A stretch of 34,815 bases of DNA from Angustibacter sp. Root456 (GTDB lineage Bacteria; Actinomycetota; Actinomycetes; Actinomycetales; Angustibacteraceae): contig NZ_LMER01000004.1 of the NCBI RefSeq assembly GCF_001426435.1, positions 1 through 34,815 on the forward strand. The letters run 5' to 3'. The notes beneath the pieces are model-generated. The model was not told the DNA's origin. It saw nothing but the letters and a program-made list of their open reading frames with translations, and did not search any database. Shown one piece after another: positions 1 through 34,815 of this stretch. Made by a program: the position numbers and the translations under genes. Every line of letters starts with the position of its first letter. Within the stretch, counting starts at the first letter, position 1.

Positions 1-61
1 CGTGGCCGAGGGGGGTCCATTTTCAGCCGACGCTCAAGGGTCAGTTTTCAGGCGTCGCCGA
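1..61. mobile_element. IS21-like element end (partial, at window edge)
   Basis: Two imperfect copies of a 20-bp unit lie at 13-32 and 38-57. They have the form GGGTCCATTTTCAGCCGACG and GGGTCAGTTTTCAGGCGTCG, match at 16 of 20 positions, are 25 bp apart and point the same way. Repeated end motifs containing GGGTCA-TTTTCA and ending near CGACA are, as I recall, typical of IS21-family (istA/istB) ends, where they are transposase binding sites. The transposase genes would lie left of the window, so this is an inference from the repeats only. It marks the start of a stretch of foreign-looking small genes. Confidence 0.45.
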
Positions 62-68
62 CACCAGT

Positions 69-102
69 ACCAACCCAGTAACCAACCCAGAAGACCAACC
101 CA
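69..102 (+). repeat. Three short direct repeats ACCAACCCA
   Basis: The 9-mer ACCAACCCA occurs at 69-77, 81-89 and 94-102, spaced 12 and 13 bp apart. The repeats sit directly between the IS-like end and the first small ORF. Roughly helical-turn spacing suggests a protein binding array, but nothing else supports that reading. Confidence 0.4.
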
Positions 103-119
103 CTAGGGCGGAAGACGAA

Positions 120-293
120 GTGACACCAGAACAGAAGGCCAAGCTTGACGAGGTGTGGAACGAGGCTGGGGCCAGCTTCGCCAGCGAGGCAGCGGCGAAG
201 GCAGCTCGTGGAGAACCGCTCAACTTCATCGAGCGCGAGGCGCTGGAGCAGCGAGAGCAGGCACTCTCGCTCGTGCCGAGCTTCGACGACTGA
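120..293 (+). CDS. Small acidic hypothetical protein (57 aa)
   Basis: A GTG start at 120 follows a purine-rich GGGCGGAAG stretch and opens a 57-codon frame ending in TGA at 291-293. The product begins MTPEQKAKLDEVW and ends LVPSFDD. It is highly charged, rich in Glu, Ala and Lys, has no Cys, and is probably mostly helical. I do not recognise the family. Small charged helical proteins of this kind are common in actinobacterial phages and integrative elements. The gene lies just inside the IS-like end and is followed by strong hairpins that could end its transcript. The function is unknown, and the call rests on composition and a plausible ribosome binding site. Confidence 0.5.
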   Translation: MTPEQKAKLDEVWNEAGASFASEAAAKAARGEPLNFIEREALEQREQALSLVPSFDD

Positions 294-303
294 GCCACGG
301 CCA

Positions 304-450
304 AGGGCAGCGGCGAAGGGATGAAGAGCTAGCAGGCTTCCTCTGTGGGGCCTTCGGCCCCCATCGCAGCTAGCCACTTGGGGCAAGCCCCTGTGAGGCC
401 TTCGGCCCCATTGCGCTGGCGAGACTCCCCTAGCCCTTCGCCGCTGCCCT
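304..450 (+). other. Structured noncoding region closed by a 17-bp perfect inverted repeat
   Basis: AGGGCAGCGGCGAAGGG at 304-320 is exactly complementary to 434-450, enclosing 113 nt. Inside are three further hairpins: GGGGCC-TTC-GGCCCC at 347-361, GGGGC-AA-GCCCC at 380-391, and GGCC-TTC-GGCC at 397-406. The first and third belong to an imperfect direct repeat of about 24 bp (from about 342 and about 391). No convincing ORF covers the stretch. It could be tandem terminators for the gene at 120-293, a small structured RNA, or a DNA-level element such as a transfer or replication site. The sequence shows the fold potential but not the function. Confidence 0.5.
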
Positions 451-798
451 CTAGGTCTGCCGCTGCCTCAACGTTTCGCCGCTGCCCAGGTGGGGCCGTC
501 CAGGCCCCCTAGTCCGCTTGCTCAGCCTGGGGGCCAGCTCGGCGCCCCCTCAGAGCTCGTGGGGAGTGGCTTTCAGGGCCTGATGGCCCTTGCCGGGTGT
601 TCTGTACCTGAGAGGGCAGAAACCCTCCTCAAACCCTGCCCACACACCTCTCAGCCCGTACTCAGCCGCTGAGGCTGTGTCAGCTCCAGTGCAGCACTAC
701 CCAGACAGCAACCACCCAGGCCCCTCGCCACGACGGCAGGGGCCTTCGTCATGCCCAGCCCTACCGAGGGCTCGGGCTTCACCAAGGAAGAAGATCAA
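451..798. other. Noncoding stretch with further short inverted motifs
   Basis: I see no credible gene here. Frames of 60 to 70 codons exist but have no ribosome binding site and low-complexity composition. The core GCCGCTGCC of the preceding stem recurs at 459-467 and, as TCGCCGCTGCC, at 476-486. The 3' end holds the terminator-like hairpin listed separately, followed by the ribosome binding site of the gene at 799. Confidence 0.45.
718..745 (+). terminator. Terminator-like hairpin upstream of the gene at 799
   Basis: AGGCCCCT at 718-725 pairs with AGGGGCCT at 738-745 around a 12-nt loop. The stem is 8 bp and GC-rich, and is followed by TCGTC rather than a T-run. It resembles phage and actinobacterial intergenic terminators and would insulate the gene at 799 from upstream transcription. 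Confidence 0.4.
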
Positions 799-1623
799 GT
801 GACGAACACCAGCACCACCAGCTCCAGCGCCGTCGAGCAAGCACCGACCATTGCCCCGGCTGTGGCTGAGCTCGTCCGTCGAGCCGCCCAGGGCAAGCTT
901 CTTTCCGTCGAGGTGGCACCGCCTGGCAAGGCTGCTCGCGCTCCGCGCTCGACCCCAGCGGCGAAGGTGCGGCTGAGCGAGTCCGGCGAGCGGCTGGACA
1001 CGATCAACGGGCTCGTGCACGGCACAGCCTCAGTGTTGATCTTCTCTCCGTCTGAGCGACCCTTCCGGCTGGACGCTCGACGGCTCACCAGCGGGCTCGG
1101 CTGGGTGCGGGAGGGCTTGGTCAGTCAGCCCAGCGGCGACGTTCGCAAGATCGAGCATGGCCCCGTGTCCGAGCGAGTCACCCGAGCTGGGCTCCTCCTC
1201 CAGTCCCACCTCTGGAGCGTCACCGCTGCCGCTCCCCTGCCGGTACTTGGCGCTGGCCCTGTCCCCCAGCACGCTCGCTCTGGCTTCGCCAGCACCTTTG
1301 CCGCCAAGTGCTGCCGTGGTGGCTCGCTGAACGTGTGGAGCACGGTCCACTCTCACAGCCTGAACGTGCGCCAGGAAGGCCAGCTAGTCACTCGCGAGCT
1401 GCTCGTGGTGCTCGACGTGAGGAACGGACGAGGGACCACGCTCGACCACGCGCTAGAGGTGGTGCGGGACCAGATCGAGAGCACCGCTGGCGAGGCCGTG
1501 GCCTACCTGGGGCGCTGCACTACGGCAGAGGCTGTGCTGCACGAGCCCCAGCCGACTGGCTCGCTCGTGGCCGCTCGCTTCACCTTCGACTCGCTGGCGC
1601 CTGTTAGGGCCACAGCGGCATGA
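799..1623 (+). CDS. Island protein of unknown function (274 aa)
   Basis: The start is GTG at 799, chosen because AAGGAAG at 784-790 sits 8 nt upstream; an in-frame ATG at 751 has no ribosome binding site. The first 20 residues are Ser/Thr-rich. Residues 20 to 60 hold a helical segment with basic patches. The C-terminal half contains a hydrophobic, strand-like segment (LLVVLDVRNG) and a helix (LDHALEVVRDQIES). No catalytic motif, signal peptide or membrane helix is evident, and I do not recognise the family. The gene overlaps the next by ATGA at 1620-1623, so the two are probably co-translated. Frequent GCT, CTC and CGA codons set it apart from the backbone genes, which fits acquired DNA. Confidence 0.55.
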   Translation: MTNTSTTSSSAVEQAPTIAPAVAELVRRAAQGKLLSVEVAPPGKAARAPRSTPAAKVRLSESGERLDTINGLVHGTASVLIFSPSERPFRLDARRLTSGLGWVREGLVSQPSGDVRKIEHGPVSERVTRAGLLLQSHLWSVTAAAPLPVLGAGPVPQHARSGFASTFAAKCCRGGSLNVWSTVHSHSLNVRQEGQLVTRELLVVLDVRNGRGTTLDHALEVVRDQIESTAGEAVAYLGRCTTAEAVLHEPQPTGSLVAARFTFDSLAPVRATAA

Positions 1624-1883
1624 GCACCACGACGGCAGCGGCGAGGAGTGAGGCTGTCTGTGAGCTGCTCGACTGCGAGGCTCCGGCCTACTGCCGTGAG
1701 CTGTGCGCTCGCCACTACGCCAGGCAGAGGCGGCACGGCTCGCCGCTGGCTCCGCGCGGATCGGGCAGGAGCAGGACGGAGCCCGCTGCTCTGAGTGCCA
1801 GGAGCGCATCGCTGACGACAGCAAGAGCCCTGCTCCTCTGTCGTGCTCGGCTTCCTGCCACTCTCGCCGCTGACGACGGCTGA
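1620..1883 (+). pseudogene. HNH-type zinc-finger protein remnant, frameshifted
   Basis: The frame opens at the ATGA overlap (1620). It encodes CELLDCEAPAYCRELCARHY followed by ARQRRHGSPL, the N-terminal zinc module (C-x4-C, then LCxxHYxRxRRHGxP) common in phage and homing HNH endonucleases. After about residue 45 the frame becomes low-complexity Arg/Ala/Ser and stops at 1881-1883. A different frame over 1757-1873 instead encodes CSECQERIADDSKSP followed by LSCSASCHSR, the expected second zinc pair (CxxC...CxxxC). This points to a lost or gained base near 1740-1757, or to recoding; no slippery heptamer is evident. As written the product is a broken 87-aa protein, and no HNH catalytic motif follows. 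Confidence 0.5.
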
Positions 1884-2015
1884 GCTCTCCATAGAGCGGC
1901 CCAGGACAAGCTCCAGTCCGTCGCGGTTACAACGTTGGCAGTCTGCTCGTACTCCCCACCCCAACCCCAGCGGCAACGTCGACTAGGCGCCCGAGAAGGA
2001 CTCAGGAGGGGTGAC

Positions 2016-2111
2016 TTGCCGAGTGATCGACCCATCTTGTGCCCCACCTGTGAGACACAGGTCGAACATGCAATCCTCAACCCAGCGTCGCGACCCCACG
2101 GCACGCCTTGA
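2016..2111 (+). CDS. Possible very small CxxC protein (31 aa)
   Basis: AGGAGGG at 2004-2010, among the best Shine-Dalgarno matches in the window, lies 5 nt before a TTG at 2016. The frame reads PSDRPILCPTCETQVEH and ends at TGA 2109-2111, giving 31 aa with one CPTC knuckle. Small CxxC proteins are frequent on actinobacterial integrative elements. The unusual start codon and short length keep confidence low. An overlapping GTG at 2011 in another frame would use the same site poorly. Confidence 0.3.
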   Translation: MPSDRPILCPTCETQVEHAILNPASRPHGTP

Positions 2112-2143
2112 GCAAAGGCCACCGAGGGTGGCCCGGACGGCCC

Positions 2144-2149
2144 TACCCT
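2144..2149 (+). promoter_or_regulatory. -10 element of a leaderless promoter for the gene at 2157
   Basis: TACCCT lies 7 nt upstream of the ATG at 2157, so transcription would begin at or very near the start codon. No ribosome binding site is present, which fits leaderless translation as is common in actinobacteria. No clear -35 box is visible. Confidence 0.45.
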
Positions 2150-2156
2150 TTCCCGC

Positions 2157-2426
2157 ATGAGTGAGGTGAACTCGGAACCGCGAGTGGACGTCGGCTGGTG
2201 CCACAGTTGCGGGACCCTTCAGCTAAAGGGAGAGATGCCTGTCCGAAGCCTCCCCTGGACGAATGGACCTGAGCCGGTCTGCATTGTCTGCGGTGACGAG
2301 CCGTGGAAGCTCGGCGTCTGGGACAAGGGAGATCACTTCCTGGCCTGTCCATGGGTCCACGCTGCTCGCGCAAGAACCGTCGACTGGGCGCCCAGTTTCA
2401 CGTGCGCGTGTCCAGGTGTCGGCTGA
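2157..2426 (+). CDS. Small cysteine-rich hypothetical protein (89 aa)
   Basis: The ATG at 2157 follows a TACCCT -10 box by 7 nt, consistent with a leaderless mRNA. The product has two CxxC pairs, CHSC near residues 15-18 and CIVC near 42-45, which could bind one zinc. A tryptophan-rich middle follows (PWTNG, EPWKLGVW). The C-terminal part holds three more cysteines, the last two as CAC. I do not recognise the family. It ends 2 bp before the lipoprotein gene at 2429, so the two probably share a transcript. Its role is unknown; a zinc-ribbon structural protein is the most that can be said. Confidence 0.5.
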   Translation: MSEVNSEPRVDVGWCHSCGTLQLKGEMPVRSLPWTNGPEPVCIVCGDEPWKLGVWDKGDHFLACPWVHAARARTVDWAPSFTCACPGVG

Positions 2427-2428
2427 CG

Positions 2429-2767
2429 ATGCGCGCTCTAGGCGTCGCGTCGGTTGGATTGATGCTTGCGGTGTCCGGGTGCGCCAGCGCTGCACCCACG
2501 AAGTCGACGGACGCCTGCACCGACCCCAAGGCAACGGCGCAGAGATACCTCGAAGCCGCCAACGAAGACCGATCTGCGATCGACCGGCATAGCCTTAACG
2601 GCAACCCGGCCAGTCCAGCCGACGTCATGCCGCTCCGTGATGCTCGGGCGGCCTGGCGCCACGACATGCGTCTGGCAGGGCAAGTGATCGTCGGCAACCC
2701 GACATGCTTCGACGCTCAAGCTCGGGCGCAAGCTCAGGAAATACTCGAACAACTACCAGCTGAATAG
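2429..2767 (+). CDS. Small secreted lipoprotein (112 aa)
   Basis: The ATG at 2429 begins MRALGVASVGLMLAVSGCAS, a lipoprotein signal peptide with lipobox AVSGC and the lipidated Cys at residue 18. An in-frame start further upstream would put the signal internally and is rejected. The mature part is short, polar and helical, with a cysteine (DACTD) that could pair with NPTCFD near residue 95. No enzyme motif is seen. An AGGTG site lies about 11 nt upstream, inside the end of the preceding gene, which it follows by 2 bp. It is probably anchored to the outer face of the membrane; the function is unknown. Confidence 0.65.
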   Translation: MRALGVASVGLMLAVSGCASAAPTKSTDACTDPKATAQRYLEAANEDRSAIDRHSLNGNPASPADVMPLRDARAAWRHDMRLAGQVIVGNPTCFDAQARAQAQEILEQLPAE

Positions 2768-2984
2768 CCGGACTGACTGCCTGAACCTTCGGATGTGTCC
2801 ATTATCTGCGGGCCAGAACGGACGCAGGATGAGGGCACTGTCGACCGCCTTCCGTTCTGCGAGAACGTGAACAGCCACCCTCCAGGTCCGCCGGGTGTCG
2901 ACACATCGACTTTCAAACCGTGGCAGGACCTCGCGCGCTAAGACGTGGCGGTCGACGCAAATCTCCCCCAAGGGTTCCCCCCCC
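2768..2984. other. Intergenic stretch with one inverted repeat
   Basis: CAGAACGGA at 2814-2822 is complementary to 2851-2859 with a 28-nt loop. It may be a weak terminator for the lipoprotein gene or an operator. I see nothing else here. Confidence 0.3.
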
Positions 2985-2990
2985 TATCCT
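2985..2990 (+). promoter_or_regulatory. -10 element of a leaderless promoter for the gene at 2997
   Basis: TATCCT is followed by 6 nt and then the ATG at 2997. No ribosome binding site precedes the start, and the sequence before the box is a run of C. This matches the spacing seen at other starts in the window. Confidence 0.45.
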
Positions 2991-2996
2991 TCTGGC

Positions 2997-3215
2997 ATGC
3001 CGGAGGAGCGCTGGGGCGAGAAGTGGCAAGTTGGTGACCGCGTAACAGTGTGGAACCACTACGAGGAGCCGAGCCGGCTACGGCACGGCGTCATAGTCAA
3101 CCGTTCTTGGGGCCGCGAGCGAGGCAAGCCGATCTACTGGTTCACCCTCCAACTGGAGGGGGTGGAGGGAACTTGGGTGTTTGGTCCGGGCGCGCTGCAA
3201 GTGCCGGAACCCTGA
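2997..3215 (+). CDS. Small hypothetical protein, beta-rich (72 aa)
   Basis: I placed the start at ATG 2997, directly behind a TATCCT -10 box; an upstream in-frame start would add 34 residues of unlikely composition. The product begins MPEERWGEKWQVGDRVTVWNHYEEP and contains alternating strands (RHGVIVNRSWG, YWFTLQLEGVEGTWVFGPGALQ). The pattern resembles a small SH3-like barrel of the kind that opens with WxVGDRVxV. There are no Cys residues or catalytic motifs. It is a stand-alone leaderless gene, and I cannot assign a function. Confidence 0.5.
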   Translation: MPEERWGEKWQVGDRVTVWNHYEEPSRLRHGVIVNRSWGRERGKPIYWFTLQLEGVEGTWVFGPGALQVPEP

Positions 3216-3367
3216 ACCTGTTCCCAGCCGCCGCGCATCCGACTGCCAGCCGCCGATAGGGCGGCCACCGATCGAGGGACGGCCCGCGCAGTTGCGCCGC
3301 CTCAGCGGCTTCCCGTGGCAGACTCCAGCGCGCCACAGCGCTCGGTAGATCGTCCCAGGGGGACAAC

Positions 3368-4624
3368 ATGGGAAAGCAATCTCGACGCCCGAACCGCCGC
3401 ACGCGTCCTGGGCGCCAACGCGGCGGCCCCACACCTTTGAACGTGGTGATCGCGACAGCGCCATACGCCGACTTCAATGGGCCGTCAATGGAGCGGGATC
3501 TCCTCCTTGTGCGATCGGCCATCTTGTATGCGGATACCGTTCAATTGGTCAGCCCGGGGGCGGCCATGTTGGCCAATGTAGCGACGCTCGCGAACGGGGA
3601 TGAGCGGAACCTTCTGGGCCTCCTTACGTCGCTGGACGACGGGACAATCGCTCACCTGGGTGCTAGTGAACTGCCTGAGAACTGGCGCGAAGTCCTCTCC
3701 AGAATGGCTGCGTTCGGTGACGAGGAATGGGACCTAGTGGAGTCGCTGGCAGGCCAACCAGTCCCCCAAGAGGCGCGGTCGGCGTCCAAAGAGTTTCGGG
3801 AACGGCTCAGGCAAGCTGCCTCTGAGATGCAACAGGTCGCAGCAGGCATGATCCAAGACTCGGGAGCCAACGAGCTCACCGCCGCGTTCGATGCGGGCCT
3901 TCTTACGCTGTCCCCGTCCGGCTTGGACAAGGGTGCGGATGCTGAGTCCTTCACTGCCGGGTACGTGGACATCCTTCGGGGCCTGCTCAGGAATACGTCC
4001 GCTCACCTCTTGTTCGACGAGCAGATTAGGGACCTCGTGAGGAGCCTCATCAACGAGGGGCAGGTCGAGCCTTCTACGTTGACCATGGTCCAGGCTGGCC
4101 GTGCGGCGATTGGGAGCGGCCTTGTGGCACGCCTTCCCGCGTTCCCCGGCGTCCCCTTGGATGAGCTCATCGACCTCCGTTCTGACCTCGACGATCCATT
4201 GTCGAGATACAGGCGGAGTGTGGCTCAGATGTCGGCGCAGATGAACGTCAGCGCGGTCAATCCGGAGTTGGAGGCCGAGATTGACGACCTCTGGACCGTC
4301 GAGGTCGATCCAACGCTGAGGGATTTGAGGGAGGGACTGGCAGAGCATGGGCTAGTCCGTGATGTCGCACGCTCGTTGGCCGAGGACGTGTCCAGCGTCG
4401 TGGCAGGGGCGACTGGCAGCACAATCACCCTGGGTTTCACTTCTCTGTCCCACCTGTCCGGATGGCTCCAGGTGGCGGGAGGGGCGCTACCTCTCGCGTC
4501 TGCCCTCGCTGGGAGCGCGATCAAGGGGATCCACGCCCGAGGCGATGGCCAACATGAAGTACAGCGTCACGACCTCTTCTACCTGGTCGAGCTGGGCCGC
4601 CGCCTTCAGCGCAATGGCGCATAA
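3368..4624 (+). CDS. Unknown 418-aa protein, operon partner of a K+ channel
   Basis: The ATG at 3368 follows a CCCAGGGGGACAAC ribosome binding region. A basic N-terminal tail (residues 1-20, RRPNRRTRPGRQRGG) precedes a strand (LNVVIATAPY) and the segment MERDLLLVRSAILYADTVQLVSPG. A helical middle (residues 100-300) is rich in Glu and Arg. A weakly hydrophobic stretch (about 350-390, VVAGATGSTITLGFTSLSHL and LPLASALAGSAIKGI) precedes the end HDLFYLVELGRRLQ. I do not recognise a named family. The layout, a first-strand plus 'which side am I on' motif and a terminal YLVELGRRL, recalls uncharacterised proteins of accessory regions. It ends 12 bp before the potassium channel gene, so both are probably translated together. 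Toxin, sensor and antiphage roles are all speculative. Confidence 0.6.
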   Translation: MGKQSRRPNRRTRPGRQRGGPTPLNVVIATAPYADFNGPSMERDLLLVRSAILYADTVQLVSPGAAMLANVATLANGDERNLLGLLTSLDDGTIAHLGASELPENWREVLSRMAAFGDEEWDLVESLAGQPVPQEARSASKEFRERLRQAASEMQQVAAGMIQDSGANELTAAFDAGLLTLSPSGLDKGADAESFTAGYVDILRGLLRNTSAHLLFDEQIRDLVRSLINEGQVEPSTLTMVQAGRAAIGSGLVARLPAFPGVPLDELIDLRSDLDDPLSRYRRSVAQMSAQMNVSAVNPELEAEIDDLWTVEVDPTLRDLREGLAEHGLVRDVARSLAEDVSSVVAGATGSTITLGFTSLSHLSGWLQVAGGALPLASALAGSAIKGIHARGDGQHEVQRHDLFYLVELGRRLQRNGA

Positions 4625-4636
4625 GGGGAGCCCCGG

Positions 4637-5392
4637 ATGAGCTACGCGCAGAAAGCGAAGCCGGATGTCGACCGACGCGCACCATGGGAAGCGGCTGCGG
4701 ACTGGCCGCTGACCCTTGCTGCTGTGGCCTTTCTCCTTGCCTACGCCTTGCCGATCCTGGACCCTGAGTTGTCCTCGCCCATGCTACGGCTGTGCCGACT
4801 GACGACCTGGCTCGCGTGGGCCTTGTTCGTCGTGGACTACCTGGCGCGGCTAGCGCTGAGCGGAGCGCGCTGGGAATTCGTTCGATCGCATCTTCTCGAC
4901 CTGGCCGTCATTGCACTGCCGCTGCTTCGGCCCCTGCGCCTACTGCGACTCGTGACTTTGCTGAGCGTCCTCAACCGGTACGCCGGAGCATCGCTGCGCG
5001 GTCGGGTCGCGGTGTACGTCGCTGGGTCTACCTCCCTCGTGCTACTCGTGGCATCGCTGGCGGTGCTCGACGCTGAGCGAGGACACGAGGGCAGCAGTAT
5101 CGAGACGTTCCCTGATGCCCTGTGGTGGGCCATGACGACGGTCACCACCGTTGGCTACGGCGACCGCTTCCCTGTCACCGGGACGGGCAGGCTGATTGCC
5201 GCTGGTCTGATGTTGGCGGGTATCGCCCTGCTCGGCGTGGTGACCGCCTCGCTGGCGTCCTGGCTGCTCGAACAGGTGCGCGAGGTGGAGGAGGAGAGCG
5301 AGGCTGCCACTCGTCGCGACGTCGCAGCTCTGACCGCCGAAGTGCGGGCACTGCGCCAAGCACTGGAGCACGTAACGGACCACGAGCGGTAG
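4637..5392 (+). CDS. Voltage-gated-type potassium channel (251 aa)
   Basis: AAGGGGAG at 4623-4630 precedes the ATG at 4637. The protein has the six-segment channel plan. S1 is about residues 24-41 and S2 about 54-73. The S3/S4 region is about 86-112, with only a few arginines (LRPLRLLRLV), so voltage sensing may be weak. S5 is about 122-144. The pore helix and selectivity filter TTVGYGD are at 170-176, and S6 about 185-211. A charged coiled coil (residues 212-250) could form the tetramer stalk. The filter makes K+ selectivity near certain. It follows the unknown 418-aa gene by 12 bp in an accessory island, which is unusual for a housekeeping channel and suggests a linked function. Confidence 0.88.
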   Translation: MSYAQKAKPDVDRRAPWEAAADWPLTLAAVAFLLAYALPILDPELSSPMLRLCRLTTWLAWALFVVDYLARLALSGARWEFVRSHLLDLAVIALPLLRPLRLLRLVTLLSVLNRYAGASLRGRVAVYVAGSTSLVLLVASLAVLDAERGHEGSSIETFPDALWWAMTTVTTVGYGDRFPVTGTGRLIAAGLMLAGIALLGVVTASLASWLLEQVREVEEESEAATRRDVAALTAEVRALRQALEHVTDHER

Positions 5393-5399
5393 GCCCATG

Positions 5400-5804
5400 T
5401 CACCGCCAAGCGTTCAGCCAGGCAGTCTCGGCGGCAGCCTCCGCCTCCTGCAACCGCGCTAGCTCCTGTATGGACTCCTCAGTGATGGTTCGGTTCGGAA
5501 GCCGGATGGGCTGGCTGGCATCGTCAATGGCGAAGAACTCCTCAATGCCCCTGCGGTGTGCTTCTACGGCGTCCGTGTACGCCTTGCAGAGCGTCCATCG
5601 CTCGACGTAGCGGGCGGCCTCCCCTGGCAGGTGCCAGGCGTCAGGGCCGCTCTGGCTCTCGGTCCACCATGCCGCCGAGAGCGGGGCTCCTGCCTTCGCT
5701 ACTTCTGTCGCTAGGTCCGTGGGCACGGGGCCGTAGGGGTCCGCCATGAGGGCTTCGCGAGTCTGGGGCTTGAGGTTGCTCCACCAGGAGTCAAGGTCAG
5801 TCAT
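5400..5804 (-). CDS. Hypothetical protein (134 aa)
   Basis: The start is taken at the ATG on the minus strand at 5804, giving MTDLDSWWSNLKPQTREAL. A longer in-frame extension begins at 5834 but its sequence (SPCLATVVG) is unlikely to be coding. The product is helical and acidic, with several Trp (WW at 7-8 and again in AAWWTESQ) and a C-terminal Glu/Ala-rich helix. There are no membrane segments and only one Cys. The 3' end lies 7 bp from the convergent channel gene, and the 5' end is 47 bp from the divergent gene at 5852. I do not recognise it; proteins with an N-terminal SWWxxL motif occur in actinobacterial mobile DNA. Confidence 0.5.
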   Translation of the reverse strand: MTDLDSWWSNLKPQTREALMADPYGPVPTDLATEVAKAGAPLSAAWWTESQSGPDAWHLPGEAARYVERWTLCKAYTDAVEAHRRGIEEFFAIDDASQPIRLPNRTITEESIQELARLQEAEAAAETAWLNAWR

Positions 5805-5851
5805 GCCGACGACGGTAGCCAGGCAGGGCGACACCCTCCCCTACTTGCCGC

Positions 5852-6586
5852 ATGTCCGGGCGTCCCCTCTGGAACGCTGTGGCCGTGCCAACGTCAATAG
5901 AGCTCGTGCGAGGAGTCGGAACCGCGCTCACTCTGGCAGGGGTCTTCCTGGTCGCACCCTCCGGCACAGTGCACGCCGTTCGGTCCTCTTGGACTTGGTT
6001 GCGCCGAGCGCCACGACGAGCTCGCGCGAGGATGGCGAGCACCTGGCTCAAGAAGGTGCCCTGGCTTGGCCGGTGGCTCAGTAGTGCGAGCGTTCGGATC
6101 GCTGGCATTAGCGCATCGGCGACGGTCACCATGTCCGCAAGCGGCTCCGTCTCCGTCGTGGTGGCATGGCTGCCGGACACAGAGCCGGTGCACGCGAGGG
6201 TTACCCAGCTCCAGCGCAAGCTCGACGACGTGCGAGCGGAAGTAGATAAGCTGCGAAAGGACCACCACGCCAAGTTGGACGAGCTGCGGGCAGAGCTGAA
6301 CGACAGGGCCGAGCGACTATCGGCCCAGGTGGAGGAGCTCCAACGGCGGCTCACTCAGGCCGAGGCTGAGGCTGCCGTAGTCGATGCCAACGCTCTGCCG
6401 TGGGTCTTCGGCGGAGTCCTGCTCCAGAGCTGGCCCAGTGTCGTCGCATGGCTGCCGGTGTGGCTGCTCTGGCCCGTGCTGCTTGGGCTCTGCGCGCTTG
6501 CTGCCCGGCAGACCGTGAGGGCTGTACGGCGCGAGGTGGAGAGAGCGGGGCTTGCGGAACCGGGAGGCGCTGCTCAAGCAGCCTGA
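5852..6586 (+). CDS. Membrane protein with central coiled coil (244 aa)
   Basis: The start is uncertain: ATG 5852 is used, with TACTTG at 5842-5847 as a possible -10 box; GTG 5885 is the alternative. The protein has a hydrophobic N-terminal segment (about 20-37), a basic stretch, a weakly hydrophobic middle (about 80-108, SVRIAGISASATVTMSAS), and a long charged coiled coil (about 117-172) of heptad-like repeats such as VDKLRKDHHAKLDELRAELN. A hydrophobic hairpin follows (about 180-217, WLPVWLLWPVLLGLCALAA), then a short cytoplasmic tail. No enzymatic motif is visible. It is the last island gene, and its 3' end overlaps the truncated SGNH hydrolase frame by 13 bp on the other strand. The function is unknown; a scaffold or stalk at the membrane is possible. 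Confidence 0.55.
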   Translation: MSGRPLWNAVAVPTSIELVRGVGTALTLAGVFLVAPSGTVHAVRSSWTWLRRAPRRARARMASTWLKKVPWLGRWLSSASVRIAGISASATVTMSASGSVSVVVAWLPDTEPVHARVTQLQRKLDDVRAEVDKLRKDHHAKLDELRAELNDRAERLSAQVEELQRRLTQAEAEAAVVDANALPWVFGGVLLQSWPSVVAWLPVWLLWPVLLGLCALAARQTVRAVRREVERAGLAEPGGAAQAA

Positions 6587-7731
6587 GACAAGTTCCCAGA
6601 CACAAAGTCCGGTTGCAGTGACTCCTGAATGGTGTACGGCCCGAACACCGTGCTGACCGTGCGGATCTGGTTGATCCACTCGGTGTGGTCGACGGCCCCC
6701 GCCTGACGCCACGACGTCAGGCCCACCTCCTCGTAGAGGCCGACCCCCTTCTCGCACAGCCGCCGCCCGTTGAACGCGGTCGAGAGGTCGAGCACCGCGG
6801 CGTTGGTCAGGCCCGCAGACGTGACCGCCGAACGCACGGCCCGGTTGATCACCGGCAAGGCCGTCCCGTTGGCCCAGTCCAGGTCGCGGTTCCAGAAGCC
6901 GCACCCTCCGACGCTCTGGCGCGAGTACCCGCTCTGCGGGTAGCGGGCCGCCGTCGACGTGGGCAGCGGCGAGGGGTAGGTCTGCACGAGCAGGCGCCAG
7001 TCGCCGTCTGCGTACCCGGCGTCACGCATGGCGGTGCGCACGTTGCCCAGGGCCCGCGCGATCTTCGCCGAGACCGCTGCCTCGTTCGACGACGTGAAAT
7101 TCCCCTTCACCGACGCGTCGTCGTTGCAGTAGTTGGGCCACCACGACGACGACGTGAGCCAGTCGGTGACGCAGCTCTGGACGACGGAGGCGAAGTTGAA
7201 GTCGTTGCCGCCGATGGAGACGACGACCATCGAGACGCGGTGGTCGCGCGCCAGCTCGCGCAGGGCAGCGGCTTGGCCCTGCCGACCCGAGGCGTCGCTG
7301 TAGAAGTCCAGGCCCGGCTTGAAGTAGCCGCTGGAGTCGGTGAAGGTGGCCGTGCGAGCGCCCGAGCACGCCAGGTTGGCGCTGCTGACGCCATCGCCGA
7401 TGCTGATCTCGGCGGCCTTGCTGCGGTGACAGCGAGCGATCTGCTCACCGGTGCCGGAGGCGTTGTCGAAGTAGGCGGTGGAGCCCAGCGCGTCCGCAGG
7501 AGTGGTGCTGGCATTCGAGGACCCGGCCCAGCGACCGGCCTCGCCGCTGATGTAGCTGTCGCCCAGTGACACGACCCACGGGCTGCCCGAGGGTGCGGCG
7601 CTCGCGGGGGCCGCGCCGGTGAGCGCGCCGGCGCCGACGGCGGCCACTGTGACCGTGAGCGCCCACCCCCGCCGCCACCGGGTCGACCGGTTCCACCTGG
7701 ACGGGCGTGAGTGGTGGCCAGACAGCGTCAT
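6574..7731 (-). pseudogene. Secreted SGNH/GDSL hydrolase, 3'-truncated at the island border
   Basis: The ATG at 7731 has GGGGAG about 7 nt upstream and encodes a Tat/Sec-like signal (RRGWALTVTVAAVGAGALTG, cleavage near APASAA-PSG). The block I nucleophile is Ser59 in SLGDSYISGEAG, and a later VVVSIGGNDFNF is block III. In the full-length relatives I recall, the sequence QES-I/L-HPNYWGQ supplies the catalytic His and is followed by about 20 residues. Here the frame reads QESL and then QPDFVSGNLSQAA before stopping, so the His and tail are lost. The switch falls at about 6613-6616, where the island begins. The protein may still be made and secreted, but an active triad is not expected. Confidence 0.75.
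6610..6618. other. Right border of the accessory island
   Basis: The SGNH hydrolase reads normally up to the codons for QESL (minus strand, ending at 6616), then departs from the family consensus. The shared bases CA (first two of the expected His codon) place the crossover at about 6613-6615. Bases to the left carry island codon usage. No obvious target-site duplication can be checked, because the other border is outside the window. Confidence 0.55.
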
Positions 7732-7889
7732 CCGGGGCTCCCCGAACTCGAAGATCAGCAGTGCGGCGAGTGTGGCACGCGTCACAGGACGTCCTCGCCC
7801 AAGAGCAGGTAAAGACTCGGTCGAGGAAAGGTCGTCGGGTCCTCGGCGAGCCGGCGGTGGCTGTCGGTGCGGGGCAGCACAATCAAGGG

Positions 7890-9704
7890 GTGAGCGCCCA
7901 GCCGACGGTGCGGCCCGACGCCGACGTCTCCGCCGCCCTGGAGGCGTGGGCTGCAGCGGGCGTGCGCCGTGGTCAGCCGATGGGCCTGGCCGTGGAGTCG
8001 CGCACCGGAGCCGTCGTGGTGGGTGGCCCGCACGCGGTCGCCTTCAGCGCCGCACAGTACCCCGGCGCGATCGCAGCGGTCGACGCGGCGCTGCGTCCCC
8101 GGTGGGTGTGGTGGTGCGCCGCCACGACGGCGGGCCCGCTCGCCGACGCGGGCCGCCGACTGGGGGTCTGCTGGGACCTCGCCGCGGTGCACCGGCTGCT
8201 GGCCGGAGGCAGCACCGACGACGCCGGCACGGTGTGGGCCGCGCTGCACGGGCTCGACGCGGCGAGCCGTCCGCGCACCGGTCAGCTCGACCTGCTCGCT
8301 CCCGCGGCCAGCGCCCCACCGGCGCGTCGCCCCGCGCCTGCGGACGACCCGTGCGCAGCGGCGATCGACGGCACCGGCCACCTGCGAGCCGAGTGGGTCG
8401 ACGGCGGGTGGGCGCGCGATCTCGACCGCCTCACGGTCTGGGCGACGCTCGCCCTGCGGGCCCAGCTCGCGCAGCACCGGCTCCTGCACGACCGATCGCA
8501 CGAGCCCGGCGTCGGCGGCGATCCCCTGCGCACCGCGTTCTCGGAGTCGGCGGCCGCGCTGCTGTGCGTCGAGCTCGAGCGCGACGGCTTGCCGATCGAC
8601 GGGCCCGAGCTCGACCGGCTCGTGGCCGAGGCGGTGGGGCCACGACCCCGCAGCCCGGCCGAGGCCGCCGCAGCCCGGCGGCAGCGCGACCGGGCGGTGC
8701 TGCAGCACCTCCCGGGCGGCGAGGCGTCAGGCACCGACCTGCGCAACCCCACCCAGGTGCGCGAGGCCCTGCGCGGGGTGGGCATCGAGGTCCCCGACAC
8801 GCGGTCGTGGCGGCTGGAGCCCTGGCGCGAGCACCACCCCCTGGTTGCCGCGCTGCTGGCCTGGCGCAAGAGCGACCGGATAGCGACCACCTACGGCTAC
8901 GACTGGATCGACCGGCACATCGGTGCCGACGGCCGCCTGCGCGGCGACTGGCAGGCCAGTGACGGGGCCGCCGGCCGGATGACCGCCGGTGCCGGTCTGC
9001 ACAACCTGCCGGCTGAGCTGCGGTCAGCGGTCGCGGCACCGCCGGGGCAGGTGCTGGTGCGAGCCGACCTCGGCCAGGTCGAGCCGCGCGTGCTCGCCGC
9101 GGTGTCCGCAGACCGCGCCCTGGCCGCGGCCACCGCGGCCGACGACCTCTACGCCCCCGTCGCGGCGCGCCTCGGGGTCGAGCGAGCGGTCGCGAAGGTC
9201 GCAGTGCTGGCCGCGATGTACGGCCAGACGTCGGGCACGGCCGGAGAAGCGTTGAAGGGCCTCGACCTCGCCTACCCGGTGGCGATGCGGTACCTGCGCC
9301 GCGCGAGCGACGCGGGTCGCGGCGGTCAGGCGGTGCTCACCCACGGCGGCCGCCGCGTGCCCATGTGGACCCCCGCGCCCGCGGCTGACGAGCGGCAGGC
9401 GGCCGCCCTCGCCGGCGCGCGCGGCCGCTTCGCGCGCAACGCAGTGGTCCAGGGCTCGGCCGCCGAGCTGTTCAAGGCGTGGGCGGTCACCGTGCGCTCG
9501 GCCGCCCAGTCCCTCGGCGCCACTGTCGTCCTGTGCCTGCACGACGAGCTGCTGGTGCTGGCCCCGGACCACGAGGGTGAGGCCGTGGCCCACCTCCTGC
9601 ACCGCACCCTGGACGACGTCGCCGCCGCCTGGGCGCCGTCGAGCGGTGTGCGGTTCGTGGCCGACGTCCGGGTGGTGCAGCGGTGGTCGCAGGCCAAGGG
9701 GTGA
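7890..9704 (+). CDS. Family A DNA polymerase-like protein (604 aa)
   Basis: GTG at 7890 is chosen; AAGGGG abuts it, and CACAAT 6 nt upstream could also be a leaderless -10 box. The C-terminal half carries the polymerase I fold motifs: motif A as VRADLGQVEPRVL near residue 390, motif B as AKVAVLAAMYGQTSG near 435-450, and motif C as CLHDEL near 550. All three catalytic elements (D, K...YG, HDE) are present. The N-terminal part aligns in position with a 3'-5' exonuclease, but I see no DxE (it reads LAVES), so proofreading is unlikely. No 5' nuclease domain is present. Actinobacteria often carry this shorter second PolA-like protein in addition to PolA. The gene heads a plus-strand unit. Confidence 0.85.
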   Translation: MSAQPTVRPDADVSAALEAWAAAGVRRGQPMGLAVESRTGAVVVGGPHAVAFSAAQYPGAIAAVDAALRPRWVWWCAATTAGPLADAGRRLGVCWDLAAVHRLLAGGSTDDAGTVWAALHGLDAASRPRTGQLDLLAPAASAPPARRPAPADDPCAAAIDGTGHLRAEWVDGGWARDLDRLTVWATLALRAQLAQHRLLHDRSHEPGVGGDPLRTAFSESAAALLCVELERDGLPIDGPELDRLVAEAVGPRPRSPAEAAAARRQRDRAVLQHLPGGEASGTDLRNPTQVREALRGVGIEVPDTRSWRLEPWREHHPLVAALLAWRKSDRIATTYGYDWIDRHIGADGRLRGDWQASDGAAGRMTAGAGLHNLPAELRSAVAAPPGQVLVRADLGQVEPRVLAAVSADRALAAATAADDLYAPVAARLGVERAVAKVAVLAAMYGQTSGTAGEALKGLDLAYPVAMRYLRRASDAGRGGQAVLTHGGRRVPMWTPAPAADERQAAALAGARGRFARNAVVQGSAAELFKAWAVTVRSAAQSLGATVVLCLHDELLVLAPDHEGEAVAHLLHRTLDDVAAAWAPSSGVRFVADVRVVQRWSQAKG

Positions 9705-9717
9705 CAGCATCGACACC

Positions 9718-10560
9718 ATGAGCTCACCGACCACCGCCGAGCGCGGCGTCGAGGTCGCCTTCGTCCTCGGCGGTGGAGGGGTCCTCGGAGCCAGCGAGGT
9801 CGGCATGCTGCAGGCGCTGCACGCGCACGGGGTGCGAGCGGACCTCGTCGTCGGCACCAGCGTCGGCGCCATCAACGGCGCGCTGCACGCTGCGGCGCCC
9901 GACGACACGGAGCAGATCGCACGCGTGTGGCGCTCGATGTCGGGCTCGGCGGTCTTCGGTGGCTCACCGGGCGAGCGCCTGCGGCACCTGGCTCGGCTGC
10001 CCACCGCCCTGCACGGCAACCAGGCCCTGCGCTCGCTGCTCGAGGCCCGGCTCGACGGTCTGGGGTTCGCCGACCTTCAGGTGCCGTTCGAGTGCTGCGC
10101 GGCCTCCATCGAACGCGCCGCCGAGCACTGGTTCACCGACGGGCCGCTCGTCGAGGCGATCCTGGCCTCGTGCGCCGTCCCGGGGCTGTTCCCGCCCGTG
10201 CGCGTCGCGGACGAGCACTACCTCGACGGCGGTCTGGTCAACTCGATACCGATCGCGCGGGCGATCGAGCGCGGGGCACGCACGGTCTACGTCCTGCAGG
10301 TGGGCCGCGTCGAGCGCCCGCTCACCGCACCGACGCGCCCCTGGGACGTCGCCACCGTCGCCTTCGAGATCGCGCGCCGTCATCGCTTCGCTCGCGACCT
10401 CGCCGAGGTGCCCGACCACGTCGCAGTGCACGTGCTGCCGGCCGGTGACCCCGAGACCCCCTTGGCCAGCCTGCGCTACCGCAGCACCGCCCAGGTGCCC
10501 CGGCGCATCGAGCAGGCGCGGGTGGCCACGACCGCCTACCTCGAGCAGGTGGCCGGCTGA
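9718..10560 (+). CDS. Patatin-like phospholipase (280 aa)
   Basis: The ATG at 9718 lies 13 bp after the polymerase gene. The product has the oxyanion loop GGGGVLGASE (about residues 18-26), the nucleophile elbow GTSVG with Ser48, and the dyad Asp in YLDGGLVNS near residue 170. This completes the Ser-Asp dyad of bacterial patatins, which hydrolyse acyl esters of phospholipids. No signal peptide is visible, so it acts in the cytoplasm or on the inner membrane face. The stop overlaps the start of the acyltransferase gene (TGATG), which suggests coupled translation and a joint role in acyl-chain turnover. Confidence 0.9.
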   Translation: MSSPTTAERGVEVAFVLGGGGVLGASEVGMLQALHAHGVRADLVVGTSVGAINGALHAAAPDDTEQIARVWRSMSGSAVFGGSPGERLRHLARLPTALHGNQALRSLLEARLDGLGFADLQVPFECCAASIERAAEHWFTDGPLVEAILASCAVPGLFPPVRVADEHYLDGGLVNSIPIARAIERGARTVYVLQVGRVERPLTAPTRPWDVATVAFEIARRHRFARDLAEVPDHVAVHVLPAGDPETPLASLRYRSTAQVPRRIEQARVATTAYLEQVAG

Positions 10561-11579
10561 TGCTCCCCCCGACAATCGTGCGTCGGGGCGTGCTCGCACC
10601 GGTCATGATCCTGGCCGCCCTGGCCGCGGTGAGTGCCCTGCCGCTGTGGCTCGTGCTGCTCGCGGCCGCCTCACCGATCCTGCCGGGAGCCACGTGGCGT
10701 CCCCTGCGCGTCGGCTGGCTGGTGCTGGTCCACCTCGTGCTCGAAGCGAGCATCCTGGTCGCGCTGCTGGCCCTGTGGGTGGCCAGCGGCTTCGGGTGGG
10801 CCATCCGCCGTCCCCGCTTCGAGCGGGCGCACTACGACATCGTGCAGCTCTACCTGTCGGTGATGTATCGCGAGTCTCGGCGCGTGCTCGGGGTCGAGGT
10901 GCAGGTCGAGGGGCCCGCACCATCCAGCTACCACGACCGGCCGCTGCTCGTGTTCAGCCGGCACGCGGGCCCTGGCGACTCCTTCCTGCTCGTGCACGCG
11001 CTGCTCACCTGGTACGACCGCGAGCCGCGCATCGTGCTGAAGGACACCCTGCAGTGGGACCCCGCCATCGACGTGCTCCTCGGTCGCCTGCCGAACCGGT
11101 TCATCCGTCCGCACCCCGACGACGGCGCGGCCGTCGAGCGCCAGATCGCCCAGCTCGCCACCAACCTCGACCACGACGACGCGTTCGTGATCTTCCCCGA
11201 GGGGGGCAACTTCACCCGGCGCCGGCAGGCGCGGGCCATCGCACGGCTGCGGGCCAAGGGCCTGCTGGACGCCGCGGAGCGCGCGGAGAAGCTGCGGCAC
11301 GTGCTGCCGCTGCGACCCGGTGGCGTCCTCGCCGCGCTGCGGGCCGCCCCGGACGCCGACGTGGTCTGGGTCGCGCACACCGGCACCGACCACCTGATGT
11401 CCGTCGCCGACGTGTGGCACGCTCTGCCGCTCGACCAGACGATCCGGATGCGGTGGTGGCAGGTCGCGGCCGACGAGGTGCCCGCCACCGAGCAGGAGCG
11501 CCTGGAGTGGCTGCAGCACTGGTGGGTGCGCATCGACGACTGGATCGACGAGCACCGCGACGCACCGGCTGCGTCATGA
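10560..11579 (+). CDS. 1-acylglycerol-3-phosphate acyltransferase family protein (339 aa)
   Basis: The ATG at 10560 overlaps the patatin stop. N-terminal membrane helices (about residues 10-40 and 50-76) precede the PlsC-type domain. Motif I is SRHAGPGDS with His135 and Asp140, an HxxxxD motif. Motif III is VIFPEGGNFT near residue 212. The long C-terminal part (VWVAHTGTDHLMS onward) is typical of the larger actinobacterial members. The predicted reaction is transfer of an acyl group to a lysophospholipid or a related acceptor at the membrane. Pairing with a patatin suggests deacylation-reacylation remodelling. The 3' end overlaps the ArfB gene by ATGA. Confidence 0.87.
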   Translation: MLPPTIVRRGVLAPVMILAALAAVSALPLWLVLLAAASPILPGATWRPLRVGWLVLVHLVLEASILVALLALWVASGFGWAIRRPRFERAHYDIVQLYLSVMYRESRRVLGVEVQVEGPAPSSYHDRPLLVFSRHAGPGDSFLLVHALLTWYDREPRIVLKDTLQWDPAIDVLLGRLPNRFIRPHPDDGAAVERQIAQLATNLDHDDAFVIFPEGGNFTRRRQARAIARLRAKGLLDAAERAEKLRHVLPLRPGGVLAALRAAPDADVVWVAHTGTDHLMSVADVWHALPLDQTIRMRWWQVAADEVPATEQERLEWLQHWWVRIDDWIDEHRDAPAAS

Positions 11580-11998
11580 CCGGCTTGCAGGTCACGCGCA
11601 CCCTCCAGGTACCCGACGCCGAGCTGACCTGGCGCTTCAGCCGGGCGTCCGGCCCAGGCGGCCAAGGCGTCAACACGACGGACTCGCGGGTCGAGCTGGC
11701 GTTCGACGTCACGGGGTCGTCCGTGCTGTCAGAGCAGCAGCGCGAGCGCGTGCTGCAGCGCCTGGCCCGTCGCGTCGTCGACGGACGCCTCGTCGTGGTC
11801 GCCTCCGAGCACCGTTCGCAGCTGCGCAACCGCGACGCCGCCGCGCGGCGCATGGCCCAGCTGCTGCGTGAGGCGCTCGCGCCCGACCCGGCCCGACGCC
11901 GGCCCACCCGCCCGACGCTGGGCTCGCAGCGCCGCCGGCTCCAGACCAAGACCCAGCGGGGTGAGACCAAGCGGTTGCGGCGGCCGCCGAGCGAATGA
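11576..11998 (+). CDS. arfB: Alternative ribosome-rescue factor ArfB (140 aa)
   Basis: The ATG at 11576 overlaps the preceding stop. The protein is a stand-alone class I release-factor catalytic domain with the GGQ motif at residues 28-30 in SGPGGQGVNT, followed by a basic C-terminal tail (RRPTRPTLGSQRRR, KTQRGETKRLRR). That combination is the ArfB/YaeJ signature: the tail enters the empty mRNA channel of a stalled ribosome and GGQ hydrolyses the peptidyl-tRNA. Length matches the family. Its place after lipid enzymes looks like a transcriptional convenience rather than shared function. Confidence 0.92.
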   Translation: MTGLQVTRTLQVPDAELTWRFSRASGPGGQGVNTTDSRVELAFDVTGSSVLSEQQRERVLQRLARRVVDGRLVVVASEHRSQLRNRDAAARRMAQLLREALAPDPARRRPTRPTLGSQRRRLQTKTQRGETKRLRRPPSE

Positions 11999-12106
11999 TG
12001 AACGTCCCGCGCCCGCAGGTTCACCGGGCGAAGCAGCGCCGGACGCGCCATGATCGTCCCGCTCGGGGCGATGCCAGGTGGAGGCAGTCATGAAGGAGCA
12101 GCAACC

Positions 12107-12919
12107 GTGAGCGGTGACAGCATCGCGGCCAGCGCCGGCCAGGCCGCTCGGAAGGTCTCGCAGTCGCCGTGGCTCGAGCGGGCCGCACGGGTCGGCTTCG
12201 TCGTCTCCGGCGTACTGCACCTGCTCATCGCGTACATCGCGGTGCAGGTGGCCTGGACCCGGCCCAGCGCGAAGGCCGACCAGTCCGGCGCGCTCAGCCT
12301 GCTGGCCCACCACGGCTGGGGCGAGGTCGTGCTGTGGGTCGGGGTCGTCGGGTTCGCCGCGCTCGGCGTGTGGCAGGTGACCGAGGCCCTGCTCCCCCGC
12401 GTCGGGGACGTCAAGGAGCAGCTCGGTCCACGCGCCAAGGCGCTCGCCAAGGGCGTGGTCTACCTCGTGCTGGCGGTGAGCACCCTGTCGTTCGCGCGCG
12501 GCTCGGGGTCATCGAGCAGCAAGCAGAGCCGGGACTTCACGGCGTCGCTGATGTCGCACAGCGGCGGCCGCGTGCTCGTGGTGTGCGTCGGACTCGCCGT
12601 GATCGGCGTCGGCGGCTACCACGTCTACAAGGGCGTGACGAAGAAGTTCCGCCAGGACCTCGTGGGCAACCCGGGCGCGGTGGTCGAGCACCTGGCGCTC
12701 GCCGGGTACGTCGCCAAGGGCATCGCCCTCGGGATCGTCGGTGTGCTGTTCTGCATCGCGGGCGCGCGCCAGCAGCCCAGCAAGGCCACCGGCCTGGACG
12801 GTGCGCTGCGCACCCTGCGCGAGCAACCGCTCGGTGGCGTCCTGCTGACGCTGGTGGCGCTGGGGCTGGCCGCGTACGGGCTGTACTCCTTCGCCCGGGC
12901 TCGCCGCGCCCGCTTCTAG
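12107..12919 (+). CDS. DUF1206 membrane protein (270 aa)
   Basis: GTG at 12107 is chosen, with AAGGAG about 9 nt upstream; an in-frame ATG at 12050 has no site. The protein has six hydrophobic helices arranged as three repeated two-helix units, beginning near residues 30 (ARVGFVVSGVLHLLIAYIAV), 110 (AKALAKGVVYLVLAVSTLSF) and 195 (ALAGYVAKGIALGIVGVLF). This threefold repeat with an A-x(3)-G-VxxxVLH-type start is the DUF1206 family, widespread in actinobacteria and of unknown function. It stands between the lipid/ArfB unit and recQ and has its own ribosome binding site. Confidence 0.85.
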   Translation: MSGDSIAASAGQAARKVSQSPWLERAARVGFVVSGVLHLLIAYIAVQVAWTRPSAKADQSGALSLLAHHGWGEVVLWVGVVGFAALGVWQVTEALLPRVGDVKEQLGPRAKALAKGVVYLVLAVSTLSFARGSGSSSSKQSRDFTASLMSHSGGRVLVVCVGLAVIGVGGYHVYKGVTKKFRQDLVGNPGAVVEHLALAGYVAKGIALGIVGVLFCIAGARQQPSKATGLDGALRTLREQPLGGVLLTLVALGLAAYGLYSFARARRARF

Positions 12920-12997
12920 CTCGTCCACAGGGCGACGGCGCCCCGCGCTTCGTCCACAGGCCGGGCCGTCGTGGACCCGGCTGTCGGCCGGCTCACG
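12920..12997. promoter_or_regulatory. Intergenic region with two DnaA-box-like 9-mers and hairpins
   Basis: TCGTCCACA occurs at 12921-12929 and 12950-12958, one base away from the actinobacterial DnaA-box consensus TTGTCCACA. Between them GGGCG-ACGG-CGCCC (12930-12943) can form a hairpin, and GTCCAC/GTGGAC (12952-12957 and 12971-12976) another. The hairpins may terminate the DUF1206 transcript. The boxes may be chance in such GC-rich DNA. Confidence 0.3.
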
Positions 12998-13003
12998 TAC
13001 GGT
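12998..13003 (+). promoter_or_regulatory. -10 element for leaderless recQ
   Basis: TACGGT is followed by 7 nt (GCCTCAG) and then the GTG at 13011. The box overlaps another possible GTG at 13002, which therefore cannot be the start if the promoter is used. No Shine-Dalgarno site is present. Confidence 0.45.
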
Positions 13004-13010
13004 GCCTCAG

Positions 13011-15167
13011 GTGACCTCATCCAGCACTCAGACCGACCCGCCGACTCCCGGCTCCTCGGACGCTCCGGCCGACGTCCGCGCGGCGGCGTCCGCCGTGCTG
13101 GCGACGCTCGTCGGCCGGCCGGACGCGCAGTTCCGCGAGGGTCAGCTCGAGGCCATCGAGGCGCTGGTCGTCGACCACCGGCGCGTGCTGGTCGTGCAGC
13201 GCACCGGGTGGGGCAAGTCGGCGGTGTACTTCGTCGCGACGGCGTTGCGCCGAGCGACAGGTGCCGGCCCGACGCTGATCGTCTCGCCGCTGCTCGCCCT
13301 CATGCGCGACCAGGTGGCGGCGGCCGCACGGGCCGGCGTGCGGGCGGTCACCATCAACTCCGGGAACGCGGACGAGTGGGGCGCCGTGAGCGCAGCGCTG
13401 GCGGCCGACGAGGTCGACGTGCTCCTCGTGAGCCCCGAGCGGCTCAACAACCCCCGCTTCCGGGCCGAGCAGCTACCCGACCTCGCGGCCCGTTGCGGGC
13501 TCCTCGTCGTCGACGAAGCGCACTGCATCAGCGACTGGGGGCACGACTTCCGGCCGGACTACCGGCGCATCCGCGACCTGCTCACCGATCTGCCCGCGGA
13601 CACCCCCGTTCTCGCCACCACCGCGACGGCGAACGCGCGGGTCGTCACCGACGTCGCCGAGCAGCTGGGGGCCGGCGGCCACGACGTGCTGACCCTGCGG
13701 GGGCCGCTGGCACGCGAGAGCCTGCGGCTGGGCGTCCTTCGCCTGCCGACCGCCGAGCACCGGCTGGCCTGGCTGGTGGCGCACCTCGGCGAGCTCGAGG
13801 GCAGCGGCATCATCTACACGCTCACCGTGTCGGCCGCCGAGGACCTCGCCGTCCTGCTCCGCGACGCCGGCTTCGCGGTCCGCGCGTACACCGGCCGCAC
13901 CGATCCTGCCGATCGCGTGGAGGCCGAGGACCTGCTGCGCCGCAACGAGGTCAAGGCCCTGGTCGCCACCAGCGCCCTCGGGATGGGCTTCGACAAGCCC
14001 GACCTCGGCTTCGTCGTCCACGTGGGGGCGCCGTCGTCGCCCATCGCGTACTACCAGCAGGTCGGCCGCGCCGGGCGCGCGACCGAGCGCGCCGACGTGC
14101 TGCTGCTTCCCGGCGTGGAGGACCGCGACATCTGGGCCTACTTCGCCAGCGCCTCGATGCCGCGCCAACCGGATGCCGAGGCGGTGCTCACCGCGTTGTC
14201 GCAGGCCGGCCGGCCGATGTCCACCGTCGCCCTCGAGGCCGTCGTCGACGTCCGCCGCACCCGGCTCGAGCTGCTGCTCAAGGTGCTCGACGTCGACGGC
14301 GCCGTGCAGCGGGTCAGTGGCGGCTGGATAGCCACCGGCACGCCGTGGGTGTACGACGCCGACCGCTACGCGCGGGTGGACGACGCGCGGCGACGTGAGC
14401 AGCAGCTGATGCTCGACTACGAGGCGACCCCCGCGTGCCGCATGGCCTTCCTGCAGGCGGCTCTCGACGACGACTCAGCCCGCCCGTGCGGCCGGTGCGA
14501 CCGGTGCGCGCCGCCCTGGTACGCCGAGTCGGTGCCCGACGCGGCGCGAGAGCGGGCGGGCGAACGGCTCGCCCGGGCCGGTGTCGAGCTCGAGCCGCGC
14601 GCGCAGTGGCCGAGCGGCATGGCCCGCCTGGGGGTCGAGGAGTCCGGCAAGATCTCCGCCGACGAGCGGCCAGCGACCGGCCGGGCCCTGGCCCGCCTCA
14701 CCGACCTGGGCTGGGGCCAACGCCTGCGCGAGCTGCTCGCCGCGCCGGACGCCCCGGTACCCGACGCGGTGCTGCGGGCCTGCGCCGGCGTCCTGCGCGA
14801 CTGGGACTGGGCGCAGCGTCCGGTGGCCGTGGCCTGGGTGCCCTCGCGCCGCCGCCCCGAGCTGGTGCGTTCGCTCGCCACCGGCCTCGCCGAGCTCGGT
14901 CGCCTCACCGACCTCGGGCCGCTCGACCTGGTCGATGGCGGACCCACCGGCGAGGCGGGGGGCAACAGCGCCTTCCGGCTCGCTGGCGTGTGGGGCCGCC
15001 TGGCGGTCGGAGACCGGCTGGGCGCCGGTCTGGCCGCCACGCGCGGCCCGGTGCTGCTCGTCGACGACGTCGTGGACTCGCGGTGGACCCTCACCGTGGC
15101 CGCGCAGCAGCTGCGCCGGCACGGCGCCGACGAGGTCCTCCCCTTCGCGCTCGCCGTCGCCGGCTGA
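13011..15167 (+). CDS. recQ: RecQ-family DNA helicase with C-terminal phosphoribosyltransferase-like domain (718 aa)
   Basis: GTG 13011 follows a TACGGT box. Superfamily 2 helicase motifs are all visible: Walker A QRTGWGKSA (about 63-71), SPLLALMRDQV (Ia), DEAHCISDWGHDFRP (about 167, with the RecQ aromatic-rich loop), TATA (III) and QVGRAGR (VI). A four-Cys zinc site follows (ACRMAF, then CGRCDRC, about 476-500). There is no HRDC domain. The last 150 residues end with VLLVDDVVDSRWTLTVAA, the PRPP-binding loop of ComF-type phosphoribosyltransferases. Such RecQ-PRTase proteins are known in actinobacteria, but the purpose of the tail is unclear. Predicted role: 3'-5' unwinding during recombination and repair. 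Confidence 0.9.
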   Translation: MTSSSTQTDPPTPGSSDAPADVRAAASAVLATLVGRPDAQFREGQLEAIEALVVDHRRVLVVQRTGWGKSAVYFVATALRRATGAGPTLIVSPLLALMRDQVAAAARAGVRAVTINSGNADEWGAVSAALAADEVDVLLVSPERLNNPRFRAEQLPDLAARCGLLVVDEAHCISDWGHDFRPDYRRIRDLLTDLPADTPVLATTATANARVVTDVAEQLGAGGHDVLTLRGPLARESLRLGVLRLPTAEHRLAWLVAHLGELEGSGIIYTLTVSAAEDLAVLLRDAGFAVRAYTGRTDPADRVEAEDLLRRNEVKALVATSALGMGFDKPDLGFVVHVGAPSSPIAYYQQVGRAGRATERADVLLLPGVEDRDIWAYFASASMPRQPDAEAVLTALSQAGRPMSTVALEAVVDVRRTRLELLLKVLDVDGAVQRVSGGWIATGTPWVYDADRYARVDDARRREQQLMLDYEATPACRMAFLQAALDDDSARPCGRCDRCAPPWYAESVPDAARERAGERLARAGVELEPRAQWPSGMARLGVEESGKISADERPATGRALARLTDLGWGQRLRELLAAPDAPVPDAVLRACAGVLRDWDWAQRPVAVAWVPSRRRPELVRSLATGLAELGRLTDLGPLDLVDGGPTGEAGGNSAFRLAGVWGRLAVGDRLGAGLAATRGPVLLVDDVVDSRWTLTVAAQQLRRHGADEVLPFALAVAG

Positions 15168-15171
15168 GCCC

Positions 15172-15177
15172 TAGGCT
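15172..15177 (+). promoter_or_regulatory. -10 element for the leaderless gene at 15184
   Basis: TAGGCT lies 6 nt before the GTG at 15184, right after the recQ stop. The same TAGGCT-N6-GTG arrangement precedes selA and selB. Confidence 0.5.
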
Positions 15178-15183
15178 CGCCCC

Positions 15184-15804
15184 GTGGACGTCGCTGATCT
15201 TGTTCTGGAGTCCGTCGGTTGGGCCGGCTCGGCCCTGGTCGTGTGGTCGCTGCTGCAGAGCCGGATCCTGCGTCTGCGCTGGCTCAACCTCGCCGGGTCG
15301 CTGGTGCTCACCGCCTTTAACGCGGTGCTGGGCGTCTGGCCGATGGTCGGGCTCAACGCCGCGCTCGCCGTCATCAACGTCGTGCAGCTGCGCCGCCTGC
15401 TGACCACGCGCCATGACGCGGCGGCCTACCGCGTCGTCGAGGTGCGGCCCGATGACGCCTTCCTCGCCCACGTGCTGCGCACGCACGCCGACGACATCGC
15501 CCTCACCGCACCCGCCTTCACCGGCACCGCCGGGGCCGACCTGACCGCCCTCGTCGTGGAGGGCGACCAACTGGTCGGCGTCGTGGTCGCACGGGACGCC
15601 GGTGGTGGCACCGCGCAGGTCGCGCTCGACTGGGTGGCGCCGCCGTACCGCGACTTCACGCCCGGCGAGTTCGTCTACCGCCGCAGCGACCTGTTCGAAG
15701 GTCACGGCTTCCGGCGGGCCGTCGCGCCGACGGGCATGCGTGACAGCACGGCCTACCTGCAGCGGGTGGGGTTTCGCGGCGAGCCTCCGACGCTCGAGCT
15801 CTGA
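15184..15804 (+). CDS. YgjV-like membrane protein with C-terminal GNAT-like domain (206 aa)
   Basis: GTG 15184 is a leaderless start. Residues 1-75 hold three hydrophobic helices with the pattern GWAGSALVVWSLLQSRILRLRWLNLAGS and LTAFNAVLGVWPMVGLNAALAVINVVQL, characteristic of the YgjV/small inner-membrane family. The soluble remainder (residues 80-206) alternates strands and helices and ends DSTAYLQRVGFR, reminiscent of an acetyltransferase core (GNAT), although no clear acetyl-CoA loop is visible. The function is unknown. It is separated from recQ by 16 bp but has its own promoter. Confidence 0.7.
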   Translation: MDVADLVLESVGWAGSALVVWSLLQSRILRLRWLNLAGSLVLTAFNAVLGVWPMVGLNAALAVINVVQLRRLLTTRHDAAAYRVVEVRPDDAFLAHVLRTHADDIALTAPAFTGTAGADLTALVVEGDQLVGVVVARDAGGGTAQVALDWVAPPYRDFTPGEFVYRRSDLFEGHGFRRAVAPTGMRDSTAYLQRVGFRGEPPTLEL

Positions 15805-15822
15805 GCCGACGGCGTGCTCGTC

Positions 15823-17172
15823 CTAGCGACGGGCGCGACGGGCGCGACGTTCGCGGGCGATCGCCTCGCGGATCGGTGGCACGACCACGCCCGTCTGCGC
15901 CAGGCGCTGCCGCACCTTGTGCCGGCTGACCAGGATGCCGGTGACTCCGACCACCCACACGACGTACTGCACCGACCAGGCGAGCTTGAACGAGCCGAGG
16001 TCGTAGGTCGCCGCGCGCCCCGTACCGCCGCCCGACGGAGCCACGGCGTCGAGCACCACACCCACGGCGAACATCGTCAGCAGCGAGGCGACGAAGCCGC
16101 CGATGTTGACGATGCCCGTGGCGCTGCCGAGCCGGCCCACGGGGTTGAAGGTCCGCGCGAAGTCGAACCCGATCATGGAGCCCGGACCGCCCACCGACAC
16201 GGCCACGATGAGCACGACGAGCAGCCACAGCGGCGCGCGCCCCGGCCACAGGAGCACCGTGGTCCACGCGGTGACGGTGAACCCTACGGTGCCGAGCACG
16301 AGCCACGAGCGGCGCAGCGGGTGGCGGGCCACCAACGTGCCGAACACGGGTCCGGCGAGCATGCCCGTGATGACGAACACCGTCAGCAGCGCGCTGGCCA
16401 CCCGCGGGGAGCGACCCTGCCCCGACACCAGGAACGGGTATCCCCAGAGCAGGGCGAAGACCGTGCCCGAGAACTGGGTGGTGAAGTGGGTCCACAGCCC
16501 CAGCCGCGTACCGGGGTGGCTGAAGGCCGCGCCGACCTGCTGGCCGACCTCGCGCAGCGAGGGCGAGTGCCGCTGCACGTCCTGCCCCGGCGGCGCGTCG
16601 CGCAGGACCAGCAGGCTCAGCCCGGTCACGACCAGTCCGGCGGCCGAGGCGATGAGGTAGGTGGTGGTCCAGCCCGGCCCGTGCAGCAGCGCCACGAGCG
16701 GCACCGCGCTCACGATCTGCCCCAGCTGACCCGTGATGCCGGTCATCTGGGTGAGCTGCGGCACCTGGCGGGCGGGGAACCACGCCGTCACCAGGCGCAG
16801 CACGCACACGAAGGTCATGGCGTCGCCGGTGCCGACGAGCACCCGCGCCAGCACCGCGAGGCCCATGGTGTCGGCGAGGGCCAGCACCGTCTGGCCGGCG
16901 ACCATGACCAGCCCGCCGAGGACGATGAGCCGCCGGGCGCCGTACCGGTCGAGGAGCACGCCGACCGGGATCTGCAGCCCCGCGTAGACGAGCAGCTGGA
17001 GCACGGCGAACGTCGCCAGCACGCTCGCTGAGGCGTCGAAGCGCTTGGCGGCGGCGATGCCCGCCACCCCCAGGGAGGTGCGCTGCAGCACCGCCGTGCC
17101 GTAGGCGAGGACACCCACGCCCCACACGAGCCACGCCCCGCGCGGTGCACGCGTGCGGGTGGGGTCGGTCAC
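15823..17172 (-). CDS. Major facilitator superfamily transporter (449 aa)
   Basis: GTG start at 17172 on the minus strand; GACAAT 6 nt upstream may be a leaderless -10 box. The protein shows twelve hydrophobic segments. The MFS signature between TM2 and TM3 reads GVLLDRYGARRLIVLGG, and a shorter equivalent (TLVARHPLRRSW) lies in the C-half. It resembles the ACS/nitrate-type or sugar-phosphate MFS groups of actinobacteria, and I cannot name a substrate. A basic tail (RERRARRARR) ends the protein. The neighbours give no substrate hint: convergent with the YgjV-like gene, and upstream of the desaturase on the same strand by 42 bp. Confidence 0.85.
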   Translation of the reverse strand: MTDPTRTRAPRGAWLVWGVGVLAYGTAVLQRTSLGVAGIAAAKRFDASASVLATFAVLQLLVYAGLQIPVGVLLDRYGARRLIVLGGLVMVAGQTVLALADTMGLAVLARVLVGTGDAMTFVCVLRLVTAWFPARQVPQLTQMTGITGQLGQIVSAVPLVALLHGPGWTTTYLIASAAGLVVTGLSLLVLRDAPPGQDVQRHSPSLREVGQQVGAAFSHPGTRLGLWTHFTTQFSGTVFALLWGYPFLVSGQGRSPRVASALLTVFVITGMLAGPVFGTLVARHPLRRSWLVLGTVGFTVTAWTTVLLWPGRAPLWLLVVLIVAVSVGGPGSMIGFDFARTFNPVGRLGSATGIVNIGGFVASLLTMFAVGVVLDAVAPSGGGTGRAATYDLGSFKLAWSVQYVVWVVGVTGILVSRHKVRQRLAQTGVVVPPIREAIARERRARRARR

Positions 17173-17214
17173 GGCCCTATTGTCGAGCAGCGCACCGCTC
17201 GACGCGACCGCGTC

Positions 17215-18153
17215 TCAGCCGGCGCGGCGGGCGGCCTGCCGCTCGAGGTAGGCGTCGCGCTTCTCCTCGAAGCGCGAGGCGGCGACGTCGAGGTCGTCGA
17301 GCAGCCGGGCGAGCTCCTCACGGGCCTGTTCGCCCTCGGCTCCCAGGCCCTCGCGGTCCCACACCTTCCACGTCTTGAGCACCGGGGCGAGCACCTCGTC
17401 GCGGTGGATCCGCAGGTCGTAGATCCCGGCCATGGCGATCTGCACCGAGCGGCGGCCGAAGTCCTGGATGGTGTGGCCGGGCATCTGGAACGTCGCCACG
17501 ACGTCGCGCACGGCCTGCAGGGTCTGCTCGGGCGCGATCTCGAGCGCCGCGGCGAGCAGGTTGCGGTAGAAGACCATGTGCAGGTTCTCGTCCTGCGCGA
17601 TGCGAGCCAGCATCTGCTCGCAGTAGGGGTCCTCGGTGTACTTGCCGGTGTTGCGGTGCGAGATGCGGGTCGCCAGCTCCTGGAACGACACGTAGGCCAC
17701 GGAGCGCAGCATCTCGTCGTTGTCCTGCTCGAAGCCCTGGCCCATGTGCGACATGCGCTCGCGCTCGAGCTGCACGGGATCGACCGCGCGCGTCACGAGC
17801 AGGTAGTCGCGCATCACCATGCCGTGGCGACCCTCCTCGGCCGTCCAGCGGTCGACCCAGGTGCCCCACGCGCCGTCGCGGCCGAAGGTGTCGGAGATCT
17901 CGCGGTGGTAGCTCGGGAGGTTGTCCTCGGTGAGCAGGTTCACGATCAGGGCGGTGCGCGCCGTGGGGCTCATCGGCGACTGCTCCTGCGACCACGGCTC
18001 GCCGTCGAAGATGCCTTCGTAGTTGCGGCCCTGGCTCCACGGCACGTACTCGTGCGGGAACCACTCCTTGGCCGCCTTCATGTGGCGTTCGAGCTCGCGT
18101 TCGACGACGGGCTCGAGCTCGGTCAGCAGCTGCAGCTGCGTCAGTTCCTTCAC
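17215..18153 (-). CDS. Acyl-ACP desaturase, soluble diiron type (312 aa)
   Basis: GTG at 18153 (MKELTQLQLL) is preferred; upstream in-frame codons run through the operator region. The diiron ligands are all present: Glu76 in LLTEDNLPSYH, Glu107 and His110 in TAEEGRH, Glu159 in SFQELATR, and Glu189 with His192 in AQDENLH. These match plant-like stearoyl-ACP desaturases and mycobacterial DesA proteins (FA_desaturase_2). The predicted reaction is O2-dependent introduction of a cis double bond into an acyl chain bound to acyl carrier protein, needing ferredoxin or a similar reductant. Length is normal. The promoter carries two inverted repeats, so expression is probably controlled by a TetR/FadR-like lipid sensor not encoded here. 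Confidence 0.9.
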   Translation of the reverse strand: MKELTQLQLLTELEPVVERELERHMKAAKEWFPHEYVPWSQGRNYEGIFDGEPWSQEQSPMSPTARTALIVNLLTEDNLPSYHREISDTFGRDGAWGTWVDRWTAEEGRHGMVMRDYLLVTRAVDPVQLERERMSHMGQGFEQDNDEMLRSVAYVSFQELATRISHRNTGKYTEDPYCEQMLARIAQDENLHMVFYRNLLAAALEIAPEQTLQAVRDVVATFQMPGHTIQDFGRRSVQIAMAGIYDLRIHRDEVLAPVLKTWKVWDREGLGAEGEQAREELARLLDDLDVAASRFEEKRDAYLERQAARRAG

Positions 18154-18167
18154 GGCCGGGCACCACC

Positions 18168-18195
18168 TTACGTTGGCGTAACCTACGCTTCCGTA
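18168..18195 (-). promoter_or_regulatory. Desaturase promoter with two TACG-N4-CGTA operators
   Basis: TTACGTTGGCGTAA at 18168-18181 and TACGCTTCCGTA at 18184-18195 are inverted repeats of the same type, 15 bp apart centre to centre. On the minus strand TAGGTT (complement of 18180-18185) fits a -10 box lying across both sites, so a bound repressor would block RNA polymerase. Similar ACG/CGT palindromes precede fatty acid desaturase genes under TetR-type control in actinobacteria; the regulator itself is not in view. Confidence 0.6.
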
Positions 18196-18296
18196 ACTTA
18201 GTGTGCCCGCTACCGCCCAGTAGGTCCAGTCGGCGCCCCGAGCCGCCGGGCGGGACGAGCGGGGAAACCGGGGCGACGGCGGCCGCCTCGGGTCGG

Positions 18297-18302
18297 TACC
18301 GT
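18297..18302 (+). promoter_or_regulatory. -10 element for the ABC-F gene
   Basis: TACCGT followed by 8 nt and the ATG at 18311. No ribosome binding site is present, which fits a leaderless transcript divergent from the desaturase. Confidence 0.4.
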
Positions 18303-18310
18303 CGTCGTCC

Positions 18311-19954
18311 ATGAGCGCCACCCTCGTTGCCCGTGGACTCGCCGCCGGGCACGGGGCGCGGTCGCTGTTCGCCGACCTCGACCTGGTCGTCGGCCCCGGC
18401 GACGTGGTCGGCCTGGTGGGCGCCAACGGGGCCGGCAAGTCCACCCTGCTGCGCCTGCTGGGCGGCCTGGTCCGACCCGAGCAGGGGCAGGTGACGCTGT
18501 CGCCACCCGCCGCACAGCCGGGCTACCTCCCGCAGGAGGCCGAGCGGCGGCCGGGCGAGACGGTGCGCGCCTTCCTGCACCGCCGCACCGGCGTCGAGGT
18601 GGCCCAACGCCGGCTCGACACCGCGACGGCCGACCTGGCCGCCGGACGACCGGGTGCGGACGACGAGTACGCCGACGCCCTGGAGACCTGGCTGCACCTC
18701 GGTGGCGCGGACCTCGACGAGCGCGCCGAGCAGGTCGCGAGCGAGATCGGGCTGGGCGTGAGCCTCGAGGCGCTGATGACCACCCTGTCCGGCGGGCAGG
18801 CGGCCCGCGCGGGGCTCGCGTCGCTGCTGGTGTCGCGCTACGACCTGTTCCTGCTCGACGAGCCGACCAACGACCTCGACCTGGCCGGCCTGGAGCGGCT
18901 GGAGCGCTTCGTGCGCCAGTCGCAGGTGCCCGTGGTCGTCGTCAGCCACGACCGAGAGTTCCTCGCGCGCACGGTCAACCAGGTGGTCGAGCTCGACCTC
19001 GCCCAGCAGCAGGTGTCGGTGTACGGCGGCAGCTACGACGACTACCTGCGCGAGCGTGAGGTCGCCCGTCGCCACGCACGCGAGGCCTACGAGGACTACG
19101 ACCAGACGCGCACGGACCTGACGGCGCGGGCTCGCATGCAGCGCGCATGGAGCGACCAGGGCACCCGCAACGCCCTGCGCAAGGCCACCGACAACGACAA
19201 GAACATCATCCACCGCAACCGTCAGAGCTCGCAGAAGCAGGCGGCCAAGGCGCGCCAGACCGACCGTCTCATCGAGCGGCTGGACGTCGTCGAGGAGCCA
19301 CGCAAGGAGTGGCAGCTGCAGCTCGAGATCGCCACGGCCGGACGCTCGGGGTCGGTGGTCGCCGTCGCCCGCCACGCCGTCGTGCGCCGTGCGGCCTTCA
19401 CCCTCGGCCCCGTCGACCTGCAGCTCGACTGGGCCGACCGCGTCGTGCTCACCGGGCCCAACGGCTCGGGCAAGACGACGCTGCTCGGCCTGCTGCTCGG
19501 GCGGATCACGCCGGACGACGGCAGCGTCCAGCGGGGGTCGGGTGTGCAGGTGGGCGAGATCGACCAGGCGCGCAGCGCCTTCGACGGCGACCCGTCGCTC
19601 GTCGACGCGTTCGCCGCGCAGGTGCCCGACTGGCCCACGGCCGAGGTCCGGACGCTGCTCGCCAAGTTCGGGCTCGGCTCGGAGCACGTCGCGCGGCCGT
19701 GCGCCACGCTCTCACCGGGTGAGCGCACCCGCGCCGGGCTCGCGTTGCTGCAGGCTCGAGGGGTCAACCTGCTGGTGCTCGACGAGCCCACCAACCACCT
19801 CGACCTACCCGCCATCGAGCAGCTCGAGCAGGCGCTCGACTCGTTCGCGGGCACCGTGCTCCTGGTCACCCACGACCGGCGGATGCTGCGCACGGTCCGC
19901 ACCACCCGCCACTGGGAGCTGCTCGACGGGCAGGTCCGCGAGCTCTCAACCTGA
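18311..19954 (+). CDS. ABC-F family ATPase (547 aa)
   Basis: Two ATP-binding cassettes lie in one chain with no membrane segments. Cassette 1 has Walker A GANGAGKST (about 38-46), signature LSGGQAARAG (about 160) and Walker B LFLLDEPTNDLD. A charged linker follows (about 245-345, YEDYDQTRTDLTARARMQ, KNIIHRNRQSSQKQ). Cassette 2 has GPNGSGKTT, LSPGERTRAG and LLVLDEPTNHLDLP. The LDEPTNxLD motifs and linker define ABC-F proteins, which act on ribosomes (translation factors or antibiotic protection) rather than as transporters. No antibiotic gene lies nearby, so a housekeeping Uup/EttA-like or resistance role stays open. Confidence 0.9.
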   Translation: MSATLVARGLAAGHGARSLFADLDLVVGPGDVVGLVGANGAGKSTLLRLLGGLVRPEQGQVTLSPPAAQPGYLPQEAERRPGETVRAFLHRRTGVEVAQRRLDTATADLAAGRPGADDEYADALETWLHLGGADLDERAEQVASEIGLGVSLEALMTTLSGGQAARAGLASLLVSRYDLFLLDEPTNDLDLAGLERLERFVRQSQVPVVVVSHDREFLARTVNQVVELDLAQQQVSVYGGSYDDYLREREVARRHAREAYEDYDQTRTDLTARARMQRAWSDQGTRNALRKATDNDKNIIHRNRQSSQKQAAKARQTDRLIERLDVVEEPRKEWQLQLEIATAGRSGSVVAVARHAVVRRAAFTLGPVDLQLDWADRVVLTGPNGSGKTTLLGLLLGRITPDDGSVQRGSGVQVGEIDQARSAFDGDPSLVDAFAAQVPDWPTAEVRTLLAKFGLGSEHVARPCATLSPGERTRAGLALLQARGVNLLVLDEPTNHLDLPAIEQLEQALDSFAGTVLLVTHDRRMLRTVRTTRHWELLDGQVRELST

Positions 19955-19968
19955 GGGGATCTCCCCTC
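19953..19968 (+). terminator. Short inverted repeat at the ABC-F stop
   Basis: GAGGGG-ATCT-CCCCTC forms a 6-bp stem with a 4-nt loop starting at the stop codon. There is no T-run, and the stem is short for a terminator. Confidence 0.3.
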
Positions 19969-20091
19969 CATCACGGCCTGCTCGCCGCGGCCCTGCTCAC
20001 CGTCCATCTTCTCGACAGGCCTTGTGGCACGCAGCGTGCAGGCCGACGATGAGATCACCGCCACCGCGGTGGGTACGAGAGGGGCACGCCC

Positions 20092-20424
20092 ATGGTCACG
20101 TCCGATGATCCGGCGCACACACCGTCCTCCGAACAGACCCCGCCGCCCGCGGCCGCTCCCCCGCCACGCCTGACCCGCTGGGGAGCAGCGTGGTTCGCCA
20201 CGGGGATCGCCCTGCTGCTGCTGGTGCTGCTCATCATCTTCGTGCTGCAGAACGGCCGGAAGGTCGACGTCACCTTCCTGGGGCTGGACGGCAGCCTCCC
20301 CCTGGGGATGGCGCTGCTCATCGCTGCGGTCGGTGGCGGTGTGGTGGTCGCCATCTCCGGCGTCGCCAGGGTGGCGCAGCTGCGCCTGAGCGCCCGCCGG
20401 ATCAGGCGGTCCGGCAGCAGCTGA
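20092..20424 (+). CDS. LapA-domain membrane protein (110 aa)
   Basis: ATG 20092 has GAGAGGGG about 8 nt upstream. A Pro/Ala-rich cytoplasmic N-terminus (residues 1-25) is followed by two membrane helices, WFATGIALLLLVLLIIFVLQN and LGMALLIAAVGGGVVVAISG. The joining loop GRKVDVTFLGLDGSLPLG is the hallmark of the LapA/DUF1049 family. In proteobacteria LapA helps lipopolysaccharide assembly; in actinobacteria, which lack LPS, the role is unknown. A basic tail (LRLSARRIRRS) ends the chain. It converges on selA with 15 bp between the stops. Confidence 0.85.
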   Translation: MVTSDDPAHTPSSEQTPPPAAAPPPRLTRWGAAWFATGIALLLLVLLIIFVLQNGRKVDVTFLGLDGSLPLGMALLIAAVGGGVVVAISGVARVAQLRLSARRIRRSGSS

Positions 20425-20439
20425 CCGCCCCGCCCGACG

Positions 20440-21768
20440 TCACGCGCCCCCGCGCGCGACGGCGACCACAGCGGTCACCAGCACCGGGTCCTGGGCCGGG
20501 GGCACCGAGCGCAGGTCGAGCAGCAGGGCGCCGCGCTCGACCCGGCCGACCACCGACGGCGTGCCGCGGCGCAGCGGCGCGGCCCACCCGGCCGGGACGC
20601 GGACGGCGACGCTCGCCACCGTCCGACCAGGCGCTCCCCCGGCCCCGACGGTGGCGGCGGACTCGACCACGTCGGCCTGCACGCCGCTCGTCGCCAGCAG
20701 CGCGACGACCGCCTCGGCCCGCCGACACAGGGACTCGGTCGGCGCCTCGAGCGCCTCCAGCACGGGCGCCGCCGGGCCGCGCACGGTCGCCTCCAGTGCG
20801 GCGAGCGTGAGCTTGTCGACGCGGAAGGCCCGGGCCAGCGGGTGGCGGCGCAGTCGCTCCACGAGCTCGGCGCGTCCGAGCAGCAGACCGGCCTGCGGGC
20901 CGCCGAGCAGCTTGTCGCCGCTGCCGGTCACCAGGTCGGCGCCATCGCGCAGCGCGGTGGCGGCATCCGGCTCGTCCGGCAGCAGGGGGTGAGGGCGCAG
21001 CAGACCGGAGCCGAGGTCGGCCACCAGCGGCACCTGGTGGTCGGCCAGCGCAACCGCCAGCTCGCGCACGCAGGCGCTGGAGGTGAAGCCCTGCACCACG
21101 AAGTTCGACGGGTGCACCTTCAGGACGAACCCCGTGTCGGGCCCGACCGCCGCAAGGTAGTCACGCACGGTGGTGCGGTTGGTGGTGCCCACCTCCACCA
21201 GCTTCGCGCCCGTGGACTCGATGAGGTCCGGCAGCCGGAAGCCGTCGCCGATCTCGACCATCTCCCCGCGCGACACGACGATCTCGCGCCCTTGGGCGAA
21301 CGCCGTGGCGACGAGGGCGAGGGCGGCCGCTCCGTTGTTGACGACGTGCACGCCGCCCGCCTCGGGCACCGCCTGAGCGAGCGCGGCCAAGGCTCCCCGG
21401 CCGCGACGGGCCCGGGCGCCGGTGACACGGTCGAACTCGACGTCCGTCGGCCCGGCGGCCGCGACGACCGCCGCGATCGCCGCACCGGACAGCGCAGCCC
21501 GCCCGAGGTTGGTGTGCAGCAGGACCCCGGTGGCGTTGACCACCGGCACCAGGGACGACGCCGTGGGCGGCAGGTCGGCCAGCACCGCGTCGACGACCGC
21601 GTCGGGCTCGAGCTCGCCGTGCCGCACGCGGTCGAGCGCTTCGACCACCACCGACTTCACGAGAGAGCGCCCGAGCCGGGCGCGGGCGTCGGCCAGCCGG
21701 TCGTCGTCCAGCACCGCGTCGGTGCGTGGCACGCGCCGCCGGACGTCGTGCCCTCGGCCAGCGCTCAC
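20440..21768 (-). CDS. selA: L-seryl-tRNA(Sec) selenium transferase SelA (442 aa)
   Basis: SelA is a PLP enzyme that converts Ser-tRNA(Sec) to selenocysteinyl-tRNA(Sec) using selenophosphate. The PLP lysine is Lys286 in VTGSGDKLLGGPQAG. Other family blocks are VVNATGVLLHTNLGRA, HVVNNGAAA, and VHPSNFVVQGFT. Length is as expected. The GTG start at 21768 is 6 nt behind TAGGCT. The stop is close to LapA on the other strand. selA lies at the downstream end of the sugar-acid operon, about 10 kb from selB and the tRNA. It needs SelD for selenophosphate, and selD is not in the window. Confidence 0.95.
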   Translation of the reverse strand: MSAGRGHDVRRRVPRTDAVLDDDRLADARARLGRSLVKSVVVEALDRVRHGELEPDAVVDAVLADLPPTASSLVPVVNATGVLLHTNLGRAALSGAAIAAVVAAAGPTDVEFDRVTGARARRGRGALAALAQAVPEAGGVHVVNNGAAALALVATAFAQGREIVVSRGEMVEIGDGFRLPDLIESTGAKLVEVGTTNRTTVRDYLAAVGPDTGFVLKVHPSNFVVQGFTSSACVRELAVALADHQVPLVADLGSGLLRPHPLLPDEPDAATALRDGADLVTGSGDKLLGGPQAGLLLGRAELVERLRRHPLARAFRVDKLTLAALEATVRGPAAPVLEALEAPTESLCRRAEAVVALLATSGVQADVVESAATVGAGGAPGRTVASVAVRVPAGWAAPLRRGTPSVVGRVERGALLLDLRSVPPAQDPVLVTAVVAVARGGA

Positions 21769-21774
21769 CAGGGC

Positions 21775-21780
21775 AGCCTA
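21775..21780 (-). promoter_or_regulatory. selA -10 element overlapping the gntK stop
   Basis: On the minus strand TAGGCT precedes GTG by 6 nt (GCCCTG). Its first three bases, TAG, are the gntK stop codon. This would give selA its own leaderless transcript in addition to read-through from the sugar operon. Confidence 0.5.
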
Positions 21781-22347
21781 GCCGGGGTGCTCGGACGACG
21801 CCGGGCGATGCACCCACGGCACCAGCCCCAAGGCGTCGATCGCCTGCCGCGCCAGGGCGTCCGGGGTCCGGCTGACGTCGAGCACGACGCCGCGCTCGTC
21901 GGGCTGCAGCGGCTCGAGCGTCGCCACTTGGGAGTCGAGGAGGCTGGCCGGCATGTAGTGACCGACCCGCGCCGCGAGCCGCGCCCGCACGAGCTCGGCG
22001 GCGCCGTCCAGGTGCACGAAGTCCACCGACGGCGGCCCGTCGGCGAGCACGTCACGGTAGCTGCGCTTGAGCGCCGAGCACGCGATGACGGTGGACTCCC
22101 CCACGGCCGCGCGCTCGGCCATCCACCGGGCGAGGCTGCGCAGCCACGGCCAGCGGTCGACGTCCTCCAGCGGCACGCCGGCCGACATCTTCGCGACGTT
22201 GGCGGCGGTGTGGAACTCGTCGGCCTCGGCGAAGACGAAGCCGGTGGCCGCGGCGATGCGCGAGGCGACCGTGGTCTTGCCACAGCCAGAGACGCCCATC
22301 ACCACGACGTGGCGGGTCGTCGCGGTCTCGGCGGGCTCACCAGTCAT
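21778..22347 (-). CDS. gntK: Gluconokinase (189 aa)
   Basis: The ATG at 22347 lies inside the end of the dehydratase gene (11-bp overlap). The P-loop is [11 protein letters not shown] (about 16-26), followed by the GntK blocks [42 protein letters not shown] (substrate and phosphate binding) and [11 protein letters not shown]. It phosphorylates D-gluconate to 6-phosphogluconate with ATP, feeding the pentose phosphate or Entner-Doudoroff route. Being translationally joined to a ManD-family dehydratase suggests that gluconate is a substrate of this operon. It is the last operon gene before selA. Confidence 0.92.
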
Positions 22348-23566
22348 GCACGGTGCCGTCCTTGAGGCGGTTGAACGGCAGGTAAGCCGGCTGGTAGGGG
22401 AACCGCGCCGCCGCCTGCTCGTCGAGCTCGACGCCGAGGCCGGGCTGCTCGCCAGGGTGCAGGTAGCCGTCGGCGAAGGTGAAGCTCTGCCGGAACACCT
22501 CGTTCGTGAGCGCTCCGTGCTGCATGTACTCCTGGATGCCGAAGTTGTGGATCGCCAGGTCGAGGTGCAGGGCGGCGGCCATGCCGACCGGCGAGATGTC
22601 GGTGGGCCCGTGGATGCCCGACTTGATCTGGTACTGCGCCGCGAAGTCGAGCAGCTTGCGCATGGCGGTGATGCCACCGGTGTGCGTGACCGCCGAGCGC
22701 ACGTAGTCGATGAGCTGCTCGCGGATCAGCGTCTGGTAGTCCCAGACGGTGTTGAAGATCTCGCCGATCGCCAGCGGTGTGGTGGTGTGCTGGCGCACGA
22801 GCCGCAGCGCCTCCTGGTTCTCCGCCGGCGTGCAGTCCTCGAGCCAGAACAGGTCGTACGGCTCGAGGTCCTTGCCGAGCCGAGCGGCCTGGATGGGCGT
22901 CATCCGGTGGTGGCCGTCGTGCAGCAGCGGCAGCTCGGGGCCGAACTCGCCGCGCACGGCCTCGAAGACGCCGGGGATGTGGCGCAGGTAGGCGCGGGTG
23001 TCCCAGTCCTCCTCCGCCGGCAGGGGTGTGCGCTGCGCGGGCTCGTAGTCGTAGCGCGCGCCGCCGCTCGCCGACTGCGCCGCCACGCCGTAGACGGCGT
23101 TCAGGCCCGGCACCGAGGTCTGCACGCGGATCGAGCGGTAGCCGAGCTCGAGGTGCTCGCGGATCGAGTCGAAGAGCTGCTGCGTGTCGCGCCCGGACGC
23201 GTGACCGTAGGCCATGATCCCGCGGCGGGACGCACCGCCGAGCAGCTGGTAGAGGGGCAGCCCGGCGGCCTTGGCCTTGAGGTCCCACAACGCGACGTCG
23301 ACGGCCGCGATCGCGGCCATGGTGACCGGGCCGCGGCGCCAGTACGCCGAGCGGTACAGGAACTGCCAGGTGTCCTCGATCGCGTGCGCGTCCCGCCCGA
23401 TCAGCAGCGGCACGACGTGGTCGACGAGGTACGACGCCACCGCGAGCTCGCGGCCGTTCAGGGTGCCGTCGCCGAGGCCGGTGAGACCGTCGTCCGTGGT
23501 GAGCTTGAGCGTCACGAAGTTGCGGTCGGGACTGGTGACGACGACGTCGGCGGCGACGATCTTCAC
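22337..23566 (-). CDS. ManD-family sugar-acid dehydratase (D-gluconate or D-mannonate; 409 aa)
   Basis: GTG 23566 has GAGAGG about 8 nt upstream. This is an enolase-superfamily enzyme of the ManD/RspA subgroup. Metal ligands are Asp217, Glu243 and Glu269; catalytic His219, His319 and Glu346 are present, each at the characterised ManD position plus 7, and the C-terminus VHDW is conserved. Position 321 (HGPTD) is Pro. As I recall from the ManD subgroup work, Ala at the equivalent position (314) marks efficient mannonate dehydratases, and Pro marks low-efficiency or gluconate-specific ones. The product in either case is 2-keto-3-deoxy-D-gluconate. Its overlap with gntK favours gluconate. Specificity is inferred. 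Confidence 0.88.
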
Positions 23567-23596
23567 GGGGATCCTCTCTGGGATGGCGGTGGTGGA

Positions 23597-24574
23597 TCAG
23601 CGAACGGCGGAGCCGGGCTGGAGCCCGTCGAGCAAGCCGAGCTCGGCCCGAGTGGGCAGACCCTCCCAGTCACCAGCGGTGCTCACGGCGAAGGCGCCCA
23701 GCGTGACGGCGCGGCGCAGCGCAGCTGGCGGTTCCAGGTCGTCGAGGAGCGCTGAGAGCAGCCCCGCGGTGAACGCGTCGCCGGCACCGAGGGTGTCGAC
23801 GGCGGTGACGGCGAGGGCTGCGGCGTCGTGCCGCTCGTCGGCCGTCGCCAGCGTCGCGCCCGCGGCGCCGCGCTTGACGGCGACGACCCGCGCCCCGGCA
23901 CCGAGCAGCGCCGTGACGGCTGCTTCCTCGTCGTGCCGCTCATCGCTGTCGGACGTGACGAGAGGCAGCTCGTCGTCCGAGGCGATGACGACGTCGGCGA
24001 GTGCGGCGAGGTCGCGCAGCGCCGCGTGGGCGCGGTCGCGCGACCAGAGACGCGAGCGGTAGTTGACGTCGAGGGACACCAGGACGCCGGCTTCCCGGGC
24101 GGTGCGGGCCGCGGCGAGCGTCGTCTCGCGGGCGGTGTCGGACAGGGCGGCCGTGATCCCGGTGAGGTGCAGGCAGCGCGCTCCGTCGTCCAGCGCCGCA
24201 CGCAGGTCCTCCTGCGAGAGAACGGATGCAGCCGACCCACTGCGCCGGTACTCCACGCGCGCGAGGTCGGCGGTGCGGGCTTCGACCACCATGAGACCCG
24301 TGGGTCGCTCGAGGTCGCGCACGACGTGCGTGACGTCGACCCCCTCGGCGCGCAGCTGGGTCCGCACGAGGTCGCCGAGCGGGTCAGCGCCGAGGCGCCC
24401 GACCCACCGCACCTGGTGGCCGAGTCGGGCCAGGCCGATGGCGACGTTCGACTCGGCACCGGCGAGGCGCGCGACGAGCGCGCTGCCCTGCGTGAGCGGG
24501 CCGGCGCACCGGAAGGCGACCATGGCCTCGCCGAACGTGAGGACGTCGACCCGTCGCTCTGGGTGGGCCGTCAC
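23597..24574 (-). CDS. kdgK: 2-keto-3-deoxygluconate kinase, PfkB family (325 aa)
   Basis: GTG 24574 shares a GTGA overlap with the aldolase stop. The protein starts with the ribokinase-type strand VDVLTFGEAMVAF and has the first PfkB signature region (GAESNVAIGLARLGHQVRWVGRLGADPLG). The second signature is DTLGAGDAFTAGLLS, where Asp of GAGD is the catalytic base. Kinases of this subgroup phosphorylate 2-keto-3-deoxygluconate or its galacto epimer to the 6-phosphate. Placed between an aldolase and two dehydratases, it is the natural middle step. It may act on both epimers, since only one kinase of this type is present. Confidence 0.87.
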   Translation of the reverse strand: MTAHPERRVDVLTFGEAMVAFRCAGPLTQGSALVARLAGAESNVAIGLARLGHQVRWVGRLGADPLGDLVRTQLRAEGVDVTHVVRDLERPTGLMVVEARTADLARVEYRRSGSAASVLSQEDLRAALDDGARCLHLTGITAALSDTARETTLAAARTAREAGVLVSLDVNYRSRLWSRDRAHAALRDLAALADVVIASDDELPLVTSDSDERHDEEAAVTALLGAGARVVAVKRGAAGATLATADERHDAAALAVTAVDTLGAGDAFTAGLLSALLDDLEPPAALRRAVTLGAFAVSTAGDWEGLPTRAELGLLDGLQPGSAVR

Positions 24575-25233
24575 GGCCGGGCCTCGCCCGCCGCGTCGAG
24601 GTAGGCGCGCGCCCGCCGGGCCAGCGCGTCGAGGTCGCCGCCCGCGGCCGCGTCCCCGAGCAGCGGTGATCCGACCCCGACACCGATCGCCCCTGCCCGC
24701 AGGAACGCCGTGGTGGCCGCGACGTCGACGCCACCGACAGCCATCAGCGCGATGCCGGGAAACGGGTCGCGCAACGCCTTCAGGTACGCCGGCCCGCCGA
24801 GCGAGGCGGGGAAGACCTTCACCGCCGCTGCGCCCTGCAGGTGGGCGGCCAGCACCTCGCTGGGGGTCAGTGCACCGGCCGCCACGGGCAGGTCGCGGCG
24901 TACGCACTCGGCCACGGACTCGGCCAGTGCCGGCGTCACGACGAACTGCGCGCCCGCGGCTTCGACGTCGGCGACGTCCCCCGCGGTCAGCACCGTGCCG
25001 GCGCCGACCAGGCGCCCTGCGTCGGCGCGGGCCACCACCTGCTCGATGGCGCGGCACGCGCCCGGCGTGGTGAGCGAGATCTCGAGCAGGTCGATGCCGG
25101 CGTCCAGCAGGCGCAGCGCCGGGGCCACCAGCGCCTCGCCGTCCGGGCCGCGAAGGATCGCCATGACCGGCGCCTGCGTCACCGCGTCGACGAACGCCTG
25201 CGAGCGGGCCGTCCGCTCGGGCTGCTGGCTCAT
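24571..25233 (-). CDS. eda: 2-dehydro-3-deoxy-phosphogluconate/galactonate aldolase (220 aa)
   Basis: ATG 25233 is used; GTG at 25239, overlapping the dgoD stop, is an alternative. This is a class I KDPG aldolase. The Schiff-base lysine is Lys139 in AAVKVFPAS, Glu51 lies in LEISLTTPGA, Arg28 in MAILRG, and GVGSPLL closes the barrel near the phosphate site. It cleaves the 6-phospho-2-keto-3-deoxy acid to pyruvate and glyceraldehyde-3-phosphate. KDPG and KDPGal versions cannot be told apart by eye, and the operon contains dehydratases for both series. Length is normal. Confidence 0.9.
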   Translation of the reverse strand: MSQQPERTARSQAFVDAVTQAPVMAILRGPDGEALVAPALRLLDAGIDLLEISLTTPGACRAIEQVVARADAGRLVGAGTVLTAGDVADVEAAGAQFVVTPALAESVAECVRRDLPVAAGALTPSEVLAAHLQGAAAVKVFPASLGGPAYLKALRDPFPGIALMAVGGVDVAATTAFLRAGAIGVGVGSPLLGDAAAGGDLDALARRARAYLDAAGEARP

Positions 25234-25235
25234 GG

Positions 25236-26384
25236 TCACCACTCCGCGAAGCTGCCGTCGGCGTGGCGCCACACCGGCCCGCGCCAGGCGTGACCGCGCT
25301 GGTCGGCCGCCCGCACGGCGTCCTCGTCGACGTCGATGCCGAGCCCGGGCGCCTCGAAGCGCTCGATGTGGCCGTCGACGAACGCGAACGGCTTCTGGTC
25401 CAGCAGGTAGTCGAGGACGTCGGCGCCCTGGTTGTAGTGGATGCCGATGCTCTGCTCCTGGATCAGGTAGTTCGGCGTCGCGAAGCCGACCTGCAGGCAT
25501 GCCGCCAGCGCGATGGGCCCCAGCGGGCAGTGCGGTGCGAGCTGGACGTCGAACGTCTCGGCCAGCGCGGCGATCTTGCGCACCTCGGTGATGCCTCCGG
25601 CGTGCGAGAGGTCAGGCTGGGCCACGGCGATTCCGGCCTGCAGCACGGGCAGGAACTCCTGCCGCGAGTACAACCGCTCCCCCGTCGAGACCGGCGTCGT
25701 GGTCGAGCGCACGAAGTCGCCGATGAGGTGCGAGTTCTCGGGCACCACCGGCTCCTCCAGGAAGAACGGGCGGTACGGCTCGAGCAGCGGCGCGACCCGG
25801 CGGGCGTTGGCCAGGGTGAACCGGCCGTGGAAGTCGACGGCCACGTCGCGGTGCTCGCCCAGCACCTCGCGGGCGGCCGCGACCCGCCGCACCACGCCAT
25901 CGAGCTCGGCCACCGAAGCCACGGGGCTCATCCGCCCGCTGGCGTTCATCTTCACGGCGGTCAGGCCGGCCTCGACCTGCTCGGCGATGTGGTCGGCCAC
26001 CTCCGCCGGCTCGTCGCCGCCCACCCAGCCGTACACGCGGATCCGGTCGCGCACCGGGCCGCCGAGCAGCTGGTGCACGGGGGCGCCGTAGTGCTTGCCC
26101 TTGAGGTCCCACAGCGCCTGGTCCAGGCCCGACACGGCACTGGCGAGGATCGGGCCGCCCCGGTAGAACGAGCCCTTGGTCATGACCTGCCAGTGGTCCT
26201 CGGTGCGCAGCGCGTCCTGGCCCACGAGCAGCTCGCTCAGCTGGTCGACGGCGGTGCGCACCGTCTCCGAGCGGCCCTCGCACGTCGCCTCACCCCAGCC
26301 CACCAGCCCGTCGTCGGTCTCGACCCGTACGAACAGCCAGCGCGGCGGCACCATGAACGTCTCGACCCGCTGAATCGTCGGCAT
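25236..26384 (-). CDS. dgoD: D-galactonate dehydratase-like enzyme (382 aa)
   Basis: ATG 26384 begins one base after the permease stop. At 382 aa it equals E. coli DgoD in length. Enolase-superfamily ligands are Asp184, Glu210 and Glu236; His186 (VDFHGRF) and His285 (APHCPLGP) are the catalytic pair, and QSIGIHYN is a DgoD-type block. It removes water from D-galactonate to give 2-keto-3-deoxy-D-galactonate. Together with the kinase and aldolase it makes a full De Ley-Doudoroff route. Related acid sugars cannot be excluded without assay. Confidence 0.88.
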   Translation of the reverse strand: MPTIQRVETFMVPPRWLFVRVETDDGLVGWGEATCEGRSETVRTAVDQLSELLVGQDALRTEDHWQVMTKGSFYRGGPILASAVSGLDQALWDLKGKHYGAPVHQLLGGPVRDRIRVYGWVGGDEPAEVADHIAEQVEAGLTAVKMNASGRMSPVASVAELDGVVRRVAAAREVLGEHRDVAVDFHGRFTLANARRVAPLLEPYRPFFLEEPVVPENSHLIGDFVRSTTTPVSTGERLYSRQEFLPVLQAGIAVAQPDLSHAGGITEVRKIAALAETFDVQLAPHCPLGPIALAACLQVGFATPNYLIQEQSIGIHYNQGADVLDYLLDQKPFAFVDGHIERFEAPGLGIDVDEDAVRAADQRGHAWRGPVWRHADGSFAEW

Positions 26385-26385
26385 G

Positions 26386-27204
26386 TCAGCCCTTCGTGGC
26401 GCCGGCGGTGAGACCGGAGACGATGTACTTCTGGGTGAAGAGCGCGATGACGATGATCGGCAGCGTCACCACCGTGGCGGCCGCCATGAGCCCACCCCAG
26501 TCGATGCTCGCGTACCCCACGAAGTTGAAGATGGCCACGGGCAGCGTCTTGGTCTGCGCGCCGGAGAGCACCAGCGCGAACATGAAGTTGTTCCAGGAGA
26601 AGATGAAGGCGAGGATCCCGCCGGTCGCGATGCCGGGCAGCGACAGCGGCAGGGTGATGCGGCGGAAGGCACCGATCGCGGTGAGCCCGTCGACGCGCGC
26701 GGCCTCCTCGAGCTCGAGGGGCAGGGAGTCGAAGAAGCCCATCATGATGTAGACGATGAGCGGCAGCGCCACGAACATGTGGCTCAGGATGAGCACGGTG
26801 TAGCCGCCGACCAGGTGCAGGTTCGAGAAGACGTAGAACCACGGCACGAGCAGTGAGACGCCGGGGATCACGCGGGCCATCAGCACCACGAGCGAGGACC
26901 GCCGCATGCTGAAGCGGCTCATCGAGTACGCCGCCGGCACCCCGAGGATCGACGAGATCACGGTCGAGGCGAACGCGACCCAGAAGCTGTTGACGATGTA
27001 CTGGACGTAGTTCGCCTGCTTGAGCACCTTGGCGTAGTGGTCGAGCGTCGGCGTGAAGAAGATGGCCTTGCCGGCGTCGTAGATGTCGACCGTGGTCTTG
27101 AACGACGCGAGCACCATCCAGACCAGCGGCCCGATGAGGGCCAGGACGACGACGACGAGGGCCACGACCCGGAAGACCGAGTACGGCGTGCGCTTGCGGG
27201 ACAT
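26386..27204 (-). CDS. Sugar ABC transporter permease, MalG type (272 aa)
   Basis: The ATG at 27204 overlaps the stop of the partner permease. There are six membrane helices, and the EAA loop (EEAARVDGLTAIGAFRRITLPLSLPG) contacts the ATPase. The C-terminal part ends at the conserved KYIVSGLTAGATKG of carbohydrate CUT1 permeases. It forms the import channel with the preceding permease for a sugar acid presented by the binding protein. No ATPase gene is present in the operon. Confidence 0.93.
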   Translation of the reverse strand: MSRKRTPYSVFRVVALVVVVLALIGPLVWMVLASFKTTVDIYDAGKAIFFTPTLDHYAKVLKQANYVQYIVNSFWVAFASTVISSILGVPAAYSMSRFSMRRSSLVVLMARVIPGVSLLVPWFYVFSNLHLVGGYTVLILSHMFVALPLIVYIMMGFFDSLPLELEEAARVDGLTAIGAFRRITLPLSLPGIATGGILAFIFSWNNFMFALVLSGAQTKTLPVAIFNFVGYASIDWGGLMAAATVVTLPIIVIALFTQKYIVSGLTAGATKG

Positions 27205-28208
27205 CAGGAGTCCTCCTTGCGACGCGCCGTGAGCACCCACATGGAGCCCACGATGATGAGGAAGAAGATGACGAGGACGGCCGACGCGATGCCGTACTCG
27301 TTGTAGTCGAAGCTGAGGCCGTAGGCGTAGACGTTGAGGGTCTCGACCTCGTGGAACGACCCACCGCCCTTGCCCTTGGTGGCGTAGAGGATGTCGAACG
27401 TCTTGATGGCGTCGATGCCGCGCAGCAGGATCGCGACGATCACCGTGGGCATGAGCATGGGCAGCGTGACGTACCGGAAGCGCTGCCAGCCCGTCGTCCC
27501 GTCGACCAACGCGGCCTCGTGCGGCTCCTCGGGCAGGGACGTCAGGCCCGCGAGCAAGATCAGCACCACCATCGGCGTCCACTGCCAGACGTCGATCATG
27601 GCCGTGGTCATCAGCGCGGTCTTCTGGCCGGAGAGCCAGGGCTGCGGGCCGATGCCGAACCACCCGAGCGCCTGGTTGGCGAAGCCGATGTTCGGGTCGA
27701 GGATCAGCCGCCACATCATGCCGACCGCGACCGGCGTGGCCACCAGCGGCAGCAGGATGGCTGCGCGCACCCACTTCTCGCCGCGGAACGGCTTCCACAG
27801 CAGCAGCGCGACGGCCATGCCCAGGACCACCTCGAACAGCAGCGCGACGCCGGTGAAGGCGACCGTGCGCCCGACGGCCGGCCAGAAGCGGTCGGTGTCG
27901 GTGAGCACGTCGAGGTAGTTGCCCAACCCGATGAAGGACTTGTCAGCCCGCACCGAGCCCTCGGCGTCGGTCAGGCTGAGGTACACCGTCCAGCCGACGG
28001 GGAAGATGATCAGCACGGCGACGAAGGCCATCGCCGGGCCGGCGAACAGCCACTTCATGTGCCGGTTCGCCCACCTCGCCCAGCCAGGGGTCGGCGCCGA
28101 ACGGGCTGGCGCCGCGTGGTGCGCCGGGGTCTGCACTGCCATGGGGTCTCCGTCGGCCGAGGCCGCACCGGCCGGGGCGGCTGGAGCCCCGGCCGGTGTC
28201 GGCGTCAC
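27204..28208 (-). CDS. Sugar ABC transporter permease, MalF type (334 aa)
   Basis: Two starts are possible. GTG 28208 gives a GTGA overlap with the binding-protein stop and a Pro/Ala-rich extension. ATG 28142 has GGAGA a few nt upstream and starts MAVQTPAHH. The body has six helices from about residue 53 (WLFAGPAMAFVAVLIIFPVGW). The EAA loop is EAALVDGTTGWQRFRYVTLPMLMP. It is the second half of the channel. The long GNYLDVLTDTDRFWPAVGRTVAF segment is typical of MalF-like permeases in actinobacteria. Confidence 0.92.
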   Translation of the reverse strand: MTPTPAGAPAAPAGAASADGDPMAVQTPAHHAAPARSAPTPGWARWANRHMKWLFAGPAMAFVAVLIIFPVGWTVYLSLTDAEGSVRADKSFIGLGNYLDVLTDTDRFWPAVGRTVAFTGVALLFEVVLGMAVALLLWKPFRGEKWVRAAILLPLVATPVAVGMMWRLILDPNIGFANQALGWFGIGPQPWLSGQKTALMTTAMIDVWQWTPMVVLILLAGLTSLPEEPHEAALVDGTTGWQRFRYVTLPMLMPTVIVAILLRGIDAIKTFDILYATKGKGGGSFHEVETLNVYAYGLSFDYNEYGIASAVLVIFFLIIVGSMWVLTARRKEDS

Positions 28209-29497
28209 TTGTTCTCGTCGTCCAGCAGAGCCTGGAACGCCTGCTGCGCCTTCTCGGCCGACGCCGCGACGTCCTGACCGGTGATCGCGTCGACGATCGG
28301 CTGACCGACGATCTCACGCGCCTCGGGCACCTTGATGACCAGCGGGCGGTCGTGTCCCACACCGTTCTTGGTGCTCACGGCGATGGCCGCGGCGAGGTCC
28401 TTCGGGTAGGTCGCGGTGCCCTCAGGGTTCTCCCACACCGACTGGCGAGCACCGGGGACGCCAGCCTTCTGGTTCGCGAGCACCATCTCCTTGCTCGTCG
28501 CCCACTTGATGAACTTCCAGGCGTTGTCCTTGTTCTTGGACTGCTCGTTGATGCCGAGCGCCCACGACGGCACGTTGTACGGCTTGGAGCCGGCCGGGCC
28601 CGCCGGGAACGGCGCGAAGCCCACGGTGTCGGAGACCTTCGACTTGGCCGGGTCGGTGGCGTTGGCGTAGAGCGAGTCAGCCTCGGTGTAGAACGCCGCC
28701 TTGCCCTGCGTGAAGATCGCCATGGCCTCGGGCCAGCTCATGTCGGTGCTGACGTTCTTGGGGCCGTAGTTCTTGATCAGGCCGCCGTAGAGCGCGTAGG
28801 CCTTCTTGGCGGCGTCGGTGTTGATCGCGGCCTTGCCGCTGTCGTCGATGAAGTCCCCGCCCATGCTGTACAGGAAGCTGGAGAACTGCGTCACCGCGGC
28901 GGACTTGCCGGTGCGGGCGACGAAGCCCGCGATGCCGGGGTTCTGCTGCGCGATCTTGGCGGCGTCCGCCTTGAGCTCGTCGAGCGTCTGCGGCGGCTGA
29001 GCGATCCCGGCCTTCTTCAGCAGGTCCTTGCGGTAGTACAGGACCTCCTGCTCGGTGATGAGCGGGACGCCGACGACCTTGTCCTTGAACGTGGTCGCGC
29101 CGACCGGGCCGTCCTGGAAGTCGTCCCAGTTCCAGTCCTTGGCCGACGTCACCTTGTCGGTGAGGTCCGCGAGGTACTTGTTCTTCGCGAACAGCTTCCC
29201 CTCCTGAAGCGGCCGATACATCATCACGTCGAGGTCCGAGGAGCCCGCGTTGAGCTTGACGTTGTACTGGTCGGAGAGCTGGTCCTCGCCGAGCTGGGTG
29301 ATCTCGACCTTCAGACCGCTGGACTTCTCGAACTCCGGCAGCGCCTTCTTGATGTTCTCGGTCCACACGTGGTTGGCCAGCGTGACCCGCACGGTCTTGG
29401 AGTCGGCGCTGTCACCGCTGTCCGAGCCCCCGCAGGCCGTCAGGCCCAGGGCCGTCGTCGCGGCCAGCGCGGCCGCCATGAGGGAGGTGCGTCTCAC
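28205..29497 (-). CDS. Sugar-binding lipoprotein of an ABC importer (430 aa)
   Basis: GTG 29497 has AAGGAGAG about 5 nt upstream. The lipoprotein signal MRRTSLMAAALAATTALGL ends at the lipobox LTAC with Cys22, followed by a GGSDSGDS linker. The mature domain is an extracellular solute-binding protein of family 1. Typical segments are VWTENIKKALPEFEKSSGLKV, DVMMYRPLQEGKL, VPLITEQEVLYYRKDLLKKAG and WKFIKWATSKEM. It delivers the sugar acid to the two permeases. It is the first operon gene and sits behind the regulated promoter at 29569-29598. Confidence 0.93.
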   Translation of the reverse strand: MRRTSLMAAALAATTALGLTACGGSDSGDSADSKTVRVTLANHVWTENIKKALPEFEKSSGLKVEITQLGEDQLSDQYNVKLNAGSSDLDVMMYRPLQEGKLFAKNKYLADLTDKVTSAKDWNWDDFQDGPVGATTFKDKVVGVPLITEQEVLYYRKDLLKKAGIAQPPQTLDELKADAAKIAQQNPGIAGFVARTGKSAAVTQFSSFLYSMGGDFIDDSGKAAINTDAAKKAYALYGGLIKNYGPKNVSTDMSWPEAMAIFTQGKAAFYTEADSLYANATDPAKSKVSDTVGFAPFPAGPAGSKPYNVPSWALGINEQSKNKDNAWKFIKWATSKEMVLANQKAGVPGARQSVWENPEGTATYPKDLAAAIAVSTKNGVGHDRPLVIKVPEAREIVGQPIVDAITGQDVAASAEKAQQAFQALLDDENK

Positions 29498-29547
29498 GGA
29501 TCTCTCCTTCGCATCATGGCCGCCCCGCCGTTGGAGCCGTCGCCAGC

Positions 29548-29564
29548 ACTAGTAGGACTAGTCC
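29548..29564. repeat. Paired ACTAGT repeats in the regulatory region
   Basis: ACTAGT occurs at 29548-29553 and 29557-29562, 9 bp apart; GGACTAGTCC (29555-29564) is a perfect 10-bp palindrome. It lies downstream of the minus-strand -10 box, in the 5' leader of the binding-protein mRNA. It could be a second operator. Confidence 0.4.
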
Positions 29565-29568
29565 GGCG

Positions 29569-29598
29569 ATCGTAGGTTGATACATCCGATGTATGCAA
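29569..29598 (-). promoter_or_regulatory. Sugar operon promoter with a 15-bp palindromic operator
   Basis: On the minus strand TTGCAT (29593-29598) and TACGAT (29569-29574) form -35 and -10 boxes with an 18-bp spacer. A perfect palindrome, ATACATC-C-GATGTAT at 29580-29594, fills the spacer, the ideal place for a repressor. FCD-type GntR regulators bind short palindromes of this kind, and the divergent regulator gene begins 34 bp away. A sugar acid or its keto-deoxy product is the likely inducer. Confidence 0.65.
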
Positions 29599-29615
29599 GC
29601 GATTCGGCGCATGGA

Positions 29616-29621
29616 TATGCT
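29616..29621 (+). promoter_or_regulatory. -10 element of the leaderless regulator gene
   Basis: TATGCT is followed by TTATCA and then the ATG at 29628. The operator at 29580-29594 lies just upstream, so the regulator probably controls itself too. Confidence 0.5.
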
Positions 29622-29627
29622 TTATCA

Positions 29628-30395
29628 ATGACGCCACCGAAGGCTTCCCTCTCGCCCACCGGCGGCGCGCCCAGCCTGCACGGCCGAGTGCTCGACCAGA
29701 TCGGGACGGCCATCTGCGGTGGCGACCTCGCCGCCGGCAGCGTGCTCTACATCGACGACCTGGCCGAGCGCTACGCGGTGTCGCGCTCGGTCGTGCGCGA
29801 GGCGCTGCGCGTGCTGTCGTCGATGGGCATGGTCGAGTCGCGCCGGCGCGTGGGCACGCAGATCCGCAGCGCCGCGCAGTGGAACGTGTACGACCCCCAG
29901 GTGATCCGCTGGCGCTTGGCCTCGCGCCAGCGCAACAGCCAGCTGCGCTCCATGACCGAGCTGCGCACCGCGGTCGAGCCACAAGCCGCACGCCTTGCCG
30001 CAGAACGCATCTCGCCGGACGCCGCCAGCGAGCTGGTGGGCACCGCGGCGAAGATGTGGGCAGCCGGTCAGAGCGACGACGAGGACGAGTTCCTGCGCCT
30101 GGACATCGAGTTCCACCGGCAGGTGCTGGCCGGGTCGGGGAACGAGATGTTCGTGAAGCTGAACGAGCTCGTCGCCGAGGTGCTGGCCGGACGTCACCAC
30201 TACGGCCTGATGCCGCACCACCCGCAGGCAGAGGCGCTGCGGCTGCACGCCGACGTCGCCCAGGCGGTGCAGCGCGGTGACGGCGAGCGCGCCCACCAGG
30301 CGATGGTGCGGATCATGGAGCAGGCGCTGGAGGAGATGAGGTCGATGTGGGCCGATGATCTGGCCGACGCCACGCCGGACGGCTCCGCTCGCTAG
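29628..30395 (+). CDS. FCD-domain GntR-family regulator (255 aa)
   Basis: The start is ATG 29628, 6 nt after TATGCT; in-frame starts from 29577 would run through the operator and are rejected. The winged-helix domain (about residues 17-80) includes YIDDLAERYAVSRSVVREALRVLSSMGMVESRRRVGTQI. The helical FCD domain (about 95-240) carries acidic and His residues for a metal near the ligand pocket (LDIEFHRQVL, ADVAQAV). FadR/UxuR-type regulators of this class repress sugar-acid operons and release DNA on binding the acid. It is divergent from the operon. The stop shares CTAG with the convergent SDR gene. Confidence 0.88.
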   Translation: MTPPKASLSPTGGAPSLHGRVLDQIGTAICGGDLAAGSVLYIDDLAERYAVSRSVVREALRVLSSMGMVESRRRVGTQIRSAAQWNVYDPQVIRWRLASRQRNSQLRSMTELRTAVEPQAARLAAERISPDAASELVGTAAKMWAAGQSDDEDEFLRLDIEFHRQVLAGSGNEMFVKLNELVAEVLAGRHHYGLMPHHPQAEALRLHADVAQAVQRGDGERAHQAMVRIMEQALEEMRSMWADDLADATPDGSAR

Positions 30396-31174
30396 CCCTC
30401 GCGGTGCACCTTGTGCGGTGCGGCCTGCGCGAGCGGCTTGACGACCACGAGGTCGATGTCGACGTGGGCCGGTCGCGTCGCGACCCAGGCGATCACGTCG
30501 GCGACGTCCTCGGCGAGCAACGGTTGCGACACCCCCTGGTAGACCGCGTCGGCGCGCTCGCGGTCACCGCCGAAGCGCACGAGCGAGAACTCCTCCGTGC
30601 GCACCATGCCCGGCGCCACCTCGCTGACCCGCACGGGTCGGCCGTTGAGCTCCAGGCGCAGCATCTGGCTGAGCGCGGCCTCGGCGTGCTTGGCGGCGAC
30701 GTAACCGCCGCCCTTCTCGTACGGCGTGTGACCGGCGATCGAGCCGGTGAAGACCACGTGGCCGCCGGCCCCGGCCGCCAGCGCGGGCAGCAGCGCCTTG
30801 ACCATCCGGACGGCGCCGAGGACGTTGACGTCGTACATGCGCTGCCAGTCCGACACCTCGGAGGACGCGACGTCGGCGAGCCCGAAGGCTCCCCCGGCGT
30901 TGTTGACCAGCAGCGCGACGTCGGGCAGCTCGGCGGCCAGCGCGGCCACGGACGCGTCGTCGGTCACGTCGAGCGTCACCGCCGTGATGGCGTCGTGCTC
31001 GGCGGCCAGGGCATCGAGACGGTCGCGTCGTCGAGCGGCCGCCACCACCTGGAAGCCTTCCGCCGCAAGGCGGACCGCCGTGGCGGCGCCGATCCCGCTG
31101 CTCGCGCCCGTGACGACGGCCACGCCTCGGCCCCGCGACGCCGCAGCGTCGCGGGGCCGAGGCGAAGGGCTCAC
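30392..31174 (-). CDS. Short-chain dehydrogenase/reductase (260 aa)
   Basis: The cofactor loop is VTGASSGIGAAT, the structural motif LLVNNAGGAFG, and the catalytic Tyr-Lys pair sits in GGGYVAAKHAEA with the Ser in FTGSIAGHTP. This is a classical SDR using NAD(P)H. The start is uncertain. GTG 31174 overlaps the preceding stop by GTGA but puts a 19-bp hairpin in codons 4-18. GTG 31123 gives MAVVTGASSG at the right distance from the Rossmann loop. The substrate is unknown, and sequence does not tie it to the sugar pathway. Confidence 0.88.
   Translation of the reverse strand: MSPSPRPRDAAASRGRGVAVVTGASSGIGAATAVRLAAEGFQVVAAARRRDRLDALAAEHDAITAVTLDVTDDASVAALAAELPDVALLVNNAGGAFGLADVASSEVSDWQRMYDVNVLGAVRMVKALLPALAAGAGGHVVFTGSIAGHTPYEKGGGYVAAKHAEAALSQMLRLELNGRPVRVSEVAPGMVRTEEFSLVRFGGDRERADAVYQGVSQPLLAEDVADVIAWVATRPAHVDIDLVVVKPLAQAAPHKVHREG
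31123..31164 (-). terminator. 19-bp perfect hairpin at the hesB-like/SDR junction
   Basis: 31123-31141 is an exact inverted copy of 31146-31164 with a 4-nt loop CGCA. The stem is 19 bp, nearly all GC. It starts 6 nt after the stop of the gene at 31171-31449 on the minus strand. It has no T-run, so it may be an intrinsic-type terminator without U-tract, an RNA-stabilising end, or a structure that hides the SDR ribosome binding region. Confidence 0.6.
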
Positions 31175-31449
31175 TGAGCTGCCGGTCCGGCCAGGAAGAA
31201 CGACACCTGGCCGTCGGTGACGCTGGCGTCCAGCGTCTGCTCCTCGAGCAGCTGGGAGGCCTGCGGCTCGACGAAGACGCGCACGCCCTCGTTGTCGATG
31301 ACGTCGTCACCCGGCATCGGGTCGCTGACGACGCTGAGCTCGAGGCCCTCGCCGCCGGGGGCGAGGCGTAGCCCGGCGTGCTCGGGTGCCTGGGGGGACT
31401 GGGTGAGGCCACGGACGACGTCCACGGCCTGGTCGGTCAGGGTGAGCAT
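31171..31449 (-). CDS. HesB/IscA-like protein lacking cysteine (92 aa)
   Basis: The ATG at 31449 has AGGAG about 6 nt upstream. It begins MLTLTDQAVDVVRGL and has the strand pattern AGLRLAPGGEGLELSVVSDPMPGDDVIDNEGVRVFVEPQASQLLE of the HesB/IscA fold. IscA proteins bind Fe or Fe-S through three conserved cysteines; this one has no Cys at all. Cysteine-free members are frequent in actinobacteria under the HesB name and cannot bind a cluster in the usual way. The function is unknown. It overlaps the long-start form of the SDR gene. Confidence 0.8.
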   Translation of the reverse strand: MLTLTDQAVDVVRGLTQSPQAPEHAGLRLAPGGEGLELSVVSDPMPGDDVIDNEGVRVFVEPQASQLLEEQTLDASVTDGQVSFFLAGPAAQ

Positions 31450-31521
31450 GAGCGCTCCTGTCCGTTGGGGATCCTTCGGGCCCTCCACCCTCATCACGGG
31501 TCGGGGGCCGACGTCAAACGC

Positions 31522-31553
31522 ACGCGCCCGGGCCGTGCTCGACCCGGGCGTGT
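31522..31553 (-). terminator. Terminator of the DUF5709 gene
   Basis: ACGCGCCCGGG pairs with CCCGGGCGTGT (11 bp with one G-T) around a 10-nt loop. It lies 27 nt beyond the stop at 31580. On the minus strand the stem is followed by a short TTTGACG, a weak T-tract. Confidence 0.5.
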
Positions 31554-31579
31554 CGTGGCACGATCCAGACCGCTGCGAG

Positions 31580-32071
31580 CTACTGCTCGTCGACGACGTG
31601 GACGGCGGCTTCCTCGGCCGACGCACCGGCGCCGTCGATCCCGATGTCCTCGCCCACGAGGTCCTTCTCGCGGTCGGGCCCTACACCGTGGTCAGGGGCG
31701 ACGAGCCGGCCGGCGCGGCGGTCGCCCACCTCGTCGTCGCCGCGGAAGCCCTCGTCCAGCGCCACCTCGGAGTCCGGGTCGTCGTCGGACTCGTCAGCAC
31801 GGTTGCTCAAGGGGTCGTCGAAGGCGAGGTTCGGGTCGGGCACCTCCTGGGCGAGGCGCATGTCGAGCGTCTCGCCCTGGCGCTCCTCCTCGAACGTGGT
31901 CCCGAACTTGTCGACGCCCAGCGGCTTCTCGGGCGGGCTGTAGCCCTCGTCGAGGGGATCGACGAGGCCACGGTCGTCGAGGGTGTCCTCGGCGCCGGGC
32001 TGGTCCTCGTCGTCGACGCTGAAGACGCCGCTGCTGTCGACCTCGCTCCTGCTGTCGTCAAAGTCGGTCAT
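31580..32071 (-). CDS. DUF5709 acidic protein (163 aa)
   Basis: ATG 32071 lies 6 nt behind CAGGCT, a leaderless arrangement. The chain is strongly acidic and probably mostly disordered. It carries the family motif GYSPPEKPLGVDKFGTT (about residues 43-60), and ETLDMRLAQEVPDP and AGRLVAPDHGVGPDREKDLVGEDIG follow. This is the actinobacterial DUF5709 family, of unknown function. There is no membrane segment, Cys or enzyme motif. Confidence 0.85.
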   Translation of the reverse strand: MTDFDDSRSEVDSSGVFSVDDEDQPGAEDTLDDRGLVDPLDEGYSPPEKPLGVDKFGTTFEEERQGETLDMRLAQEVPDPNLAFDDPLSNRADESDDDPDSEVALDEGFRGDDEVGDRRAGRLVAPDHGVGPDREKDLVGEDIGIDGAGASAEEAAVHVVDEQ

Positions 32072-32077
32072 GATCTG

Positions 32078-32083
32078 AGCCTG
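32078..32083 (-). promoter_or_regulatory. -10 element for the DUF5709 gene
   Basis: Minus-strand CAGGCT followed by CAGATC and the ATG at 32071. The first base deviates from TAGGCT. Confidence 0.35.
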
Positions 32084-32131
32084 CCACGGCCCGGTGCCGC
32101 GTGCGCGGTCAGCGGCGATCCCGGCGTGGAG

Positions 32132-33895
32132 TCAGCCAGCGAGCGTGCGGCGGTCGTCGGACAGGCGTCGGGTCACACCCCGCCGATCGAGCAGCTCCAG
32201 GAGCGGGACGGCGACCCGGCGGGAGGTGCCCCAGGCGTCGCGCGCCGCAGCCACGGTGAAGGGTGCGTCCAGGGCCCGCAGCGCCGCAGCCGCGGCCTGC
32301 AGGCCGTCGGGTGCGAGCACCACACCGGGAGCCACCTCGAGCAGCCGCCCCGACCGAACCGCCGCCGCGAGCTCGCGCGAACCCAGGCCGAGCCCGCGCA
32401 GCTCGTCGGCGTCCGGTGGCGCCAGCGGCACGCGCGACGTGCGTGCCGCCACCTGCTCGACCGCCCGCAGCACGGTCGCCGGCAGCTCGTCGCCGCTGCG
32501 GCGGCTGTCGACGACTCGGCCGCGCAGCACGCGCAGCGGAGGCCGGACGACGGCCTCGACCACCGCCGTCGCAGGCACCTTGAGTGCCGCCCGTGCCGCG
32601 TCGACGGGCAGGCCGGGGTCGAGCGGAGTGGCGCGGTTATGGGCCTCGATCACCTGCAGCAGCCGACGCGCCAGCTCATCGGCCCGGGCCGGCGCCACCA
32701 GCCAGTCGTCGGGCCCGGGCAGGGCCTGCACCTGCTCGAGGGGCACGCCCATGGCCAGCAGGTGACTGCGCCGCACGACGCCCCGGCGGTCGACCTCGGC
32801 GGCACCATCCGGCTGGCCACTCACCGTCTTCAGCTCGGCCGCGCGCGCCGCGGCTGCGCCGCGCCGGCTCACCGCCGGCGGATCGACGTCGAGCACGGTG
32901 AGCCCGCTGAGGACGGTGTGCCGACCGGGATCGCGCAGCAGCCCGACGTCGCCGAGCCGCAACGGAAGCGCCCGGGCCAGCCGCAGCCGCCAGACGTCGT
33001 CTCCCAGGTGGCGTAGGCGCACGCTGACCTGCGCCGAGCCCACGTGCATCAGCGCCTGCGCCGGAGCGTGGTCGTCGAGAGCGGCGCAGCGGACGTCGAT
33101 AAGGCTGCTGGCCAGGAAGCGCCCGGGCGCGGTGAGGGCGTCGCCGCGCTGCACGGCCGTGCGCGGCGTACCCCGCAGGTTCACCGCGACCCGTGCGACG
33201 GCCGCGACCTCGCGGTGCTGGGCGGCCAGGCTCTGCAGTCCGCGCACCACCGCCTGCTCCCCGGACGGCAGGTCGAGCCGGTCGCCGGTGCGCAGCGTGC
33301 CCGCCGACAAGGTGCCCGTGACGACCGTGCCGGCACCGCGCACCGTGAACGACCGGTCGACCCACAGCCGCACCGGCGCGGAGGTGTCCGGACGCGGCAG
33401 GGAGCGGACGAGGGCGCCGATCGCGGTCCGCAGCTCGTCCATGCCCGCGCCCGTGCGCGCGCTGACGGCCACCGAGCCGACGTGCGCGAGCCCGGTGCCC
33501 GCCAGGTGCTCGTGGGCCGCGGCGCGCGCCGGAGCCGGGTCGGCGAGGTCACAGCGCGTGACGACGAGCAGGCCGTGGCGGACGCCGAAGGCGTCGAGCG
33601 CATCGACGTGCTCCTGGGTCTGGGGCATCCACCCCTCGTCGGCCGCCACCACGAGCAGCGCGGCCGGCACCGGCCCGACGCCGGCGAGCATCGTGGGCAC
33701 GAACCGCTCGTGCCCTGGCACGTCGACGAAGGCCACCTGCTCGCCGTCGATGCCGGCCCACACGAACCCGAGGTCGATGGTGAGCCCCCGGCGCTGCTCC
33801 TCGGCGAACCGGTCGGGCTCCATGCCAGTGAGCGCCCTCACGAGCGTGGACTTGCCGTGGTCGACGTGGCCCGCCGTGGCCAGGACGTGCATCAC
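32132..33895 (-). CDS. selB: Selenocysteine-specific elongation factor SelB (587 aa)
   Basis: SelB delivers Sec-tRNA(Sec) to UGA codons marked by a SECIS hairpin. The GTP-binding domain has G1 GHVDHGKST (9-17), the switch RRGLTIDLGF, G3 DVPGHE (58-63) and a G4 that reads TRCD (113-116) in place of NKxD. Beta-barrel domains follow (RLWVDRSFTVRGAGTVVTGTLSAG). The C-terminal winged helices (residues about 380-587, ending LLELLDRRGVTRRL) bind the SECIS RNA. The GTG start at 33895 is 6 nt behind TAGGCT; an ATG lies one codon later. The tRNA gene lies immediately upstream on the same strand. Confidence 0.96.
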   Translation of the reverse strand: MMHVLATAGHVDHGKSTLVRALTGMEPDRFAEEQRRGLTIDLGFVWAGIDGEQVAFVDVPGHERFVPTMLAGVGPVPAALLVVAADEGWMPQTQEHVDALDAFGVRHGLLVVTRCDLADPAPARAAAHEHLAGTGLAHVGSVAVSARTGAGMDELRTAIGALVRSLPRPDTSAPVRLWVDRSFTVRGAGTVVTGTLSAGTLRTGDRLDLPSGEQAVVRGLQSLAAQHREVAAVARVAVNLRGTPRTAVQRGDALTAPGRFLASSLIDVRCAALDDHAPAQALMHVGSAQVSVRLRHLGDDVWRLRLARALPLRLGDVGLLRDPGRHTVLSGLTVLDVDPPAVSRRGAAAARAAELKTVSGQPDGAAEVDRRGVVRRSHLLAMGVPLEQVQALPGPDDWLVAPARADELARRLLQVIEAHNRATPLDPGLPVDAARAALKVPATAVVEAVVRPPLRVLRGRVVDSRRSGDELPATVLRAVEQVAARTSRVPLAPPDADELRGLGLGSRELAAAVRSGRLLEVAPGVVLAPDGLQAAAAALRALDAPFTVAAARDAWGTSRRVAVPLLELLDRRGVTRRLSDDRRTLAG

Positions 33896-33901
33896 CGCGC
33901 C

Positions 33902-33907
33902 AGCCTA
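33902..33907 (-). promoter_or_regulatory. selB -10 element
   Basis: Minus-strand TAGGCT, then GGCGCG and GTG at 33895, the same layout as selA. It sits between the tRNA 3' end and selB, so selB can be transcribed apart from the tRNA. Confidence 0.5.
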
Positions 33908-33933
33908 CGTGGGCGCGCCCCGAGGGCACCCAG

Positions 33934-34026
33934 CGGAGGTGGACGGGAATCGAACCCGCCAGACCGAGCTACTCGGTCTCGTCGGTGTTGAAGACCGCGG
34001 GGGCCACCAGGCACCCAGACACCTCC
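33934..34026 (-). tRNA. selC: tRNA-Sec (anticodon UCA)
   Basis: The minus strand reads GGAGGTGT at its 5' end (34026) and CCACCTCC plus discriminator G at its 3' end. Seven of the eight acceptor positions pair; the eighth is T-C. The anticodon TCA corresponds to 33989-33991 inside the loop CTTCAAC. The long variable arm has a 7-bp stem (33961-33967 with 33973-33979) and a 5-nt loop. The T arm contains GGTTCGATTCC. CCA is not encoded. A UCA anticodon with a long arm and extended D stem identifies selenocysteine tRNA; selB next door confirms it. Confidence 0.95.
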
Positions 34027-34201
34027 CCGCGCGGCGCTCGCGCGCCGTACGGCGGGACGACCGTACCCGGCCGCGGGGCGGTGCGCTCACCCCACCCCGC
34101 TGCCTTCTGTTGCGCTGCTGCATCAGTTGCTGTGTGATAGGCATGGAGGTGCGACGGCGGACCGTCCGCCAGTCCCGGCATCTCCAGGACGCGAGACGGT
34201 C

Positions 34202-34783
34202 GTGAGCTTCGACTCCTCCCCCTTCCTGCCCGTCGCGCTGGGCTTCTTCGGCCTGGGCACCGGCTACCTCATCTACGGCCCTCAGGAGCTGTTCGGCTTC
34301 CCCCGCCGCGACCCGCTGGTCGACCGGTCCACCGGCATCTGGGGCGTGTGGTTGCCGGGCTTCTGCCAGCTCGTCACGGGCCTCGTGCTGTTCGTCGGCC
34401 TCACGTGGTTCCAGGTCTTCAAGAACGACCCGGCCCTGTACATGGCCGCCGTGGCCTTCAGCGCGTACGGCATCCACTGGTTCGCACTCGGCCTGAATCG
34501 TTACCAGGGCAACGACCCGCGAACCAACGCCGGCATGTCCGTCGCCTTCACGGTGCTGTCGGTGACGGGCGCCTACGTGTTCTTCGACGCCGGGGCCTGG
34601 CCGGTCGGCCTGCTGTTCGTCGGCCTTACGTGGGTCTACGTCAGCGACTTCTTCCACGCGGTGGGCGTGGGCATCGCCGAGCGTTCCCTCGGGCTGGCCC
34701 ACGTGCTGACCGGCCTGTGGCTGATGTACCTCACCGTGGCGAGCATCCTGAACATCGCCTCGGGCACCCACCTGCCCGCCTGA
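34202..34783 (+). CDS. Six-helix membrane protein, possibly acetate-uptake (GPR1/FUN34/YaaH) family (193 aa)
   Basis: GTG 34202 gives MSFDSSPFLPVALGFFGLGTGYL; an upstream in-frame start at 34127 adds a polar stretch. Six hydrophobic helices are visible, with the segments AVAFSAYGIHWFALGL and GLAHVLTGLWLMYL and a GFxGLGxGY opening, similar in plan to acetate/succinate channels of the YaaH family. That assignment is by pattern only, and the AmiS/UreI family is an alternative. It is divergent from the selenocysteine tRNA. A palindrome GGCGGAC-C-GTCCGCC at 34156-34170 lies in its upstream region and could be an operator. No clear Shine-Dalgarno site is present. Confidence 0.6.
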   Translation: MSFDSSPFLPVALGFFGLGTGYLIYGPQELFGFPRRDPLVDRSTGIWGVWLPGFCQLVTGLVLFVGLTWFQVFKNDPALYMAAVAFSAYGIHWFALGLNRYQGNDPRTNAGMSVAFTVLSVTGAYVFFDAGAWPVGLLFVGLTWVYVSDFFHAVGVGIAERSLGLAHVLTGLWLMYLTVASILNIASGTHLPA

Positions 34784-34815
34784 CGGGCCGCCGGGCGTGC
34801 ACTTCGGGTCCGAAG

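Follow-up and report, generated by a model that had tools for sequence, protein, structure and literature searches.

The minus strand of the window (the whole stretch of 34,815 nucleotides of Angustibacter sp. Root456 DNA analysed here) carries at positions 6574-7785 the gene of an SGNH-type hydrolase that is truncated at its catalytic histidine, as judged from its translation and its homologues. The N-terminus of the product looks, by eye, like a signal peptide, which is the sole basis for regarding the enzyme as secreted. A previous reading of the letters without database searches (the sequence-only reading) had noted that the protein agrees with its family as far as the residues QESL and then departs from it. 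Translation and alignment with homologues bear this out: the open reading frame closes with YTIQESLQPDFVSGNLSQAA and a stop, the C-terminus being QESLQPDFVSGNLSQAA. The final 13 codons before the stop are DNA of an integrated island, whose last open reading frame converges on the hydrolase gene. A scan of positions 6400-8000 found no promoters or terminators.

Relatives of the hydrolase number 101 in the genome_contigs collection, and the best 80 loci of these 101 were used. At the position where the window protein has a glutamine, all 80 loci and the gene of a genus-mate have a histidine, two further rows of the listing being the window itself. Complete rows for the alignment came from 79 of the loci and the genus-mate (L084, whose contig ends first, was left out), and the histidine is present in 80 of these 80. 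In the window copy its codon, at 6615-6613 on the minus strand, is changed from CAC to CAA, the third base being C in 95% of the alignment rows; the last 45 residues are also gone, so that 12 residues follow the glutamine as against 42-46 after the histidine in complete homologues. The sequence-only reading, which had proposed an alignment of this kind, was right to place an island border inside the gene and to see in it the loss of the catalytic histidine. Two other accounts of the 3' end can be set aside. The stop in the window is not the natural end of the gene, since 80 of 80 homologues run on past it, and the island does not supply a replacement 3' end: QPDF resembles HPNY, after which the frame diverges and stops.

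Ser77, Gly142, Asn194 and His391 each occur in 80 of the 80 aligned homologues. The window copy retains the catalytic serine and the oxyanion glycine and asparagine at positions 77, 142 and 194 (roles assigned by analogy with the lipase of Streptomyces rimosus) and lacks the histidine; since this histidine, in block V, is replaced by glutamine, we are dealing with a truncated SGNH gene and not with an intact enzyme. Pfam scores of the window protein stay below the cut-offs (PF00657, GDSL, 18.2 bits against 23.6; PF13472, 17.1 against 32.9), and NCBIfam gave no match for it or for the intact homologue L010. An SGNH fold of the family is supported by the predicted structure of L010 (mean pLDDT 85.4), which resembles three Streptomyces SGNH enzymes: phospholipase A1 of S. 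albidoflavus (SaPLA1, 4hyq; Z 22.4, rmsd 2.5, 231 aligned), the S. rimosus lipase (SrL, 5mal; Z 21.9, rmsd 2.6, 229 aligned) and the esterase of S. scabies (SsEst, 1esc; Z 19.6, rmsd 3.5, 256 aligned). Identity to these enzymes is only 14-24%, however, and their histidine is absent from the window copy. Sequence searches of the PDB gave no match at E 0.01; with the limit relaxed to E 10, the top two hits were local matches to 4hyq (E 0.096) and 5mal (E 0.57) that stop short of the histidine. Since no alignment to known structures reached this residue, its parallel in the S. rimosus lipase is drawn from the range of the fold and from the motif. In that lipase Ser214 stands two residues before His216, as in the Ser-Leu-His of the hydrolase family, and the His216Ala exchange abolished activity on all substrates tested (PMC10779480). 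According to the L010 model, the cut also costs the protein its last long helix (328-345) and the strands at its C-terminus. Because helix, strands and catalytic histidine are lost together, and the His216Ala lipase is inactive, inactivity of the truncated hydrolase is a strong prediction by analogy.

The missing 3' fragment, which the sequence-only reading had recommended looking for, bounds the island on its other side: a query with the tail located it in the same genome (G000) at positions 5350-5487 of contig C14, with histidine as its first codon and 83% identity to the tail of the genus-mate's gene. When the two host halves are joined, they form an uninterrupted hydrolase frame of 436 amino acids. 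In the genus-mate (G001, locus L090) the hydrolase gene is whole and lies in the same synteny without an island, i.e., as an empty site. Positions 6606-7582 of the window align to L090 8293-9269 and positions 5349-5491 of C14 to L090 8303-8161, stretches which are adjacent and slightly overlap. By blastn, window segments 6606-7582, 8072-11562 and 12169-15170 are collinear in pieces with L090 8293-16346, and C14 5349-13232 is likewise collinear in pieces with L090 8303-3. Because both host halves fit adjacent stretches of this uncut locus, the island must lie between window position 6615 and C14 position 5350, and the right edge of the island had been correctly set at the hydrolase junction. 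The presence of both halves on one uninterrupted, collinear locus confirms that the gene is split well beyond chance. A comparison with an island-free strain had also been advised; the relative that provided it, with its intact gene, is another species of the genus and not a strain of the same species. The two arms of the island have GC contents of 65.7% and 67.0%, as against 72.9% and 72.7% for the flanks.

The right arm of the integrated element occupies positions 1-6615 of the window, and the other arm corresponds to C14:1-5350 (locus L096). In the window, the plus strand encodes a 290-aa protein of unknown function (751-1623), whose C-terminus is weakly like that of the L096:1281-2348 product (41% over 44 columns, E 7e-04 for the pair), a protein with a weak HNH-endonuclease match (1620-1883; phrog_5351, E 2.5e-05), a 418-aa protein without significant family match in profile searches (3368-4624) and a potassium-channel-like membrane protein (4637-5392; PF07885, E 1.4e-17; phrog_7872, E 8.4e-27). 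Neither the 418-aa protein nor, by tblastn, the channel-like protein had a match in the phage collection. A 144-aa open reading frame on the minus strand (5400-5834) is also without significant family match in profile searches. The last island frame, at 5852-6586 on the plus strand, encodes a coiled-coil protein with hydrophobic stretches (by eye), for which there are weak coiled-coil-type matches only, among them head-scaffold-type PHROGs families (best E 3.9e-04). On C14, an excisionase-like HTH gene (L096:2869-3093; phrog_66, E 4.2e-07) lies near the integrase described below; its product also has a small-terminase match (E 1.3e-06), weaker than the excisionase match. One HNH-endonuclease-like gene and one replication-initiator-like gene are likewise found near the integrase. 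Among 17 island proteins scanned in PHROGs (nine from the window, eight from C14) there was no clear match to phage structural genes, and a PADLOC scan of the nine window proteins gave weak matches only. A 355-aa island protein has no relative in viral_contigs (nine stretches) and no match in phages or plasmids; within 396 genomes of the order it occurs in four, its own included, at E 1e-8, the others being 32-34% identical.

The replication-initiator-like gene is itself made up of two parts, L096:1-522 and window 1-293 (phrog_270 and phrog_391, E about 2e-06), with IS21 ends between them. Direct repeats, some of them spaced by 22 nt, occupy L096:74-243, and positions 69-105 of the window hold short ACCAACCCAG repeats. 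These repeats may represent an origin within the initiator gene.

The gene closest to the junction on C14 encodes a large serine integrase of 493 residues (L096:3834-5315, minus strand) that runs inward, its start lying 34 bp from the GCA common to the two junctions. The start chosen is the ATG at L096:5315; the longest frame begins at a TTG at L096:5357, beyond the junction. The protein carries a resolvase domain (PF00239, 109.3 bits against a cut-off of 23.3, E 2.3e-31) and a recombinase domain (PF07508, 45.7 bits against 21.1, E 8.5e-12), with a zinc-ribbon match below the Pfam cut-off (PF13408, 22.8 bits against 25.3), and it matches the phrog_95 integrases over residues 6-488 (E 6.9e-97). 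Domain order and mechanism are those of the large serine integrases of Streptomyces phages (phiCAM, the phiScoe phages, Caliburn and others). Out of 1,115 phage records, the best 15 show 40.3-42.0% identity across 90-91% of the protein; identity to the best genome and phage matches listed does not exceed 44%, and all other phage and plasmid matches are below 60%. A single stretch was retrieved from viral_contigs and is not a relative. At E 1e-60, with three candidates scored per genome, relatives of the integrase occur in 17 of the 396 genomes of the order, its own included. The same genome encodes a second serine-recombinase-like protein (G000:C16:122766-124127, L148), which is 32% identical to the island integrase.

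The two junctions have GCA alone in common (6614-6616, minus strand). The sequence-only reading had put the crossover at about 6613-6615, which is right to a base: read in the sense of the gene, the GCA is at 6616-6614, and the core is probably the dinucleotide CA at 6615-6614. Around it lies a hybrid attachment site with the approximate limits 6590-6640 (minus strand), of which 6616-6640 would be the host attB half and 6590-6613 the island attP half, the half-site lengths being set after PMC3783163. When the ends of the island are joined, they form an attP-like imperfect inverted repeat (15/25) centred on the CA that makes up the first two bases of the histidine codon. Symmetry of this degree occurs at 145 out of the 52,755 positions that the two sequences comprise, and the CA is the best of 13 offsets. 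The symmetry of attB about the same CA is weak (7/15, a value that 13% of positions attain). Counted from the core, positions 7 and 8 are C and T in each of the four half-sites. According to the structural model of serine integrases (PMC3783163), the outer motif of attP is displaced outward by 5 bp relative to that of attB. The outer half-site motif is best matched here with just this displacement, at 14/28 in a segment chosen after looking; for this post-hoc segment, 0.36% of shuffles do as well at +5, but 5.4% at any of 15 shifts.

The target is among the better conserved parts of the hydrolase gene. In a ranking of overlapping stretches by nucleotide conservation, the CA-centred one comes 15th of 1,279 at 30 nt, 40th of 1,269 at 40 nt and 56th of 1,259 at 50 nt. 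An integrase that reads the catalytic motif of the hydrolase could expect to meet this motif in many hosts, and a large survey lists 33 serine recombinases with a single common conserved site inside coding sequence (PMC10083194). No occupied site besides its own was found in the genomes searched. Among the 17 loci with integrase relatives (flanks of about 1.5 kb or less), the hydrolase tail lies beside the integrase in its own locus only. A split hydrolase was sought in two overlapping samples, one of 396 genomes from the order and one of 394 from the class. In the first, 15 matched at E 1e-8, and the eight below E 1e-100 comprised seven full-length genes and its own, split one; in the second, 46 matched, and 14 of the 15 below E 1e-130 were full length, its own again being split. 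The hydrolase was not found in viral_contigs. Among the matches listed from the open-licence literature, titles and abstract openings contained no description of this hydrolase gene as an attB target.

Taken together, we consider it highly probable (roughly 93%) that a serine-integrase element of about 12 kb, to which an IS21 copy is added, has integrated at an attB within the catalytic motif of the hydrolase and inactivated the enzyme. The size is the sum of 5,350 and 6,615 bases on C14 and C4 (the contig of the window), with the ends of the IS21 copy included. In the mechanism that we envisage, the large serine integrase would have recombined the attP of the element with attB inside the host gene, probably by exchange at the CA that forms the first two bases of the catalytic histidine codon CAC. 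The cut gene would then encode a protein deprived of the catalytic histidine, the last helix and the tail, and hence presumably inactive. Excision with the help of a directionality factor would be expected to restore the intact frame of 436 codons. This mechanism of integration is already known, and the position of the target in the hydrolase is neat rather than revolutionary.

A further question concerns the meaning of the insertion rather than its origin. The integrase and a directionality factor might excise the element in a regulated manner and give the hydrolase back to the host under some condition. The rejoined frame is exact, at 436 amino acids, the island possesses the excisionase-like HTH gene, and there are precedents in SP-beta, which splits spsM, and in the Clostridium difficile skin element, which splits sigK; in both, precise excision of the recombinase element restores the frame (PMC4191935, PMC5025042). 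Regulated excision has been demonstrated for these elements and is conjectural for the island. The state of the two pieces also agrees with such a role: in the 5' piece, two of 99 near-invariant positions are changed, as against two of 98, the same two, in the intact gene of the genus-mate, and relative to the latter dN and dS are 0.21 and 0.71 for the 5' piece and 0.14 and 0.66 for the tail. By these measures neither piece is decayed, but this would be equally expected after a recent insertion. Moreover, the window copy resembles its homologues slightly less than the gene of the genus-mate does (mean identity of 66.3% vs 67.9% over the 321 columns common to both, and lower in 64 of 79 comparisons), the interruption of the replication-initiator-like gene by IS21 suggests damage, and the case is based on a single genome of the species, the search of the genus having given two genomes. 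We therefore regard regulated excision as unlikely. If true, the hydrolase would be active only in cells in which the element is excised and the histidine codon rebuilt, and the switch would act on an exoenzyme of this actinobacterial hydrolase family.

As to the origin of the junction, HNH-type genes and IS21 ends are also present in the island, and a tyrosine integrase, homologous recombination or a transposase could in principle have made it, the adjoining serine integrase being coincidental. Tyrosine integrases, however, leave a longer direct repeat than the GCA which alone is common to the junctions. The symmetry of attP is moreover centred on the junction, and the integrase starts 34 bp away, which makes an origin of this sort very improbable. 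It is hardly credible at all that unrelated contigs were fused at 6615 into an assembly chimera. The window does lie at the edge of its contig, and C14 and C4 each have a repeat at their start, but each junction is thousands of bases away from a contig end, the break in the hydrolase gene falls on the same base in both, and an exact 5-bp duplication ties the two arms of the island together.

The break in the assembly between the arms can probably be traced to these repeats. C4 and C14 both begin with 63 bases that also end C16 or start C3; those at window positions 1-63 probably represent one terminus of an IS21-type element located within the island and are identical to the last 63 bases of C16 (243269-243331). 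The target duplication next to them, CCAGT (64-68, plus strand), is identical to that beside the other IS end on C14 and pairs C14 with C4, and CCAGC/CCAGC pairs C3 with C16. The other IS end (C14:1-63) resembles two plasmid records (77-78% identity over 52-55 nt), with weak E-values of 0.003 and 0.1; in each record, 8 nt separate the matched stretch from an istB gene annotated in an IS21-like element. Given the IS-type ends and the identical 5-bp duplications, one IS21 copy most likely sits between C14:1 and window base 1, inside the replication-initiator-like gene, and would have broken the assembly there. Because the interior of IS21 was not found in the assembly contigs, it is from the target duplication that C14 and C4 are taken to be continuous. 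Elsewhere in the assembly there are three IstB-profile matches, one above the cut-off and partial (positions 95-195 of 238) and two below it.

Among known systems, the phage phiJoe likewise has its attP just upstream of int (18 bp), in agreement with the place of attP in the island element (PMC5311408). Its attB belongs to a different gene, though, and phiJoe itself is not among the matches listed for the island integrase. The attB of phiJoe generally lies 74 bp from the end of the open reading frame, and its authors consider that an insertion so near the end may spare function (PMC5311408). In contrast, the hydrolase is cut about 140 bp from the end of the gene, with removal of the catalytic histidine. 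A lipid-hydrolase gene is also inactivated by a mobile element when the prophage phiSa3 resides in hlb of Staphylococcus aureus, but enzyme and host are unrelated to those considered here, and excision has been studied in phiSa3 (PMC6597384).

The locus provides a candidate set of integrase, attP and attB at base resolution, which might serve as an integration tool for related genera. Many Actinobacteria possess the enzyme whose catalytic motif attB spans, which suggests how the site stays recognisable, and a clean gene-off state is predicted for the hydrolase. Outside the island, at 33933-34026 of the window's minus strand, ARAGORN predicts a selenocysteine tRNA.
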